Assembly (NCBI RefSeq): GCF_903772925.1
Contig: NZ_LR812090.1
Location: 3,370,599-3,434,598 of the forward strand
Source of the DNA: Alteromonas macleodii
GTDB lineage: Bacteria; Pseudomonadota; Gammaproteobacteria; Enterobacterales; Alteromonadaceae
Length of the DNA stretch: 64,000 nucleotides
Direction of reading: 5' to 3'
In this document: positions 1 through 64,000 of the stretch, one piece after another
Numbering within the stretch: the stretch's first letter is position 1
How the letters are laid out: each line of letters begins with the position of its first letter
Program-made: the position numbers and the translations under genes
Notes under the pieces: generated by a model
Seen by the model: the letters and a program-made list of their open reading frames with translations, nothing else
Database searches by the model: none
What the model was told of the DNA's origin: nothing

Positions 1-384
1 GGGCTTACCGTTGTGAGCACCTACACAGGCAGCATGTAAATCACTTAGTATATGAAGCGAGTGAAAGGGGTGCGCCCAGGTTTCAAAGCGAGCTTTTGCG
101 GTACTGATATTCGCGCCTGCAAGCCCAGCTGCTACTACACACTGTGATAGCGTTATAGGTGTTAGTCGGGCCTCGCTATTTTGTGAAGCCAATGAGGTGT
201 TAGCAGATTCTATAGCCTTTTCTACCCCATCCAATATAGAGGTTTTAGCAAGTTCTGCGTCTCGCATTATATTAGCCGGGCCGCTAATGCCCTCACCTAT
301 CTGCGTGCCGTTCTTGTCTTGTAAAATAACTCTGCATTTGGTGCCGCCGCCGTCTATGCCAATAAAATACAGATCAGAGTTCAT
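1..384 (-). CDS. BadF/BadG/BcrA/BcrD-type sugar kinase (N-acetylglucosamine kinase-like), 5' part
   Basis: The gene runs off the left edge; 128 codons are visible, starting at the ATG complementary to 382-384. The N-terminus reads MNSDLYFIGIDGGGTKCRV, the glycine-rich phosphate-1 loop (GIDGGGTK) of the ASKHA fold used by BadF/BadG-type ATPases and eukaryotic-type GlcNAc kinases. A second match is VVAAGLAGANISTA near residue 85, followed by LSDLHAACVGAH near residue 114, the usual location of the ASKHA catalytic aspartate. The family phosphorylates amino sugars such as GlcNAc or glucosamine in the cytoplasm. The substrate cannot be fixed from this fragment. It is divergent from the LysR gene at 639, with 254 bases between them, so that regulator could control it (inference). 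Confidence 0.8.
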   Translation of the reverse strand, partial: MNSDLYFIGIDGGGTKCRVILQDKNGTQIGEGISGPANIMRDAELAKTSILDGVEKAIESANTSLASQNSEARLTPITLSQCVVAAGLAGANISTAKARFETWAHPFHSLHILSDLHAACVGAHNGKP

Positions 385-638
385 TTACGTTCTCGCAGAT
401 TAAATAAGTGGTTAATTTAACTCGCCAATTTAAATGCTCAGATTTAATAATTCCATTAACTAACTATCGAAAGCAGGTAAAAAGTAGAGTGCGTGATATT
501 ACCGTAAAGTACTGATTACCCGAAGCGTAAAATTACTGAAGTGAATTCAGGCTAGGTTGGTTAAACATACGGGCTTTCGCTCGTTTTCATTTGCAAATAT
601 AATCATGGCAAGCACATACATTAGAAATACTGATAAAT

Positions 639-1487
639 ATGAAGCAGCTTTCTTTAGACACGCTACGCACCTTTGTAAGCGTTATTGAGCTTGGTGGCTA
701 TGCAAAGGCAGGCGACTTTTTGGGTCGCTCTCAACCTGCTATTAGTTTGCAAATCAAAAAGCTTGAATCGCAGCTAGACCGAAAGTTGTTCACCAAGGTA
801 GGTCAACGTCATGTGCCTAGCGCTGATGGCAACTGGCTTTACCCAAAAGCGAAAGAGCTGTTAGAGCTTAACGACAATATTTTTAGAAGCCTTACTCCTG
901 CGCCACTAAGCGGTAGATTACGCTTGGGCATTCCCAACGAATTTGCTTCTACCTTGTTGCCAGGCTTAATTGGTGAGTTTTCGAAGCGTTACCCAGATGT
1001 ATCGTTAGAAGTAACGTCGGCGCTAAGTCGCGATCTACTTCACCCGTCTCAGCGAGATCACTTCGATTTAATATTAGCCCTGGTGAACCCAGATGAACAA
1101 ACCGAGGGCGAAGTAGTAATAGAAGACGATGTGGTGTGGGTAGGTGATACCTCTCACCCGTTGGTAGGAAATAATATCCCATTAGTGCTAGCGCCAGATG
1201 GCTGTATGTACAGAAGCCGAGTAATTGAACAGCTTAAGCAGCAAACCTTCGCCTGGAAAATTAGCTACACCAATGCCGATTTGGGCGGGCTTGTGGCTGC
1301 TATTCAACAAGGCCTTGGCGTGACTGCATTGGCGAAGTCGAGCTTACCGGCCAATTTAGCAGTACTGAACCACCCGCACCTGCCTAAGTTAGGAAAGGTC
1401 AATATTTGCCTATTTAACCAAGACACCCAACACCCAGTTATCAGCAAAACACTCGCCGAATTTTTTAAAGTACGCCTAACGCAATAA
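639..1487 (+). CDS. LysR-family transcriptional regulator
   Basis: A 282-residue protein of normal LysR length. Residues about 5-64 form the winged helix-turn-helix (TLRTFVSVIELGGYAKAGD, then GRSQPAISLQIKKLE), and the rest is a periplasmic-binding-protein-like effector domain beginning near GRLRLGIPNEFA. The effector domain has the family's usual ending GLGVTALAKSSLP. No strong Shine-Dalgarno sequence precedes the ATG. It is transcribed away from the sugar kinase at 384, so local control of that gene is the natural guess. The effector and the regulon are unknown. It ends 55 bases before the convergent DHH gene, with a GC-rich hairpin in between. Confidence 0.88.
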   Translation: MKQLSLDTLRTFVSVIELGGYAKAGDFLGRSQPAISLQIKKLESQLDRKLFTKVGQRHVPSADGNWLYPKAKELLELNDNIFRSLTPAPLSGRLRLGIPNEFASTLLPGLIGEFSKRYPDVSLEVTSALSRDLLHPSQRDHFDLILALVNPDEQTEGEVVIEDDVVWVGDTSHPLVGNNIPLVLAPDGCMYRSRVIEQLKQQTFAWKISYTNADLGGLVAAIQQGLGVTALAKSSLPANLAVLNHPHLPKLGKVNICLFNQDTQHPVISKTLAEFFKVRLTQ

Positions 1488-1491
1488 GAAC

Positions 1492-1524
1492 TGGGGGGGG
1501 CAGAGTACTTTTTCTGCCCCCCCA
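1492..1524. terminator. GC-rich hairpin between convergent genes, probable bidirectional terminator
   Basis: A run of eight G (1493-1500) followed by CAGA pairs with TCTG followed by seven C (1513-1523), giving a stem of about 12 bp with an 8-base loop containing a T-run. It sits 5 bases after the LysR stop and 19 bases from the stop of the convergent DHH gene. There is no clean U-tract after the stem on either strand, so it is an atypical terminator. Confidence 0.5.
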
Positions 1525-1542
1525 TCCTTATGCTAATTAGTG

Positions 1543-2475
1543 TTAACCGTCACTTGTAATTGTGTCGATAAGCTCAGCAAGCACAGTTTCTGCTTTACTG
1601 GTTTCAACTTGGCAGGTACCCGCATTCATGTGACCGCCGCCACCATATTTCAAACACAGCTCACCCACATTAGTGTTAGAGCTACGATTAGTAATGGACT
1701 TACCTATCGCAAACACCACATTCTGCTTTTTAAGCCCCCACATTTTGTGGATAGAAATGTTGCAGTCTGGGTACATGGCGTAAATAACGAAGCGGTTCGT
1801 GGCGTAAATGGTCTCTTCTTCAGTTAAATCGAGTACCACAAGGTTATCGTGTACGGTCGAGCACTTAGCTATCTGTGCCTTCGCCATTTCATTGTGCTCG
1901 TGATACAAACTTACTCGCTCAGCCACATCTTCCATTTGCAGTATTTCTTCAATACTGTGGTCTTTACACGCATCTATCAGCTTCATCATTAGCTGGTAGT
2001 TAGAGATTTTAAACTCTCTAAAACGGCCAAGCCCAGTACGCGCGTCCATAATGAAATTCATAAGCACCCAGTCGGTAGGCTCTAAAATTTCTTCTTTTGA
2101 AAACTGCGCTGAGTCGCCTTTATCTACCGCGTCCATCATATCTACTGAGATATTTGGGAATTTCTCGGCTCCGCCATAATAGTCATACACTACTCGAGCA
2201 GCTGACGGTGCTTCTGCATCGATAATATGATTCTCGATATTGCTAGCATTTCGCACGGTTTCACTAAGGTGATGATCAAAGGCTAAATGGCAGCCTTCAA
2301 CGTAAGGCAAGTTAGTTGTAATGTCGTTCTCAGTGATGTCTATTTTGCCATCCTGCATGTCCTTAGGATGCACAAATAAAATATCATCAATCATATCTAA
2401 GTCTTTCAGTAAGACTGCGCATACTAGCCCGTCAAAATCACTTCGGGTAACTAATCTAAACTTTCGTTCTGACAT
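1543..2475 (-). CDS. DHH-family phosphoesterase
   Basis: About 310 residues. The DHH superfamily motifs are in order: TRSDFDGLVCA (motif I, D13-F-D-G), the DHH signature in AFDHHLSE near residues 67-69, a further acidic motif at VDKGDSA, and the C-terminal DHHA1 signature GGGGHMNAG near residue 280. Family members hydrolyse phosphodiesters or phosphoanhydrides with two Mn ions (NrnA-type nanoRNases, exopolyphosphatases, RecJ). This one is close to the short exopolyphosphatase/nanoRNase-like group, and which substrate it uses is not evident. The ATG at 2475 is preferred; an in-frame GTG lies directly upstream at 2478, and an AGGA sequence precedes both. It is monocistronic or first in a loose minus-strand series. 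Confidence 0.8.
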   Translation of the reverse strand: MSERKFRLVTRSDFDGLVCAVLLKDLDMIDDILFVHPKDMQDGKIDITENDITTNLPYVEGCHLAFDHHLSETVRNASNIENHIIDAEAPSAARVVYDYYGGAEKFPNISVDMMDAVDKGDSAQFSKEEILEPTDWVLMNFIMDARTGLGRFREFKISNYQLMMKLIDACKDHSIEEILQMEDVAERVSLYHEHNEMAKAQIAKCSTVHDNLVVLDLTEEETIYATNRFVIYAMYPDCNISIHKMWGLKKQNVVFAIGKSITNRSSNTNVGELCLKYGGGGHMNAGTCQVETSKAETVLAELIDTITSDG

Positions 2476-2640
2476 CACGTGTTTCCTTTATTAACGATTA
2501 TCAAGTAAGTGTAACAGCTAGTAAAAATTTTGAGAGATTACCTATACAGAATTTAATCACTTAATAGATAAACTCGACGAAAGTATATATAACAGTTTGA
2601 TTACTCAGATGTTTACTTACTTCACTATTGTTAAAGGCAA

Positions 2641-3684
2641 TTAGAAGATAAGCGACTGACCTTGTGTGGCTAGTATAAAATTAAAGCCTAATTTATTAGC
2701 CTGCTTTAGCTCTTTTGATATAACAGAGCGTGGGTTTTCTCCTGCTTTTAAACTGTATTTGATGTGGCTTATCACGATGTTTATGTCTGAAACCTGACTT
2801 TTATCTTCGACTAGTTCGTAAAAGCGAGTCAGCTCTTGTATTAACCACTTAGGCGTAAGGTGTCCGAATAACAAATTGTCAGGGCGACTGTTATCAAACG
2901 ACACCTCAATAACCATACCTCTTAAAGTCTTCTTTCGCATTTGCTGTGCTAGATAGCGCCATATTACGCCCAGCTTGCCTTCTTTCTCGACATCGTCCGG
3001 GCCAGTATCACCGAAATAAACAAACATATCGTTGTCACTTTCAATAACGAAAGCCGTCGATTCTAAGGGGTGACTTAAACTAAAAGGCGTTACCGTTAAA
3101 TTGGTGCCTTCAATAGCAGTGGTATGTTGCGGAGCCAAGTCGACAACATCGTATTTATTTAGCTTTGGCTCCATTCCTCGATTGGTAAAGTTTGCCCATG
3201 CCTGCCAATTGAAATAGGTCGCCCCCATGATGTCGTTTACTGACTTTAGGGCATAGATGGGTTTATTGTTGTCATCTGGTGAAGCTATGAGTAACCCGGC
3301 TACATGATCTAGGTGACCATGGCTAATGAGGTATGCAGCAACGTGGTTATGCAGTACATTGCCGTTGGCTCGCAGGTTATCGTCGGGCTTGCTTTTTAAA
3401 CTATCAAAAGCCCCTTCTTTCAACGCAACATCAATACCATTAACTATGCTTCCTGCGTCTAAAGCAACGTAGCGTTCCTCTTCTAAACTTCGCAGTAGAA
3501 ATGCGCTCAAATTGCCGTCTTTAATACCACCAGTATCGCCTAATGTAATAAGTTGAAATGCAGGCTCTACGCTGCTTTCACTTGCTTTAATGGCAGTGTT
3601 ATATTCCGTTGCACTGTCATTCGTTGAAATTGTGCTGCAAGCGCTTATCGCTGAGACAATCAAAAAACCAAATATATATTTCAA
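2641..3684 (-). CDS. cpdP: Class II 3',5'-cyclic-nucleotide phosphodiesterase, predicted lipoprotein
   Basis: A 347-residue protein with a lipoprotein signal (MKYIFGFLIVSAISAC, lipobox Cys at about residue 16), so it is probably anchored in the periplasm. Residues 121-129 read SHGHLDHVA, the metal-binding signature of PDE1/CpdP-type class II phosphodiesterases, a metallo-beta-lactamase-like fold that hydrolyses cAMP or cGMP. Downstream motifs YFGDTGPDD and FGHLTPKWL also fit. The only in-frame start is a TTG at 3684 with no well-spaced ribosome site. A much better start (GGAG then ATG at 3692) lies one base out of frame at a T-run (see findings). Neighbours do not explain its role. The symbol is by family resemblance. 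Confidence 0.78.
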   Translation of the reverse strand: MKYIFGFLIVSAISACSTISTNDSATEYNTAIKASESSVEPAFQLITLGDTGGIKDGNLSAFLLRSLEEERYVALDAGSIVNGIDVALKEGAFDSLKSKPDDNLRANGNVLHNHVAAYLISHGHLDHVAGLLIASPDDNNKPIYALKSVNDIMGATYFNWQAWANFTNRGMEPKLNKYDVVDLAPQHTTAIEGTNLTVTPFSLSHPLESTAFVIESDNDMFVYFGDTGPDDVEKEGKLGVIWRYLAQQMRKKTLRGMVIEVSFDNSRPDNLLFGHLTPKWLIQELTRFYELVEDKSQVSDINIVISHIKYSLKAGENPRSVISKELKQANKLGFNFILATQGQSLIF

Positions 3685-3763
3685 AACTTCATTATCTCCA
3701 CACAGAATGTCTGTTTTTTGGGCCTTTGAAAGCTGAGCGAAAAAAAGGATAAATCACAGAAAA

Positions 3764-4639
3764 TCAAGCCCACATCACCATAATAGCGGCAGCGCCGATT
3801 AAGAGCAGCCCAATAATTTCGCGTTTTGTAACAGCGTTTTTTAGCCAGAAATGTGAGAGTACTAAAGTGAGTAAAACCTCTAGTTGCCCAAGCGTTTTCA
3901 CTAGCGCCACATGTTGTAGCGCCATTGCGGTAAACCAGCATATAGAGCCTAAACAGCTTACTGTACTTATAGCTAGCACCTGCTTTTTAGCGCTCACTAG
4001 TTGCTTAAACACGAAGGGTTTGGTTAGCGCAATATAGCCACTTAAAGCTACCGCCTGAACGCATAGCACCCATAATAGAACCCAAGCTGCGGCTACTGTA
4101 TGCTGAATGTTGAGCATATGGATAGCCTCGCGCACTAGCAATGACGTGAGAGCAAAACAGGTACCGCAAGCTAGACCGATAACCATGGTTTTCAAACTAA
4201 TGCCTTGAAGCCTGTTACCACTGCTTAATACAAATACAGCGACACCGCCTATGACTATTCCTATCCAACCAAGGGGCGTTAAGTAACTGCCAAAAAAGAG
4301 CATGCCTACCACACCCGCCACTAAAGCTTCACTTTTTGCCAAGCCTGCTCCAATAGCGAAGTTCTTTTGCTTAAACAAAATCACCATTAAAGAAGTGGCC
4401 GCTATTTGAAGCAGTGAAGCACACAAGATCACTGTGATAAATGAGCCCGTAAATTGCGGCAGCTGGCTGGCACTACTGCTATAGAGCATAAGCAAATAAA
4501 CAAGGGCTATGGGCGGGGCCAAGATAAAGCGTGATAACGTAACACCAGAGGTATTAACGGCACTACTTAATTTGCTTTGCAGCGCATTACGCACGGTTTG
4601 CATGATTACCGCGCCCAATGTGAATAAGACCCAACTCAT
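3764..4639 (-). CDS. EamA/DMT-family transporter
   Basis: A 291-residue, very hydrophobic protein with about ten predicted membrane segments arranged as two EamA repeats (roughly residues 1-138 and 150-291). The second repeat ends in LEVLLTLVLSHFWLKNAVTKRE followed by a final glycine/alanine-rich helix, the typical DMT ending. Such proteins export or import small metabolites (amino acids, nucleosides) through the inner membrane. The substrate cannot be deduced. It begins 51 bases after the M28 peptidase stop and may share its transcript, which would pair peptide hydrolysis with transport (inference). Confidence 0.82.
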   Translation of the reverse strand: MSWVLFTLGAVIMQTVRNALQSKLSSAVNTSGVTLSRFILAPPIALVYLLMLYSSSASQLPQFTGSFITVILCASLLQIAATSLMVILFKQKNFAIGAGLAKSEALVAGVVGMLFFGSYLTPLGWIGIVIGGVAVFVLSSGNRLQGISLKTMVIGLACGTCFALTSLLVREAIHMLNIQHTVAAAWVLLWVLCVQAVALSGYIALTKPFVFKQLVSAKKQVLAISTVSCLGSICWFTAMALQHVALVKTLGQLEVLLTLVLSHFWLKNAVTKREIIGLLLIGAAAIMVMWA

Positions 4640-4690
4640 TAGCGTCGCTTTACCTTTAAAGTCATTTTACTAGCTGCCGTTTAAGCGTTT

Positions 4691-6400
4691 TTATTTGGTA
4701 GTGGTTTCGCTTCTAGATAACGCCTGTAGACGCTTTGCTTTGAAGTCACTTTCGCGCTTCCAATAAGGCCATATATCACCTTGAGCATAATGAGTAAGCA
4801 TGGTCCCAATAAGAGATAGGTCTTGTTTTACGCCACCTAAGGTCCAGCTTGGAAGATAGTCATCATCGGCTTTATGGTAGCGCTTGGCGATAAAACTTGG
4901 GTCGGTATCGCCTAAGCTCATAAACAAAATAGAGGGCACGCCCTGTTTTGCGAGTGCGAAATGATCAGAGCGGAAGAACAGGCCATTTTGAGGGCGCGGG
5001 TCCATCTTAACGGTTCGCCCCTGTAGCGCTGCTGCCGTCGCTAAATCATCTTCAATAGATAAATAGCCTTCGCCATACTGCAAGATATAATCAACATCAT
5101 CGTTTACATTCATGCCGTCGATATTTAAAAACGCTACCATGTTCTTAGTAGGTACAGGTGGGTTATTTGCAAAATAATCAGCGCCCAACAGCCCTGTTTC
5201 CTCTGCGGTAAACGCGCTAAACATTAGCGTACGCGAAAAGCCTTCTTTGTTCTTTGAAAGCGCATCTGCCAGCGTTAGCACTCCCGCTGTGCCAGACGCA
5301 TTATCTACCGCACCATTGTAAATAGTAGTCTTGCCGTTCTTCTCTACTTTACCAAGGTGGTCCCAATGAGCGTGCAGCATTACCCACTCTTCTGGCTTTG
5401 AGGTGCCTTCTAAAATACCGGCAACATTCTGCGATTCAGCATGCTCAATAGCATTGTCGAACTTCAGAAATGCTGAGGTGTCTAAGGAGATAGGTATAAA
5501 GCCAGGCTTGGATGCTTTTCTTTTAAGCTCGCCGTAATCTAAGCCTGCTTTTTCAAAAAGCTCCCTGGCAGCGTTAAGATGAAGCCACCCCATTACGCCT
5601 ACTTGTGACGCATTATTGTTGTCATCGACTAGGCTAAACTTAGTATTAGAATTTGAGTTTTCAACAACGCCCCAGCCGTAGCCAGCAGGCATGGTTTCGT
5701 GAACAATGAAAACAGCTTCTGCGCCTTGCCTAGCGGCTTCTTCGTATTTGTAAGTCCAACGACCATAATAGGTCATGGCATTGCCTTGAAACAAATTTGG
5801 ATCTTTAGAAGCAAAACCTGGGTCGTTTACCAGCATCACGACCGTTTTACCTTTTACATCAAGGCCGGCGTAATCATTCCAGTTATACTCGGGCGCATTT
5901 ATACCGTACCCCACAAAAATCAAATCACTATCAGTGAGTGAGTATTCACTTACTATACGTTGTGTTCGTGCAGTAAACTCATTTCCCGCTTCAAAAGAAA
6001 GGTCGCCAATGTTTAATGAACTCATATTGCTAGGTGTAATTTTCGCGAGCGGCACAGCTTGCGTATAGCTGTCACCAAAAGCTGGTTTTAGCCCTAATTT
6101 TTTATACTCTGATACCAAGTATTCTACGGTTTTCTTCTCGCCTTTTGATAACGGCCCTCGCCCTTCGAACTCATCACTTGCTAGTGTTTTTACATGCTCA
6201 CGATAAACATCTAAATCGATAGAAGCGTTATTCAGTGACATCTCTACGTTTTTTGCTTTAGCCGACGAAGGCTCAACCGAGGTCAAACTGGAAGTAGTGA
6301 CGTCAGCATTCGCCGAACCAGTAAGTAAAGTAGAAATAAGTAGAGACGCTGCGCATGCAAAGGAAAAGGCGCGATAAGGTTTGCACAAGAAAGTAAACAT
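4691..6400 (-). CDS. M28-family zinc aminopeptidase with PA domain, exported
   Basis: 569 residues with an N-terminal signal peptide (hydrophobic stretch AFSFACAASLLISTLLTG, cleavage near SANA-D). A protease-associated (PA) insert occupies about residues 150-270. The M28 catalytic domain follows with all five zinc-ligand motifs visible in order: LHAHWDHLG, GAVDNASG, FTAEETGLLG, LNIDGMN and RSDHFALA. The product is probably a periplasmic or secreted co-catalytic di-zinc exopeptidase that releases N-terminal residues from peptides, as expected of a marine heterotroph. A terminator hairpin for the upstream ubi genes ends only about 17 bases before the ATG, leaving little room for a separate promoter (see findings). 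Confidence 0.9.
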   Translation of the reverse strand: MFTFLCKPYRAFSFACAASLLISTLLTGSANADVTTSSLTSVEPSSAKAKNVEMSLNNASIDLDVYREHVKTLASDEFEGRGPLSKGEKKTVEYLVSEYKKLGLKPAFGDSYTQAVPLAKITPSNMSSLNIGDLSFEAGNEFTARTQRIVSEYSLTDSDLIFVGYGINAPEYNWNDYAGLDVKGKTVVMLVNDPGFASKDPNLFQGNAMTYYGRWTYKYEEAARQGAEAVFIVHETMPAGYGWGVVENSNSNTKFSLVDDNNNASQVGVMGWLHLNAARELFEKAGLDYGELKRKASKPGFIPISLDTSAFLKFDNAIEHAESQNVAGILEGTSKPEEWVMLHAHWDHLGKVEKNGKTTIYNGAVDNASGTAGVLTLADALSKNKEGFSRTLMFSAFTAEETGLLGADYFANNPPVPTKNMVAFLNIDGMNVNDDVDYILQYGEGYLSIEDDLATAAALQGRTVKMDPRPQNGLFFRSDHFALAKQGVPSILFMSLGDTDPSFIAKRYHKADDDYLPSWTLGGVKQDLSLIGTMLTHYAQGDIWPYWKRESDFKAKRLQALSRSETTTK

Positions 6401-6417
6401 AAGCCATTGGTAGAAAT

Positions 6418-6444
6418 AAAAAAGGATACCGAAGAGTATCCTTT
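6418..6444 (-). terminator. Rho-independent terminator of the pepP-ubiH-ubiI transcript
   Basis: AAAGGATAC (6421-6429) pairs perfectly with GTATCCTTT (6436-6444) around a 6-base loop. On the minus strand it is followed by a T-rich run. It lies 40 bases after the ubiI stop. Confidence 0.75.
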
Positions 6445-6484
6445 ACCGCTGACTATCTCAATGCCAAGAACGCAAGAATGGGGT

Positions 6485-7657
6485 TTAAAGACCCATGGCG
6501 TGGCTGACGAAAGCGTTTTTGATAGTTGTGAGTTTGTCGGTGGCTGAAAGCCCTATGCCGCGTACTAGTTTTTTGAGGGGGTCGTTGCCGTCGAATAAGA
6601 ATTTGAAGCCATCCATTGCTGCTATCATTTTCGTGGCTTCTGTTTTACGGCTTCGCTCGTAGCTGCGCAGGTGCTTATATAAACCTATGTCTTTACCGGC
6701 AGCACTCAGGCTACTTAGTGATTCAGCCAGCGCTAGTGCGTCTTGCATTCCCAGATTTGCTCCTTGCCCAGCTAGCGGGTGAATAGTATGCGCTGCATCG
6801 CCCACCAGCACTACCCCATCTTTGGCCCATTGCCTTGCATAGCGCATGGTTAATGGAAACGTGGTACGCTCGGTTTCAAGCGCTATAGTGCCTAGAACAC
6901 TATTACTTGCGGCAGTTAAAGCGTGACAAAAAGCGTCGTCATCCAGTGCCATTAGCGCGCTTGCTTGCTCCGGCGTTTGCGACCACACAATTGAACAGAC
7001 ATTCGGTTCGGCCATTGGAAGTAACGCAAGTGGGCCAGTTGGCGTAAACGCTTGGCGTGCCACATTGTTGTGTGGCTCGTCGGTTTTGATATTAGCGACT
7101 ATGGCCGTATGCTCATAATCTTTAAAGGTAATCGGCAGGCCAGCCTGCTTTCTTACAAAAGAGTTAGCGCCGTCTGCGCCAACAAGCAATCTGCAACTTA
7201 GCACGTCATCGTTGTCTAGCATCAGCATGGTTTGATTAGGGCCAGCAAGTACCCTTTGAATACCCGCAGTAATCAACTCTACATTAGGCTGCGATTCCAC
7301 AGCTTTAGACAGTGCATTCACTAAGGCTTGGTTCTCTACAATCATGCCCAGTGTATCGCTACCCATTTCGTCACATGAAAAATGTATATCACCAAAACTG
7401 TCTTTGTCCCACACATGCATAGCGGTGTACGGGTTGGCGCGGTCTTGCTGCAAATGAGGCCACACCCCAAACTGTTGCAGCGCTTTAATATTAGCCTGAT
7501 TGATTGCGCTAACACGCGCCGTTGGCTTATCTGCAAGCACCTGATAACAAGGCGTCTTATCAATAACCGCTATATTTAGTTCACTGTCTTTTAACGCTGC
7601 GGCTAGGGTTAACCCTACAATTCCACCGCCCACTATTGCTATATCAACATGCTGCAT
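6485..7657 (-). CDS. ubiI: FAD-dependent ubiquinone-biosynthesis hydroxylase, UbiI/VisC type
   Basis: 390 residues of the UbiH/UbiI/UbiF/COQ6 family. The N-terminus holds the dinucleotide-binding motif IVGGGIVGLTLAAAL, the middle has LVGADGANSFVRK (DG motif), and residues near 285 read LVGDAAHTIHPLAGQGANLG, the FAD-ribityl GD motif with the family's HPLAGQG signature. It would hydroxylate the prenylphenol ring at C5 during aerobic ubiquinone synthesis, in the soluble Ubi complex. Position downstream of ubiH, as in the E. coli pepP-ubiH-visC order, supports ubiI. It overlaps ubiH by 14 bases, implying coupled translation. Assignment to ubiI rather than ubiF rests on synteny. Confidence 0.85.
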   Translation of the reverse strand: MQHVDIAIVGGGIVGLTLAAALKDSELNIAVIDKTPCYQVLADKPTARVSAINQANIKALQQFGVWPHLQQDRANPYTAMHVWDKDSFGDIHFSCDEMGSDTLGMIVENQALVNALSKAVESQPNVELITAGIQRVLAGPNQTMLMLDNDDVLSCRLLVGADGANSFVRKQAGLPITFKDYEHTAIVANIKTDEPHNNVARQAFTPTGPLALLPMAEPNVCSIVWSQTPEQASALMALDDDAFCHALTAASNSVLGTIALETERTTFPLTMRYARQWAKDGVVLVGDAAHTIHPLAGQGANLGMQDALALAESLSSLSAAGKDIGLYKHLRSYERSRKTEATKMIAAMDGFKFLFDGNDPLKKLVRGIGLSATDKLTTIKNAFVSHAMGL

Positions 7658-9014
7658 TGTTATCTCTATTTCCGTGTGGTGTTACGCCATAACCTGTTGT
7701 GTGCTTTACGAAGGTTTTCTTCGCTTGCGGCATCATACTTAATGCAAGTAAGGAAACGTTTCGGCCTATGACGGTAGGAAAATACTGGTTGGAGAAAGTT
7801 CGCACTAGGGTATCGGTAAGCGCAATCGTGTTGTCTCGGTCTTTCTTACGCTGGTTCGCATAGCCCTGAACGATATTAAATGCCCCAGCGTCAAAGTGGT
7901 CAGCACCACCTTTCGCTTGTGTTTCTTGATTGCTGCCTTGCTTCGAAATTGGCGACATAGAGAGCAGAGATACAGCACTTTTCAGTACAGAAACGAGTGC
8001 ACTCAAATCGCGTAAGCCCAAGTTGAACCCCTGCCCCGCTATAGGATGTAGCGCTTGCGCAGCGTTCCCCACCACTACCGTTCGGTGGCTGGTAACTTGC
8101 TGGGCTTTAGTAAGTGCCAATGGATAGCTAGCCGTATTACTCACTCTTAATATTTTGCCCTGACGATAACCGAAAGCTTGTTGAAGCACGTTAACAAACG
8201 ACGCTTTATCCATTTCCATAAGTGCTTTAGCGGCTTGTGTTTCCAACGTCCATACCACTGAAAAACCATTGCCATTTGCTTTTACGCCGTTAATTTCACT
8301 ATCAAAGGGTAGAAAAGCAAGGGGGCCAGAATCAGTAAAGCGTTCGTACGCTTTGTTTTCATGAGGCATTTGCGTATGCACGTTAAATACGATGGCGGTT
8401 TGGTGATAATCACTGACTGTTTTGGCAATACCCACACGCTCGGCTAAACCTGAACGCCCACCATCTGCAAGTATCAGTAGCTTAGTGGTTATCACATCCC
8501 CGCTATCTAGCAACACGTCTACATTGTCACGGTGCTGCTCAACACCGGTCACTTTTGCTGGCGCTATATGTTGATACGCAGTACTCGCATTTGCAGCAAG
8601 GCGCGTTAGCGCGCTTAAACTTACCACCTGGCCAAACGCGTCGATGTGATAATCTTGGCTATGCAGAATTAAAAGGCCGAGGTGGCCCTTATCACTCACT
8701 TCTATCTGCTTTATTTTAGGAGGCAGTTCGCCGTTGTGCTGCTTGGCTAAGTCGTCAAGGCTTAAACCAACCTCAGCTAGTTCGTTAACCGTACGTCTTG
8801 CTAACGCAATAACTCGTTTATCGGTAAACGGGTTGAAATCATTGTGAGAGGGTGCCGTTTCTTTTGGGTCTGCAGCATCAATAAGTGCAACACTTAATCC
8901 GCATTTTTTACCTTCGGGCGTTTCAATAGAAATGTTTTCACCAAGCGCTTTAGCAAGCACGGTTCCTACAATCCCACCACCGATAATAACTACATCAACC
9001 GCTGCCGATTCCAC
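7644..9014 (-). CDS. ubiH: 2-octaprenyl-6-methoxyphenol hydroxylase UbiH
   Basis: 456 residues, same flavoprotein family as the next gene. Motifs: VVIIGGGIVGTVLAKAL at the N-terminus, LILADGGRSGLAERVG (DG motif), and VVGNAAQALHPIAGQGFNLG near residue 320. The protein is about 60 residues longer than E. coli UbiH. The extra length includes a hydrophilic insert after the HPIAGQG helix (SPISKQGSNQETQAKGG), directly before a region that normally packs on the substrate channel. The GN in VVGNAAQ replaces the usual GD, as seen in true UbiH proteins. It performs the C1 hydroxylation step of ubiquinone synthesis. It follows pepP by 45 bases and overlaps ubiI. Confidence 0.86.
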   Translation of the reverse strand: MESAAVDVVIIGGGIVGTVLAKALGENISIETPEGKKCGLSVALIDAADPKETAPSHNDFNPFTDKRVIALARRTVNELAEVGLSLDDLAKQHNGELPPKIKQIEVSDKGHLGLLILHSQDYHIDAFGQVVSLSALTRLAANASTAYQHIAPAKVTGVEQHRDNVDVLLDSGDVITTKLLILADGGRSGLAERVGIAKTVSDYHQTAIVFNVHTQMPHENKAYERFTDSGPLAFLPFDSEINGVKANGNGFSVVWTLETQAAKALMEMDKASFVNVLQQAFGYRQGKILRVSNTASYPLALTKAQQVTSHRTVVVGNAAQALHPIAGQGFNLGLRDLSALVSVLKSAVSLLSMSPISKQGSNQETQAKGGADHFDAGAFNIVQGYANQRKKDRDNTIALTDTLVRTFSNQYFPTVIGRNVSLLALSMMPQAKKTFVKHTTGYGVTPHGNRDNNAAC

Positions 9015-9059
9015 TATATTTGTCTTCCCGTCGCTCTAGCTTTAGCGCTTTTTATTGTT

Positions 9060-10373
9060 TTAGTTTTTCGCCATTAGTGATTCGATTTCGTCAATCTCTT
9101 TAGGCACGTCGGATGTCAAAATATCCACACCCGATGCTGTGATGACCACGTCATCTTCTATGCGAACACCTATACCCTTGTATTTATCGGGTGCTGCACT
9201 GTCTTGACTGATATAAATACCCGGCTCTACCGTTATAACCATTCCTGGCTTTAATGGTCGGTCTTGGCCGTCTATTTTGTAGTTACCTACGTCGTGCACA
9301 TCTAGCCCCAAGAAGTGACCTAACCCGTGCATATAGAACTGGCGCCAGCTTTCGTTCTCTAAGTTTTCTGCCACACTACCTTCTAATACACCAAGGTCAA
9401 CTAAACCTTCAGTAATAATTTCTGCGCTGTGTAGCATTGCCTCAGAAAGCGTGACACCGGGCGCTAACATATCCAATACACTTTTTTGCGCTTTCAATAC
9501 AACACTGTAAATTTCACGCTGGGCGTGACTAAACTTACCGTTTGCAGGAAATGTTCGGGTAATGTCCGCAGCATAGCCTTGATATTCTGCGCCTGCGTCG
9601 ATCAAGATCAAATCACCGTCACTAACCTGCGCGCTGTTTTGCGTGTAATGCAAAATACAGGCATTGTCACCGCTTCCTACAATAGTGCTGTACGCAGGCG
9701 AACGCGCGCCAGCCATAGCAAACTCATGGTGAATTTCGGCTTCTAGTTGATATTCAAAGCAGCCAGGAGAAGCAAACTGCATAGCGCGTTTGTGGGCTCG
9801 GGCACTGATTTCCCCCGCCGCTTTCATCATTGCCACTTCACAGGCAGACTTAAACAGTCGCATTTCATGCAGTTGGGGGCGTAAATCGTGTACCGCGCAA
9901 GGCGCTAATGATTCTTTTGGCGCTTCACGCAAAGTATTTAAAGCTTCAGTAAATAATCGGTCGTGACTTTGGTTATGACCTAAAGCGAAGTAAACATTGT
10001 CTTGCCCTTGAATGGACGCCAACAAAGCTTCTTCTAATTCATGTGTTTCAAACGCTTCATCTAGGCTAAAGCGAGAGAGCGCAGCTTCAGCACCAAGGCG
10101 CTTACCGTGCCAAATTTCAGCGCTTTTGTCTTTTTCCTGAACTACCATTGCACGATAGCTCTCGCCGTAGCGAGGATGATTAGACAATATTAACCATGCA
10201 TCAGGCTCTTCAAACCCCGTTAAATACCAAAAGTCGCTGTCTTGCCTGAAGATATATTCGGTATCTCGGCTTCGCGTTACCAGCCCAGCGGCAGGTACTA
10301 TACATACACTGTTTGGTTGGCACTGCGCCAATAGCCTGTCTTGTCTGGCAATAAACTCTTGAGCGCTAATCAT
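9060..10373 (-). CDS. pepP: Xaa-Pro aminopeptidase PepP
   Basis: 437 residues, the usual length of proline aminopeptidase P. The N-terminal aminopeptidase-P domain (about 1-135) precedes a pita-bread M24 domain whose metal ligands are visible: DAGAEYQGYAADITRTF (two Asp), HGLGHFLGLDVHDVG (His), VEPGIYI (Glu) and VRIEDDVVIT (Glu). It cleaves any N-terminal residue linked to proline and uses two Mn ions in the cytoplasm. The gene lies between ygfB and ubiH in the order known from E. coli. The link to quinone synthesis is positional; no direct biochemical role in that pathway is established for PepP. Confidence 0.94.
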   Translation of the reverse strand: MISAQEFIARQDRLLAQCQPNSVCIVPAAGLVTRSRDTEYIFRQDSDFWYLTGFEEPDAWLILSNHPRYGESYRAMVVQEKDKSAEIWHGKRLGAEAALSRFSLDEAFETHELEEALLASIQGQDNVYFALGHNQSHDRLFTEALNTLREAPKESLAPCAVHDLRPQLHEMRLFKSACEVAMMKAAGEISARAHKRAMQFASPGCFEYQLEAEIHHEFAMAGARSPAYSTIVGSGDNACILHYTQNSAQVSDGDLILIDAGAEYQGYAADITRTFPANGKFSHAQREIYSVVLKAQKSVLDMLAPGVTLSEAMLHSAEIITEGLVDLGVLEGSVAENLENESWRQFYMHGLGHFLGLDVHDVGNYKIDGQDRPLKPGMVITVEPGIYISQDSAAPDKYKGIGVRIEDDVVITASGVDILTSDVPKEIDEIESLMAKN

Positions 10374-10448
10374 AAACTAGAAAACCCTAACTAATTCACT
10401 GTGAAGTGAGCCGCTTAAACAGCTGCTACTTTTAACTTTCCCTAAGTA

Positions 10449-11015
10449 CTAGTGTACGGATGGCGTGTCTTGTTGATCATCAAGAAGTGATTGACCAAGT
10501 TCACTGAAGCATAAAATAGCTGAGATTTTCACGTATTCTTCTACTTCAAAGAGCGCTTTTTCAGATTCTTCATCAGCATCCATCGGCTCTTCCATACGAG
10601 AAATATCTGAGAAGTCTTCAAGCGCTTCTTTAACATCGTCAGAACACTGCACAAGGTCCTGCTGATGTAAACCGAAACCAAGCATAAAACCCTGCACCCA
10701 GTTTATTAGCGCAGCGCCGCGGTCGTTAATAGGCGCTTGGTCTTCTGGAAGCAACAAGCTAAGCGCAAATTCAGGCTCTAATAACTGCTGGCAGGTTTGA
10801 TTGAAAAGCGTATTGAGAAGGTGTTGTGTTTGGTCGCTGAACGCATCACCTTGGTTGATGGTTTCGCTAAGGGCTTCAAGCCACTTTTGATCGGTAAGCG
10901 ACATGCCACCACAGAGCATTCCGGTTAGAATGCCGTGTACTTCTGCCGCATCTACAATGATACCTTGCTGTGACAATTTATTAGTTACGCTATCGTAATC
11001 GAGCTGTTTTTCCAC
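10449..11015 (-). CDS. ygfB: UPF0149 family protein YgfB
   Basis: 188 residues, UPF0149/YgfB family. Matching blocks include EVHGILTGMLCGG near residue 24, ALINWVQGFMLGFGL near 105, and an acidic stretch followed by EEYVKISAILCFSEL at the end, all conserved in YgfB. The start is a GTG at 1013-1015 of the 10-11 kb block (11015 on the minus strand), with an AGAGA-like ribosome site. In Pseudomonas, YgfB modulates expression linked to beta-lactam resistance through an ampDh3 programme; whether that applies here is unknown. It is the first gene of the ygfB-pepP-ubiH-ubiI operon, 75 bases before pepP. Confidence 0.88.
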   Translation of the reverse strand: MEKQLDYDSVTNKLSQQGIIVDAAEVHGILTGMLCGGMSLTDQKWLEALSETINQGDAFSDQTQHLLNTLFNQTCQQLLEPEFALSLLLPEDQAPINDRGAALINWVQGFMLGFGLHQQDLVQCSDDVKEALEDFSDISRMEEPMDADEESEKALFEVEEYVKISAILCFSELGQSLLDDQQDTPSVH

Positions 11016-11024
11016 GATTCGTTC

Positions 11025-11375
11025 TCTTTATTTAAGATGAGTTGAGTTTTCACAGCCCTTTTTGATTTCGGCCGTTACTCCGTGATGGCGTTAATACTAG
11101 CAAAAATCAATATACAAAGCCCACTTTTGGCAATTTACCGTGCAGTGTTTGAACAGTGCATTTATAGTAAAGATTATACTTTGTACAACGAACCCATACA
11201 TTGTTTACTGACTGTTCAAACAACCGCGAATTGGCGTTAATTTAACGAAATGAGCGCTGCTATCCCTAGCAACGAACGCATAATTAATCTAAGATCACCA
11301 TTGTTGGATACGGAATTCCTCTCGCAGCAGTATTTAAAAGTCTTGTAAGTTTGTAACTAAATTAGCTGTTTGGTT
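11025..11375. other. Intergenic region between ygfB and the 6S promoter
   Basis: About 350 bases with no credible ORF. It should hold the ygfB promoter. The only structure seen is a 12-bp inverted pair, TGTTTGAACAGT at 11146-11157 and ACTGTTCAAACA at 11211-11222. In enterobacteria and many relatives zapA lies here, directly upstream of ssrS. No zapA-like reading frame is present. Confidence 0.6.
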
Positions 11376-11379
11376 ATTA

Positions 11380-11407
11380 TTGAGCTTATCTTATATGCGT
11401 GTATAAT
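11380..11407 (+). promoter_or_regulatory. Candidate sigma-70 promoter for the 6S RNA precursor
   Basis: TTGAGC (11380-11385) and a perfect TATAAT (11402-11407) with a 16-base spacer. Transcription would start near 11414, about 135 bases upstream of the mature 6S 5' end. This resembles the long-precursor promoter P2 of E. coli ssrS. Confidence 0.6.
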
Positions 11408-11410
11408 TGC

Positions 11411-11424
11411 TGACCAATTGGTCA
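11411..11424. promoter_or_regulatory. 14-bp perfect palindrome at the predicted transcription start, candidate operator
   Basis: TGACCAATTGGTCA is fully self-complementary and starts 4 bases after the -10 box, so a bound repressor would cover the start site. The symmetry is of the kind bound by TetR-type dimers, but no specific regulator is identified. Confidence 0.45.
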
Positions 11425-11548
11425 AGAAAATAGTATTTTTTTACCGCTTTTATATTCACCACGCAAAAATAGTTATAAAGCGCGTTAGGTGATCCTCTTC
11501 ACTGGATCTCGCGTTTGTTATACCCTGTTGCGTTAATACAACAACAAT

Positions 11549-11728
11549 GTTTCCTGGGATGTTTGCTAGTTCATTCATGTCCCTGGCCGATGCTTTAAAC
11601 CTAGGAAGTTGAAACAGCTGCTATTGTGCAAGCTCGACGCGTATCGAGAAGCCTACGGCAATTGTGATTCTTCCGCCCTGAACTTTTCGGTTCACGGGCG
11701 AAACATGGACAGCGGCATTCTGGGAAGC
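11549..11728 (+). ncRNA. ssrS: 6S RNA
   Basis: About 180 bases that align by eye with E. coli 6S RNA. The 5' strand TTTCCTGGGATG (11550-11561) pairs over 12 positions, with G-U pairs, with the 3' strand CATTCTGGGAAG (11716-11727), forming the closing stem. Conserved blocks are GTCCCTGGCCGATG in the 5' half, CGAGAAGCCTACGG in the middle and CCGCCCTGAAC...GTTCACGGGCG as a hairpin in the 3' half. 6S RNA mimics an open promoter and binds the sigma-70 RNA polymerase holoenzyme in stationary phase. Placement upstream of fthC, with extra genes inserted here, matches the ssrS-fthC synteny. The exact ends are estimates. Confidence 0.88.
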
Positions 11729-11751
11729 GCCCTCTTTCGACGGAAGAAGAA

Positions 11752-12648
11752 ATGGCAATAATAAATTTTGGCTCTATAAATATTGACCACGTTTATCAGG
11801 TAGATCACTTTGTGCAACCTGGAGAAACGTTGGCCTCAACCCATTACCAAACACTACTAGGTGGTAAGGGAGCAAACCAGTCGATTGCTTTAGCGCAAGC
11901 AGGTGCAGACGTACGTCACGTCGGCAGCATTCACGAAAACGACGCCTCTTTCAAGCAAGCCCTTATCAAAAAAGGGGTAGATTGCCGTGGTGTTAAGTGT
12001 TCAGAAGTTCCTTCTGGTCACGCTATCATTCAAGTCACGCCTAGCGGCGAAAATGCCATTGTGCTTTTTGGTGGTGCTAACCAAACCATTACAGCAAAAA
12101 CGGTAATGCAAGCGCTAGACGATACACGCCCTTCAGACTGGGTACTAACCCAAAACGAAACAAGCAGCATCGAAGAAGTACTTCGCCAAGCGAAGGAAAA
12201 ACAGTTAAAGGTTGCCTTTAACCCTGCTCCTATGAGCGAGTCGGTTAAACAGCTACCACTGGAATGCGTCGATTTGCTTATTGTTAATGAAACAGAAGCG
12301 GCAGCAATAACTGGCAAAGAAGAATTTGAAGATATTGTGACAGTGTTCAAAGAACAATGGTCACACTGCGAAGTTATCATTACACTGGGTAAAGCAGGCG
12401 TAATGATGCTTCGTAAAGACGACGTCATAGAAGTAAACGCTTTTTCTGTAGATGCAGTTGATACAACTGCGGCAGGCGATACCTTTATCGGTTATTTCTT
12501 ATCTGCCTACAGTAACCACACCGATGCTAAACAGGCGTTGCGTCGTGGCTGTGCCGCCTCAGCGATTGCAGTAACTCGTGAAGGCGCAGCACAGAGTATT
12601 CCAACACAAAAAGAAGTGGATCGTTTCTTAGCGAAACACGCCAACTAG
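11752..12648 (+). CDS. rbsK: Ribokinase (PfkB family)
   Basis: 298 residues, PfkB carbohydrate kinase. Diagnostic motifs are NFGSINIDHVYQVD at the N-terminus, GGKGANQSIALA near residue 37 (PfkB signature 1) and VDTTAAGDTFIGYF near 243 (signature 2, with the catalytic Asp in AAGD). It phosphorylates D-ribose to ribose-5-phosphate. The start has a good purine-rich ribosome site (GGAAGAAGA) and lies only about 24 bases after the 3' end of 6S RNA, so the kinase is probably translated from the tail of the 6S precursor transcript. It pairs with the nucleoside hydrolase 22 bases downstream, which would release ribose. A related sugar or deoxyribose substrate is possible. Confidence 0.86.
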   Translation: MAIINFGSINIDHVYQVDHFVQPGETLASTHYQTLLGGKGANQSIALAQAGADVRHVGSIHENDASFKQALIKKGVDCRGVKCSEVPSGHAIIQVTPSGENAIVLFGGANQTITAKTVMQALDDTRPSDWVLTQNETSSIEEVLRQAKEKQLKVAFNPAPMSESVKQLPLECVDLLIVNETEAAAITGKEEFEDIVTVFKEQWSHCEVIITLGKAGVMMLRKDDVIEVNAFSVDAVDTTAAGDTFIGYFLSAYSNHTDAKQALRRGCAASAIAVTREGAAQSIPTQKEVDRFLAKHAN

Positions 12649-12670
12649 CAAGACGCACTGAGAAAATTTG

Positions 12671-13612
12671 ATGGCACATAAGATCATATTAGATACGGAT
12701 CCGGGGATTGATGATGCAATGGCGATTTTTTTCGCTTTCCAATCTCCAGACATTGAAGTACTTGGTTTAACCACAGTTTACGGGAACGTTCCGGTAACAA
12801 TGGCTGCGCAAAATGCGCTTACCCTTTGTGAAATTGCCGGTAAAGACATTCCTGTAACCAAAGGCGTAGGCATGCCGTGGGTAGGCCCTGAGTCTACCTA
12901 TGCACACTTTGTGCACGGCGAACACGGTTTTGGTCATATAAAACCTGAAGCGCCTAAGACGGAACTAGACCCACGCAGCTCTGCGCAGTTTATCGTAGAC
13001 ATGGCGCGTAAGTACCCAGGCGAAATTACATTAGTGGCAATTGGTCCATTGGGCAATTTAGCCCTAGCCCTTCGTCTTGAGCCTGAGCTACCTAAGCTGG
13101 TTAAAGGCGTTAGCATCATGGGTGGCGCTGCGTTTGTACCTGGCAACGTTACGCCTGTAGCAGAAGCAAACATTTGGAATGATGCCCACGCGGCAGAAAT
13201 CGTATTTGCGGCAGACTGGGAATTGACTATGTTTGGTTTGGACGTGACGAACTTCACGCCATTCTCGCCAGCTTTTGTTGAAAAACTTGAAGAGAAAAAC
13301 AATACCCTCGGTGGCTTTGTGAAGGAAAGTGCTCAGTTCTACATGGACTTTTACTCGCAAAACCGTGAAGACCGTGTATGTTTCTTCCACGATGCATTCC
13401 CAATTGCTCACCTTCGTCACCCAGAGCTATTTGAACTAACTGAAGGCCACGTTCGCGTTGGTACTGGCACGCTGGACAGAGGCCAAACGGTGGTTGCACC
13501 AACTGGTACAACACCTAGCCCACTTTGGAACGAAGCTAATACCATTAAAGTGGCAACTAAAGTTGACCATCAAAAACTGGAACAACTATTCGTAGACACC
13601 TACGCACTGTGA
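12671..13612 (+). CDS. Nucleoside hydrolase (inosine-uridine-preferring type)
   Basis: 313 residues from the ATG at 12671; a TTG directly before it is an unlikely start. The N-terminal signature KIILDTDPGIDDAMAIFFA carries the calcium-binding aspartates (D8, D10, D14, D15). IGPLGNLALALR, MGGAAFVPGNVTPVAEANIWNDAHAAE and a late HDAFPIAHL motif complete the IUNH family pattern. The enzyme cleaves ribonucleosides to base plus ribose in the cytoplasm. With the upstream ribokinase and rpiA further down, it forms a short nucleoside-to-pentose-phosphate salvage route (inference from neighbours). Purine or pyrimidine preference cannot be read from the sequence. A terminator follows at 13620. Confidence 0.9.
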   Translation: MAHKIILDTDPGIDDAMAIFFAFQSPDIEVLGLTTVYGNVPVTMAAQNALTLCEIAGKDIPVTKGVGMPWVGPESTYAHFVHGEHGFGHIKPEAPKTELDPRSSAQFIVDMARKYPGEITLVAIGPLGNLALALRLEPELPKLVKGVSIMGGAAFVPGNVTPVAEANIWNDAHAAEIVFAADWELTMFGLDVTNFTPFSPAFVEKLEEKNNTLGGFVKESAQFYMDFYSQNREDRVCFFHDAFPIAHLRHPELFELTEGHVRVGTGTLDRGQTVVAPTGTTPSPLWNEANTIKVATKVDHQKLEQLFVDTYAL

Positions 13613-13619
13613 TATGTTT

Positions 13620-13649
13620 AAGGGATTGTGAATATACAGTCCCTTTTTT
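13620..13649 (+). terminator. Rho-independent terminator after the ribokinase/nucleoside hydrolase pair
   Basis: AAGGGA (13620-13625) pairs with TCCCTT (13640-13645), with an inner TGT/ACA extension after one mismatch, followed directly by a T-run. Confidence 0.7.
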
Positions 13650-13672
13650 ATTTCTGCGTTAGGTTAATATAG

Positions 13673-15301
13673 ATGGAAGCAGCTGCACTCCCTGAAAATG
13701 AAGATGAACGTCTTGCCGAACTACTCAGCTACGATGTCCTTGATACTGAAGCGGAGCAGCTTTTCGACGACCTTACCACGTTAGCTTCTCAAATATGCGA
13801 AACCCCCATTGCACTTATTAGTCTTATTGACCCTGACAGGCAGTGGTTCAAGTCTCGCGTTGGTCTAGATGCTGAAGAAACATCTCGCGAAATAGCCTTT
13901 TGCTCCCACGCTATTTTGCAAGAAGAAGTGTTTGAAATCCCTAACGCCACGCTAGACCCGCGATTCCATGACAACCCTTTAGTAACTGGTTCGCCAGATA
14001 TACGCTTTTATGCAGGTGCGCCACTCATTACTCCCTCAGGCCACGCTATTGGTACGCTTTGCGCCATCGACCGCAAGCCTAGAACTTTAACTGAAGCACA
14101 AAAGACGTCGTTGCAGACATTAAGTAAATCAGTGGTAGCACATTTAGAGCTAAAGCGGAAAAACCGAGAACTTGAACGTACTAGCCAATTCAAGTCTGAT
14201 TTCCTGTCCTACGTTAGCCACGAAATCAGAACACCACTTAACGCTATAAACACGTTCAGCCGTCTTCTTGAAGGCGAAGCTAAAAAGTTAGACTTACCCC
14301 CGTCATTTACCAATCCGCTTTCACATGTAAGCCAAAGCGGTGAACGGTTACTAGAAATTGTAAATTCGGTATTAGATATAAAGCAAATAGAAGCCGGTAA
14401 AATGCGCGTAATGGCACGGGCGGTGAGTACAAGCGACTTCTTTACACATCTGTTTTCGTTAACTAAGATTCGCGCCGAGGACAGCGGTATTACATTTTCC
14501 ACCAGCATTGATAGTTCGGTGCCCGACTCGCTATTTTTTGACGACACAAAGTTTGGACAGGTTGCACTGAACTTGCTCTCGAACGCCATTAAATTTACCA
14601 ATAAAGGTAAATCTGTAAAAGCGCAAGTAAAATACAAGGGTGGAAAAGTTATATTCAATGTCATAGATGAAGGCATTGGTATTAGCGAAGATGATCAAAA
14701 GCGACTCTTTGAGCCTTTCGAACGGATGGGTAACGCTCAAGAGATTAGTGGAACTGGCTTAGGCTTAAATATATCCAGGCGTCTTATCGAGCTTATGGAT
14801 GGGACGATTAAAGTTAGCAGTAAATTAAATCACGGTACCCGCATAAGCGTAACCCTGCCCGCCGACGCGCTAAGTGCGAATCAGTTCGTTGAGGCACAAC
14901 CACAGAGCTTTGTAGCACAAGTTAACATTGATAAATCTGCAAATGTATTAGTCGTTGAAGACCACTATATAAACCAGGTGGTTATTCAAACCTTGTTTGA
15001 AAAATTAGGTGTGGCGCTTTCTGTGGTAAGCACAGGTGAGGAGGGGGTTGAATACGCTAGAGCTAACCCTGTTGACTTAGTGCTAATGGACCTTAACTTA
15101 CCCGGCATTCAAGGCGACGAAGCGACAGCACAGATAAAAGCTTATAAGCCAAGCTTACCTGTTGTAGCATTAACCGCTGACGTGATCACTGAGTCAGAGT
15201 ATTTGCGAGAGCGAGGTCTTGATGACGTGCTAACCAAACCCATAGACAATATTGAGCTGGTGCGCGTGCTGAATCACTATTTAGGGCAGAAGAATCACTA
15301 A
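13673..15301 (+). CDS. Hybrid histidine kinase: GAF - HisKA - HATPase - receiver
   Basis: 542 residues with no membrane segment. A GAF domain (about 20-160, including FYAGAPLITPSGHAIGTLC) is followed by the dimerisation/phosphoacceptor helix FLSYVSHEIRTPLNAI with His183. The ATP-binding domain follows (LLSNAIKFTNKG N-box, DEGIGIS G1-box, GTGLGLNIS G2-box). A C-terminal receiver spans about 422-540 with Asp473 in LMDLNLPG and Lys in LTKPID. It should autophosphorylate and pass phosphate to its own receiver; no separate Hpt protein or regulator is adjacent, so the output partner is unknown. It sits alone between a terminator and fthC, interrupting the ancestral ssrS-fthC neighbourhood. Confidence 0.9.
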   Translation: MEAAALPENEDERLAELLSYDVLDTEAEQLFDDLTTLASQICETPIALISLIDPDRQWFKSRVGLDAEETSREIAFCSHAILQEEVFEIPNATLDPRFHDNPLVTGSPDIRFYAGAPLITPSGHAIGTLCAIDRKPRTLTEAQKTSLQTLSKSVVAHLELKRKNRELERTSQFKSDFLSYVSHEIRTPLNAINTFSRLLEGEAKKLDLPPSFTNPLSHVSQSGERLLEIVNSVLDIKQIEAGKMRVMARAVSTSDFFTHLFSLTKIRAEDSGITFSTSIDSSVPDSLFFDDTKFGQVALNLLSNAIKFTNKGKSVKAQVKYKGGKVIFNVIDEGIGISEDDQKRLFEPFERMGNAQEISGTGLGLNISRRLIELMDGTIKVSSKLNHGTRISVTLPADALSANQFVEAQPQSFVAQVNIDKSANVLVVEDHYINQVVIQTLFEKLGVALSVVSTGEEGVEYARANPVDLVLMDLNLPGIQGDEATAQIKAYKPSLPVVALTADVITESEYLRERGLDDVLTKPIDNIELVRVLNHYLGQKNH

Positions 15302-15332
15302 CGGCCCTTCACGCCATGCAAGGTAGCCCAAT

Positions 15333-15977
15333 ATGCAAGTAAGCGTTTCACCAGAAAAACAGAAAGCTAGAGCCCAACTTCGCAAAAAGCTTCGCGAAGC
15401 GCGCCGTAGTTTACCTGACGAACAGCGTGAAGACGCGGCACAGTGCATCGCGGCCCAGCTAAACACCCTCCCCTTTGTTAAGAGCGCAACTACTGTAGCC
15501 GGGTACTTGGTTAACGATGGCGAAGTAAACTTAAAATACTACATTGAATCAACCTGGCAGCACTTGCACAAAAAATTCGCATTGCCTGTGCTACACCCTG
15601 TATGCAAAGGGCACTTGCTTTTTTTATCTTATACCCCCGATTCTTTGTTAATTAATAACAAATACAACATAGAAGAGCCTGTATTGTCCTGTGAAGCCGT
15701 CATACCTGTTACACAATGCGATGTTATCCTTATGCCGCTAGTGGGGTTTGATACAAACGGAAACCGCTTGGGTATGGGTGGCGGCTATTACGACCGCACC
15801 TTAAGCTTTACACAACGCAAGTTAAATACTCAATCAGCCTTGAAACAGCATACTCCAAAATTGGTAGGTATCGCTCACGATGTGCAAGAAGTTAATGCCC
15901 TGCCCACTGCGCCGTGGGATGTACCGCTCGATGCTATAGTGACTCCTTCTCGCACACTTATATTCACTAAACCGTAA
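15333..15977 (+). CDS. fthC: 5-formyltetrahydrofolate cyclo-ligase
   Basis: 214 residues. The C-terminal half has the family signature LVGFDTNGNRLGMGGGYYDRTL, and the N-terminus has the basic helix KAQLRKKLREARRSL-like segment that positions ATP phosphates. The enzyme converts 5-formyl-THF to 5,10-methenyl-THF using ATP, protecting folate enzymes. E. coli fthC (ygfA) lies directly behind ssrS; here three genes intervene. The ATG at 15333 has an AAGG ribosome site. A small hairpin (ATGAACttatggGTTCAT, 16001-16018) lies between it and rpiA, without a T-run. Confidence 0.9.
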   Translation: MQVSVSPEKQKARAQLRKKLREARRSLPDEQREDAAQCIAAQLNTLPFVKSATTVAGYLVNDGEVNLKYYIESTWQHLHKKFALPVLHPVCKGHLLFLSYTPDSLLINNKYNIEEPVLSCEAVIPVTQCDVILMPLVGFDTNGNRLGMGGGYYDRTLSFTQRKLNTQSALKQHTPKLVGIAHDVQEVNALPTAPWDVPLDAIVTPSRTLIFTKP

Positions 15978-16066
15978 TTTCACTATATCAAATTGAACCT
16001 ATGAACTTATGGGTTCATGTTCACTTATAAGTTACACTTGCAAGCATAATAAGTTGGAGAGTAACC

Positions 16067-16723
16067 ATGGATCAGAACGAAAAAAAGCAAGCCGTAGCCA
16101 AAGCAGCCATCGACTATGTTGAAGCAGACAGTATTGTCGGTGTGGGTACGGGCTCTACTGTTAATTTTTTCATAGAAGAACTGGGCAAAATTAAACACAA
16201 AATTGAAGGCGCGGTTTCAAGTTCAGAGGCATCTACCGAGCGTTTGAAAGCCTTAGGCATCGAAGTCTTCGAGTTAAATGAAGTTAGCAACCTTTCAGTT
16301 TACATTGACGGTGCCGACGAAGTCACTGAACACAAACATATGATTAAAGGCGGCGGCGCAGCTCTGACCCGCGAAAAGATTGTCGCGGGTGCCGCTACCA
16401 CGTTCGTTTGTATTGTAGATGAAAGTAAGCGCGTGCCTGTTTTAGGTGACTTCCCACTTCCCGTAGAAGTTATTCCTATGGCTCGCTCTTTTGTCGCTCG
16501 CGAACTGGTAAAACTGGGTGGCGACCCCGAGTACAGACAAGGCGTTGTGACAGATAACGGTAACGTTATTTTAGATGTCCACAATCTTGAAATACTAAAC
16601 CCACGTGAGTTAGAGCAAAAAATCAATAATATTCCGGGCGTAGTAACTAACGGTATTTTTGCGCTACGTGGCGCAGATGTAGTGTTAAGTGCAACCGACA
16701 ATGGTGTTGAAACCTTTAAGTAA
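16067..16723 (+). CDS. rpiA: Ribose-5-phosphate isomerase A
   Basis: 218 residues, matching RpiA closely: [15 protein letters not shown] (phosphate loop), [45 protein letters not shown] with the catalytic Asp/Lys region, and [22 protein letters not shown]. It interconverts ribulose-5-phosphate and ribose-5-phosphate. A strong ribosome site (TTGGAGAG) precedes the ATG. Its place between fthC and serA matches the E. coli serA-rpiA region, although orientation and spacing differ. It complements the ribokinase/nucleoside hydrolase pair upstream. Confidence 0.95.
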
Positions 16724-16800
16724 TAGCCCCTTAAAAAGTTAAACACGGCGAATAGCGCACCAAAACGACCTGTCATTCACTTGTTCGCTGGTATTGCGTC

Positions 16801-16817
16801 GCAATAAGCTTTATTGC
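16801..16817. other. Short perfect hairpin downstream of rpiA
   Basis: GCAATAA (16801-16807) and TTATTGC (16811-16817) with a 3-base loop. No T-run follows, so the function is unclear. Confidence 0.35.
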
Positions 16818-16889
16818 CCAATAGCTTATTTAATGAGCCTACGCGATATGGGCGACTTAACCGGCTGTATCGCAGCGTTTTGTTGAAAA

Positions 16890-16925
16890 GCTAAGCAAAA
16901 TACTGCTTTTAACTTAGCGTGTTTT
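16890..16925 (+). terminator. Weak terminator candidate for rpiA
   Basis: GCTAAG (16890-16895) pairs with CTTAGC (16913-16918), with an inner AAAA/TTTT extension, followed by GTGTTTT. It lies 170 bases after rpiA, so it may instead belong to the serA leader region. Confidence 0.3.
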
Positions 16926-16941
16926 CTGTTAATTTCCGTTT

Positions 16942-16957
16942 AGACGTCTAGATGTCT
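16942..16957. promoter_or_regulatory. Tandem met box, predicted MetJ operator upstream of serA
   Basis: AGACGTCT followed immediately by AGATGTCT: the first 8-mer is identical to the MetJ consensus and the second differs at one position, the tandem arrangement MetJ dimers bind cooperatively. Weaker 8-mers AGATGTTT (16980-16987) and AGATGTTA (17097-17104) lie further toward serA. The operator is about 224 bases upstream of the serA start codon. Confidence 0.7.
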
Positions 16958-17180
16958 TAATTAACACTATTTTACAGCTAGATGTTTATGTTGCTTAAGG
17001 TTATGAACCTTTATTATTAAAGCAATTAGCGTAACTAAAACGCTAGATAGCAGGCGCTAAACCAAGGCTCTGTTGCAAATAAGGTAGTGCATCTTTAGAT
17101 GTTAGCTACTTAAAATTTATGAGAGCCTATGGTTGGCACTGCCAGCAACCCCAATTAAATCAGCGAGAGATAGCGAGTTC

Positions 17181-18410
17181 ATGAGCAAAGTTTCATTAGA
17201 GAAGGATAAAATCCGAATTTTGTTGTTGGAAGGTGTTCACCAAAGTGCTTTGGAAACACTACAAAACAATGGGTATAGCAACATTGAATTTCTCAAAACC
17301 TCTCTTCCTGAAGATGAGTTAATTGAGAAGATTAAAGACGCCCACTTTGTTGGTATTCGTTCACGCACACAGATTACCGAGAAAGTAGTTGATGCGGCAC
17401 AAAAGCTTGTTGCTATTGGTTGTTTCTGCATTGGTACTAACCAGGTTAACCTTGAAGCTACGCAGCGCCGTGGTATTCCCGTTTTTAACGCGCCTTTTTC
17501 TAATACTCGCTCGGTTGCAGAACTTGTTCTTGGGCAAATTATTCTTTTGCTTCGTCAAGTGCCTAGCAAAAACGCCAAAGCTCACCGCGGTGAATGGGAA
17601 AAGACCGCAGTAGGTTCGTACGAAGCTCGCGGAAAAACCTTAGGTATTATCGGCTATGGCCACATAGGTACACAACTTAGTATTCTAGCTGAGCACCTTG
17701 GTATGCGTGTTCAATTTTTCGATATCGAAGACAAGCTAGTGCTGGGTAACTCAGCTCAGGTGAAGTCGCTTGAAAAGCTACTTAATACCTCTGATGTGGT
17801 ATCACTACACGTTCCCGAAACGCCGCAAACCCAAGATATGATTGGCGAAAAAGAACTGTCTCAAATGAAAAAAGGCAGCATTCTTATTAACGCATCTCGC
17901 GGTACTGTGGTTGATATTGACGCACTGGCTAAGGCGCTGGAAAGTGGCCATCTTAACGGCGCTGCCATCGATGTTTTCCCAGTAGAGCCTAAGTCTAACA
18001 CTGAAGAGTTTGAATCGCCGCTTCGCGCGTTCGACAACGTTATTCTTACGCCACACGTTGGCGGAAGCACGCAGGAAGCGCAAGAGAACATTGGTATTGA
18101 AGTAGCGGGTAAGTTAGCAAAATACAGCGATAACGGCTCTACGTTGTCGGCGGTTAACTTCCCTGAAGTATCACTGCCTGAACACACCGGTCGTTCGCGT
18201 TTGCTTCACGTACACAAAAACCAGCCAGGTATTCTTACGCAAATCAACAAAGCTTTTGCGGAAAAAGACATCAACATTGAAGCTCAGTATCTACAAACTA
18301 ACTCTGAAATTGGTTATGTGGTAGTGGATGTTAAAGAAGATCGCGGCTATGAAGCACTAGCGGAACTTCAGCAAATTGACGGCACTATTAAGACCAGAAT
18401 CCTTCATTAA
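17181..18410 (+). CDS. serA: D-3-phosphoglycerate dehydrogenase
   Basis: 409 residues from ATG 17181 (MSKVSLEKDKIRILLLEGVH), collinear with E. coli SerA (MAKVSLEKDKI...). An in-frame TTG 48 bases upstream would add 16 residues absent from homologues. Motifs are GCFCIGTNQVNLEA, PFSNTRSVAELVLGQ, the NAD-binding GIIGYGHIGTQL, INASRGTVVDID, the catalytic region DVFPVEPKSN...LTPHVGGSTQEAQENIG, and a C-terminal ACT domain (about 330-409) that binds serine for feedback inhibition. It catalyses the first committed step of serine synthesis. Upstream met boxes suggest MetJ control in addition (inference). Confidence 0.96.
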   Translation: MSKVSLEKDKIRILLLEGVHQSALETLQNNGYSNIEFLKTSLPEDELIEKIKDAHFVGIRSRTQITEKVVDAAQKLVAIGCFCIGTNQVNLEATQRRGIPVFNAPFSNTRSVAELVLGQIILLLRQVPSKNAKAHRGEWEKTAVGSYEARGKTLGIIGYGHIGTQLSILAEHLGMRVQFFDIEDKLVLGNSAQVKSLEKLLNTSDVVSLHVPETPQTQDMIGEKELSQMKKGSILINASRGTVVDIDALAKALESGHLNGAAIDVFPVEPKSNTEEFESPLRAFDNVILTPHVGGSTQEAQENIGIEVAGKLAKYSDNGSTLSAVNFPEVSLPEHTGRSRLLHVHKNQPGILTQINKAFAEKDINIEAQYLQTNSEIGYVVVDVKEDRGYEALAELQQIDGTIKTRILH

Positions 18411-18447
18411 ACAAACGTTTAATCAAACGCTTGCTTGATATTTAGTT

Positions 18448-18479
18448 AAAAAAACGCTGCAACAATGCAGCGTTTTTTG
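18448..18479 (+). terminator. Rho-independent terminator of serA
   Basis: AACGCTGC (18453-18460) pairs with GCAGCGTT (18467-18474), flanked by an A-run on the 5' side and six T on the 3' side, so it could work in both directions. It lies 38 bases after the serA stop. Confidence 0.88.
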
Positions 18480-18567
18480 TATCTGTATTTTTGTTTCACT
18501 CAGTAACCCTTTTATTCCGTGCCTGTTCCAACACTACTATGGCGCAGAAAAGAATTACCTAAGCAAA

Positions 18568-18600
18568 ACATTAAAACGCCTCAACGTACAGTTGAGCAGT
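18568..18600 (-). terminator. Candidate terminator of the DUF481 gene
   Basis: CTCAAC (18580-18585) and GTTGAG (18591-18596) form a 6-bp stem. On the minus strand it is followed by GCGTTTTAATGTTTT. It lies about 20 bases after the stop of the minus-strand gene. Confidence 0.4.
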
Positions 18601-18619
18601 CAAGGCGCTTCAGCAAAGT

Positions 18620-19366
18620 TTAGAAGAAGTTGTAAACTAGGCTTACAGCAGTTTCTGTATCAAGTTTTTCTACATCTTCATCAACGTTAGTGTTGTGGTC
18701 AAGTTTGAAAGAAAGACGCATAGAAAGGTTTCCGCTAATGGTAGCAGTAAGAGCAGATTCAGCACGTGACTTCGTGTTGTCAGAACCCACTTCAGTACTC
18801 ACGGTTTGCGTGAATTTAGCAGTGTCAGAAATTTTCCAAGAATACGCTGTTGATGCACGAACAATCATGCTATCAAGATTTTCATCTTCTTGTGTTTCAA
18901 TGAACGAGTAACCAGGACCAATTGAATATTCTAGAGTGTGGCGATCATTCTCTAGCACTTTTTGGTTCCAACCCGCTGCTACCGTTGCTTGATAGTTAAA
19001 GTTGCTAAAGCGGTCGTCTTCATATGATGCGAAGGCAAATAGACGGTTATCAGGGTTTTCTAGCTTATAGTTACCCTGCGCCGAGCCAAAGAATTTTTGT
19101 GCAGATGTGTACTCAACGTCTTCGCCATTATCATCTTCTGTAGTTTCTTTTTTGTATAGACCTTCAAGGGCGTAGTCATTGCTCCAATTTTCTAGCTCTT
19201 GGTGCGCAGTAATACCCGCGCTGATTGAAGTCGTCTCAGTGTTACCTGATGTAGATATGAAGCCAAGCTCCCCTTCCATTGTGAAAGGTTTTACTTCTTT
19301 ACCTTGAGCGAATACGGCAGGAGAAAGAGAAATTGCAATTAAAGATGCAAGCACTTGCTTTTTCAT
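18620..19366 (-). CDS. DUF481 family outer-membrane beta-barrel protein (paralogue 1)
   Basis: 248 residues with a clear signal peptide (MKKQVLASLIAISLSPAVFA). The mature part alternates short beta-strands rich in aromatic and polar residues and ends in VSLVYNFF, a C-terminal aromatic strand typical of BAM-inserted barrels. The opening GELGFISTSGNTETTSISAG and later GPGYSFIET are DUF481 (YdiY-like) features. The function of the family is unknown; salt- or acid-inducible expression has been described for E. coli YdiY. The protein shares the same layout with the gene at 19581, so the two are tandem paralogues. Confidence 0.85.
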   Translation of the reverse strand: MKKQVLASLIAISLSPAVFAQGKEVKPFTMEGELGFISTSGNTETTSISAGITAHQELENWSNDYALEGLYKKETTEDDNGEDVEYTSAQKFFGSAQGNYKLENPDNRLFAFASYEDDRFSNFNYQATVAAGWNQKVLENDRHTLEYSIGPGYSFIETQEDENLDSMIVRASTAYSWKISDTAKFTQTVSTEVGSDNTKSRAESALTATISGNLSMRLSFKLDHNTNVDEDVEKLDTETAVSLVYNFF

Positions 19367-19580
19367 TGAACAATCCTATTGATTATCGGTCCATTCGTTG
19401 TACACGACACCTTTTGAACTACAAGGCGGTACAACACGAGTTTTAAAAGAGGTCTGCTAAATAGCGTTACAAAATAAGCTGACGCTACAAACAATGGTGC
19501 GCAGTGTACATTTTCAACGCTCTCAGTCAATCCACCCGCGGTAAAAAGCCGATATTAAGCCCTAAATTTACACTAATTGA

Positions 19581-20384
19581 CTAAAAAAACTGATAGACCA
19601 ATGCTACAGATGTCTCTGTGCTTAACGCCGCAACATCTTCAGGGGTGTCGGTTTCATGATTTAGTATAAACGACAGCTTCATCGCTAATGAACCGAATAC
19701 ATTTGCTGAAAGCGAGGTTTCAGAGCGGGACTTGGTATTTTCTTCACCGGCCTCAGTGCTTACAAATTGACGTAGTTTGGCACCTGAACTCCAGTGATAT
19801 TTGTACTCTGCTGATGCGCGTACTATTACCCCGTCATTAACAAGGGTATCGCTGTCTTCTTCTGCTTCGATAAAGGTATAACCAGGCCCTACACTATAAC
19901 GAAACTCACTGTCTTCGTTTCGCCAAACCCGCTGAGACCAACCTGCCGCTAATGAAGCTCGGTGCTCATACCCTGTAAATTTATCATCTTCATAATCGCC
20001 GTACATAAAAAGACGGCGTCCAGGGGTAAGTAATTTATAGTCGAATTGCGCGCTGGAAAAAAAGCGCTGTGCGCTTATGTCGCGCTCTGTGGTAGGCGTA
20101 CCGCTTTCTTTATAGAGCAGCTCAGCAAAATAAACACTGCTCCAGTTTTCGGTTTCATGGTCGGCATTCACTGCCGCTTTCACACTTGCAGCAGACGTAT
20201 TACCTGTATTGAGAAGAACACCTAGTTCTCCATCTAATGTAAAACGGGGAATTTCGTCATCGGCGTCAGGAGTAAAATCGGCGTGATAAAGGGTCTCAAT
20301 AAGATCTCTTGCATGTGCTGAGAAACACATACCAATGCAAATAGCACCTACAACTACATGTGGCCGGAAGATTTTTGTGAACAT
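19581..20384 (-). CDS. DUF481 family outer-membrane beta-barrel protein (paralogue 2)
   Basis: 267 residues with an N-terminal signal segment (VVVGAICIGMCFSAHA). Collinear with the neighbour at 18620: GELGVLLNTGNTSAAS, AQRFFSSAQFDYKL, GYEHRASLAAGWSQRV, GPGYTFIEAEEDSDT and a terminal VALVYQFF. The mature N-terminus carries an extra acidic segment (HADFTPDADDEIP) missing in paralogue 1. 214 bases separate the two genes with no hairpin between them that I can see, so separate promoters are possible. The function is unknown; an outer-membrane barrel is inferred from the terminal aromatic strand. Confidence 0.84.
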   Translation of the reverse strand: MFTKIFRPHVVVGAICIGMCFSAHARDLIETLYHADFTPDADDEIPRFTLDGELGVLLNTGNTSAASVKAAVNADHETENWSSVYFAELLYKESGTPTTERDISAQRFFSSAQFDYKLLTPGRRLFMYGDYEDDKFTGYEHRASLAAGWSQRVWRNEDSEFRYSVGPGYTFIEAEEDSDTLVNDGVIVRASAEYKYHWSSGAKLRQFVSTEAGEENTKSRSETSLSANVFGSLAMKLSFILNHETDTPEDVAALSTETSVALVYQFF

Positions 20385-20518
20385 AATCTGATTTTACGTT
20401 GAGCTTTTTAGTTATTAGATTACGTCTAAATGAGACGCTTATAATACCAATCCTCTGGGAAAGCTTTACTGTGTTTTACAGTATATCAGCGCTGTAACAG
20501 CATTGAGGCACTGAAAGC

Positions 20519-21343
20519 TTAGTGAATAAGCGAGACAATTTTTGCTGTTTCTTGTTCAGCATATTCAATTGAATTACTTATCACTTCCATATCGAGACTT
20601 ACTGTATTGGCTATCTCAGGCGTAAAAAGTTCAATGTCAGCATAACTTTCTTTATCAAGTTGACTAAGCGTTATACGACTAGCAAGAGCAAGGACACAAA
20701 TATCAACATCAGAAGCGTACTTAGCTTCTTCGTTCATAAATGATATCGGATAGTACAAACCAATAGGCAAGTGCCACTTTTCCAATATGATACCGCTACA
20801 ATGTGCAAACGTAAAACCGAAGTGGGCTAACTGTTCGATATGTGGCAACTCGCTTTTTTGAGCCTGACGGTAATCGTCATAACGCTTAGGTTCTTTCTTA
20901 GCGATAATGAGCTCACTTAGATTCTGAAGGATTCCCATTACAAAAAACCGTTCAGCGCCACGAATATTAAGTCGCATTGCTAAGCTCTTCGCCACCATGC
21001 CGCAATAAACAGAAGCATGCCAGTGCTTGTCTAAATCAATTAACAATGTATCGAAGTGCTTAAAAGCAGTGGTTGCCGTTTCAGCAATGACTAAATTATA
21101 AAGCGCTTCGCCACCAATTACGTTAATCGCTTTTGTCAAAGACGCGATTTGAGAGGGAAAACGAAAAAGTGAACTGTTGGCTAGCCGTAAAACTTTTGCA
21201 GTCAGAGAAGGATCCGCACTAACTAACACAGCAATATCTTCGATACTAGAACGAGGATCATCTAGGGTTGAACGCAAGCGAACGCATATATCGGGTAACG
21301 TAAACGATTTCGCGGCATACGAAACATACTTATCTAACGGCAT
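20519..21343 (-). CDS. HDOD domain protein
   Basis: 274 residues, essentially one HDOD domain (about 15-215): LRSTLDDPRSSIEDIAVLVSADPSLTAKVLRLANSSLF is the classical opening, with SLTKAINVIGGEALYNLV following. HDOD proteins are degenerate HD-domain proteins used in signalling scaffolds, often with c-di-GMP or chemotaxis pathways. The catalytic HD pair is not present in the expected place, as usual for this family. ATG 21343 is preferred to the TTG immediately before it. It starts 20 bases after the stop of the DUF1289 gene, so the two are likely co-transcribed. Confidence 0.85.
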   Translation of the reverse strand: MPLDKYVSYAAKSFTLPDICVRLRSTLDDPRSSIEDIAVLVSADPSLTAKVLRLANSSLFRFPSQIASLTKAINVIGGEALYNLVIAETATTAFKHFDTLLIDLDKHWHASVYCGMVAKSLAMRLNIRGAERFFVMGILQNLSELIIAKKEPKRYDDYRQAQKSELPHIEQLAHFGFTFAHCSGIILEKWHLPIGLYYPISFMNEEAKYASDVDICVLALASRITLSQLDKESYADIELFTPEIANTVSLDMEVISNSIEYAEQETAKIVSLIH

Positions 21344-21363
21344 CAAAAAATTCTCTAACTTTT

Positions 21364-21654
21364 TTAACTTTTTTCTGGCGGCTCATTGAAAAGAGAAAAC
21401 TGTTCAGTTGACTCTTCACTTTTAAGCTCTTGCACTTTACGTAACTTCGCCATTACTGCTTTTTTACGTCTTACACACGCACTGATTATTTTTCGTTTTG
21501 TCGCGTCATCAACTTTAAGCCAATAGAGGCGTTCATCTCGACTTCTGTAACAGCCTTTACAAAACCCTCTTGGACCAGACTCGCAGACGCCAATACATGG
21601 GCTTGGAATTTCGAAGAATTCAAGCTGTTGGGACTGCGCTTTAGGGTCCTTCAT
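21364..21654 (-). CDS. DUF1289 family protein
   Basis: 96 residues. The core PSPCIGVCESGPRGFCKGCYRSRDE carries four cysteines (C20, C24, C32, C35), the DUF1289 signature, likely a small metal-binding site. The rest is basic (RKIISACVRRKKAVMAKLRK). The C-terminal tail contains QFSLF (residues 85-89) and the N-terminal segment contains QLEFF (10-14), both resembling DNA polymerase sliding-clamp binding pentapeptides. No biochemical function is established for the family. It precedes the HDOD gene by 20 bases in the same orientation. Confidence 0.82.
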   Translation of the reverse strand: MKDPKAQSQQLEFFEIPSPCIGVCESGPRGFCKGCYRSRDERLYWLKVDDATKRKIISACVRRKKAVMAKLRKVQELKSEESTEQFSLFNEPPEKS

Positions 21655-21830
21655 CTCAGGCGTGCCACCTTAATTAATAAGCGTTAAGCGCTGAAGTAGT
21701 CAGCACTTCTTTAAATTAAAACGTATACCCGCAAATCTAGCCACTAGACATTAGCAGTAATATAATACATAAAGTGCACAAATGCGTGAACTCGCCGTGG
21801 CTACATGGCTGTCTTAGCATAGCATGAATA

Positions 21831-22541
21831 TCAATCTACAAGCGTATATTCAATGGTTGACACCACCCTCACTTTCTTTATGTGTGGATGGTGACTGTCG
21901 CGACTAGAAATACTGAACTGCCCTTGGTTGGCGCGTTTAATTTTACCCAATGTACTTTTTGAATCTTTGGCAAACTTTTCCGCCACCTCTCGTGCATTAA
22001 GCGTAGCCTCTTCTATCATTCCAGGCTTAACTTCATTTAAACGAGTAAACACATAATCGGGTTGAGCGCGATAGCTTTGTTCAGATAGGACAATTCCGGT
22101 TTTAATAAGCTCTCCAATCTGCTGCATAAGCTCCCGCACCTTTTCAACCTCATTGGAAAAGACAGTTACAGTTTGAATTGCGCTATAGCGAAATGGCGCT
22201 TTTTCACCACTTCCATACTGCTGTGCTAGCTTGTCATTTATTTCGGGCTTTCCAATAGTAATGCTCTCGGCTGGAATACCTTTTTCTTCTAAAAAGCTAG
22301 CCACTTGAAGGCTATTTTTCTCGATATGGTCATATAGTTGAGGTAGGTCGTTGCCTGCATCGACAAACTGGATAGGCCAAATAACCTGATCAGCAATGTA
22401 TTCTCGCTCTGACAATCCTTTTACGGTTACTACTCTATCCCACGTTTGCATATCGTTCATGGCAGAAGACACCTGAACACCAAGCAAAGACACAGCAACC
22501 ACCATGCCCATCGCCATTACTATCGCCGCACCTATTTTCAT
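21831..22541 (-). CDS. SIMPL domain (DUF541) protein
   Basis: 236 residues from the ATG at 22541, chosen because GGAG lies 6 bases upstream; two further in-frame starts (ATG 22553, TTG 22568) are less well placed. An N-terminal hydrophobic segment (GAAIVMAMGMVVAVSLLGV) acts as signal anchor or signal peptide, so the product faces the periplasm. The body has SIMPL features: WDRVVTVKGLSEREYIADQ near the start, repeated amphipathic helices, and the ending ARARVVSTIEYTLV-like strand (KKVRVVSTIEYTLVD). E. coli YggE of this family lowers oxidative stress by an unknown mechanism. Monocistronic; the RND operon terminator lies upstream. Confidence 0.83.
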   Translation of the reverse strand: MKIGAAIVMAMGMVVAVSLLGVQVSSAMNDMQTWDRVVTVKGLSEREYIADQVIWPIQFVDAGNDLPQLYDHIEKNSLQVASFLEEKGIPAESITIGKPEINDKLAQQYGSGEKAPFRYSAIQTVTVFSNEVEKVRELMQQIGELIKTGIVLSEQSYRAQPDYVFTRLNEVKPGMIEEATLNAREVAEKFAKDSKSTLGKIKRANQGQFSISSRDSHHPHIKKVRVVSTIEYTLVD

Positions 22542-22633
22542 TCGAATCTCCATTCTTTCTGTTTTCAACAGGATACAAGCGAATATAAGCTTTTCGGTTT
22601 CACAAAACGAGATAAAAACTGACCAATGGTGGC

Positions 22634-22662
22634 AAAAAAAAGGCCACTCAAATGAGTGGCCT
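22634..22662 (-). terminator. Rho-independent terminator of the RND efflux operon
   Basis: AGGCCACTCA (22641-22650) pairs perfectly with TGAGTGGCCT (22653-22662). The minus strand continues with seven T. It lies about 42 bases after the stop of the RND permease gene. Confidence 0.88.
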
Positions 22663-22704
22663 AAAGAGCCCCTTAAGAGGGCAACGCTTGGGTAGACGGG
22701 AGAG

Positions 22705-25700
22705 TTAACCTTTACGCTGTATCAGGTAATAAAATACCGGAGTTAAGATAAGTCCAAATACGGTAACACCAATCATGCCTGAGAATACTGCTACACCCAT
22801 GGCTTGACGCATTTCAGAGCCGGCACCGGTTGATACCGCCATTGGCAGTACACCCATGATGAAAGCAATGGACGTCATTAGTATTGGACGAAGACGTAAG
22901 CGACTTGCTTCTTTAATAGCTGAAAGCGCGTCCATCCCCTTGTCTTGTAGCTCTTTTGCAAACTCGACAATAAGAATGGCGTTCTTCGTTGCAAGGCCAA
23001 CCAGTACAATCAAACCTATTTGGGTAAAAATATTGTTGTCGCCGCCATAAACTTGCACACCAATAAGCGCGCTAAGCAAGGTCATGGGAACAATCAATAT
23101 GATTGCCAGTGGCAAACGCAGGCTTTCGTATTGCGCAGCCAGTACTAAGAACACCAAAAGCACAACTAATGGGAATACAAACGCTGATGCATTACCCGCT
23201 AATATTTGCTGATAGGTGATCTCAGTCCACTCGTAAGTCATGCCAAGTGGTAACGTTTCAGCCAATATTTCTTCAATAGCTGCCTTCGCCTGGTCAGACG
23301 AATAGCCTGGCGCTGCTGCACCATTTATTTCAGCGGTGACGTATCCGTTATAGTGCATAACACGGTCAGGGCCTGCACTGTGCTCAATATTCAAGAATGA
23401 GCCAAGCGGGATCATCTCACCTTGTGCATTACGCACTTTAAACTGCGTAATGTTCTCAATATCCTGACGGTATTGGGCATCAGCTTGTACATTTACTTGG
23501 TAAGTTCTACCGAACAAGTTGAAGTCGTTCACGTATAACGAACCTAAGTAGCCCTGCATGGTGGTAAACAAGGTATCGATGTTTACACCTTGGCTTACCG
23601 CTTTTTCACGGTCTACATCTACATCGAGCTGAGGTACAGCAACAGTGAAGCTAGTGAATGCATCGGTAAGCGCTGGGTGTGCCCACGCTTTGCCGATCAC
23701 TTCTTGCGTTACACGCTCAAGTTCTTCAAAGCCTAGGTTCCCTCTGTCTTCGACCTGTAAACGGAAACCACCAATCGTGCCTAACCCCATTACTGGTGGC
23801 GGCGGGAATATTGCCACAAAGGCACCTTTTATAGACCCAAAGTTCTGGTTAAGCTGTGCAGCAATGGCGCCACCAGATAGATCAGGCGTCGTTCTTTTAT
23901 CAAAGTCAGTCAGCGTTGCAAACAACACGCCTGAGCTTGGACTATTGGTAAACCCGTTAATATTCAAGCCAGGGAATGCAATTGCATCTTCAACACCAGG
24001 GTGTTCCATAGCAATACGAGACATTTCACGGATCACTTCTTCAGTTCTGTCTAAGCTGGCTGCATTAGGCAGTTGAGCAAAGGCGACCAAATACTGCTTA
24101 TCTTGCGGCGGAACATAGCCTGTTGGTGTATTGGCAAACTGGAAGTAAGTGAGCCCTAACAGACCCGCGTAAAGCACCATGATAATACTGCTCTTGCGGA
24201 TAAGCCCACCCACAGCACCAGTGTAGCGCTTTGAGTTACGGTCAAAGAAACGGTTAAACGGTGAAAATACAAAGCGGCCAAACACTTTATCCATTAAACG
24301 GGTTAACCAGTCATTCGCTTTACCGTGAGGTTTTAACAGCAATGCAGATAATGCAGGGCTAAGCGTTAACGAGTTAATTGCAGAAATTACCGTAGAGATA
24401 GTAATTGTTAGCGCAAACTGCTTATAGAACTGCCCGGTAAGACCGCTCATGAAAGCAGTAGGTACGAATACCGCAGCAAGTACCAGTGTTGTGGCAATGA
24501 TAGGACCGGTTACTTCTTTCATTGCTTGTACGGTGGCTTCAAACGGCGCTTTGCCTTCAGAGATATTACGCTCTACGTTTTCGACAACAACGATGGCATC
24601 GTCTACAACAATACCAATCGCTAACACTAAGCCAAATAAAGACAGTGCATTAAGCGAGAAGCCCATTAGCTGCATAAAGGCGAACGTTCCCACAAGTGAA
24701 ATAGGCACTGCAACGAGTGGGATAATAGACGCACGCCATGTTTGTAAGAACAGTACAACAACAAGTACAACTAACAATACAGCTTCAAGAAGTGTACTAA
24801 TTACCGCTTCAATCGAACCGCGAACAAATACGGTAGGGTCGTAGGCAATTTCGTATTCAAGGCCTTCAGGGAACGCCTTAGACAGTTCCGCCATACGAGC
24901 GCGAACGTCATCTGAAATTTGGATAGCATTAGAGCCTGGTGCTTGGAAAACCGGCACCGCTGCCGCAGGGTTATTGTTAATAAGTGAACGCAGTGCATAA
25001 AACTCTGAACCTAGTTCGATACGCGCAACGTCTTTAAGACGGGTTATTTCACCATTCTCACCCGACTTAACAATAATATTTTCAAATTCTGCTTCGTCTT
25101 TTAAACGACCACGCACATTGATAAGCAGCTGAAATTCACTGGTGCCTGTTGGCTGCGCACCAAGACTACCTGCCGCAGCCTGCTGGTTCTGATCGGCAAT
25201 AGCCACTGCTACATCACCAGGGTTTAATTGAAGCGCTGCAAGCTTGTTAGGATCTAGCCATACTCGCATGCTGAATTCGCCTGCACCGAAAAGACGTACC
25301 TGCCCTACTCCATTTATTCGAGCTAGTTCATCTTTTACAAACTGGTCGGCATAGTTTGAAAGATACAGCATGTCATAACGATTATCGGGCGACGTTAAAT
25401 GCACCACCATGGTTAAATCTGGTGATGATTTTTCGGTAACCACGCCTAAGCGCTGCACTTCTTGAGGTAAACGTGGCGTAGCGCGATTTACACGATTTTG
25501 TACCAGCGTTGTCGCTTCATCTGGGTCGGTGCCAATCGCAAACGTAACTGTTAAGGTCATGCGGCCGTCGCTGGTAGCTTGAGAAGACATATACAGCATA
25601 TCTTCAACACCGTTAATTTCTTGTTCTAACGGCGTAGCGACTGTTTCAGCAATAACTTCGGGGTTAGCGCCAGGATAATTCGCGGTTACCACAACAGTAG

Positions 25701-25827
25701 GCGGCACCACTTCAGGGTATTCAGTGATGGGCAGTTGCCAAACAGCGATGGCACCGCCGATAAAAATAAGTAGGGAAAGCACGCCCGCAAAAATCGGGCG
25801 GCTAATGAAAAACTGCGAGATATTCAT
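22705..25827 (-). CDS. RND-family multidrug efflux permease, MexF-like
   Basis: 1040 residues, HAE1-type RND transporter. The N-terminus MNISQFFISRPIFAGVLSLL and the blocks EYPEVVPPTVVV, LTSPDNRYDMLYLSNYAD and YDPTVFVRGSIEAVISTLLEAV are nearly identical to P. aeruginosa MexF. The proton-relay aspartate pair is in GIVVDDAIVVVENVERN (TM4). Twelve membrane segments and two large periplasmic loops are expected. It would export drugs or quinolone-like metabolites using the proton gradient as trimers with the adaptor encoded just upstream; its ATG overlaps the adaptor's stop (TAATG). No outer-membrane channel gene follows, so a TolC-type partner must be encoded elsewhere. Confidence 0.94.
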   Translation of the reverse strand: MNISQFFISRPIFAGVLSLLIFIGGAIAVWQLPITEYPEVVPPTVVVTANYPGANPEVIAETVATPLEQEINGVEDMLYMSSQATSDGRMTLTVTFAIGTDPDEATTLVQNRVNRATPRLPQEVQRLGVVTEKSSPDLTMVVHLTSPDNRYDMLYLSNYADQFVKDELARINGVGQVRLFGAGEFSMRVWLDPNKLAALQLNPGDVAVAIADQNQQAAAGSLGAQPTGTSEFQLLINVRGRLKDEAEFENIIVKSGENGEITRLKDVARIELGSEFYALRSLINNNPAAAVPVFQAPGSNAIQISDDVRARMAELSKAFPEGLEYEIAYDPTVFVRGSIEAVISTLLEAVLLVVLVVVLFLQTWRASIIPLVAVPISLVGTFAFMQLMGFSLNALSLFGLVLAIGIVVDDAIVVVENVERNISEGKAPFEATVQAMKEVTGPIIATTLVLAAVFVPTAFMSGLTGQFYKQFALTITISTVISAINSLTLSPALSALLLKPHGKANDWLTRLMDKVFGRFVFSPFNRFFDRNSKRYTGAVGGLIRKSSIIMVLYAGLLGLTYFQFANTPTGYVPPQDKQYLVAFAQLPNAASLDRTEEVIREMSRIAMEHPGVEDAIAFPGLNINGFTNSPSSGVLFATLTDFDKRTTPDLSGGAIAAQLNQNFGSIKGAFVAIFPPPPVMGLGTIGGFRLQVEDRGNLGFEELERVTQEVIGKAWAHPALTDAFTSFTVAVPQLDVDVDREKAVSQGVNIDTLFTTMQGYLGSLYVNDFNLFGRTYQVNVQADAQYRQDIENITQFKVRNAQGEMIPLGSFLNIEHSAGPDRVMHYNGYVTAEINGAAAPGYSSDQAKAAIEEILAETLPLGMTYEWTEITYQQILAGNASAFVFPLVVLLVFLVLAAQYESLRLPLAIILIVPMTLLSALIGVQVYGGDNNIFTQIGLIVLVGLATKNAILIVEFAKELQDKGMDALSAIKEASRLRLRPILMTSIAFIMGVLPMAVSTGAGSEMRQAMGVAVFSGMIGVTVFGLILTPVFYYLIQRKG

Positions 25828-27104
25828 TACTTAAGACCTGCCGTTGCTGTACCTGAGGTAAATGAACCACCAGATAAAACATCTTCATACTGCGCCATGT
25901 TTTGGGTTACTTGAGTAGCGTTATCAACACGTGACTGCCAGCTAGATAAGTTTGCCAAAGCATCTTCATCACCCATAGGCACTTCGTTAGCGGCAACTTG
26001 GGCACCAGGGCGAACGCGCTGTAAGCCATCAACTACAATAGTGTCGTTAGCATTTAGGCCGCTTGTGATGATGCGCATGCTGCCAACTTTGTCACCCAGC
26101 TTCACTGCACGGTATTCCACTTTATTTTCGTCGTTAACCACTAACACAAATTTATTATTAAGGTCTGTGCCAATGGCTTTTTCTTTAATTAGAATGCCTT
26201 GTTCTTCGGTATCACCTGCCAATTTTAAGTGTGCAAATAATCCCGGAATCAAACGCCCTTCTTCGTTATTAAACACAGCGCGAACGCGAAGTGTGCCGGT
26301 GCTACCGTTAACTTGGTTGTCAATAAAGTCGATTTGGCCCCAGTGGTTGTAATCAGACTCATTGGCAAGGCGCATAGCCACTGGCTGTTCATTGACTGCG
26401 GTAGACGCATTGTTATCGCTACCTACGTAGTTCAGATACGTCTGCTCATCAATATCGAAATACGCATACAATCGGTCGGTGGAAACGATTCGGGTGAGTT
26501 CAGTTTGTCCTGCGGTCACAAAGTTACCCTCTGTGATGTTGGCACGCGATACTCGTCCAGAAATAGGCGCTTCAACACGAGCAAAACCGCGATTTAAGCG
26601 CGCTACTTCAAGTGCGGCTTGCGTTTGGTTTAAGCTTGCAAGCGCTTGGTTTTTCTCAGCTAAACGGGCATCAAGAACTTCTTCAGAAACCGCCTGGGTT
26701 TTACGAAGTTTAAAAGCACGGCTATAGTTTTGCTCAGCCAACTGAACGCGACTTTTGGCTTCTTCAAGTTGTGCAGTCAGTCGATCAACTTCTGCTTTAA
26801 ACGTGCGGTTATCAATTAAGAATAGAGTTTGCCCTTGTTCGACATATTCGCCTTCGTCAAACGCAACAAAGTCAATGTAGCCCGACACGCGAGGACGAAG
26901 CGCTACAATTTGCGGAGACTCTAAACGGCCTGTAAAATTATCCCACTCGGTTAAACGCTGAGACACTACCGTAGCCACATCAACTGGAACACCAGCATTT
27001 GCGCCAGCGCTCATTGATTGACTTTGATCCTGCTCGTCACCACCACATGCAGCGACAAGCGCAGTTAGGCTTACTATTGCCAATAGACGGGTAAAAGTTT
27101 TCAT
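25827..27104 (-). CDS. RND efflux periplasmic adaptor (membrane fusion protein), MexE-like
   Basis: 425 residues. Lipoprotein signal MKTFTRLLAIVSLTALVAAC (lipobox LVAAC, Cys20). Domains in order: lipoyl half (LRPRVSGYIDFVAFDEGEYVEQGQ), alpha-helical hairpin (about 105-170, AQLEEAKSRVQLAEQNYSRA), second lipoyl half (VEAPISGRVSRANITEGNFV), beta-barrel and membrane-proximal domain. It bridges the permease and an outer-membrane channel. Translation is coupled to the permease by a one-base overlap. A divergent LysR regulator lies 392 bases upstream, as MexT does for mexEF-oprN. Confidence 0.92.
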   Translation of the reverse strand: MKTFTRLLAIVSLTALVAACGGDEQDQSQSMSAGANAGVPVDVATVVSQRLTEWDNFTGRLESPQIVALRPRVSGYIDFVAFDEGEYVEQGQTLFLIDNRTFKAEVDRLTAQLEEAKSRVQLAEQNYSRAFKLRKTQAVSEEVLDARLAEKNQALASLNQTQAALEVARLNRGFARVEAPISGRVSRANITEGNFVTAGQTELTRIVSTDRLYAYFDIDEQTYLNYVGSDNNASTAVNEQPVAMRLANESDYNHWGQIDFIDNQVNGSTGTLRVRAVFNNEEGRLIPGLFAHLKLAGDTEEQGILIKEKAIGTDLNNKFVLVVNDENKVEYRAVKLGDKVGSMRIITSGLNANDTIVVDGLQRVRPGAQVAANEVPMGDEDALANLSSWQSRVDNATQVTQNMAQYEDVLSGGSFTSGTATAGLK

Positions 27105-27496
27105 TGCAAGATTCTCTAAAAAATTAAACTAAAGTTTGATGCTGCGCATTATGCACACCATCAAACAATAAAAATAATTATCTTTTTATATGCAACACAT
27201 CACATGATATTATGTATTGAGAATAGATGCTGAAGGAATGGACCGCTTTTTAAAAGTTAAGGAGCGTTTTGCCACAGAGCAAACCAAAAAATCCATAAGA
27301 AAAGCCAAAGCTTAGGTAAGTCGAGGGCTGCGGCATTGTAATGTATCATTGTCGCTCGTCGCTTTCATATGGAAAGTAAATGCATTTAGCTATAACCTAT
27401 AACTAAACTATGTCATTTAAGTGAAATTCATAATGCCTTTGATTCATTAATTGACAGATGAATGTAGCTGATTAGTAATAAGCGCCGGAGACCACT
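27105..27496. other. Divergent promoter region between the RND operon and its LysR neighbour
   Basis: 392 bases without an ORF. An AT-rich block (27165-27235) lies near the efflux gene and contains ATCACATGAT, and a perfect palindrome AAATGCATTT occurs near 27380. For the LysR gene, TTGACA (27451-27456) with AGTAAT (27474-27479) at 17-base spacing is a plausible promoter, followed by a GGAG ribosome site. No MexT-type box could be assigned with confidence. Confidence 0.45.
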
Positions 27497-28567
27497 ATGC
27501 GTCCACACGATTTAAATTTGTTGATGATTTTTGATGCCATCATGACAGAGGGTGCCATTACTCGTGCAGCTGACAGGCTATCAATGACACAGCCGGCGGT
27601 CTCTAATGCGCTTTCACGCATGCGCACCGCTTGGAACGATGAATTGTTTGTTAAAGATGGGCGTGGTATTCAGCCTACATCTTTCGCCAAAAATCTTTGG
27701 AGTCAAATACAAGGCCCTCTAGGCGAGCTTGAAGTGGCCGTGAACCCGACTGACTTCGACCCTGCAACAGCTAAACGTACTTTTCGTATTGCAGCTACTG
27801 ACAGCATTGTGTCTATGGTGTGGGGCCCGCTGCGCAAAGTTATTGAGAACGAGGCGCCTGGTATTAATATCCATGCCATTCCTAATTACGATATGGAAAC
27901 GGACAAAATACTTAAAGATGCCGAAGCCGAACTGACTTTCTCTAAATACCAAGAGCCTGGCTCAGTTATTCGTGCTGAACATGTCCTAGACCCAAGCTGG
28001 GTGGTGGTAATGCGTCCCGACCATCCTTTAGCCAAATCTCAACTAACGTTAGAAGACTTTGTAGCGGCCGATCACCTTCTGGTTTCTGTTACAGGCGATG
28101 TGACGGGTCCCACAGATCAAGTGCTGGCAAATTTAGGCCTCAAGCGCCGTGTAGCCATGTCCGTAAACCAATTTTATAACGCCGCACCGCTATTAAAAGA
28201 GAGTAACCTTATTTGTGTTGCGCCTTCATTGGTCATGGAAAAGGAAATCTTCTCTGGAGAATTAGCGGTATTTGAAACACCTGTAGAAATTATTAGCTCT
28301 CCTCTATCTATCATGTGGCATAAACGCCAAGACCAGGACGCTGGTTTGCAGTGGCTTAGGGGGCTGGTTGTGAAGTTCATTCGCGAGCGTGTGCAGCGCC
28401 ATGAAATGCTGCTCTCTCAATGCTGCCGTAAAGCGTACTGCGCCGACACCGTTAAACGCTTTATGGATCAGCGAAATATGGACTGTGAGGAATTTAAGCC
28501 CGCACACTTAAAAACACCGAGCAACGATGAAGCAGCAAAAATCATAGCAGGGAAAGAAACTGCTTAA
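27497..28567 (+). CDS. LysR-family regulator divergent from the RND operon
   Basis: 356 residues. N-terminal helix-turn-helix (HDLNLLMIFDAIMTEGAITRAADRLSMTQPAVSNALSRMR) and a substrate domain of the NodD/MexT/LeuO subfamily (DFDPATAKRTFRIAATDSIV, LLVSVTGDVTGPTDQVL, HKRQDQDAGLQWLRG). The usual LysR length of about 300-310 is exceeded by a C-terminal tail of about 50 residues with a cluster of cysteines (SQCCRKAYCADT, then MDC). GGAG sits 6 bases before the ATG. The position suggests control of the efflux operon, as with MexT; the direction of control and the inducer are unknown. Confidence 0.87.
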   Translation: MRPHDLNLLMIFDAIMTEGAITRAADRLSMTQPAVSNALSRMRTAWNDELFVKDGRGIQPTSFAKNLWSQIQGPLGELEVAVNPTDFDPATAKRTFRIAATDSIVSMVWGPLRKVIENEAPGINIHAIPNYDMETDKILKDAEAELTFSKYQEPGSVIRAEHVLDPSWVVVMRPDHPLAKSQLTLEDFVAADHLLVSVTGDVTGPTDQVLANLGLKRRVAMSVNQFYNAAPLLKESNLICVAPSLVMEKEIFSGELAVFETPVEIISSPLSIMWHKRQDQDAGLQWLRGLVVKFIRERVQRHEMLLSQCCRKAYCADTVKRFMDQRNMDCEEFKPAHLKTPSNDEAAKIIAGKETA

Positions 28568-28574
28568 GTTGTTG

Positions 28575-29012
28575 TTACTCATTATCTAACGAGCAACCAA
28601 GCGCGGCTAACCATGCAAGCGCATCATTTTCAGAGTCACTGAAATAGCATGCTAAGTTAGCCGCTGCATATACGCGTTCAAACTGGCTTTTAACCAAAGC
28701 AGGTATGTCAGCATCGCTAGTAACAAAAGCACAAGCTTGCATACCGTATTGCTTTCTAAGGCGCACAGATTCAATTAAAGCTTGTTCGGCATCGGGCGTT
28801 AAAATACCCACACCTTGTACGAAAATCAGAAATCCCCAAGGCTGTCCACCTAGAGGTAAGGCGAGTTTTTTGACATCTTCGTGATAGTGTTGAAAAAGCG
28901 CTTTTGTTACCACACCCTTTCCATCTAGGCGAATAATGTTGCCTTTAAGTTCAACGCTGTATTCCCCAAACTTCGATTGTACTTTAATTGGGTCTTTAAT
29001 CTTTGCTGACAT
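28575..29012 (-). CDS. Hypothetical protein, STAS/SpoIIAA-like
   Basis: 145 residues with no signal peptide or membrane segment. It alternates beta-strands and helices (YSVELKGNIIRLDGKGVVTKALFQHYHEDVKKL, then WGFLIFVQGVGILTPDAEQALIESVRL, then QACAFVTSD) in a pattern resembling the STAS/SpoIIAA fold, but no diagnostic phosphoserine motif is visible. I do not recognise a named family. It converges on the LysR gene with 7 bases between stops and lies upstream of lpdA's terminator, in a separate transcription unit. Function unknown. Confidence 0.7.
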   Translation of the reverse strand: MSAKIKDPIKVQSKFGEYSVELKGNIIRLDGKGVVTKALFQHYHEDVKKLALPLGGQPWGFLIFVQGVGILTPDAEQALIESVRLRKQYGMQACAFVTSDADIPALVKSQFERVYAAANLACYFSDSENDALAWLAALGCSLDNE

Positions 29013-29083
29013 CTACCACCACTTCTTGTTTCCTGCGCCTTACTTATATTTTCGGATTGGCCATTGAAATAAAAGTGTAGTAC

Positions 29084-29112
29084 AAAAAAACCCGCTTAAA
29101 AGCGGGTTTTTA
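29084..29112. terminator. Bidirectional terminator of the pdh operon
   Basis: AAACCCGCTT pairs with AAGCGGGTTT around a 2-3 base loop (29087-29110), flanked by A-runs and T-runs on opposite sides, so it can stop transcription of lpdA (minus strand) and any read-through on the plus strand. Confidence 0.85.
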
Positions 29113-29135
29113 AAGTATTTTGAAAAGAAGCTAAT

Positions 29136-30557
29136 TTACTTCTTTTTCTTCGCTTTAGGGTTTGGCAGGTCAGTAATACTTCCTTCGAAGATTTCAGACG
29201 CAAGACCAATAGACTCATTAAGCGTTGGGTGAGCGTGGATAGTCAATGCTACATCTTCAGCATCAGCACCCATTTCAATAGCTAGACCAATTTCACCAAG
29301 CATTTCGCCCGCGTTTGTACCAACCATTGCGCCACCGATAACACGGCCCGTTTCTTTTTCGAAGATCATCTTGGTCATACCGTTAGTTGCATCAGATGCA
29401 ATTGCACGACCTGAAGCAGCCCATGGGAACGTTGCTGTTTCGTAGCTTACGCCCTGTTCTTTCGCTTCTTTTTCAGTTAGACCAACCCAAGCAACTTCTG
29501 GCTCAGTGTACGCTACTGAAGGAATAGCACGTGGGTCGAAGTAGTGCTTCTGTCCAGCAATGACTTCTGCAGCAACGTGACCTTCGTGAACCGCTTTGTG
29601 CGCAAGCATAGGCTGACCTACAAGGTCACCAATTGCAAAGATGTGGTCAACGTTAGTACGCATTTGCTTATCAACATTGATGAAGCCACGGTCGTCAACG
29701 TTTACGCCAGCTGCATCTGCGCCAACTAGCTTGCCGTTTGGCTTACGGCCAACAGCAACAAGTACTTTGTCGTAGCGTACTGGCTCTGCAGGCGCTTTCT
29801 TGCCTTCAAACGTTACATATAGACCATCATCTTTAGCTTCAACCGCAGTAACTTTGGTCTCAAGCATGATGTTAAACTTGTCTTTGTAGTCTTTCATGAA
29901 TACTTTCATGATGTCTTTGTCAGCTGCTGGAATTAGCTGATCTAAGAATTCAACCACATCGATTTTTGAGCCAAGTGCTTCGTATACTGTACCCATTTCT
30001 AGACCGATGATACCACCGCCTAGCACTAGCATTTTCTCAGGAATGTCTTTCATTTCCAGCGCGCCAGTTGAGTCGATTACGCGGTCATCTTCTGGGATGA
30101 ACGGTAGGCTTACAGGCTCAGAACCCGCAGCGATAATCGCTTTTTCGAAAGTAATAGTAGTAACGTCGTCACCATTTTTTACTTCTAGGGTATTTGCACC
30201 AGTGAACTTGCCGTAGCCTTGTACATGCTTGGTTTTACGCATTTTAGACATACCGCCAAGACCGTTTGTTAGTTGGCTAACAACACTGTCTTTATATTCG
30301 CGGATTTTATCTAAATCGATGGTAGGCTCGCCAAACGTAACACCGTGGCTTGCAAGGTGCTTCGCTTCTTTCATCACTTTTGCAACGTGAAGAAGGGCTT
30401 TTGAAGGGATACAGCCAACGTTAAGACAAACACCACCAAGCGTGTCGCGTGAGTCTACGATAACTGTTTCAATACCTAAGTCAGCCGCACGGAATGCTGC
30501 TGAATAACCGCCAGGGCCGCCGCCCAGTACCACCAATTGCGTTTTAATTTCGCTCAT
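29136..30557 (-). CDS. lpdA: Dihydrolipoyl dehydrogenase (E3)
   Basis: 473 residues from the ATG at 30557 (MSEIKTQLVVLGGGPGGYSA), which has GAGG 6 bases upstream; a TTG four codons earlier is not credible. The redox disulphide is in GGVCLNVGCIP (C44, C49), the NAD-binding motif is VLGGGIIGLEMGTVYEALG, and the C-terminal HAHPTLNES carries the catalytic His. The sequence is collinear with E. coli LpdA over its full length, ending in SITDLPNPKAKKKK. It re-oxidises dihydrolipoyl groups of pyruvate and 2-oxoglutarate dehydrogenase complexes. A hairpin separates it from aceF, so differential expression is possible. Confidence 0.97.
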   Translation of the reverse strand: MSEIKTQLVVLGGGPGGYSAAFRAADLGIETVIVDSRDTLGGVCLNVGCIPSKALLHVAKVMKEAKHLASHGVTFGEPTIDLDKIREYKDSVVSQLTNGLGGMSKMRKTKHVQGYGKFTGANTLEVKNGDDVTTITFEKAIIAAGSEPVSLPFIPEDDRVIDSTGALEMKDIPEKMLVLGGGIIGLEMGTVYEALGSKIDVVEFLDQLIPAADKDIMKVFMKDYKDKFNIMLETKVTAVEAKDDGLYVTFEGKKAPAEPVRYDKVLVAVGRKPNGKLVGADAAGVNVDDRGFINVDKQMRTNVDHIFAIGDLVGQPMLAHKAVHEGHVAAEVIAGQKHYFDPRAIPSVAYTEPEVAWVGLTEKEAKEQGVSYETATFPWAASGRAIASDATNGMTKMIFEKETGRVIGGAMVGTNAGEMLGEIGLAIEMGADAEDVALTIHAHPTLNESIGLASEIFEGSITDLPNPKAKKKK

Positions 30558-30587
30558 TGTGAACCTCAATCCTGTTCTTGTAGGGTC

Positions 30588-30613
30588 ATGCTATTACTTT
30601 TACGTAATAGCAT
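30588..30613. other. Perfect 10-bp hairpin between aceF and lpdA
   Basis: ATGCTATTAC (30588-30597) and GTAATAGCAT (30604-30613) pair fully around TTTTAC. It lies 31 bases upstream of the lpdA ATG and is not followed by a T-run on the minus strand. It could be an mRNA stabiliser or processing site, or an operator. Confidence 0.55.
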
Positions 30614-30689
30614 AACCTAAATGCCACCAAATGGGCTTATAAAATCGTCGAAAATGTTACTGATATTGTAAACTTTTTCGACCTTTTAC

Positions 30690-32729
30690 TTAAAGTATGA
30701 TTCTGCGTAAGTCAGTTAGGTTTGCAGCAACCTCAGTAGAGAATCTTGCACCTACCGCACCATCGATTACTCGGTGGTCGTAAGACAGGCTTAGCGGCAC
30801 CATTAAGCGCGGCTCAAACTCTTTACCATTCCACTTAGGCTTCATCTCAGACTTAGACACACCTAATATGGCGACTTCTGGTGCATTTACAATAGGCGTA
30901 AACGCCGTGCCACCAATACCACCTAGACTAGAGATGGTGAACGTTCCACCCTGCATGTCAGCCGCTTTAAGCTTGCCTTCACGGGCTTTCTTAGATGTTT
31001 CAATAAGCTCTTGAGACAGCTGCTCAATACCTTTCTTATTCACGTCACGAATAACAGGTACAACAAGGCCTCCCGGTGTTTCAACCGCAATACCAATGTT
31101 GATAAACTTCTTAATGATTAAGCTCTCGCCGTCGTCAGACAGTGATGAGTTGAATACTTCGTATTTCTCAAGCGCTTTCGCTACCGCTTTCATAACGAAT
31201 ACTAGTGGTGTGATCTTAAGACCAGACTTAATTTTCGCGTGGTACGCGTTTTGCTCTTTACGGAATTCTTCAACTTCAGTGATATCTGCTTCGTCGAACT
31301 GCGTAACGTGCGGGATAGTCGCCCAGTTACGGTGTAAGAAGGGTCCAGAAATCTTTTGAATACGAGAAAGCTTTTGTTCTTCAATCTCGCCAAACTTGCT
31401 GTGATCAACAGGCTTAACCGGAACGATTTGAAGTACGTTGTCGCCCGCTGGCGCACTGCCTGAAGCTGCTGCTGTGCGAGGTTTCGCAAGCTCAGCTTTC
31501 ACATAAGCCTGAACGTCTTCTTTTAGAATACGGTTTTTAGGGCCAGAGCCGTTAACTTGAGTCAGGTCTACACCAAACTCACGCGCAATACGGCGAACCG
31601 AAGGCGACGCATGTGCTTTACCTGTATTCTTGGCTTCAGGCGCTGCAGGAACAGGAGAACGGCCTTGAGAGGCTTCTTGCTGTGACGCTTGTTTAGGTGC
31701 TTCTTGCTTAGGCGCTTCAGCAGGCTTTTCTGCTTTAGGTGCAGATGGTGCCTGTTCAGATGAGCCGCCGCTAGTTTCTAGCTTAACAACTAATGTGCCT
31801 TGCTTAACTTTATCGCCTGTTTTGATAAAGACTTCTTTAATGGTACCTGCGTGCGTTGAAGGTACATCCATGGTCGCTTTATCAGTTTCTAGCGTAATTA
31901 GGCCGTCTTCTTTTTCAACGGTATCGCCAGCTGATACAAGCACATCGATAACGTCAACTTCACCGTCTTCACCAATGTCAGGCACGGCTACTTCAATGGT
32001 TTCGCTACTTGCAGACGCAGCAGGAGCTGACTCTTGCTTTTCGCTTTCCTGCGCAGCCGGTGCAGATGCTTCAGAAGAAGCTTCGCTAGACGCCGACTCA
32101 CTTGAAGACGAACCTGAGCCCGCTACTTCAAGCTTAATAACAACTGTGCCTTCTTTCACTTTATCGCCAGTGCTGATAAATACTTCTTTCACCGTACCTG
32201 CGTGTGTTGAAGGTACGTCCATCGTTGCTTTATCGGTTTCAAGGGTAATAAGACCATCTTCTTTTTCGATGGTGTCGCCCGCTGAAACCAATACGTCGAT
32301 AACGTCAACTTCGTCGTCAGAACCGATATCTGGCACTGCAACTTCAATCACTTCGCTGCTGCCAGACGCAGCAGATGCTGCCTCTGACTTGCTTTCTTCT
32401 TTTGGTGCTTCTTCTTGCTTAGGCGCTTCTTCTTGTGAAGCGTTGTCTGAAGATGACTCTTCAGCAGCGCTATCACCGGCACTATCGCCACCTGCAACTT
32501 TCATTTCACCAATCACATCGCCTTCTTTGATTTTATCGCCTACTGATACAGACAGGCTTACAATCTCACCTTCAAATGGTGCTGGGATGTCCATTGACGC
32601 CTTGTCACTTTCTACAGTAACAACGCCTTCATCGGCTTCGATGTTGTCGCCTACGGCAACACATAGCTCGATAACTTCAACTTCGTCACCGCCTACATCG
32701 GGTACGATAATCTTTTGAATATCTGACAT
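30690..32729 (-). CDS. aceF: Pyruvate dehydrogenase E2, dihydrolipoamide acetyltransferase with three lipoyl domains
   Basis: 679 residues. Three lipoyl domains (about 1-75, 125-200, 238-312) each carry the lipoyl-lysine turn (VESDKASMDIP, then LETDKATMDVP twice). They are joined by Ala/Ser/Glu-rich flexible linkers. The peripheral subunit-binding domain follows (HASPSVRRIAREFGVDL, near 375-410), then the acetyltransferase core ending with SYDHRVIDGAVGARF, in which His and Asp are catalytic. It transfers acetyl from E1 to CoA. Domains 2 and 3 are almost identical to each other, at the DNA level too. Distance to aceE is 21 bases. The antisense frame here is a shadow, not a gene. Confidence 0.96.
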   Translation of the reverse strand: MSDIQKIIVPDVGGDEVEVIELCVAVGDNIEADEGVVTVESDKASMDIPAPFEGEIVSLSVSVGDKIKEGDVIGEMKVAGGDSAGDSAAEESSSDNASQEEAPKQEEAPKEESKSEAASAASGSSEVIEVAVPDIGSDDEVDVIDVLVSAGDTIEKEDGLITLETDKATMDVPSTHAGTVKEVFISTGDKVKEGTVVIKLEVAGSGSSSSESASSEASSEASAPAAQESEKQESAPAASASSETIEVAVPDIGEDGEVDVIDVLVSAGDTVEKEDGLITLETDKATMDVPSTHAGTIKEVFIKTGDKVKQGTLVVKLETSGGSSEQAPSAPKAEKPAEAPKQEAPKQASQQEASQGRSPVPAAPEAKNTGKAHASPSVRRIAREFGVDLTQVNGSGPKNRILKEDVQAYVKAELAKPRTAAASGSAPAGDNVLQIVPVKPVDHSKFGEIEEQKLSRIQKISGPFLHRNWATIPHVTQFDEADITEVEEFRKEQNAYHAKIKSGLKITPLVFVMKAVAKALEKYEVFNSSLSDDGESLIIKKFINIGIAVETPGGLVVPVIRDVNKKGIEQLSQELIETSKKAREGKLKAADMQGGTFTISSLGGIGGTAFTPIVNAPEVAILGVSKSEMKPKWNGKEFEPRLMVPLSLSYDHRVIDGAVGARFSTEVAANLTDLRRIIL
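31780..32340 (-). repeat. Duplicated lipoyl-domain coding segment inside aceF
   Basis: The segments at about 31785-32000 and 32115-32330 encode lipoyl domains 3 and 2 respectively and share long near-identical stretches (for example ACGTCAACTTC ends both, and both encode LVSAGDT-EKEDGLITLETDKATMDVPSTHAGT). Intervening DNA encodes the linker. It is a tandem in-gene repeat. Confidence 0.8.
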
Positions 32730-32750
32730 ATGTAAAATACCTTATCTGGC

Positions 32751-35426
32751 TTACGCGTAAAGTGGGTTAAGTTTTTCAGCGTTAATATCAAAACGCTTAA
32801 TGGCTTCTGCTACCACTTTCTTCTCAACGTCGCCGCGCTGAGCCAATTCGTAAAGTGATGCAACCACAATGTATGACGCATTAACTTCAAAGTGAGTACG
32901 CAAGTTTTCACGGCTATCACTTCGACCGAAACCGTCTGTACCTAGGCAGCGGTATTCAGTTTCAATGAACGCGCGTACTTGGTCTGAGTAGTTCTTCACA
33001 TAGTCAGTGGCAGAAATCGCAGGACCCGCGTCTTTCGTAATTACCTGACCAATGTAAGGTACTTTTTGCTCAGCTTCTGGGTTTAGCATGTTCCAGCGTG
33101 CAACGTCCTGACCTTCACGGGCTAGTTCGTTGAACGAGGTCACAGAGTAAACGTCAGAAGATACGTTGTAGTCTTCACACAGAATCTGTGCCGCTTTACG
33201 TACTTCGTTTAAGATAGTACCTGAGCCCATTAGCTGTACGTTAAGCTTAGACTTGTCGTTTTCAACGCGCTCAAGCTTGTAAATACCTTTAATGATTTGC
33301 TCAGCAACATCATCACCTTCTGGCATTGCAGGGTGCTGATAGTTCTCGTTCATTAGTGTTAGGTAATAGAAGATATTTTCGTTGTTACCGTACATGCGAC
33401 GCAAACCGTCTTGAACAATAACCGCTACTTCATAACCGTACGTTGGATCGTAAGTAATACAGTTAGGAATTAGGTTCGCCTGAACGTGTGAATGACCGTC
33501 TTGGTGCTGTAGACCTTCACCGTTAAGCGTAGTTCTACCTGCTGTTGCACCTAGTAGGAAACCACGTGCTTGGCTATCACCCGCTGCCCATGCAAGGTCA
33601 CCAACACGTTGGAAACCAAACATTGAGTAGTAAATGTAGAACGGAATAGTGGTTGCGTTACACGTTGAGTACGACGTACCTGACGCTACCCACGATGCCA
33701 TTGCACCTAGCTCGTTAATACCTTCCTGCAGTACCTGACCTTTCTTATCTTCACGATAGTAAGCCACCTGATCTGCATCTTGAGGAACGTATTTCTGACC
33801 TTCGTTGGCGTAAATACCCACCTGACGGAACAAGCCTTCCATACCAAAGGTACGGGCTTCATCAGGAATAATTGGTACAACACGCTTACCGATTTTCTTA
33901 TCTTTCAACAATGCGTTAAGTACACGTACAAACGTCATGGTTGACGATACTTGACGGTCGCCAGAACCTTTTAAAATAGCATCGAATGCGCTTAGTTCTG
34001 GAACTTCTAATTGCTCTTCGGCCTGTTCGCGGCGAGAAGGCAGGTAACCACCTAGCGCTTCACGACGTGCGCGAAGGTATTTCATTTCTTCGCTGTCTTC
34101 GTCGAACTTGAAGTATGGTAGTTCTTCAATTTTCTCATCAGCTACTGGAATGTTGAAACGGTCGCGGAACTGCTTGATTGATTCAACGTCCATTTTCTTC
34201 ACGTTGTGCGCTACGTTTTGCGCTTCACCTGAAGAACCTAGACCGAAACCTTTAACCGTTTTAGCAAGGATTACTGTTGGACGACCTTTGGTATCGATGG
34301 CTTTTTGGTAAGCTGCAAATACTTTAACTGGATCGTGACCACCACGGTTCAAGCGCCAGATGTCATCATCAGACATATTTGCTACAAGCGCCGCTGTTTC
34401 AGGGTACTTGTTGAAGAAGTTCTCACGGGTGTACTTACCGCCTTTGGCTTTACAGTTCTGGTATTCACCGTCTACTGTTTCACCCATAAGCTGAATCAGC
34501 TTGCCAGATTTATCACGAGCTAATAGTTCATCCCAGTAACTACCCCAGATTACTTTCACTACTTCCCAGCCTGCGCCGCGGAACGTACCTTCAAGTTCTT
34601 GGATAATTTTGCCGTTACCACGTACCGGGCCGTCTAGGCGCTGTAGGTTACAGTTGATAACAAACGTTAGGTTGTCTAGGCCTTCACGAGAAGCAAGACC
34701 AATTGCACCCAAGCTCTCTGGCTCATCACACTCACCATCACCCATGTAGCAGTATACGCGCTGACCTGAACAGTCTTTAATACCACGGTTAGTTAGGTAC
34801 TTAAGGAAGCGTGCTGTATAGATAGCTTGAAGTGGACCAAGACCCATAGATACGGTTGGGAACTGCCAGTAGTCTTTCATCAAGTGAGGGTGTGGGTAAG
34901 ACGACAGACCATCGCCGGCACACTCTTGACGGAAGTTATTTAACTGCTCTTCAGTTAGGTTGCCTTCCATGAAAGAACGCGCGTAAATACCAGGAGAAAT
35001 ATGGCCCTGAGCGAAAATAAAGTCGCCGCCTTGATTTTCATTAGGCGCTTTAAAGAAGTGGTTGAAGCCTACATCGTAAAGCATAGCCGATGATGCGAAG
35101 CTACCAATGTGGCCACCAAGCTCTAGGTCTTTTTTCGATGCACGCAATACAATCATTAGTGCGTTCCAACGAATAGCGGCACGGATGCGCGCTTCGATGG
35201 TCAAGTCGCCAGGCATTTTTGGCTCTTGCGCTGCAGGGATAGTATTGATGTAGGCAGTAGTAGCGTCATACGGTAAATGCGCTCCGCTGCGACGTGCTTT
35301 ATCAATAAGTTTTTCGAGTAAATAGTGGGCGCGTTCTACGCCTTCCTCTTCTAAAACCGACTCAAGCGCATCAATCCACTCTTTAGTTTCTTGAGGATCT
35401 ACATCTTGGTGCATCATATCAGACAT
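32751..35426 (-). CDS. aceE: Pyruvate dehydrogenase E1 component (homodimeric type)
   Basis: 891 residues, close to the E. coli AceE length of 887. The thiamine diphosphate motif is GDGECDEPESLGAIGLASREGLDN...INCNLQRLDGPVRG near residues 229-265. HDP-, EGLQHQDGHSH and other AceE blocks are collinear. It decarboxylates pyruvate and acetylates lipoyl groups of AceF. The start ATG at 35426 has AGGATGG upstream. It is separated from pdhR by 208 bases, where no hairpin was found, leaving open whether pdhR-aceE are one transcript as in E. coli. Confidence 0.97.
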   Translation of the reverse strand: MSDMMHQDVDPQETKEWIDALESVLEEEGVERAHYLLEKLIDKARRSGAHLPYDATTAYINTIPAAQEPKMPGDLTIEARIRAAIRWNALMIVLRASKKDLELGGHIGSFASSAMLYDVGFNHFFKAPNENQGGDFIFAQGHISPGIYARSFMEGNLTEEQLNNFRQECAGDGLSSYPHPHLMKDYWQFPTVSMGLGPLQAIYTARFLKYLTNRGIKDCSGQRVYCYMGDGECDEPESLGAIGLASREGLDNLTFVINCNLQRLDGPVRGNGKIIQELEGTFRGAGWEVVKVIWGSYWDELLARDKSGKLIQLMGETVDGEYQNCKAKGGKYTRENFFNKYPETAALVANMSDDDIWRLNRGGHDPVKVFAAYQKAIDTKGRPTVILAKTVKGFGLGSSGEAQNVAHNVKKMDVESIKQFRDRFNIPVADEKIEELPYFKFDEDSEEMKYLRARREALGGYLPSRREQAEEQLEVPELSAFDAILKGSGDRQVSSTMTFVRVLNALLKDKKIGKRVVPIIPDEARTFGMEGLFRQVGIYANEGQKYVPQDADQVAYYREDKKGQVLQEGINELGAMASWVASGTSYSTCNATTIPFYIYYSMFGFQRVGDLAWAAGDSQARGFLLGATAGRTTLNGEGLQHQDGHSHVQANLIPNCITYDPTYGYEVAVIVQDGLRRMYGNNENIFYYLTLMNENYQHPAMPEGDDVAEQIIKGIYKLERVENDKSKLNVQLMGSGTILNEVRKAAQILCEDYNVSSDVYSVTSFNELAREGQDVARWNMLNPEAEQKVPYIGQVITKDAGPAISATDYVKNYSDQVRAFIETEYRCLGTDGFGRSDSRENLRTHFEVNASYIVVASLYELAQRGDVEKKVVAEAIKRFDINAEKLNPLYA

Positions 35427-35634
35427 GGTGCCATCCTATTTTTTGCTTATATAGAAAATCCTCCCTTAGCATTGCCTCTATCTTAAAGGCGCTAAAAGAA
35501 GGAAAACTAAATTACGTTGTACTCACAGTGACCCAATCTGGCTCACCTGCTTTTGCAGTGGCACAGGAAAAACCTGACCGGCCTCTGCGAATGAATAGCT
35601 ATCTAGCCCTTATTACGAGGGTAAGACTAGGTAA

Positions 35635-36381
35635 CTAAATCTCTAATCGTCGCAATGCGCGCTGCACGCGAGTATCGCGTTGATTAATGGTTAATAGCGT
35701 TTTTTCAATAAACGCTAAATGCGTGTTACATGCCTGGCGGGCAGCTTCAGGGTCGCGAGAAGCAATAGCTTCTACAATTTCACGACGCTGCTTCGCGATG
35801 TCTTCCACCGCTTCAGGGTGCGCAGCCAGCATGTCAAAGTTTCGTTCAATATTGTCTACCAGCATGCTTTGCATGGTGCTCATTACGTGTAACAGCACCA
35901 TGTTATGTGATGCTCTTGCCATAATGATGTAGAACTTTCCTAGCGCCTCGGCTTGAGCACGTTTACTTTCATGTGCTTTGGGCTTAGGTACGTCATTTAA
36001 TGCTTGCTTCAATGCTTCATAGTCTTCAGGTTGACCACGAAGTGCCGCGTAATATGCCGCCATTCCTTCAAGGGCATGACGAAATTCAAGCAAATCGAAT
36101 TGAGTTTCAGGGCGCTGGCTTACAAGGTCCATCAGCGGATCTTTCATGGCTGAATTCAGGTTGCGATTTACGAACGTACCGCCGCCTTGCTTACGCTCTA
36201 CCAGACCGCGCGCTTGCAAATTACCTATAGCTTCTCTTAACGAGGGACGTGACACATCAAACTCAAGCGCTAGCTCTCTTTCTGGCGGTAACTTTTGACC
36301 AGCCAATAGCGTACCGTCGAGTATCATTGACTCGAGTTGTTCGGTAATTACATCAGAGAGTTTTTTTCGCTGCTGACGCAT
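35635..36381 (-). CDS. pdhR: Pyruvate-responsive GntR-family repressor PdhR
   Basis: 248 residues from ATG 36381 (MRQQRKKLSDVITEQLE); a TTG start at 36411 would add 10 residues and is less likely, because E. coli PdhR aligns its KLSDVI with only 9 residues before it. The helix-turn-helix region reads KLPPERELALEFDVSRPSLREAIGNLQARGLVERKQGGGTFV, followed by an FCD effector domain (FDLLEFRHALEGMAAYYAALRG...). PdhR represses aceEF-lpdA until pyruvate binds. A consensus-like operator at 36471 indicates autoregulation. Confidence 0.94.
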   Translation of the reverse strand: MRQQRKKLSDVITEQLESMILDGTLLAGQKLPPERELALEFDVSRPSLREAIGNLQARGLVERKQGGGTFVNRNLNSAMKDPLMDLVSQRPETQFDLLEFRHALEGMAAYYAALRGQPEDYEALKQALNDVPKPKAHESKRAQAEALGKFYIIMARASHNMVLLHVMSTMQSMLVDNIERNFDMLAAHPEAVEDIAKQRREIVEAIASRDPEAARQACNTHLAFIEKTLLTINQRDTRVQRALRRLEI

Positions 36382-36411
36382 GCGCTCAACGTATCCTTTT
36401 ATTTTTACCAA

Positions 36412-36731
36412 TGCTGCTATAAGAGCGGTGAATGTAAAAAATAATCACGGAAAATTTAAACACAAACACAATTGGTAATACCATTTTACCTATCTAGTTT
36501 AAGGCAGATCGATTTCGAGGTAAATACTCCCAAGCATAGCAAAGCCTATGCTATTTGCCGGGTGTTAAGCTTTATTGTTGAATTTGTTAAGAAAAGTATT
36601 CGCTTGCGAACTGGTCTGATGAGAAGCGGATAAGATATTAGGTTAAGCAAAGCGCCTGATCTACATACAATTAATAAATAGACCAAACGCTCCAATAAGT
36701 AAGATACTTTAGTAAATGTTAAAAATAATGA
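36412..36731. other. Intergenic region upstream of pdhR
   Basis: About 320 bases containing the PdhR box at 36471-36485 and a 7-bp hairpin (AGCATAG/CTATGCT, 36534-36553) that has no T-run. The remainder shows no further structure. It must contain the pdhR promoter on the minus strand. Confidence 0.5.
36471..36485. promoter_or_regulatory. PdhR operator
   Basis: ATTGGTaatACCATT matches the known PdhR consensus ATTGGTnnnACCAAT except in the last three bases of the second half-site, which are ATT instead of AAT. It sits 90 bases upstream of the preferred pdhR start. Confidence 0.72.
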
Positions 36732-37637
36732 TTATGCCAAGCTTCCCACAAGGGTTAGCGCTGCCGTTATAACAAGTAGAAAAATAACATTACGTTTTGC
36801 TAACTTTACTAGCACTTGGGGTTCAACCGCTGCATTTTCGGCCTGTAACTGCTGTTCGTCAGGAGTTAGCACCTCGGCTTTCGAGGAAATTTGCGTCAGC
36901 ACATCGTAGGCAGGAACATCGAACTGAAGCGCGTGTTTTAACCACTCAGGTAACGCTCTTGAGAAGTGCCCCATCATCAACATGCCAAAGGCGGTAACAC
37001 GAACAGGGATATAGTCGAGAGCGAACATCAACCTGCCCGCAGCAACTTTTAAAGGGTGATTAGCGTCACACAAAGCCTCAGTGGTGCTTCTACTCAGGCA
37101 GTAAAACAGTGCGCCTGGGGCGCCAAAGGCAATAAACCATAGCATCACTGCTGCGTAGTGCTGGTAGTTAAGCCAAGTAAGGTGCTGGCCAAAACTTTTA
37201 CCTTCAGTGCCCGCACTGCCGTCGCTTTCAGTTTGACTTGCACAATGGCCCAGCTGGTCGGTGTACATACTACACGCCTGAAGGTCTCCTCGGTCGGCGG
37301 CGTTCAGGAAGTTTTTATAAATGCTCCTTAAGACCGGACAGCCAATGCATATGAACAACACTAAACTTTGCTCAATAAAGGTAAGGAATGCGCCAAGCAA
37401 CCAGTACTCGATAGCACCTAGCACAAGTGCGGGCAGTAAAAGGTAAAAATAAAGCGCAGTAGACGATTCCTTCTTATCCTTATCCTTTCCTTCCTCATCC
37501 GTTTCTTGGAACTTGATTAACCCTTTATTTTGGAGAAAAGCTCGATATTGCGCGGCATACTTTTCAATATGCCAATTCGGTGTTTTTGTTATCAGTCGTT
37601 CAAGACTAAGAACTAACAACAGACTCATTAACATCAT
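36732..37637 (-). CDS. ampE: AmpE, inner-membrane protein of the ampDE locus
   Basis: 301 residues with membrane segments near the N-terminus (MSLLLVLSLERLI), 60-105 and the C-terminus (KRNVIFLLVITAALTLVGSL). The blocks FALDYIPVRVTAFGMLMMGHFSRALPEWLKHALQ and a C-terminal VLVKLAKRNVIF match E. coli AmpE, which is usually described as a membrane signalling modulator of beta-lactamase induction whose exact activity is unclear. A cytoplasmic/periplasmic loop includes the acidic stretch EEGKDKDKKESST. It follows ampD by 44 bases, as in E. coli. Confidence 0.88.
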   Translation of the reverse strand: MMLMSLLLVLSLERLITKTPNWHIEKYAAQYRAFLQNKGLIKFQETDEEGKDKDKKESSTALYFYLLLPALVLGAIEYWLLGAFLTFIEQSLVLFICIGCPVLRSIYKNFLNAADRGDLQACSMYTDQLGHCASQTESDGSAGTEGKSFGQHLTWLNYQHYAAVMLWFIAFGAPGALFYCLSRSTTEALCDANHPLKVAAGRLMFALDYIPVRVTAFGMLMMGHFSRALPEWLKHALQFDVPAYDVLTQISSKAEVLTPDEQQLQAENAAVEPQVLVKLAKRNVIFLLVITAALTLVGSLA

Positions 37638-37681
37638 AGGTATTGCGTTCCTTTTTTCAGTTTCCTAGGTCGAGTAGTGTT

Positions 37682-38218
37682 CTATAACCCAGTCACGCGC
37701 ATTCTGTATCTTGCCCAATCGAAAGCAACACCGGGATCTGTTTTACGCCCCGGCGCAATGTCATTATGACCTACAATACGCCCTAAAGTGATCCGAGGAT
37801 AGTGTCGTGTAATAAAATCAGTGAGCTCGCCAAGCGCTTTATACTGCGCATCGGTAAAAGGCAGTGTATCGGTGCCTTCCAGTTCAATACCAATAGCATA
37901 ATCGTTGCAGCGACTGCGGCCCTGGAAGCTTGAAAGGCCCGCGTGCCACGCCCTCTGTTCAAAGGGAACAAATTGTTCTATTTCACCCGTTCGATAAATC
38001 ACACAATGGGCGGAGACTCGCAAACCAGAAATCTCTTGATAAAAAGGATGATCGTCTGGGTTGAGCGTGCCGGTAAACAATTGTCGAATACCTGGCGTAC
38101 CAAACTGTGAAGGCGGCAGTGAAATATTATGTATCACTAAAAGACTGACATCGGTATCGTCAGGGCGATCATCATAATGTGGACTTTGGGTGTACTTCGC
38201 TTTGTTATAAAGCACCAT
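37682..38218 (-). CDS. ampD: 1,6-anhydro-N-acetylmuramyl-L-alanine amidase AmpD
   Basis: 178 residues. Zinc ligands H30 (LLVIHNISLPP), the later His in GRIVGHNDIAPGRKTDPG and the Asp in KTDPG match the AmpD signature (E. coli H34, H154, D164). It removes the peptide from anhydromuropeptides in the cytoplasm during cell-wall recycling and thus controls AmpR-dependent induction. It starts at ATG 38218. It is divergent from the protease gene at 38418. Confidence 0.95.
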   Translation of the reverse strand: MVLYNKAKYTQSPHYDDRPDDTDVSLLVIHNISLPPSQFGTPGIRQLFTGTLNPDDHPFYQEISGLRVSAHCVIYRTGEIEQFVPFEQRAWHAGLSSFQGRSRCNDYAIGIELEGTDTLPFTDAQYKALGELTDFITRHYPRITLGRIVGHNDIAPGRKTDPGVAFDWARYRMRVTGL

Positions 38219-38417
38219 AGAAATTGCTTCGGTAATTGATTTTCTGTTTTATAGCCTACATTGTATAAGGATATAAGTGTATAGGGTTATAAGCGCTACA
38301 TGCCGGTGCTAACTCAATATTTTATGCCACTGCTGTAATCGGCAGCCTTTATAAAAGCATGATTGGTAAACAGTGCCTCTCTGTTATTCGTAAGGCAGTT
38401 ATCAATAAGGTAAAAAC

Positions 38418-38936
38418 ATGAATGAACAACAAGACCCGACAGCGTCAACGGGTAAATGGATGGTTGCCCTTGCATGGATTTGCGGTTTCGGTTTACTTGT
38501 TTTTGTCTTCTCTGACTTACTTGAAAAACAAATAAACCCGAACAGCGAGCCCACGTCTGAACGCATTGGTTCACAGACTGAGGTACGCCTTAAGCAAAAT
38601 CGCCAAGGGCATTATGTAACAACAGGTTATATCAACGGTGAGGAAGTGGTATTTCTTGTTGATACGGGTGCCACTGATGTAGCAGTTCCCGCACACTTAG
38701 CCAACAAACTCCAACTAAAAGCTGGGCGAGAAGGTTTAGCCAGCACTGCCAATGGCGTAGTGAGGGTTGCCGAATCAACAATTGACACATTACGCATTGG
38801 CGAAATTGTTGTGCGTAATGTAGACGCAAACTTAAACCCCGGTATGCAAGATGACCATATACTGCTAGGAATGAGTGTTCTTCGCCAATTAGAGTTTACT
38901 CAGCGCGGAGAATGGTTAATATTGCGTACCCTTTGA
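38418..38936 (+). CDS. Retropepsin-like aspartic protease, membrane anchored (TIGR02281 type)
   Basis: 172 residues. One N-terminal transmembrane segment (MVALAWICGFGLLVFVF, near 13-33) is followed by a domain with the pepsin/retropepsin motif EVVFLVDTGATDVAVPAHLANKL (catalytic Asp in DTGA) and the second region ILLGMSVLRQLEF. Such proteins (clan AA) are single-domain and work as dimers. The substrate is unknown. It ends 26 bases before nadC and is likely co-transcribed. An AAGG-like ribosome site precedes the ATG. Confidence 0.84.
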   Translation: MNEQQDPTASTGKWMVALAWICGFGLLVFVFSDLLEKQINPNSEPTSERIGSQTEVRLKQNRQGHYVTTGYINGEEVVFLVDTGATDVAVPAHLANKLQLKAGREGLASTANGVVRVAESTIDTLRIGEIVVRNVDANLNPGMQDDHILLGMSVLRQLEFTQRGEWLILRTL

Positions 38937-38962
38937 ATATATAAATAGCATAGATAAAAGCG

Positions 38963-39823
38963 ATGAAAATGACATCACCAGATATGCAGGCGATCCGAGA
39001 ACAAGTATCAAACGCGCTTGTAGAAGATCTTGGCGGCGAATTAAATGCTGCAAACGATATTACCGCAAACCTGATAGATGAGAGCGTTACAGCAAAAGCG
39101 ACCATTATTACTCGCGAGCCTTGCGTGGTTTGTGGAATCGCTTGGGCTAATCAAGCATTTGCGCTTATTGACGAGTCAGTGTCGCTAACCTGGCATGTGG
39201 AAGATGGGGACAAGGTTGAGGCTGATACGGTATTAGTTAGCTTGGAAGGCTCTGCTCGCGCTATATTAACAGCCGAACGTACAGCGCTTAACTTTCTCCA
39301 GACACTTTCTTCAACAGCTACAGTGACGGCTTTTTATGCCAAATTTCTAGCCGGCTCTAACACTAAGATTTTAGACACCCGCAAAACCTTACCCGGACTG
39401 CGCTATGCACAGAAATACGCGGTACGTTGTGGCGGCGGTCAAAACCATCGCGTTGGTTTGTTCGATGCATTTCTAATTAAAGAAAACCACATTTTTTCTT
39501 GCGGAAATATCGAAAAAGCAGTGAGCCGAGCGAAGACCATGATGCCGGGCAAGCCTGTTGAAGTAGAGGTTGAGAGTCTAGCTGAATTTGAACAGGCCCT
39601 TTCAGCGGGTGCCGATATTGTTATGTTGGATAATTTTACTAACGAACAGATCCAACAGGCAGTAGCGCTTAATAAAGGCCAGTGTAAACTGGAAGTATCA
39701 GGGAACATTACTGATGAACGACTGGCATCACTTGCACAACTAGGTGTGGATTACATTTCATCTGGCGCCTTAACCAAACATGTTCAGGCGATTGATTTGT
39801 CGCTTCGAATTACTCTGTCGTAG
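38963..39823 (+). CDS. nadC: Nicotinate-nucleotide pyrophosphorylase (quinolinate phosphoribosyltransferase)
   Basis: 286 residues. Signatures are LEDLGGELNAANDITANLI at the N-terminus, AERTALNFLQTLSSTAT, and the PRPP/quinolinate site DTRKTLPGLRYAQKYAVRCGGGQNHRVGLFDAFLIKENH near residues 140-178, followed by VEVESLAEFEQAL and a C-terminal barrel ISSGALTKH. It makes nicotinate mononucleotide in NAD synthesis. NadC next to ampD and the pil genes is the usual gammaproteobacterial arrangement. Two strong hairpins follow its stop. Confidence 0.96.
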   Translation: MKMTSPDMQAIREQVSNALVEDLGGELNAANDITANLIDESVTAKATIITREPCVVCGIAWANQAFALIDESVSLTWHVEDGDKVEADTVLVSLEGSARAILTAERTALNFLQTLSSTATVTAFYAKFLAGSNTKILDTRKTLPGLRYAQKYAVRCGGGQNHRVGLFDAFLIKENHIFSCGNIEKAVSRAKTMMPGKPVEVEVESLAEFEQALSAGADIVMLDNFTNEQIQQAVALNKGQCKLEVSGNITDERLASLAQLGVDYISSGALTKHVQAIDLSLRITLS

Positions 39824-39851
39824 TAGCGCAGTTTATAAGGCGTTTTAATCA

Positions 39852-39880
39852 GCTAACTTGGTGTCAACACCTTAGTTAGC
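39852..39880 (+). terminator. Hairpin after nadC
   Basis: GCTAACTtGGTGT pairs with ACACCttAGTTAGC around a 2-base loop, with a bulge. It lies 29 bases after the nadC stop. Without a T-run it may be a terminator aided by Rho or a stabilising 3' structure. Confidence 0.45.
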
Positions 39881-39894
39881 CGCTAAGCAAAAAG

Positions 39895-39932
39895 CGTGAG
39901 TTGTAGTATGATCAAAGATACTAGAACTCACG
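39895..39932. other. Second near-perfect long inverted repeat upstream of pilA
   Basis: CGTGAGTT-g-TAGTAT (39895-39909) pairs with ATACTA-g-AACTCACG (39918-39932), 14 pairs with a single g/g mismatch, loop 8 bases. There is no T-run after it. It could be an operator or an RNA element in the pilA upstream region. Confidence 0.5.
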
Positions 39933-40091
39933 AATATCCCCAGTTATTTCTCGTCATGTTTTTCTGTGTATAGAGTGATATACGTAGATAAGTCATTAAC
40001 TTTTATACGAAAGTACAAGTGATCGCGCCTGCCATAGCGCAGCTATCCGTGTCATACTGCAAAAGCTAGACATACGTATATTTGCCTATAC

Positions 40092-40119
40092 TTGTCAGTG
40101 ACAAATAAAATTCTATACT
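40092..40119 (+). promoter_or_regulatory. Candidate pilA promoter
   Basis: TTGTCA (40092-40097) and TATACT (40114-40119), each one base from the consensus, with 16-base spacing. An overlapping alternative is TTGCCT (40082-40087) with TAAAAT (40106-40111). Expected leader length is about 95 bases. No sigma-54 site was found. Confidence 0.45.
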
Positions 40120-40222
40120 GAGTATCAAGTACCAGGGGCGTTGAAAAGGACGACTCGGGTATAAACGTCAATTTGAATTAGATTTTAAACTTTACGTGTT
40201 ATACACGTCCCGGAGAAAAACC

Positions 40223-40648
40223 ATGATGAACATGAATAACAAAAACCAAAAAGGTTTCACCCTAATCGAACTAATGATTGTTGTAGCAATCATCGGTATT
40301 CTTGCAGCAATCGCATTGCCTGCTTATCAGAACTACACGCAGAAAGCGAAGTTTACTGAAGTAACCAACGCCACTGCTGCTGCAAAGACTGCGGTTGAGA
40401 TTTGCGCGCAGACACTTGGAACAGTGACAGGTTGCACTAGTGACAACAATGGCGTGCCTAAAGATGTTACAGCTGGCGCAGACATCGTTGGTGTTACCAC
40501 GTTGAACGGTAAAATTACTGCAACGGCGTCAACAAACTCTAAGATTACTGACGACTCTGGCAATGCTGCGACATTTGTACTTGAACCTACGTTTTCAAAC
40601 GGCCGTGTGACTTGGGATTCGACATGTACTCCTGGCTCACTTTGCTAA
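40223..40648 (+). CDS. pilA: Type IV pilin, PilA-like major pilin
   Basis: 141 residues from ATG 40223, with GGAG 7 bases upstream; a GTG at 40196 would give an implausible leader. The prepilin leader [11 protein letters not shown] ends at the G/F peptidase site (G11/F12), followed by [24 protein letters not shown] with Glu at +5. The mature chain is about 130 residues, with cysteine pairs in the globular part (including a C-terminal CTPGSLC) for disulphide loops. It is exported and assembled into pili. An intrinsic terminator follows at 40663, separating it from pilC. pilB, normally next, is absent here. Confidence 0.92.
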
Positions 40649-40662
40649 TCTGTTTTTTATAA

Positions 40663-40692
40663 AACAAGCCCAGTTAATTCTGGGCTTTTTTC
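40663..40692 (+). terminator. Rho-independent terminator after pilA
   Basis: AAGCCCAG (40666-40673) pairs perfectly with CTGGGCTT (40680-40687) around TTAATT, followed by five more T. It lies 17 bases after the pilA stop and 32 bases before pilC, so pilC must rely on read-through or its own promoter. Confidence 0.85.
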
Positions 40693-40723
40693 TATATATT
40701 AGAACCACACACGAGAGAAAAAT

Positions 40724-41932
40724 ATGGCGAAGGCAGCTATAGTATTTACTTGGCAAGGAAAGGACAGAAATGGCCAAGCTAGAAAAGGCGAAATTTCTGC
40801 CACCTCGCTTTCTGAAGCCAAAAATCTTTTACGTCGCCAGGGCATTTCCGCCAATAAAGTAAAAAAGTTAGCTAAGCCATTATTTGGTGGCGCAAAAAAA
40901 ATAAAACCCGCTGATATTTCTGTTATCTCCCGTCAAATCGCGACTATGTTGGCTGCAGGTGTGACCCTTATCCAATCTCTTGAAATGATTGCACAAGGCC
41001 ATGCGAATCCGTCAATGCGGAAATTACTGGGTGAAATAACTGAAGAAGTAAAATCGGGTAATCCACTATCTTCAGCACTGCGAAAACACCCCCTTTATTT
41101 TGACGACTTATATTGTGATTTAGTGTATACGGGCGAGCAGTCTGGTGCGCTAGAAACCATCTACGACCGAATTGCGACATACAAGGAAAAAGCTGAAGCA
41201 CTAAAATCAAAGATCAAAAAAGCGATGTTTTACCCTATCGCGGTTTTGGTTGTTGCTTTTATTGTTACAACTATTCTTCTTATTTTTGTTGTACCTCAGT
41301 TTGAAGAAATATTTAGCAGCTTTGGCGCTGAACTCCCAGCGTTTACTCTGTTTGTACTCGCTATTTCGCGTTTTGTACAAGACTACGGTATTTTTATTGC
41401 CATGGGCGTGGCAGCCGCAGGCTTTATGTTTGTTCGTGCACACAGACGTAGCCAAAAGCTGCGCGATAGCGTCGACCGCAATATTTTAAAGATTCCGGTT
41501 ATCGGCGAAATACTTAAAAAAGCTAGTATTGCCCGATTTACCCGAACCCTTGCAACTACCTTTGCAGCAGGTGTTCCGCTAATAGGTGCTCTTGAATCTG
41601 CCGCGGGTGCATCTGGTAATGCAGTTTATCGCGATGCTATTTTGTACATACGTAAAGAGGTAGCAGGCGGTATGCCGATGCATGTGGCCATGCGTGCTAC
41701 CCAAGTATTCCCTGACATGGTGACGCAAATGATTGCCATTGGTGAAGAGTCAGGTGCGGTTGACGAAATGCTGAGCAAAATTGCGACTATTTATGAAGCA
41801 GAAGTTGACGACATGGTAGACGGTTTAACCAGCTTGCTTGAACCTATGATCATGGCTGTACTAGGCGTAGTTATCGGAGGCTTGATTGTGGCCATGTACT
41901 TGCCTATATTCGAAATGGGTAACGTGGTATAA
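40724..41932 (+). CDS. pilC: Type IV pilus inner-membrane platform protein PilC
   Basis: 402 residues of the GspF/PilC family. Two T2SSF repeats are visible (about 70-195 and 270-395), each with the family pattern ISRQIATMLAAGVTLIQSLEMIAQG and ARFTRTLATTFAAGVPLIGALESAAG. Three membrane segments are evident: FYPIAVLVVAFIVTTILLIFVVP, a second near 210-235, and MIMAVLGVVIGGLIVAMYLPIF at the end. It anchors the assembly ATPases. In most relatives it follows pilB; here only 75 bases and a terminator separate it from pilA. A direct repeat ATTGCTAGCT occurs twice, 30 bases apart, just after its stop (41942 and 41972). Confidence 0.95.
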   Translation: MAKAAIVFTWQGKDRNGQARKGEISATSLSEAKNLLRRQGISANKVKKLAKPLFGGAKKIKPADISVISRQIATMLAAGVTLIQSLEMIAQGHANPSMRKLLGEITEEVKSGNPLSSALRKHPLYFDDLYCDLVYTGEQSGALETIYDRIATYKEKAEALKSKIKKAMFYPIAVLVVAFIVTTILLIFVVPQFEEIFSSFGAELPAFTLFVLAISRFVQDYGIFIAMGVAAAGFMFVRAHRRSQKLRDSVDRNILKIPVIGEILKKASIARFTRTLATTFAAGVPLIGALESAAGASGNAVYRDAILYIRKEVAGGMPMHVAMRATQVFPDMVTQMIAIGEESGAVDEMLSKIATIYEAEVDDMVDGLTSLLEPMIMAVLGVVIGGLIVAMYLPIFEMGNVV

Positions 41933-42085
41933 CTTGCATATATTGCTAGCTTTGTGATTATTAGTTTTACGATTGCTAGCTCTGTAAATGTGAACGATTT
42001 GGGCGTCGCTTTTTAGTGGCTCCCATACACCAGGTTTAACACCCGACTTTTCCAACCACTATTATAACTAGAAGACCTGCACTTC

Positions 42086-43003
42086 ATGGATGCCATAATA
42101 ACGCTTAGTCAGCTCTACCCTGCTTTATTTTATTCTCTTGTTTTTTTTGTAAGCTTAATGGTGGGCAGTTTCCTAAACGTGGTGATTTATCGCCTGCCTA
42201 TTATGATGGAGCGCAGCTGGCAGCAAGAGTATGAAAGCTATTTTAGTGATGGCGCAAGTGGCGGTGAAAGTAACGGCGCCAACATATCTGCCGATGAAAA
42301 GTCCCCCGTATCCACAGATACGTTTAACCTAGTAAAACCAGACAGCACCTGCCCAAGCTGCGGCCACAAGATTCGCGCGTGGGAAAATATCCCGGTTATC
42401 AGCTATCTGTTTCTCAAAGGCAAATGTGCCAAATGCAAAGTAGGCATTTCAATACGCTATCCGCTTGTTGAGCTTTTCACAGCTATAGCCTGTACCTTCG
42501 CAGCGTATCAGTTTGGCGTGACTTCCCAGGCAGTGTGGGTGGTAATCTTCACCTATGTGCTTGTTGCGCTGCTGTTTATTGACTTAGATAAAATGTTGCT
42601 ACCCGACCAGTTAACACTGCCTTTGCTTTGGCTAGGCTTACTGTTAAGTACACAAAACATATTTGTTGGCACTACCGATGCCATTATCGGTGCTGCAGCC
42701 GGCTATTTAAGCTTATGGTCTGTTTACTGGCTATTTAAATTAGTTACAGGTAAGGAAGGCATGGGCTATGGCGATTTTAAACTGCTCGCTGCACTTGGGG
42801 CATTTACTGGCTGGCAAGGCTTGCCTGTTATTATCTTGCTGTCTTCATTTGTGGGTGCCATTGCAGGCATACTCATTATGGTCATTCAGAATAAAGGCAA
42901 ATCGTTAGCAATTCCTTTTGGCCCCTATTTGGCCGTGGCAGGCTGGCTAACCCTACTTTACAAAGAAGAAATCATTACTGCCTATCTTAATGCAGTGCTA
43001 TAA
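42086..43003 (+). CDS. pilD: Prepilin peptidase / N-methyltransferase PilD
   Basis: 305 residues, polytopic. The N-terminal segment contains GSFLNVVIYRLP, the zinc motif CPSCGH and CAKCK (near residues 92 and 117), and eight membrane segments with the catalytic aspartates in FIDLDKMLLPDQLTLP and GYGDFKLLAALGA. It cleaves the PilA leader at G/F and methylates the new N-terminus. An insert of about 25 residues (SDGASGGESNGANISADEK) separates the first segment from the zinc site. The gene follows pilC by 153 bases and precedes coaE, the usual order. Confidence 0.95.
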   Translation: MDAIITLSQLYPALFYSLVFFVSLMVGSFLNVVIYRLPIMMERSWQQEYESYFSDGASGGESNGANISADEKSPVSTDTFNLVKPDSTCPSCGHKIRAWENIPVISYLFLKGKCAKCKVGISIRYPLVELFTAIACTFAAYQFGVTSQAVWVVIFTYVLVALLFIDLDKMLLPDQLTLPLLWLGLLLSTQNIFVGTTDAIIGAAAGYLSLWSVYWLFKLVTGKEGMGYGDFKLLAALGAFTGWQGLPVIILLSSFVGAIAGILIMVIQNKGKSLAIPFGPYLAVAGWLTLLYKEEIITAYLNAVL

Positions 43004-43050
43004 ACCCAAATGCTACTTAGTCTTAAGTAACGCTTTAACTTCAAGGCTTA

Positions 43051-43668
43051 ATGATTATGGATAAACAAAACGCGTTCGTAGTGGGCCTGACCGGCGGTAT
43101 AGGCAGTGGTAAATCGGCTGCTACTGCTATTTTTGAAAAACTCGGCATTGATATTGTTGATGCTGACGAAGTTGCGCGTGTCGTAGTTGAAGTAGGTTCA
43201 GAAGGCTTACTGCATATTGCCGAACATTTTGGTGAAAGGATTTTGCTAGAAGATGGAAGCCTTAATCGCGCCGCCCTTCGCGAAAGAGTATTCGCCGATG
43301 CAAAAGAAAAACATTGGTTAAACGGCTTGCTCCACCCCCTTATCCGCTCTCGAATGCAACAGCTAATCAGCGAGTCGACATCGCCCTATTGTATTTTATC
43401 CGTGCCCTTACTTGTTGAAAACAAACTGACCGAAATGTGTAACCATGTAGTGGTGGTAGATTGTCCAGAGACATTGCAGCTTGAACGGGCATTAAAACGG
43501 GACGGTAGCACAGAGCAAACTATAAAAAGTATTATGGCTTCGCAGGCTACACGTAAAGAACGTATTGATGCGGCAAATGACGTAATAGATAACAGCACGA
43601 CCTTGGAAGCGCTCGCCAGTCAAATATCAACTTTACACCAAAAACTACTCAGCCTTGCTTCAATGTAA
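43051..43668 (+). CDS. coaE: Dephospho-CoA kinase
   Basis: 205 residues. The P-loop VGLTGGIGSGKSAAT (near residue 12), the DADEVAR substrate motif and LLHPLIRSRM are the classic CoaE blocks. It phosphorylates dephospho-CoA in the last step of CoA synthesis. ATG 43051 with AAGG upstream; ATG 43057 is an alternative. A hairpin lies just downstream of the stop. Confidence 0.95.
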   Translation: MIMDKQNAFVVGLTGGIGSGKSAATAIFEKLGIDIVDADEVARVVVEVGSEGLLHIAEHFGERILLEDGSLNRAALRERVFADAKEKHWLNGLLHPLIRSRMQQLISESTSPYCILSVPLLVENKLTEMCNHVVVVDCPETLQLERALKRDGSTEQTIKSIMASQATRKERIDAANDVIDNSTTLEALASQISTLHQKLLSLASM

Positions 43669-44012
43669 ACGTAAGTGGTTTGCACAATAGCAAACCGCTT
43701 CTAGCTCTACTTTTCATATCTACCGTTGCCGTCTGGCTTTTCTTCTTCTCACTTCTACCTAACTCTTGTGATTAGCTCTTCTGTTTCGTTCTTCTGTTTT
43801 CATATGAGGCCTTACCATTCTTCTCTTATAACGGGCCGCCCCGGTCAACAGAGTTACTTTTTGAAACTTTTTTGAACAATCAAAGTCAAAGTAAGCATTT
43901 GTCGAACAAGTAGACTTGGCTTCAAAGCCTTGATGCTTTAGGCTTGCTGTTATTCGCAGCACTACAAGGTCGTAGTGCTGTTTCTCTAAGTCTATGTGTT
44001 TTAAGGGGTTCC
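43669..44012. other. coaE-zapD intergenic region with two hairpins
   Basis: 344 bases. An 11-bp hairpin with one G-T pair, AAGTGGTTTGC/GCAAACCGCTT (43673-43700), directly follows coaE. A pyrimidine-rich stretch (about 43701-43800) comes next, and a second perfect 9-bp hairpin CAGCACTAC/GTAGTGCTG (43957-43980) followed by TTTCT lies 33 bases before the zapD ATG. No ORF is credible. Confidence 0.5.
43957..43980 (+). terminator. Hairpin in the zapD leader
   Basis: Perfect 9-bp stem around AAGGTC with a short U-rich tail. Its position just upstream of zapD would make it either a leader attenuator or a terminator for transcripts arriving from coaE. Confidence 0.35.
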
Positions 44013-44765
44013 ATGGGTAGCGCTGTATTCGAGTTTCCACTAAAGGAAAAAGTACGTAACTATTTACGTGTTGAGCAGCTGCTTGGTCAACTTAAAATAA
44101 CCGCCAAATCAGAACACACGCACCTTCAGCTTGTGTTTTTTGAACAACTTTTCGAACTGCTCGACCTAATAGAAAGGCTCGATCTTCGTTCAGATTTAAC
44201 CAAAGATCTTGAAGCTCACGAAAAGAATTTAGTCTATTGGTCAAAACACCCCAAGATAGACAGTACGGCGTTAGAGCAAGCGTTGAAAACAGTACTTACT
44301 TTAAAGCAAAAGCTAAAGACAGATCGCCGTTTTGGTAGCGCGCTAAAAGACGATAAACTGCTTAGCGCCATTAGACAGCGCTTTGCCATACCCGGCGGCG
44401 CATGTAGCTTTGACCTTCCTAATTTGCACTTTTGGTTACAGCAGCCGCTTGAACAGCGTCAAAACGAAATTGCACAATGGTTAGAGACTTTAGGGCTTCT
44501 TGACGATGCAATTGCGGTTAGCCTATCGTTTATCCGTGAGCGAGGTCAGTTTGTAAATGTGGTGGCCGAGAACGGCTTTTACCAAGGCGCTGCGGAAGAT
44601 AAAAACGAACTGATACGCGTAAAGTGCAGTGTAGATGATGGCTACTACCCAACCTTAAGTGGCAACAAATACCGTTACGCCCTACGTTTTATGTTGTTTT
44701 CGCCGCAAGAAGGCCAAGCTGGCGCAGTGGAAAACAGTATTCAGTTTCGTTTAGCGGCCTGCTAA
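44013..44765 (+). CDS. zapD: Cell division protein ZapD
   Basis: 250 residues from ATG 44013 (MGSAVFEFPLKEKVRNYLRVE), preceded by AAGGGG. An upstream extension of the frame has no support. Blocks IPGGACSFDLPNLHFWLQQP, IRERGQFVNVVAENGFYQGA and SGNKYRYALRFMLF match E. coli ZapD (YacF). ZapD bundles FtsZ protofilaments at midcell. Order coaE-zapD-yacG is the standard gammaproteobacterial one. Confidence 0.93.
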   Translation: MGSAVFEFPLKEKVRNYLRVEQLLGQLKITAKSEHTHLQLVFFEQLFELLDLIERLDLRSDLTKDLEAHEKNLVYWSKHPKIDSTALEQALKTVLTLKQKLKTDRRFGSALKDDKLLSAIRQRFAIPGGACSFDLPNLHFWLQQPLEQRQNEIAQWLETLGLLDDAIAVSLSFIRERGQFVNVVAENGFYQGAAEDKNELIRVKCSVDDGYYPTLSGNKYRYALRFMLFSPQEGQAGAVENSIQFRLAAC

Positions 44766-44808
44766 ACTCCGCCTTTATTCAATATTTTTCGTCTTGGGTA
44801 CTTTCTTT

Positions 44809-44850
44809 GTTCATAGTTCATAGTTCATAGTTCATAGTTCATAGTTCATA
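44809..44850 (+). repeat. Heptanucleotide tandem repeat, six copies of GTTCATA
   Basis: Six perfect copies of GTTCATA (42 bases) lie between zapD and yacG. The next bases break the pattern. Perfect short tandem repeats of this length are prone to slipped-strand copy-number change. Confidence 0.95.
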
Positions 44851-44887
44851 GATTGTGCCGCCAAGACGTATTTCACTGGAGTCTATT

Positions 44888-45115
44888 ATGGAAGTGAAAT
44901 GTCCTATTTGTGCCAAACAGGTTGTTTGGGCGCCAACCAGCGAATATCGTCCCTTTTGTAGTAAAAAGTGCCAGCTTATTGATTTAGGTGAGTGGGCTGC
45001 AGAAGACAGAAAGATTGCGGGTAAGCCTGCAGAAGACGCCACGCCTAAAGATATTGATGTGGAAGAAATCGAGGCGATGTTGGCGCAGCAGTCTGATGAC
45101 TTTTTTAAACACTAA
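44888..45115 (+). CDS. yacG: DNA gyrase inhibitor YacG
   Basis: 75 residues from ATG 44888, with GGAG 6 bases upstream; the GTG at 44855 has no ribosome site and adds unmatched residues. The zinc ribbon [14 protein letters not shown]...[20 protein letters not shown] has four Cys in two pairs. YacG binds the GyrB C-terminal domain and inhibits gyrase. It is monocistronic or a short unit downstream of the heptamer repeat. Confidence 0.92.
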
Positions 45116-45155
45116 TTTTGTAGCCGCATTTTCACACTAGTAAAAAGGAATAATA

Positions 45156-46028
45156 ATGTTTAACTCTATCGCGCTTGTTGGTGGTACTCATGGCAATGAA
45201 ACCAGTGGTATTCAGCTTATTAAAAACTGGCAACAGTTTGGGCTACCTTCGCGATTTAATGAGCTAAACGTTTCATTGAACATAGCTAACGAAGCTGCTC
45301 TAGACGCTAACGTGCGGTTTGTAGAAGAAGATTTAAATCGGCAGTTTACCTTTGAGCGCTTATCAAATGACAACACCGCTAAAGAAGCCGTGCTTGCTAA
45401 ATCATTGAATGAAAAATTCGGTCCGAAAGGTAACTCAAATACCGACTTTGTTATTGATATTCACAACACCACCAGCGAGATGGGCGCCACGCTAATTATT
45501 CTAGAAGCGGATGAATTTCACGTTCAGTTAGCACGATTTGTTAAACAACAAATGCCCGAAGCGAATATTTTGGTGGAAGACGAAAAGCCTTATCTTGAAC
45601 ACGGTTATTTGTGTACTACCGGTAAGAAAGGGGTAATGATTGAAGTGGGCGGTCAGCCTCAAGGCGTATTAAGAGAAGATGTTTACCTTTTAACACAAAC
45701 TATGGCCGAGGCTATTTTAGATTTTTGTGTAGCCTATAATAACCAAAAGATAGAAACAGACGCACTGCCTGCGTGTGAAGCCTTTCGCCTTGGTGAAAAC
45801 GTCGGCTTTCCATTAGATGGAAATGGCGCGCGTACCGCGATGATCCACCACTCATTGCAAGACAATGATTTTAAGCCTCTATTACCCGGTTCTCCCATGT
45901 TTAGAACTTTTGACGGAAAAGATATTCTCTGGGACGGTGAGAAAGAAACCTACCCTCATTTCATTAATGAAGCGGCGTACTTCAAGCTGGACGTTGCGTT
46001 CGCTACGGCCCAGCGCATTACTCTGTAA
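45156..46028 (+). CDS. Aspartoacylase (N-acetylaspartate/N-acyl-aromatic deacylase type)
   Basis: 290 residues, AstE/AspA superfamily zinc carboxypeptidase fold. Metal-binding motif ALVGGTHGNETSG (H12, E15), DLNRQFTF, DIHNTTSEM (third ligand) and EVGGQPQGV match aspartoacylase rather than succinylglutamate desuccinylase. It hydrolyses N-acetyl-aspartate or related N-acyl amino acids to acetate and amino acid. It starts at ATG 45156, 40 bases after yacG. A role in amino-acid catabolism is inferred from the family. Confidence 0.86.
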   Translation: MFNSIALVGGTHGNETSGIQLIKNWQQFGLPSRFNELNVSLNIANEAALDANVRFVEEDLNRQFTFERLSNDNTAKEAVLAKSLNEKFGPKGNSNTDFVIDIHNTTSEMGATLIILEADEFHVQLARFVKQQMPEANILVEDEKPYLEHGYLCTTGKKGVMIEVGGQPQGVLREDVYLLTQTMAEAILDFCVAYNNQKIETDALPACEAFRLGENVGFPLDGNGARTAMIHHSLQDNDFKPLLPGSPMFRTFDGKDILWDGEKETYPHFINEAAYFKLDVAFATAQRITL

Positions 46029-46129
46029 GGATAAGGCGTTGGTTTCGTTAGCCCCTCGGAAACTTGCCACAGTGTTTGAATGCGCCTTTACAGGAAACCG
46101 AGCTTAGACTCATTAGGTACTTGGTTTTG

Positions 46130-46163
46130 AAATTGCCAGTCAGTGTAGCTGACTGGCAATTTT
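46130..46163. terminator. Strong bidirectional terminator between aspartoacylase and the chemosensory operon
   Basis: AAATTGCCAGTCAG (46130-46143) pairs perfectly over 14 bases with CTGACTGGCAATTT (46149-46162), loop TGTAG. A-runs and T-runs flank it, so it can end both the plus-strand aspartoacylase transcript and the minus-strand chemosensory operon. Confidence 0.88.
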
Positions 46164-46259
46164 ACAGTAGTGATATCACTTACCTACGTACCCGTATTAA
46201 CTCTCATGGCTTCTAATCATTGATACTTTCAGCCCTGTCCTAATTTCTTAAAAATCTTA

Positions 46260-47549
46260 TTAAAACAGTTCTATCTTAGGCTCTCGGGCCTCTTCAAACT
46301 CATTTTTCTCTTCAGATGAAGACTCATTAATATCGAAATGGATTTTACGCTGATCTTCCATCACATACTTTTCAAACATTTCTTTAGTGCTTAAATTAAA
46401 CGACTCATCAAAATGCTCGCGGTTGTTAATGTAAGAAGAAAACTGTCCAAACAGACTAACAATGGCGTCTTGCTCTAGTTTCACGTGTTCGGTGCGCTGG
46501 CGAATAATATCTTGGAATTGAATTTTTGCGATTGCCCCACTGACTTTAAATGCAACCTCTGTTGCACTTTGCGAGAAGCAGGCCAGCATCTTGGGGTTAA
46601 GCTCTTCTAGTACACGATAGTGTGCCGTTATATTTTCCAGCGATTCAGAAAACCCTGTTAGTAATTCGCACGTATCATTTGCTCGTGTTGAGTTCAGCAT
46701 TTTTTCGCCCTGCAGATGCGCTGCATCAAGGGCAGATTTAATACCCGTTTCAATTTTTTCTGCTGCTTCTGAAGACTGAGACGATAAAATGCGCACTTGT
46801 TCAGCTACCACGGCAAACCCGCGTCCGTATTCGCCAGCTCGCGCCGCTTCAATTGCAGCATTAAGGGCTAATAAATTGGTTTGCGAAGCAATATTTTTAA
46901 CTAATTCGGTGAGTTCCTTTAGGTTTTCAACCTCACGCATTACCCCTTGAATGGCTTCAGTATCTGCAATCTGTTGCGCGCGCTGTGTATTGATCATTTC
47001 TTTTATATTAGATAGGCGCTGCGCCGCCAGCACAAACTCGTCTGCACTTTTCTCCTTACAATTAAGAGCATTCTTCTGACCCAATTCAACGTTGTCGATA
47101 CTATCTTGAATACTGCTTTCAATCTCATACAGCGCTTTCATTAGCTCCATTGAGGCGTCTTCAGTTATTGCACTTATGCCATCCATTTGCCCTTTTAATA
47201 TGGCTACGTAATCATTAACCTGAGCATGGGTTTCGCTTAACTGCGATGAAGTTTCTTGCAAATAGCTTTCTTGACGACTTAACTTGGCAGCAAACATGCG
47301 ATTCTGTCGGTTTGCATACCAAGGCACAAAGGTCAACATTGCTAAAATAGTTACACAGACTCCCCCATGCAGGCCCATTATCTCTATAGGTATACTCAGC
47401 GACCCCACTACGCCTACTACTGTTACGGCTAAAAGCCCGCCCCAAAGTAAAAGCGAATCCTGCATGTTACCTGTCTTTTCCTTAAGCACTTTTATTTTCT
47501 CAGCGAGCACTGTTTCGTAATACTGCTTTGCTTTTTCAAGTACTTTCAT
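46260..47549 (-). CDS. Methyl-accepting chemotaxis protein lacking a periplasmic sensor
   Basis: 429 residues. A cytoplasmic N-terminus ([21 protein letters not shown]) precedes two adjacent hydrophobic segments ([19 protein letters not shown] and [16 protein letters not shown]) with almost no loop between them, so no ligand-binding domain. The signalling helix bundle follows with its tip in [38 protein letters not shown]. The C-terminal half after the bundle ([20 protein letters not shown]) resembles a C-terminal helical extension. It is the last gene of the operon; in V. cholerae cluster I an MCP likewise lies at this end. It may sense membrane state or partner proteins (inference). Confidence 0.87.
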
Positions 47550-47558
47550 GTTTTTACC

Positions 47559-47927
47559 TTATGCAGCTGGTACCAACTGCTTTACTACACCTAACAATTG
47601 CTCTGGCTCGACGGGTTTGACAAGCCAGCCTGTAGCACCAGCAGCTTTCGCTTCTTCTCGACGACTTTGCTGCGACTCCGTGGTTAACATCAACATGGGG
47701 GTAAACCTAAATTTAGATTGCTGCTTTAGTGTTTTTATTAGTTCTATACCGTTCATACCCGGCATGTTTAAATCCGTTATTATTAATTTGGGCGATATGG
47801 ACTCAAGTGCCGCCATCGCTGCCTCTGCACTTTCTGATTTTGTTACTGTATAGCCTGCCCGTTTAAGCAGCATTTCCATACTCATTAGCATTGTTGCTGA
47901 ATCATCTACTAAGTGTATTGCGCTCAT
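47559..47927 (-). CDS. CheY-like response regulator 2
   Basis: 122 residues, receiver domain only. Acidic pocket LVDDS (Asp8/9), phosphoacceptor Asp52 in ITDLNMPG, Lys in LVKPVE. It lies 9 bases from the MCP gene and 17 bases after the ParA-type gene. It is the second stand-alone receiver in the operon. Which downstream process it drives is unknown; a flagellar switch target is not implied by the neighbours. Confidence 0.9.
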   Translation of the reverse strand: MSAIHLVDDSATMLMSMEMLLKRAGYTVTKSESAEAAMAALESISPKLIITDLNMPGMNGIELIKTLKQQSKFRFTPMLMLTTESQQSRREEAKAAGATGWLVKPVEPEQLLGVVKQLVPAA

Positions 47928-47944
47928 TGCATTACCTCTTGTTT

Positions 47945-48679
47945 CTAGCCGATTAATTGTTTACATAATTCAGTATAGTCGTGTGCGCCACGACTGTGAG
48001 GTGCATAAGCAAAAACGGGTTTGTTTTGAGCAAATGCCTCGGCTAATTTGATACTCTTTCTTATGGGAACCAGTACTTTGTTGCGCCCGTAGCGTTCATA
48101 CCAGCCACTAAGTTCTTGCCTGTGAAGCTTTAAATTTTGTTCAACCATTACGGGTAAAATGGTTAGCCTAGTCGCTCTGAACTTTCGCTCCGCCATAGCG
48201 TTTCTGCAGGCCGTTAATAATTTTTGCACGCCGTCACTGGCAAGCGGTAAAGGGGTAGCGGGAATAATAATGTCGGTAGCGGCTGATAGCGCGGCCATCA
48301 GTTGCGGACTCAGGGTCGGCGGTGTATCGATTAACACAATGTCGAAATGTGTTGTAACAGGAACTGAGTCGCACCAATTGCGTAGAGTGTCTAAAGTAAT
48401 GTTATCGTTCGTATTGGCCTTGTTCGTATCTACATTGGTTGCGTAAATGTTTTCTGAGCATTTCACTACTGACGTGAAAAAGTGGTTAATTGGCAATTCG
48501 GTAATCTCGTTTTGTGGTGCACATCCAAGCGCTTTTAAGCCGTGCATCACGTGCCCCTGATTATCAAGGTCTATGACCATTACTCGTTTACCCGCTTGGG
48601 CGAAACCATAAGCAAGGTTTACTACTGTTGTAGTTTTTGCTGTACCGCCTTTGCGATTAGCCACCGTGATCACTTTCAT
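47945..48679 (-). CDS. ParA/MinD-type ATPase of the chemosensory operon
   Basis: 244 residues from ATG 48679, whose ATGA overlaps the stop of the 84-residue gene. Deviant Walker A ANRKGGTAKTTTVV (11-17), Walker A' region VMVIDLDNQGHVMHG, and LIDTPPTLSP. ParA-like proteins of this kind position cytoplasmic chemosensory arrays (PpfA in Rhodobacter, ParC in Vibrio). The presence inside this operon suggests it places or partitions the array here. It is not a plasmid ParA: no ParB or parS is adjacent. Confidence 0.88.
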   Translation of the reverse strand: MKVITVANRKGGTAKTTTVVNLAYGFAQAGKRVMVIDLDNQGHVMHGLKALGCAPQNEITELPINHFFTSVVKCSENIYATNVDTNKANTNDNITLDTLRNWCDSVPVTTHFDIVLIDTPPTLSPQLMAALSAATDIIIPATPLPLASDGVQKLLTACRNAMAERKFRATRLTILPVMVEQNLKLHRQELSGWYERYGRNKVLVPIRKSIKLAEAFAQNKPVFAYAPHSRGAHDYTELCKQLIG

Positions 48680-48930
48680 TCGCACCACACATTACTTTTG
48701 TTATTCATCATTTTTGTGAGCCAAATCAGCTTTTCAGATTCTGGCCACACGCTGACTTTTGGCTTCTTTGCGAGCAGTACCTGATATACCGCAGTGTGTG
48801 CACTGACTAAGGCCTTTAAGTTAACTTGCCGAGAGGCTTCTTCGTTTAGCCAGGCAAACAGGCTTTCTGCCTCTTCAATTTCGCAATGTCCGGTCATCAC
48901 CGCCACTTTCTTTTTGAACGCTATAGGCAT
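48676..48930 (-). CDS. Small conserved protein between cheA and the ParA gene, possibly STAS-like
   Basis: 84 residues. A compact alpha/beta protein (VAVMTGHCEIEEAESLFAWLNEEASRQVNLKALVSAHTAVYQVLLAKKPKVSVWP) with an alternation that could fit a short STAS-like fold, though no diagnostic motif is visible. It overlaps the cheA stop by 10 bases and the ParA start by 4, so translation is coupled on both sides. A small gene occupies the same place in V. cholerae cluster I. Function unknown. Confidence 0.8.
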   Translation of the reverse strand: MPIAFKKKVAVMTGHCEIEEAESLFAWLNEEASRQVNLKALVSAHTAVYQVLLAKKPKVSVWPESEKLIWLTKMMNNKSNVWCE

Positions 48931-51623
48931 TGGGCTAACACCTCTTGTACATTGATGATTAACAGCACACGCCCGTCACCAAGCAACGCTGTTCCCGAAA
49001 AGTGCGCGTATCCCGCTAGCACCCCTTCAAGAGGTTTTTGAATAACATCAATACCCTCATGAAATTTATCGATGATTAACCCGAACTCTCCCTGTGGTGT
49101 TGCTACCACCAAAATTGAGTGCTCTTCTTTTTCCTCTGCCCCTTCAAAACCCAATGCGTCGCGCAGATTACAAAGTGGTATCAGCTTTTCTCGAATAACA
49201 AGAACCTGTTCGTTGCGAATGCGCTGAATGTCTGAGGTGGGCACTTTCACAGTTTCCACCACCGCATCCATTCCCACACCAAACATTTGGTCGTTTACTT
49301 CAAACATCATTACACGGTTAACCGACATAGTTTGAGGTAGCAGCAATTTGAAAGTAGTACCTACACCTACTTCGCTGTGCATTTCGATAGTGCCGCCTGC
49401 CTGGCTTACCATTGTTTTTACCGCATCCATACCGACGCCGCGTCCAGACAAATCTGAGACTTGTTCTGAGGTAGAAAAACCAGCAGCGAATATAAGCTGT
49501 AGGGCTTCGTTATCGTCTAGGCTCTCTAGTTGAGCTTCGCTGATGACCCCTTTTTGAAAGGCGAGTAGTTTAATTTTTTGTGGATCTATCCCTTTGCCAT
49601 CATCGCGGATTTCAATTATTACGCTGTCATCAAGAGGCGTAGCAATAAGGTCAATACGACCCATTTCTGACTTGCCCGCTGCAATCCGCTCAGACGGTGA
49701 CTCAATACCGTGATCGATGCTGTTTCTCAATAAATGAATAAGCGGCTCTGAAAGTGATTCAATTAAGTTTTTATCGAACTCGGTGTCTTCACCCTGCATA
49801 CAAAGCTCAATCTTTTTATCGAGCTTCCTCGCTAAGTCCCTCACTAAGCGAGGATAGCGCTGGAATACATGAGAGACAGGTACCATGCGTATTTGCAATA
49901 CCGCACTTTGCAGCGACTCAGTTAAGCGATTAACAATAGAAAAATGTGCTTTTATTTGCTTACTAAGCTTTCTACTTCCTCCTTCCTCCTCGGCTTGTTT
50001 GGCCAGATAAGGCAATGAGTTTTTCGCCACGGTGAGTTCGCCAACAATATCCATTAAGTAGTCGATTTTAGCTTGGTCGACTTTTAGCATCTTAACTGCT
50101 TGGCGCTCGGTTTTTACTGGCTGTGCATTGTCTTCTGCGCTGCTTAAGGGTTTAGTGTCGCCCACAGCTTCAGCGCTCTCTGCTGTATGCTCGGTCTTCG
50201 ATACTTCTACTGATGTTTCTTCTGCGCTTCGTTGCTTTTGTACTTCATCAGCTTGTTCTTTAATTGTTTCGTCATCGAGCGCATTACAAATGGCAACGGC
50301 CACGGCGTCTTCGTCGCTAAAGGTTTCGCCTAAGATATTTCCTACCAGCCCTGCGATAGAGGGAAACATAAACTCTGACTTATAGCTGTCTGAATTCAAA
50401 AGCGTGAGCTGTTGTGTAAGGATCGCTTTTTCATGGGGGGCTAATGCTTTTCCACACAGCACAGAAGCATGTGGTGAAATTCCTTCAGCTTCCTGTGAGC
50501 TATCGTCGCCAAGTTTGCCAGCCGTGCTGTCGGTAGAAGTACTTTCTGCGCTAAATGCAGTACTGTCCTTATCAATATGAGTATCTTCACTCCCACTTTC
50601 ATTGGCTTGCGCGTCCCGATTCAGAAAGTCGAGTTCGCCTGCTGTCGATAAGCATTCCAGCACCGCGTGCTTCGCATCATCAAAAAGAGCATCACTTACG
50701 TCCTGGGAAGCAAGCAACAGCCCTGCACTAGCGTGCACCTGCTCAAGATCATTCTCTTTCAGTGCATCCGATAACGTTTGGTCAGCAATGAGAGCAACAT
50801 TATCTTTAATCTTATCTACGCAACTTGCTCTTAACGCGTGGCTAGTAAATACCGTAAGGGAATATTGCCCTTCGTAATAAGCCATGTGCTGCTTAATTGC
50901 GTCTGCATCTGCACAACCAAGTGCTTCGATATTGGTCACACAGTTGTAAATATCGGCATCATGGTTAAGTTCGGGCATATCTATGTTGAACGCTTTAAGA
51001 CCCGGTAAAGCAAGCGCCACATTTATAGGGTCTTCACCACGAAAGAAACAGCCTTCATCTGGCGTGTATTTAATATGGTAACAAAATGGCCCTTCGACCT
51101 GACTTAAAAGCTTAAGGTCAGCGTTATCACTAAAAGCCGCCAACATGTCTCTTTGTTCGTCAGTGAGGGCTTTATCATCTGATGATGTCAAATCATTATG
51201 TGCAGCGTTATTTTCGTTACCAGGCGAGTCTAAACCATTAGGGTCGATAAAATGCCTTAACTGTGCCCCTAACTTAGCCGAGATGGGTTGCCACTGCTCT
51301 AGGTCTTGTGAGCCCACCTCTAGCTCATCAAACCATATCGAAATTTGATCTAAGGCTTCAAGCAGTAGGTCGCCTATATCGTCACTAAAAGCAACTTCGT
51401 TCGCTCTTACACTATCGAGCAAGTCCTCTGCAGCATGGGCTAACCGAGTTAAAGGTTTAATATCAAATAAGTCAGACGACCCTTTGATAGTGTGCAAATC
51501 GCGAAAGATTTTATCTACGCGTTCTGATGCTGGTCCAGACGATTGAATTGCTAACAGCTCTTGGCTTGCCGATTCTAAGTTTTCTCGCGACTCTCCAATA
51601 AAGGCATCAAGTAATTCACTCAT
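48921..51623 (-). CDS. cheA: Chemotaxis histidine kinase CheA
   Basis: 900 residues from ATG 51623 (GGAGGGA ribosome site). Hpt domain with His44 in LHTIKGSSDLF. A ferredoxin-like P2-type segment (YHIKYTPDEGCFFRGEDPINVALALPG, near 165-200) follows; then a long acidic, low-complexity linker (about 335-520). Dimerisation (DYLMDIVGELTVAKNSLPYL), HATPase (LLRNSIDHGIESPSERIA, EIRDDGKGID, GRGVGMDAVKTMVSQAGG) and a C-terminal CheW-like domain complete it. It is longer than flagellar CheA because of the linker. It phosphorylates the CheY-like proteins and CheB. It begins 8 bases within the upstream receiver gene. Confidence 0.93.
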   Translation of the reverse strand: MSELLDAFIGESRENLESASQELLAIQSSGPASERVDKIFRDLHTIKGSSDLFDIKPLTRLAHAAEDLLDSVRANEVAFSDDIGDLLLEALDQISIWFDELEVGSQDLEQWQPISAKLGAQLRHFIDPNGLDSPGNENNAAHNDLTSSDDKALTDEQRDMLAAFSDNADLKLLSQVEGPFCYHIKYTPDEGCFFRGEDPINVALALPGLKAFNIDMPELNHDADIYNCVTNIEALGCADADAIKQHMAYYEGQYSLTVFTSHALRASCVDKIKDNVALIADQTLSDALKENDLEQVHASAGLLLASQDVSDALFDDAKHAVLECLSTAGELDFLNRDAQANESGSEDTHIDKDSTAFSAESTSTDSTAGKLGDDSSQEAEGISPHASVLCGKALAPHEKAILTQQLTLLNSDSYKSEFMFPSIAGLVGNILGETFSDEDAVAVAICNALDDETIKEQADEVQKQRSAEETSVEVSKTEHTAESAEAVGDTKPLSSAEDNAQPVKTERQAVKMLKVDQAKIDYLMDIVGELTVAKNSLPYLAKQAEEEGGSRKLSKQIKAHFSIVNRLTESLQSAVLQIRMVPVSHVFQRYPRLVRDLARKLDKKIELCMQGEDTEFDKNLIESLSEPLIHLLRNSIDHGIESPSERIAAGKSEMGRIDLIATPLDDSVIIEIRDDGKGIDPQKIKLLAFQKGVISEAQLESLDDNEALQLIFAAGFSTSEQVSDLSGRGVGMDAVKTMVSQAGGTIEMHSEVGVGTTFKLLLPQTMSVNRVMMFEVNDQMFGVGMDAVVETVKVPTSDIQRIRNEQVLVIREKLIPLCNLRDALGFEGAEEKEEHSILVVATPQGEFGLIIDKFHEGIDVIQKPLEGVLAGYAHFSGTALLGDGRVLLIINVQEVLAQCL

Positions 51624-51993
51624 TGGCGCTCCCTCCAATCACTGCACTCACCACCGACTTCAGCATGTCTGCATCGACGGGTTTGGTCATGTAGTAATTT
51701 GCACCGCACTGATAAGCGCGCTCAGCGTCTTGATTAGCCGACTCTGTGCTGATCATGATTATAGGCACTGCGCGTAACGCATCGTTGCGGCGAATCTCTT
51801 TACACAGTCGATAGCCATCCATTTTTGGCATATTCACATCAACGAGGAACAAGTCGACCTGCGTACCTATGGCTTTTTCTAACGCCTCGACACCGTTTTC
51901 TGCTTCTTCAATTATCCTGTCAGGAGTAGATACCAGCATTTTATGGAACATTCTTACCGTAGAGGCATCATCAACAATCATTACTGTTTTCAT
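51616..51993 (-). CDS. CheY-like response regulator 1
   Basis: 125 residues from ATG 51993 (GGAGGGG 8 bases upstream). Receiver domain only: acidic pocket IVDDAST, phosphoacceptor Asp52 in LVDVNMPKMDG, switch residue in IMISTES, Lys104 in YMTKPVD. It lies 1 base after cheR and overlaps cheA by 8, hence coupled translation. Together with the receiver at 47559 it gives the array two alternative phosphate sinks; which one carries output is unknown. Confidence 0.92.
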   Translation of the reverse strand: MKTVMIVDDASTVRMFHKMLVSTPDRIIEEAENGVEALEKAIGTQVDLFLVDVNMPKMDGYRLCKEIRRNDALRAVPIIMISTESANQDAERAYQCGANYYMTKPVDADMLKSVVSAVIGGSANE

Positions 51994-51994
51994 G

Positions 51995-52849
51995 TTAAGC
52001 CCCTCCTGCAAGTGGCTTTTGATAGGCAATCACATCGCCAAACTTGCGAACCTTAAACATTGACGAAATTCGACTCATCGACTCGCTGTGCCCCAAAAAG
52101 ATATAGCCGCCAGGCTTCATGGCGTCGTAAAGCACGTGCGCCGCTTTCTTTCGAGATTCATCATCAAAATAAATAAGCAGGTTGCGACAAAAAATAAGGT
52201 CAAAATGCCGAAACTGTTTCATGTTGCTGCCCGACAAAATATTAGCCAATGTGAATGACACCGACTCACGGATATCTTCACTTAGCTGGTATTGTCCATT
52301 AACTTCTTTGAAGTATTTTTTGACGAGAGGCAGCGGGATATTCTGTACAGAACGTTTTGAATAGAGCCCTTTCTTTGCTGACGCCAGCACGTTGCTGTCG
52401 ATATCGGATGAAACCAACTCTACATCTCTGTGTGCTAGGCCTTTCCAATACTCAATAAGGTATATTGCAATGGAGTATGGCTCCTCTCCCGTGCTTGAGG
52501 GAACTGACCAAATTCTCAAATCTTCTCCTGGCGCACGGTAACCATCTAGCTCATCCATGATGTCTCGTACCATTGCCTCAAACTGGTATTCTTCGCGAAA
52601 GAAATAGGTTTCATTCACCGTCATCGAATTCACAAGATTTTGGAACTCTTCACCCGATGCTTGAAAACGCATATAGGTAAAATAGCCTTTAAACGTTGTG
52701 TGGCCCGTGGCTTTCATCCGCTCATGAAGACGCTTATCAACGAAGTAGCGCTTTGAATCTTCAAAGTGAATGCCCGTTTTTCGATAAAACATAGAGCGGA
52801 ACCGTTCAAAGTCGGCAGCATCTATTTTTTCTAGTACTGCGTTACTCAT
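51995..52849 (-). CDS. cheR: Chemotaxis protein methyltransferase CheR
   Basis: 284 residues from ATG 52849, which partly overlaps the upstream HEAT-type gene (8 bases). Family motifs: the N-terminal helical domain with NETYFFREEYQFE, the SAM-binding region RIWSVPSSTGEEPYSIAIYLIEY and IFCRNLLIYFDDESRKKAAH, and the late MKPGGYIFLGHSESM. It methylates conserved glutamates of the cytoplasmic receptors, adjusting array sensitivity. Confidence 0.93.
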   Translation of the reverse strand: MSNAVLEKIDAADFERFRSMFYRKTGIHFEDSKRYFVDKRLHERMKATGHTTFKGYFTYMRFQASGEEFQNLVNSMTVNETYFFREEYQFEAMVRDIMDELDGYRAPGEDLRIWSVPSSTGEEPYSIAIYLIEYWKGLAHRDVELVSSDIDSNVLASAKKGLYSKRSVQNIPLPLVKKYFKEVNGQYQLSEDIRESVSFTLANILSGSNMKQFRHFDLIFCRNLLIYFDDESRKKAAHVLYDAMKPGGYIFLGHSESMSRISSMFKVRKFGDVIAYQKPLAGGA

Positions 52850-53483
52850 CACCGCCCCTTACTTGGTTTCGTATCAATGAAATAACAAATTGGATATAGC
52901 TATGATTTGGGAATCGACTTTCTACGGTTTGCAATATCTCTAACGTAGATACGTCGGCAATTTCGGCGAGTTTATCCAGTGCTGTGCCGACTACATTTTC
53001 ATTGTCATCGTTAAGTGCAAACTGATGTAGCCAGTTTACTGCCTCAATGTGCGCCACTGCGCCAATAATATCCACACAGAAAATACGTGTATCGGGGTCG
53101 TCGTCATGCATCAACATATTCACGTTAGCGGCGAATATATCTGGGTTTTGCTGCATGAGTTCTATAGCACCGTTTCGAAGCTGTACATGTTCGCTCTTGA
53201 GCATAGTAAGCACTTGTGACGCGTGACTTTCTGACATGTCATGTTCAAGAGCACTAAAAAGTGCCTCGATGACGGTAGGGTCGTCTTCGTGTGGCAGTCT
53301 GCTGAGAAACACATCGTGGGCGTCTTTCTGACCACTCAAATCTCTTACCGCCCATCGGCGAACGTCACAGTCGTCTGAATTTAAGTCGCTAACCAATTGT
53401 TCTGTAGTTCTGGGGTGTTCGCGCTTTTCTTCAAAGTCTTCAGAAATATTGGCAACAGGCTCCATTTTCTTTTTCAAACCCAT
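52842..53483 (-). CDS. HEAT-repeat-like protein of the chemosensory operon
   Basis: 213 residues from ATG 53483, with AGGAG 8 bases upstream; a TTG further up at 53507 is unlikely. After a charged N-terminus it shows about four to five helical repeats (SDDCDVRRWAVRDLSGQKDAH, DDPTVIEALFSALEHD, EHVQLRNGAIELMQQNP, DPDTRIFCVDIIGAVAH), the HEAT/PBS-lyase-like pattern. HEAT proteins are scaffolds. Its place between cheB and cheR matches the unnamed gene VC1400 position in V. cholerae cluster I. No enzymatic motif is present. Confidence 0.8.
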   Translation of the reverse strand: MGLKKKMEPVANISEDFEEKREHPRTTEQLVSDLNSDDCDVRRWAVRDLSGQKDAHDVFLSRLPHEDDPTVIEALFSALEHDMSESHASQVLTMLKSEHVQLRNGAIELMQQNPDIFAANVNMLMHDDDPDTRIFCVDIIGAVAHIEAVNWLHQFALNDDNENVVGTALDKLAEIADVSTLEILQTVESRFPNHSYIQFVISLIRNQVRGGDE

Positions 53484-53497
53484 TTTTACTACTCCTA

Positions 53498-54535
53498 TTA
53501 ACGACAAAGCGCATTTAATTTCGATGCGATCTTTGGACTGTCTAGTACAAAACTGGCGCAGCCTGCTTCGATAAGCTCTTTGGGCATACCGAACACGACC
53601 GACGTTGCTTCGCTCTCCGCGATAGTTGTTGCTCCTTCTTTGAATGCTTTACTCATTGCGGCAACCCCATCACAGCCCATCCCAGTTAGTTGAACACACA
53701 GCATGGAAAGCGGCTTGTAGCAGTTGAGTGCGCTATCTACCATTCGATCTACACTGGGGTGCCACAAAAAGCTGGGGCTAGATGGTACAGGGCGCGCCGA
53801 CACTTCACTGCCTACTTTTGAAAACGCCAGGTCCGCGTCCCCTTTGGCCAAGTAAACAGTGCCCGGTTGAATAGGCATTTTTCTATTCACTTCAATGACA
53901 TTGAGTGGGCTAAGGCCATCTAAACGCTTTGCCAGCGCACTGGTAAAAGACGCGGGCATATGTTGAGAAATAACAACTGGAACAGGAAGGGCCGGACTCA
54001 GGTTTGCGACCAAATGTTCCAGCTTTTTCGGTCCCCCCGTTGAGACACCCACCAGTACTATTTCATAGGCCGCACTGCTCGTGTTTCGCACAACCCTTTG
54101 CTTGACAACGGGCGGCGCTTTAATGGTGGGACGCTGGGGTTTACCGGTTTTCGCTAACGCGTTTATTTTATTTACCAGAGGTACCGCTAGATCAGATATA
54201 TCCCGCGTAACTGTACCACCTGTTTTAAGCACAAAGTCACTGGCGCCAAGGGCGAGTGCTTCCAAGGTGATAGTTGCACCTTTCTGCGTTAAAGAGGACA
54301 CCATGATAATTGGGCATGGATGCATCTTTTTTAGCATGGCTAAGCAGGTCATGCCGTCCATTACCGGCATATTTATATCCAAGGTGATGCAGTCGGGTTC
54401 GAACTCTACGGCTTTCGTCAATGCCTCTTCACCGTTACGCGCCACCTGAACAACAAACCCCTCTTTTTCAAAGAGTTGAGTAAACAGCTTTCGCATTAAC
54501 GCAGAGTCATCAACGATAAGTACTTTAACTGTCAT
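53498..54535 (-). CDS. cheB: Chemotaxis methylesterase/deamidase CheB
   Basis: 345 residues. N-terminal receiver with Asp53 in ITLDINMPVMDG and Lys in VLKTGG. C-terminal esterase domain with the catalytic Ser165 (GVSTGGPKK), His192 (SQHMPASF) and the Asp in LTGMGCDGVAAM. It removes methyl groups from receptors or deamidates glutamines, opposing CheR; the N-terminal domain is phosphorylated by CheA to activate it. 20 bases separate it from the CheW gene and 14 from the HEAT gene. Confidence 0.95.
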   Translation of the reverse strand: MTVKVLIVDDSALMRKLFTQLFEKEGFVVQVARNGEEALTKAVEFEPDCITLDINMPVMDGMTCLAMLKKMHPCPIIMVSSLTQKGATITLEALALGASDFVLKTGGTVTRDISDLAVPLVNKINALAKTGKPQRPTIKAPPVVKQRVVRNTSSAAYEIVLVGVSTGGPKKLEHLVANLSPALPVPVVISQHMPASFTSALAKRLDGLSPLNVIEVNRKMPIQPGTVYLAKGDADLAFSKVGSEVSARPVPSSPSFLWHPSVDRMVDSALNCYKPLSMLCVQLTGMGCDGVAAMSKAFKEGATTIAESEATSVVFGMPKELIEAGCASFVLDSPKIASKLNALCR

Positions 54536-54555
54536 ACACTACCTCAATCGTCTTC

Positions 54556-56103
54556 TTAATACTGCTGTTGTGCCGCGGCTACGGCGTTGTCATTGAGTAA
54601 CACATTGGGTTCGATGATCTGAATGATGCGCTTTTCGTCATTAAGCTTTATCAAGCGGTTTAAAAACTCAGACTGCATATCAGAGAGTGACGGCGCATTT
54701 TCGATGGTTTGTCTTACCACCGTTTTTACTTCCGCCACACCATCGACAATGAATCCCGTGCGCTGCTTGTCTTTGGTTAGAACAACAATGCGCTGGCGCT
54801 CTGAGGTCTCGCTGCTAGGCATACCCAAGCGACTGCGCAAGTCGATGACAGGCAGCACCGTACCACGAAGGTTCACAATTCCTTTTAAGTAATCGGGCGT
54901 GCTCGGCACACTTTCTAGTTTTTCAGGCACGCGCGTAATCTCTTGAGTATCGTCAATGCTCACGCCATACTCTTGCCCGTTAATCCAAAAGATGACGTAT
55001 TGTTCGCAATCATCTTCATCGATAGTCACATCATTGCCTTCGCTCATTTGCGACTCCTGCTTGATATCGTCTTCAATGCTGCTAAGTGCGCTCATTAATG
55101 CACGACCGTAAATATTAGAAAGGTTAATAATTGACACTAGTCGTTTGCCGCCATCGCTGCGATATACTGCTTCTAGCAAGCCTGATTCCGCGCCGTCATT
55201 ACATACTGAAGGTACGCTCTCTAGCTCTGAATCAGATATAGACACCACATTACTAACTTTAGCGACAACAAAGCCTACACTGCCAAACTCACTGTTTTGC
55301 GTTACCACTATTCGCGAGGCTTCATTGATATCCGTATGCATCATGCCAATAGCATTGGAAAGGTCGACGATTGGGATAATACGGCCACGAAGATTTACCA
55401 ACCCCAACACTGCTGGCGCACTGTCTGGCAACTGAGAAATTTCTGAAGGTACTCGCACGATTTCTTCTACGTCTTGCAGATGAAAAGCGAACTCTTGCTC
55501 TTCAAGAGAAAAACAAACTAGCTGCTGTAGACTGTCATCCTCTTCGGCTTCTTGAACTTCGTCGTTATCAATACGTTTCATCCCCGACAACTGCATGGCG
55601 TTACCGTCCTGCTTTGTTACAGCTTGCGCCTTAGCAAGTGCAGATACATCTAGAATTTGCTCGACTGGCTGGTCGCTTTGTTTAATGATGCCCAGCATAT
55701 AGTCATAGGCGATAGAGTCCGTCATTGCCGATTTATCAATGACCGTGTCGTTGGGTGCGCTGTATACACGGAGTACTCTATCGACCAAGAAACCAACGCT
55801 GCCAAGCTCAGACTCAACGACAATAACGCGAGTCACATCACTTGTTTGTGTTTGGGTTCCCAGCAAAATCGCGCTTAGGTCATAAACGGGCAATACATTC
55901 CCACGAAGATTAGCTAAACCAATCATTTGCGGCGGCCCCAGCGGTACCGACACCATTGTCGGCACGCGAATAATTTCCCCCACGGACAACATAGGAAAAG
56001 TAAAACGCTCTTTGTTGACCAAGAAGGAGACAAACTGTTGTTCGCCGTCCGCCGCTTGTTCTGTATTGCGTTCAGTTTCGTCAAAAGTGTTATCGTTACT
56101 CAT
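54556..56103 (-). CDS. cheW: Triple-CheW scaffold protein
   Basis: 515 residues consisting of three full CheW/SH3-like domains (about 22-160, 194-335, 368-510), each with the receptor/kinase interface motif NLRG: NLRGNVLPVYDL (65-68), NLRGRIIPIVDL (238-241), NLRGTVLPVIDL (412-415). Acidic linkers separate them. A single CheW has one such domain (about 150 residues), so this is three per chain. Each domain may bind CheA or receptor tips independently, which would alter array geometry. It sits between cheB and the double receptor. Confidence 0.93.
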   Translation of the reverse strand: MSNDNTFDETERNTEQAADGEQQFVSFLVNKERFTFPMLSVGEIIRVPTMVSVPLGPPQMIGLANLRGNVLPVYDLSAILLGTQTQTSDVTRVIVVESELGSVGFLVDRVLRVYSAPNDTVIDKSAMTDSIAYDYMLGIIKQSDQPVEQILDVSALAKAQAVTKQDGNAMQLSGMKRIDNDEVQEAEEDDSLQQLVCFSLEEQEFAFHLQDVEEIVRVPSEISQLPDSAPAVLGLVNLRGRIIPIVDLSNAIGMMHTDINEASRIVVTQNSEFGSVGFVVAKVSNVVSISDSELESVPSVCNDGAESGLLEAVYRSDGGKRLVSIINLSNIYGRALMSALSSIEDDIKQESQMSEGNDVTIDEDDCEQYVIFWINGQEYGVSIDDTQEITRVPEKLESVPSTPDYLKGIVNLRGTVLPVIDLRSRLGMPSSETSERQRIVVLTKDKQRTGFIVDGVAEVKTVVRQTIENAPSLSDMQSEFLNRLIKLNDEKRIIQIIEPNVLLNDNAVAAAQQQY

Positions 56104-56137
56104 GAGGCAGCTCCTCGTTAAAGCCTAGGGCGATGGA

Positions 56138-58045
56138 TTAGCCGTTTTGCATTTCATCTGCTACTGAAGCGATTTCTTCAATAGACTTAGCCAGTATCTC
56201 CATGCCCTTACTTTGCTGGTCGGCCGCGTTGAGTGCCTGCTGACAGTTACTGCTCGCTTGCTCATTTGCTGTCGCAATTTGCTCAAGCCCACGCTGGGCC
56301 TGTGTAACTCCGGCAGCAATTTCTTCACCCCGCTCTTTCATCGCTTGGTTATATTGCACAACTTCGTTGATGTCAGTCGCAATTTGTTCGACATCTTGCG
56401 TCGTTTGCTTCGCTTTCATGACCTCTCTATACGCGCTTTCAGCAACGTTTGTTAAGTCAGTTTTCACGCTCATGGTTTGATCTTGAATGGCTTTGATGAG
56501 GTCTTTTATCTGCTCTACGTTTTCAGCCGCTTCATCAGCTAGGCTTTGAATATCTGCTGACACAACCGCAAAACCTTTGCCATACTCACCTGCTCGCGCC
56601 GCTTCTACCGCACCATTAACCGCCAACATGCTGGTTTTCACCGATACTGTGGTGATAGTATCGATAACCTTATCTATTTGACGTGTCATGACTTCCATCT
56701 CACTGATGGCACTCACATTTTCCTTGCTAGTTTCAAGGGCGAGGTTTATGCCGCTAACCATTCCCTCAATCAACGCACGGTTTTCTTTAAGCAATCCAGC
56801 AATAGCATTCCCTTTCTCTAACGCTACATCACACTGCGCTGAAGCTTTATCAACGCCTTCTCTTAACAGGTCGATATTTCCTACGGCTTGGTCAACAGAG
56901 CTTGCCGCTTGTTGCGAGCCATTATTAACTTGGGTCAGTGCCGTCATGATTTCACTGGATGAGCGATTGATTTCTTCAAGGGTTGCTGACAATTCTTCTG
57001 CTGACGAGGCCACCTCTTCAGCGCTCTTATTAATGTCTGTACTGTTTTTAAGCTCTTCAGTGATTATCTCTAGTGACTGTGCTGCCTGTTCGGCCTGAGA
57101 TAAAGCTACGCTCTGCTCAGAGACATTAGATGACACTTCCTGGGCTGCAGTTGACTGCTCGTCGGCAGCACACGATATTGCTTCTGAACCGGTTTGAATT
57201 TCTTTGGCTGCGGCATCCATACTCTTGACCTGTGCCTGTAGTTCGTCTGCACCATCGGCAATGCTCTGCATGTCTGATTTGATGGTTGTAAGCTGTTCGG
57301 TAACCGCTTCGCCTTTAGTCACTTCCTCAAGCGCTGCTTCTGAAGACGATTTAACCGCATCAGAGACTCGATTTGATTGCTCTTGAATACGCTCTATTTG
57401 TTTGGCTATGTCAGCAGCGCTCTTATCGGAGACTTCTGCGAGTGCGCGTACCGTATCAGCGACTACGGCAAATCCCTTTCCGTGCTTACCAGCCCGTCCC
57501 GCCTCAATAGCAGCGTTAAGCGCTAGCAAGTTAGTCTGATCGGCAATGCGGGTCACTTGTTTTACAGCTTCGCCGATGTTCGATGCTTGTTGCTCTAACT
57601 CGCTCATCATCACCACTGAGCGTGATTGATGCTCAGACGCAGTTTTAACGCTGGTCATCATGGTGCTTAAATCGCCAACCACACGCTCAAGGTAAGTTTG
57701 AAGCTCGTTGGTTTTGTCCATTGTCGAGCCTGCCAATTCAAGCTGCGCAACCAGGCCACCTGAAATCTGAGTGATAGCCGCTAAGCTTTCTTGGCTTGCA
57801 CTGCTTGACTCTTCGGCCCCGGCGGCAATTTCGTTAACCGCCGTTGAGAGTTGGTCGGTAGCACTTGATGCCTGGTTAATACCGCTGGCCAACTCTGTTG
57901 TAGCCGAAGCTACTCGCTCTGCTGCCTGTTGCTGCCTTGCTAACGTTCTCGCTTTGCGGCGCTCCTCTTCCGCTTCTTTTCTCATTTTTGCATCTACGCG
58001 AACGGCAGGTGCGGCTACTGGGTCAGATGATTTTTTGAGCGCCAT
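56138..58045 (-). CDS. dosM: Double-signalling-domain soluble chemoreceptor, DosM-like
   Basis: 635 residues, no membrane segment, no ligand-binding domain. After a basic N-terminus (about 1-45) there are two complete MCP signalling bundles, with hairpin tips at 165-200 ([34 protein letters not shown]) and 465-500 ([31 protein letters not shown]). The second tip has VNGAV instead of LNAAI. This is the layout of the V. cholerae cluster I receptor DosM, which stabilises two-layered cytoplasmic arrays. It is the first gene of the operon. The symbol is assigned by architecture and synteny. Confidence 0.88.
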
Positions 58046-58371
58046 AATTAACCTCGATATATAAATGGCTGTTAATGCACCTTTTAAATATCGTTTAAAT
58101 CTCGACCGCTAAAAGTATAAATCCGTATACGTTTATATAAAAACAAGCACCCAACGCGCAAATTCTTGCGCCCCAAACTAAAAATGTCATTAAAGTCACA
58201 AATGACACTTTTTGACATTGCCATATAAAAACAAAAACTTATATATTAGATGTTATGCAAGGCGAGAATGGCAATTTTGTCAAAGTACAAAAGTCTAATA
58301 ATCTGGTTAGAAGTGTGCTTTTTTTTGAAAAGAAAATGTTTGAAAATGAGCAGTTTATACTTAGGTATAAT
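58046..58371. other. Promoter region of the chemosensory operon
   Basis: About 325 bases between dosM and the mutT terminator with no real gene. It holds a near-palindrome TATAAAtcCGTATACGTTTATA (58116-58137), about 75 bases upstream of dosM, and a 7-bp inverted repeat TGTCATT/AATGACA (58185-58207). Either could be an operator. No canonical flagellar sigma-28 promoter was found. Confidence 0.45.
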
Positions 58372-58395
58372 AAAAAAGCGGCCATTGGCCGCTTT
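58372..58395 (-). terminator. Rho-independent terminator of the secA-mutT transcript
   Basis: AAAGCGGCC (58375-58383) pairs with GGCCGCTTT (58387-58395) around ATT. On the minus strand the stem is followed by six T. It lies 25 bases after the mutT stop. Confidence 0.87.
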
Positions 58396-58419
58396 GGTTT
58401 GTTGCTATTTAGATCGCAT

Positions 58420-58800
58420 TCACTGCAGAGCGCTAATAATAGGAACGTTAGCTTCTGGAAAGTCAGAGGCGTTAAGTGCTTTCACATTTACCCATCGAGA
58501 CTGCTGCCCCTCTTTACCATGGGGTTCGCCGGTAAAATCACACACGCGATGAACGTCTAGTTTAACTTGCTTGTCGCCATAATCATGGGTGATCACAATC
58601 ACAGGCTCGCTGCGGTTTACGCTAATACCTACTTCTTCAGCAAGCTCTCGCCTTAACGCCTGAAGCACGGTCTCACCCGCTTCTACTTTGCCGCCGGGAA
58701 ACTCCCATTTTCCGCCCTGATGAACGTTATCTGGCCGAAGAGTAATGAATATTTCATCGCCGCGGGCGATAACGCCCACAGCAACGTGCACCACTTTCAT
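58420..58800 (-). CDS. mutT: 8-oxo-dGTP diphosphatase MutT (Nudix)
   Basis: 126 residues. The Nudix box [24 protein letters not shown] spans about residues 36-59 and has all consensus Glu. The N-terminal [19 protein letters not shown] and the ending [12 protein letters not shown] match MutT. It removes oxidised dGTP from the nucleotide pool. The ATG overlaps the secA stop by one base (TAATG), as in E. coli where mutT follows secA. Confidence 0.94.
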
Positions 58801-61508
58801 TACTTTAGCTTACCGTGACACTGCTTATACTTTTTACCAGAACCACAAGGACATGGGTCGTTACGGCCTACTTTCGCGCCTTCGCGAACTTGGGTACGTA
58901 CTTTGTCACTTGCCTCTTCTGGCGTTGCTTTCGCTTCTTCGTGTTCAAAGTTCTTAGGCACATCGTCAGCTTGACGACGTTGCTCTTCTACTTTTTGCAC
59001 GTCTTCTTCAGCTTGTACCTTTACACGCGCAAGAATAGTGATCACTTCAACTTTAAGTGCTTCTAGCATTTGCGAGAACAAGGCAAACGACTCACGCTTG
59101 TATTCTTGCTTCGGATTCTTCTGCGCATAGCCACGTAGGTGAATACCTTGGCGTAGGTGATCCATTGCTGCCAAATGCTCTTTCCAGTGGCTATCTAGGT
59201 TTTGAAGCATTACCGCTTTTTCAAACTGGCGTAGTACTTGTTCACCCACCACTTCTTCTTTTTGCTTATAGGCGCTTACTACTTCACCTAAAATGCGCTC
59301 GCGAAGCTTCTCTTCGTAAAGCTTGTCGTCATTTTCAAGCCAAGTTTTGATTGGTAAATCTACGGCAAAGTCGGCACGCATACGCTCTTCAAGGCCGCTT
59401 ACATCCCACATTTCTTCAAGAGACTGTGGCGGAATGTATTCATCGACAACACTTGAAATAACATCTTCACGAATGGCTGCGATAGTCTCGCTAATATCAC
59501 CTTCATCAAGAAGTTCATTACGCTGCTCGTAAATAACTTTACGCTGATCGTTGGCAACATCATCGTATTCAAGCAACTGCTTACGAATATCGAAGTTACG
59601 GCCTTCTACTTTGCGCTGCGCATTTTCAATGGCACGAGTTACCCATGGGTGCTCAATAGCTTCACCGCGCTCCATGCCCAAACGCTTCATCATATTGCCC
59701 ATTTTTTCAGAGGCAAAAATACGCATTAGCGCATCGTCTAATGACAGGTAGAAACGGCTTGAACCCGGGTCACCCTGACGACCTGAACGGCCGCGAAGCT
59801 GGTTATCAATACGGCGAGATTCGTGACGCTCTGTACCGATAATGTGTAGACCACCAGATTCAAGCACCGCATCATGGCTCTTCTTCCATTCAGCTTTAAT
59901 CTTTTCGATTTGCGCTTCAGTTGGATTTTCAATTTTCTCAACTTCCGCTTGCCAGTTACCACCTAACACAATATCGGTACCACGACCTGCCATATTGGTC
60001 GCAATAGTTACAGCACCGGGCTTACCTGCCTGAGCAACGATATCCGCCTCGTGTTCGTGGAACTTAGCGTTTAGTACCTTGTGAGGAATCTTCGATTTCT
60101 TAAGAATGCGAGAGATAAGTTCTGAGTTCTCGATAGAAACCGTACCTACAAGGGTAGGCTGACCGCGTTTAACGCACTCTTTAATGTCTTCAACAATGGC
60201 TTCGTATTTTTCTTCTGCCGTTAGGTAGATAAGGTCAGCCATGTCTTTACGCTGCATAGGGCGGTTGGTTGGAATAACTACCGTCTCTAAGCCGTAAATA
60301 TGATTAAATTCAAAGGCTTCTGTATCGGCAGTACCTGTCATACCCGCAAGCTTGTTATACAAACGGAAGTAATTCTGGAAGGTAATTGACGCAAGGGTTT
60401 GGTTTTCGTTTTGAATACGAACCCCTTCTTTTGCTTCTACGGCTTGGTGCAAACCTTCAGACCAGCGACGGCCTTCCATAGTACGACCCGTGTGCTCGTC
60501 AACAATGACTATTTGGTCGTCTTTAACAATGTAGTCTACGTCTTTCGCGAACAGCTTGTGCGCGCGAAGTGCCGCATTGATATGGTGCAGCAATGAGATA
60601 TTACCAGCAGCGAACAGCGACTCACCTTCAGGCAATAAGCCTTCTTCATGAAGTATCTCTTCAACGTGTAATTGACCGCGCTCGGTAAGATGTATTTGTT
60701 TTGCTTTGAGGTCGATAGTGTAATCACCATCGCCTTCTTGGCCTTCTTCATCTTCTTTTTCTTGCTGAACAAGCTTAGGAATAATGACGTTGATACGGCG
60801 ATATAATTCTGAGCTATCTTCAGCCTGGCCAGAGATAATAAGTGGCGTACGGGCTTCGTCGATAAGGATGGAGTCAACTTCATCCACTACTGCATAGTTA
60901 AGCGGGCGCTGTACGCGGTCTTGTGGGCTAAACGCCATATTGTCGCGCAGGTAATCAAAACCAAACTCGTTGTTGGTTCCATAGGTAACATCTGCTTGGT
61001 AAGCGTCGCGCTTTTGCTCAGGTGACATACCCGGTACGTTGCAACCTACACGCATACCTAAAAACATGAATAACTGATTACTCCACTCAGCATCACGACG
61101 TGCTAGGTAGTCATTCACGGTAACAACGTGAACACCTTTGCCAGATAGGGCATTAAGGTAAGTTGGCAAAGTAGCCGTAAGGGTTTTACCTTCACCGGTA
61201 CGCATTTCCGAAATTTTGCCTTCGTGAAGTACTTGTCCACCTAGCATTTGCACGTCGAAATGACGCATTCCATAAACACGTTTACTGGCTTCACGCACGG
61301 TTGCGAAGGCTTCAATAAGGATACTATCTAGGCTTTCACCTTTTTCGATACGGGCCTTAAATTCGTCAGTTTTTGCCTTTAGCGCCTCATCGGAAAGCTT
61401 TTCAAATTCTGCTTCCAGTGCATTAATGGCATCTACGTTTTTGCGTAATTTTTTTAATAATCGGTCGTTTCTACTACCGAATACTTTTCGAAGGATGCTT
61501 GAAAACAT
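58800..61508 (-). CDS. secA: Preprotein translocase ATPase SecA
   Basis: 902 residues, the usual SecA length. Motor motifs are [13 protein letters not shown] (Walker A, near 102) and [19 protein letters not shown] (Walker B), the helicase-like motif [18 protein letters not shown] and [16 protein letters not shown], and the C-terminal zinc SEC-C finger [14 protein letters not shown]. It drives export through SecYEG. No secM leader gene lies upstream; an M23 peptidase takes that place. It is translationally coupled to mutT. Confidence 0.97.
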
Positions 61509-61571
61509 TAGCTTTTATATTCCACTACTTGTCGAGGCGCCGCACATCGTGCACAGCTAAATTAAACGTAT

Positions 61572-61600
61572 AAAACACAATATTAAATGCGTTGTGTTTT
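61572..61600. terminator. Hairpin in the M23-secA spacer
   Basis: AAAACACAA (61572-61580) pairs perfectly with TTGTGTTTT (61592-61600) over an 11-base loop, with T-rich 3' arms on the minus strand. It lies 72 bases upstream of the secA ATG, so it could terminate the M23 transcript or act in the secA leader. Confidence 0.4.
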
Positions 61601-61687
61601 GCGATGTTCTTAAATTATGCTTCTTCGCTTCAAATGACCTTAACTAATAAGGCATTATCAACGAGAATTACCTGGCTGCTACCTTGT

Positions 61688-62566
61688 CTACTTTTTGTAA
61701 ACGAAAGGCAGAGGATCGATTGGTTTTCCATTTCTTATTACTTCGTAGTGGACATGAACGCCAGTTGAGCGCCCTGTATTGCCCATTTTTGCAATTGGCT
61801 CCCCTTTGGTCACCACATCGCCTATTGAAACAGTAAGGGTGTCGTTGTGCCCATAGCGGGTAACATAACCATCACCGTGATCAATTTCTACTAGCTGGCC
61901 ATAGCCATAGCGCTCACCCGCCCAGGTCACAATACCTGCGGCAGTTGCCACTACGTTTTCCCCTGCTTTACCCGCGAAGTCCAGCCCTTTGTGCATGGTA
62001 GGTTCGCCAGTAAACGGGTCGGCCCGCATACCATAATAAGAAGACAACCACCCTGACTCTATCGGACGACCAGATAATTGGCTCTGTTCGTTGATATGGT
62101 GACCCCTTACCAAACTTTCAAGCATAGACAACTGTTGAGACTTTAAATCAAGTGATTGCTCTAGTTTGGCTATTTCGTGAAGGATGGGGTCGTCTTGGAG
62201 GTTTTCCGGCATCGATACCGGTACGAAAGCGTCCAGGTCAGCCGCTGACATACCTAATTCTGTTGCGATTTGCTTGCCCTTTTCGTCAAGTAGCGAGGCC
62301 TGTGCAGACAATTCTGCTACATGAGAAAGCAAAGCTTTTAGTTTTATTGTGGTTTGTTGCTTTAGCGCCTCAACGTCTTTTTGTTTTTCGCTGACTTCAG
62401 TTTGCGCTAAACGAACCCGTGCGACATCTTCCGACACAGATTCAGTAGAACGGCTCGACACTAGCATAAAAATAGACGAGAGCACGGTTGCGCTCACGAG
62501 TGTACGGACACTAATGCTGTGCCTGTAGCGTTTATTTTTACCTGCTAATGTGATTGTTAATTTCAT
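61688..62566 (-). CDS. M23 family peptidase, LytM-type, membrane anchored
   Basis: 292 residues. An N-terminal membrane segment (LVSATVLSSIFMLVSS) and a coiled-coil region (about 45-90, rich in E/Q/K) precede the LytM domain (about 165-290). Metal ligands are visible: MHKGLDFAGK (H and D of HxxxD) and HVHYEVIRNG (HxH). Both Zn motifs being intact suggests an active endopeptidase rather than an EnvC-type activator. Located between lpxC and secA, as in other Alteromonadales and Vibrio, it probably remodels peptidoglycan near the divisome. Confidence 0.88.
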   Translation of the reverse strand: MKLTITLAGKNKRYRHSISVRTLVSATVLSSIFMLVSSRSTESVSEDVARVRLAQTEVSEKQKDVEALKQQTTIKLKALLSHVAELSAQASLLDEKGKQIATELGMSAADLDAFVPVSMPENLQDDPILHEIAKLEQSLDLKSQQLSMLESLVRGHHINEQSQLSGRPIESGWLSSYYGMRADPFTGEPTMHKGLDFAGKAGENVVATAAGIVTWAGERYGYGQLVEIDHGDGYVTRYGHNDTLTVSIGDVVTKGEPIAKMGNTGRSTGVHVHYEVIRNGKPIDPLPFVYKK

Positions 62567-62737
62567 ACCACGAAGAAAATTGCTGTTTCACGCCACTCTT
62601 TTCATACCACTTCATAACACTATGAAGGCGTTTTTAGCCAAAGGCGACAACCTTTAACTTATAGTTTTTTGTCGAATGGGTGAAATTTATATTAATTATT
62701 CGGCTACTGTATCATTTATTACAGTAATTGCCATATG

Positions 62738-62766
62738 AAAAAAAGCCGCCCGTTAGGCGGCTTTTC
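62738..62766 (-). terminator. Rho-independent terminator of lpxC
   Basis: AAAAGCCGCC (62741-62750) and GGCGGCTTTT (62756-62765) form a perfect 10-bp stem. The minus strand continues with seven T. It lies 9 bases after the lpxC stop. Confidence 0.9.
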
Positions 62767-62774
62767 TAAATTTT

Positions 62775-63686
62775 TTACGCTAACGCCGGTTGAGCGTAAC
62801 GAATTGGTGCCGTTTCCTGCGAGTCGTAGGTCACAAACTCCCAACACTCTTTCTGTGCCAAAACTGCATTTAAAAGTTTGTTGTTAAGGCCGTGCCCAGT
62901 TTTATAAGCACGCAGCTCACCAATTAAACTATGACCGCCAAGGTATAAATCACCAATGGCGTCCAAAATTTTGTGCTTTAAGAATTCATCATCGTAGCGT
63001 AACCCTTCAGGGTTAAGTACGCGGAACTCATCTAGCGCCACAGCATTTTCCATGCTTCCACCAAGCGCTAGATTATTAGCATTCATATACTCTAAGTCGC
63101 GCATAAAACCAAAAGTTCGTGCACGGCTAACTTCGCTTACATATGAGCATGAATCAAAATCCATCACCATATGCTGACGAGTTTGACTAATCACAGGATG
63201 ATCAAAGTCAATTTGGAAATCAACGCGGAAACCGTCATAAGGCACTAATTCGGCCCACTTATCGCCATCTTCTACACGAACTGGCTTTTTAATACGAATA
63301 AATTGCTTAGGCGCGTTTAGCTCTTCGATACCGGCAGATTGAAGCAAGAATACGAACGGGCTAGCACTTCCGTCCATAATTGGCAGCTCGTTACTGTCTA
63401 CTTCAACAATAATATTGTCGATACCTAAACCTGCAAGCGCAGACGCTAAATGTTCTACCGTTTGGATAGTTACACCGTCTTCATTATTTAGACACGTACA
63501 CAGCATGGTATTACCTACCGCGTTCGCACGCGAAGGTATGTCAACATGTGGTTCAAGGTCAACACGCCTAAACACGATACCCGTGTTTGCTGGCGCAGGT
63601 CGGAGAGTCATTGTGACCTTTTCCCCTTTATGAAGCCCAATTCCGGTCTCTTGTACCGATTGCTTGATTGTACGTTGTCTAATCAT
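62775..63686 (-). CDS. lpxC: UDP-3-O-acyl-N-acetylglucosamine deacetylase
   Basis: 303 residues. The zinc/catalytic sites are in [16 protein letters not shown] (first His, near 78) and [22 protein letters not shown] (second His and Asp, near 237-247), with [12 protein letters not shown] before them. It catalyses the first committed step of lipid A synthesis. It is transcribed toward the M23 gene and lies 214 bases downstream of ftsZ. Confidence 0.97.
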
Positions 63687-63900
63687 CTGCTTAAGCTTTT
63701 ACCTATTAAAAAAAGCGGGCGCGAATTATAGTGAGTTATTGCTCACATGTCAAAAAACACCCGTTCTGGCAAGTTTTACCTTGTCAGATTACGCATTTTT
63801 TCGACCTATTCACGCGAAATTCTTCACGCTGTGTAAATACACCTTACTGAGTAAGACAACACAAACGTAAAATAATTCCCTTCCGTTTCAGGCAGCTAAA

Positions 63901-64000
63901 TTAGTCTGCCTGCTTGCGAAGAAACGCAGGAATATCTAAATACTCCAAATCGTTGTCTGGCTGAGCACTATCTTCAGCTTTCAGCGCTTGGTTGCCTTCT
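63901..64000 (-). CDS. ftsZ: Cell division protein FtsZ, 3' end
   Basis: The last 33 codons of a gene that runs off the right edge. The C-terminal peptide LEYLDIPAFLRKQAD is the conserved FtsZ tail that binds ZipA, FtsA and ZapD. Immediately downstream in the transcript lies lpxC, as in the classical mra/dcw cluster end ftsZ-lpxC. The zapD gene elsewhere in this window encodes one ligand of this tail. Confidence 0.94.
   Translation of the reverse strand, partial: EGNQALKAEDSAQPDNDLEYLDIPAFLRKQAD

Follow-up and report, generated by a model that had tools for sequence, protein, structure and literature searches.

A predicted F9-class chemosensory operon in Alteromonas macleodii with an added ParA-family ATPase gene

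Which chemosensory array does a tight run of eleven genes in Alteromonas macleodii encode, and what might a DNA-partition-type ATPase be doing among its parts? Our window is the whole stretch of 64,000 nucleotides that was analysed, and the original prediction, made from its letters, had described a compact operon of the V. cholerae cluster I type with a double receptor. We consider it highly probable (roughly 85%) that the product of this operon, as predicted from its genes, is a cytoplasmic chemosensory array of the F9 class (V. cholerae cluster I type). The features, in positions of the window, are as follows.

58375..58395, minus strand: terminator-like hairpin after mutT, the upstream boundary of the operon
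58046..58374, minus strand: upstream region of 329 bp, presumed promoter region (9-sequence alignment)
56138..58045, minus strand: DosM, with two MCP signalling tips, no predicted membrane segment and the N-terminal tag MALKK
54556..56103, minus strand: CheW3, three concatenated CheW domains (three Pfam stretches)
53498..54535, minus strand: CheB, receiver and methylesterase with catalytic motifs kept
52842..53483, minus strand: HEAT-repeat protein, HEAT_2 match, N-terminal tag MGLKKK
51995..52849, minus strand: CheR methyltransferase, by domain match
51616..51993, minus strand: CheYa, adjoining CheA, receiver-only and lacking the FliM-binding face
48921..51623, minus strand: CheA kinase with Hpt, dimerisation, ATPase and CheW domains, in the F9 group of the tree
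48676..48930, minus strand: 84-aa protein, core module member by synteny, possibly STAS-like
47945..48679, minus strand: ParA-family ATPase (ParA/AAA_31), P-loop KGGTAKTT, optional in F9 clusters
47559..47927, minus strand: CheYb, the second CheY, receiver-only and also lacking the FliM-binding face
46260..47549, minus strand: MCP2 receptor, single MCPsignal, two predicted membrane segments, C-terminus KIELF
46130..46162, strand unassigned: perfect 14-bp hairpin between the operon and a convergent aspartoacylase-like gene

The eleven open reading frames, each with a clean start and stop, all lie on the minus strand between 58045 and 46260, and the spacings from DosM to MCP2 are 34, 20, 14, -8, 1, -8, -10, -4, 17 and 9 bases. 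The compact, co-oriented operon of the original prediction therefore holds, with 34 bases as its largest gap, and its gene order agrees with the reading frames and domain matches. From this spacing we infer a single transcript; terminator-like sites within 46000-58600 are not enriched (10 observed vs. a shuffle mean of 12.9), so no internal interruption is indicated. The 329-bp upstream region is partially conserved among the nearest relatives in the alignment of nine sequences, but it pointed to no regulator. Two of the earlier gene names can be refined: the CheW does belong to that family and is a triple CheW, and the receptor described as a sensorless MCP indeed shows no sensor domain in Pfam, with two membrane segments by hydropathy.

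In the main text of the published survey, F9 is defined by DosM and CheW3 and is represented by 64 full clusters in 2781 species, with a sporadic distribution and many transfers (PMC9321776). Both signature parts are found here, and the two MCPsignal stretches of DosM bear out the double receptor that had been proposed. The CheA tree is a quick, midpoint-rooted one in which Vibrio is represented by three genomes other than V. cholerae, and within it the operon CheA groups with the CheAs of three DosM-type Vibrio clusters on a branch with 100% SH-aLRT, placing it in the DosM-associated clade. The same branch holds 87 of the 94 CheA rows on one side, Vibrio included, and one of these 87 (L128) has a long branch and no DosM found and is not an F9 cluster. 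Since a full CheA-W-B-R-Y set is encoded, the operon could instead be read as the flagellar chemotaxis system of the organism or as a copy of another class, which we find extremely improbable. The genome carries three further CheAs, which in our reading belong to an F6-like cluster (L053) and a tandem pair of F7-like clusters (L052), and all three lie far from the operon CheA in the tree. Both operon CheYs, like those of L052, lack the KPFTAATLxEKL residues kept by the L053 CheY, which we take to be the FliM-binding face, and within the genus only 15 of 59 genomes have the operon CheA. For the F9 array that we favour, CheYs without a motor-binding face suggest that the output is probably something other than direct flagellar switching. 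The function of F9 arrays is termed unknown in two reviews of the V. cholerae systems, in the main texts that bear on them (PMC7534058; PMC11940527).

Cluster I of V. cholerae (VC1394-VC1403) shares with this operon DosM, the triple CheW, CheB, CheR, two CheYs, CheA and a receptor with a membrane region (VC1394), in an order that agrees with the gene lists published in those reviews, the comparison being one of lists and not of sequences (PMC7534058; PMC11940527). It differs in having ten locus tags as opposed to eleven genes. The three other Vibrio F9 clusters likewise have ten genes each and no ParA; their set is present here in order, with parA as the eleventh. Thus, the assignment to the V. 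cholerae cluster I type stands on the signature parts and the CheA clade, but the gene set is not exactly the ten-gene one, and the main difference from the Vibrio clusters, which the original prediction did not point out, is the ParA gene. Neither VC1396 nor VC1400 is mentioned in the main text of either review, and the HEAT and 84-aa genes are not named there; by position, VC1396 would be the 84-aa protein and VC1400 the HEAT protein.

The gene order is identical in five further genomes, one of which (L050) has cheB split into two reading frames, and it recurs across 90 F9 loci from several phyla, so it is not due to chance. In one genus (that of G387, which a match to the Vibrio LuxQ family led us to treat as Vibrio), F9 clusters occur in 3 of 227 genomes; these three serve as our stand-ins for V. 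cholerae, and the HEAT protein of one is 99% identical to that of V. tritonius. Eighteen neighbouring genes from ten of 16 listed loci, together with an extra pair in L056, include no common gene that would be a candidate for the output; receiver-HD proteins occur in two loci (L085 and L110) and histidine kinases in four (L058, L064, L071 and L112). In the count of insertion sites, L047 is an exception.

The receptors suggest how such an array could be built. The signalling-tip motifs of DosM lie at residues 181 and 481, and the distance of 300 residues between them is kept in 73 of 74 DosMs; hydropathy finds a membrane segment in none of 73, and the domain search found no sensor domain. DosM would thus be a membrane-free rod with one docking tip per end, whose constant span would hold two CheA/CheW3 baseplates at a fixed distance. 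Such a two-baseplate structure has been shown by others in V. cholerae, and we infer a similar spacer role for DosM in this Alteromonas. A helix rises 0.15 nm per residue; 300 residues in one straight helix would therefore measure about 45 nm, which exceeds the 35 nm reported between V. cholerae baseplates, so that a straight ruler model does not fit. At the other end of the operon, the C-terminus of the final receptor reads [IVFM][EQ]LF in 75 of 75 cases, and this constant tail of MCP2 probably tethers CheR and CheB.

What, then, of the added ATPase? ParA is found in 40 of the 90 F9 loci, some of which are cut by contig ends, and its presence requires at least nine changes by parsimony on the CheA tree, so the pattern is not a single lineage split. 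A ParA relocated elsewhere in the genome was rejected: a profile search of 22 ParA-less genomes, two of them metagenome assemblies, found an F9-type ParA in none (best score 203 bits), whereas the ParAs of three F9 clusters used as controls reach 285-369 bits, and no other ParA in the 25 genomes exceeds 205. Scored with the F9 ParA model, a ParA of this organism's L053 cluster reaches 105 bits, where the genus and close relatives reach 374-408. That ParA and the 84-aa gene are mere hitch-hikers with no role in the array might be argued from the patchy presence of ParA; however, the 84-aa gene is present in 88 of 90 loci, the profile scores set F9 ParAs apart, and parA and its neighbour share 4 bases here, and we regard this reading as very unlikely.

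The operon encodes a ParA-family P-loop ATPase among its array genes and no ParB. In the reading that we favour, ParA would bind the nucleoid and move or anchor the array. Its contact would be with the basic N-terminal tag of DosM, much as PpfA works through TlpT. The PpfA cluster of R. sphaeroides (CheOp3) is similar in that a cytoplasmic array has the gene of a ParA homologue next to that of its receptor, and PpfA acts via the N-terminus of TlpT; it differs, by description, in that TlpT and TlpC are presented without double signalling domains (PMC3964821). A loose form of the DosM tag is found in 34 of 34 ParA-bearing loci and 16 of 22 ParA-less ones, and models of dependent evolution with ParA give likelihood ratios of 11.4 for the tag and 12.05 for its two basic residues. 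The latter was reached in 0 of 100 simulations, with a chi-square p of only about 0.02. Because the simulated fits had fewer optimiser starts than the fit to the real data, their ratios may come out too low; the set also contains near-duplicate loci. The HEAT-tag control against ParA was not significant (likelihood ratios of 3.0 and 6.9). The basic residues of the DosM tag thus evolve together with ParA, and those of HEAT do not.

This co-evolution and the PpfA/TlpT parallel make a ParA-DosM contact a hypothesis worth holding, at somewhat below even odds. We give a chance of the same order to ParA positioning the array via another partner (HEAT, the 84-aa protein, CheW3 or MCP2), the correlation of the DosM tag being a by-product of lineage. 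The persistence of the tag in ParA-less loci favours such a partner, as does the position of parA directly after the 84-aa gene, in full order, in 17 of 40 ParA-bearing loci, with the 4-base overlap here; CheW has also been taken as the partner of ParC in H. neapolitanus, as described in PMC10241942. The lack of association between the HEAT tag and ParA, HEAT being the one of these partners compared with ParA, and the repeated changes of ParA on the CheA tree speak against this alternative. A tag that is purely a handle for ParA is ruled out, as it is kept in those 16 ParA-less clusters and on HEAT irrespective of ParA; ParA is therefore not the sole reader of the DosM tag.

In its strict form, defined post hoc after inspection of the data, the tag is found in 59 of 72 DosMs and 65 of 76 HEAT proteins vs. 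4 of 463 background reading frames, and in no more than one member of each of the other nine operon families; a looser pattern also matches the 84-aa protein (23/88), CheB (11/75) and the background (16/463). Alanine at residue 2 and an early lysine are frequent in well-translated genes, AAA and AAG codons dominate at tag position 5, and some members of other families match the looser pattern, all of which would suit a signal for translation or N-terminal processing in place of a docking motif. We consider this improbable, given that the strict motif is nearly missing from the other nine families in these operons, that 459 of 463 background frames called in the same way lack it, and that each tag position is encoded by several synonymous codons. 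If the tag is a docking motif, HEAT, which shares DosM's kind of tag, may share a docking site with DosM in the array core.

Two accessories, HEAT and the 84-aa protein, belong to the core set of F9 parts. The 84-aa protein of the operon has no Pfam match at E 0.001 and no PDB sequence match. Within its family, STAS_2 (PF13466) is matched at E <=0.1 by 43 of 82 aligned members (best 3.7e-5) and PH_22 by six (best 4.5e-5), but the operon protein itself matches neither; the family is possibly STAS-like. The main text of PMC9321776 has no match to HEAT, STAS or the whole word ParA, and its supplementary gene-order tables may list them.

ATPases of the ParA family dedicated to a chemosensory array are also known as ParC, which with ParP serves polar arrays in Vibrio and Halothiobacillus (PMC10241942; PMC7534058, as described there), but those arrays belong to the motility system. 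The present operon combines a known, poorly understood array class with a DNA-partition-type ATPase that seems to be missing from the published V. cholerae version. It is conceivable, though rather unlikely as a whole, that there are two physically distinct kinds of F9 array: one self-partitioning, with ParA reading the DosM tag and the two-baseplate array segregated over the nucleoid, and one that has lost ParA and is placed otherwise. The HEAT tag would then dock in the core, where a single receptor site controlling assembly would be contested by HEAT and DosM or would bridge them. On the positioning reading, ParA-bearing and ParA-less F9 arrays would be positioned differently, and the marine genus, with relatives that have or lack the operon at the same chromosomal site, offers natural comparison pairs. 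We propose a fuller F9 parts list of two core accessories and one optional ATPase, together with three short tags that can each be tested singly; these short conserved tags suggest roles in the construction and positioning of the array.

Eleven ORFs occupy the minus strand of the window from 58045 down to 46260. Taking the most probable ATG of each, successive genes are spaced by 34, 20, 14, -8, 1, -8, -10, -4, 17 and 9 bases. The original prediction of an eleven-gene set joined by overlaps or by gaps below 40 bases is thus borne out, the largest gap being 34 bases. The Pfam matches are, in order, two MCPsignal domains (DosM, the receptor with two signalling tips), three CheW domains (CheW3), CheB, HEAT_2, CheR, a receiver (CheYa), the CheA domains, none for an 84-aa protein, ParA/AAA_31, a second receiver (CheYb) and MCPsignal (MCP2, the last receptor). 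A terminator-like hairpin lies upstream, between the operon and mutT-secA, and a perfect 14-bp hairpin downstream, ahead of a convergent aspartoacylase-like gene; a scan of the operon region revealed no excess of internal terminator-like sites over shuffled expectation, and the operon is likely a single transcript. The upstream region (58046-58374) also contains a GTATAC-centred palindrome at 58116-58139, TGTCA/TGACA repeats and a block, TTTGTACTTTGACAAA, kept in the nearest relatives.

The signatures of F9, the chemosensory class of the V. cholerae cluster I type, are described as DosM and a triple CheW (PMC9321776; PMC7534058), and both are present here. A maximum-likelihood tree of 94 CheAs (quick method, with SH-aLRT as the only support measure and a midpoint root used for drawing) has a 100% branch that sets 87 rows, including those of the window and of three Vibrio genomes, apart from the three other CheAs of the window's own genome and four from Desulfovibrio/Desulfobacterales. 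The window CheA, which had been proposed to belong to the cluster I-type class, does group with the three Vibrio CheAs; these attach to a long branch (Donghicola), and their position within the group may be wrong. A Geobacter CheA (L128), on a long branch and without a recognised DosM, also falls inside the F9 side. The class itself is already known; cluster I in Vibrionaceae was, as of 2010, reported from V. cholerae only (PMC2890568), and the three Vibrio genomes add further species to its carriers.

A CheA-profile scan of named genomes gave at least 80 loci. Our annotated set of 90 comprises L047-L051 (five loci), 74 of the 80 (L055-L126, L129, L133), three plasmid records (a fourth match, H4, was left out), three Vibrio genomes and five further genomes of the genus; omitted from the 80 were L127, L130, L132 and L134 (another gene layout), L128 (neither DosM nor CheW3 found) and L131 (contig of 3 kb). 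As lower bounds, since some loci are clipped by contig ends, and with some loci near duplicates, the 90 loci hold CheA (90), the 84-aa protein (88), CheYb (82), CheYa (80), CheR (78), CheB (77), MCP2 (77), HEAT (76), CheW3 (76), DosM (73) and ParA (40). The commonest complete orders lack ParA (25), place it behind the 84-aa gene as in the window (17) or place it behind MCP2 (13). Hosts include Pseudomonadota from several classes, Myxococcota, Thermodesulfobacteriota, Nitrospirota, Acidobacteriota and one actinomycete. In L050, the F9-operon cheB is in two ORFs (10941-12045). The four omitted loci with another layout (Desulfovibrio, Desulfobacterales) carry a different cluster, CheB-HEAT-CheR-ParA-CheW-CheY-CheA, in which a HEAT protein of about 640 aa and a ParA accompany a non-F9 chemosensory kinase.

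In DosM the spacing of the signalling tips is nearly constant: they are 300 residues apart in 73 of 74 proteins (73 loci and the window) and 297 in one, the second tip lies 154-157 residues from the C-terminus, and hydropathy predicts membrane segments in 0/73. Tip 1 shows the conservation of an ordinary receptor tip, and tip 2 is conserved but different, so the two rod ends are not equivalent. A straight helix rises 0.15 nm per residue, and 300 residues would span about 45 nm. In V. cholerae, arrays are described with two baseplates 35 nm apart, spanned by DosM (PMC7534058, PMC7184735). The constant length fits such a spacer role; given the difference between about 45 and 35 nm, either the rod has kinks, overlaps or non-helical parts, or the spacer model is wrong.

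Starts were chosen from the Shine-Dalgarno score, the start codon and how close they lie to the beginning of the profile, without use of any motif. A strict N-terminal tag, M-[AGSPTV]-[LIF]-x-[KR], is found on DosM (59/72) and HEAT (65/76), compared with 0 or 1 per family in the other nine families and 4/463 background ORFs. A looser form is found in DosM 62/72, HEAT 65/76, the 84-aa protein 23/88, CheB 11/75, background 16/463 and at most two members of each remaining family; several synonymous codons encode the tag. MCP2 terminates in ELF (72/75) or QLF (3/75), two of the 77 being excluded at contig ends, with two membrane segments by hydropathy in 36/75, one in 22/75 and none in 17/75. A text search for papers with at least three of IELF, VELF, chemoreceptor and pentapeptide together found none. 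The tail resembles the C-terminal E-W/V-E-x-F of System III receptors, suggested to bind CheR3, comparable motifs for CheR1 and CheR2 being described as less apparent (PMC11940527); by analogy, it may be a CheR/CheB tether.

The window ParA matches Soj/ParA structures, and in the Alteromonas rows alanine stands where a glycine usually precedes the P-loop lysine. With an F9-ParA profile run on 25 genomes, three controls scored 285-369 bits, whereas 21 of 22 ParA-less genomes had a match of at most 203 bits and one had none at the cut-off, which argues that ParA is optional rather than moved. In L158, parA is in two ORFs (7089-7831) and the other ten genes are whole, which would make it either a naturally ParA-less locus or an error of sequencing. 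Among loci of certain ParA status (34 with, 22 without, window excluded), the loose DosM tag is present in 34/34 ParA-bearing versus 16/22 ParA-less loci; positions 4-6 include two basic residues in 32/34 versus 12/22. Dependent evolution on the CheA tree was favoured for the tag (LR 11.4, chi-square p 0.022) and for the two basics (LR 12.05, p 0.017); 0/100 simulations under independence, run with fewer optimiser starts, reached 12.05. The HEAT tag (31/34 versus 18/21) gave no association in the same test (LR 3.0; two basics 6.9). The test of association between the DosM tag and ParA is post hoc and of moderate strength. In R. sphaeroides, the ATPase PpfA is reported to act via the N-terminus of the receptor TlpT (PMC3964821), and che operons of 77/206 species are reported to hold PpfA homologues (PMC2829493); finding a ParA gene among che genes is therefore not novel on its own. 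In the open full-text literature, searched through listings, abstract starts and passages, we found no earlier description of the DosM/HEAT tag, of the constant 300-residue DosM span, of the invariant ELF end of the F9 receptor, or of the split of F9 arrays into ParA-bearing and ParA-less; an earlier mention may exist.

Among 82 members of the 84-aa family (81 of 86 listed plus the window protein), STAS_2 matched 43 at E up to 0.1 (best 3.7e-5) and PH_22 matched six (best 4.5e-5), with neither matching the window protein; given this split, a STAS-like assignment is a lead. The V. cholerae cluster I list in one review reads cheY1, cheA1, cheY2, cheR1, cheB1 and cheW (PMC11940527, section 6), and the main texts of two reviews (PMC7534058, PMC11940527) make no mention of HEAT, STAS, VC1396 or VC1400. 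With VC1396 as the 84-aa protein and VC1400 as the HEAT protein, identities that position would suggest, the ten genes of the Vibrio F9 clusters would account for all ten V. cholerae positions. In A. confluentis (L056 15922-17886; also L160), MCP2 is followed by another HEAT gene and by a CheA-like piece of 424 aa that lacks a kinase domain, a pairing which hints that HEAT may work with the N-terminal part of CheA.

CheYa and CheYb keep the phosphorylation residues and lack the FliM-binding face. The CheYs of L052, another locus of the same genome, also lack this face, and the CheY of a further one, L053, keeps it. The window CheYs are like V. cholerae CheY-1 and CheY-2, for which the same is reported (PMC2890568). 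A scan of genes neighbouring F9 loci found no common output gene.

The window's genome has four CheAs. At 0.30 Mb, two tandem CheAs lie near soluble receptors ending EWESF/DWEAF and receptors ending VELF; from gene context and general features of the classes, we take these two clusters to be F7-like. This locus (L052, 294000-313900) has similar CheAs in its tandem clusters. At 1.15 Mb, one CheA accompanies CheB, ParA and CheW homologues, a cluster presumed on the same grounds to be motility-related and F6-like. Receptors without predicted membrane segments also occur outside the F7-like clusters (L171, L172, L174, L177) and are candidate sensory partners of DosM.

On the CheA tree, Alteromonas (L055-L057) are the closest named relatives, and the CheA profile finds the F9 system in 15/59 genomes of the genus. 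Among ten genus/Alteromonas loci (L047, L048, L055, L056, L057, L156-L160; the CheAs of L056 and L160 are identical), mutT adjoins DosM in 10/10 and the aspartoacylase gene is on the opposite flank in 9/10. The exception, L047 (1-4876), keeps the mutT side and has other ORFs, without the aspartoacylase gene, in the 4.8 kb beyond MCP2, reflecting either a later insertion or a rearrangement. L049, from a different genus of the family, has neither flank. In 10/10 genomes picked from the genus that lack F9, mutT and the aspartoacylase gene are immediate neighbours. These flanks in carriers, together with direct adjacency in non-carriers, indicate that gain or loss within the genus affected the operon as a whole, at a single site.
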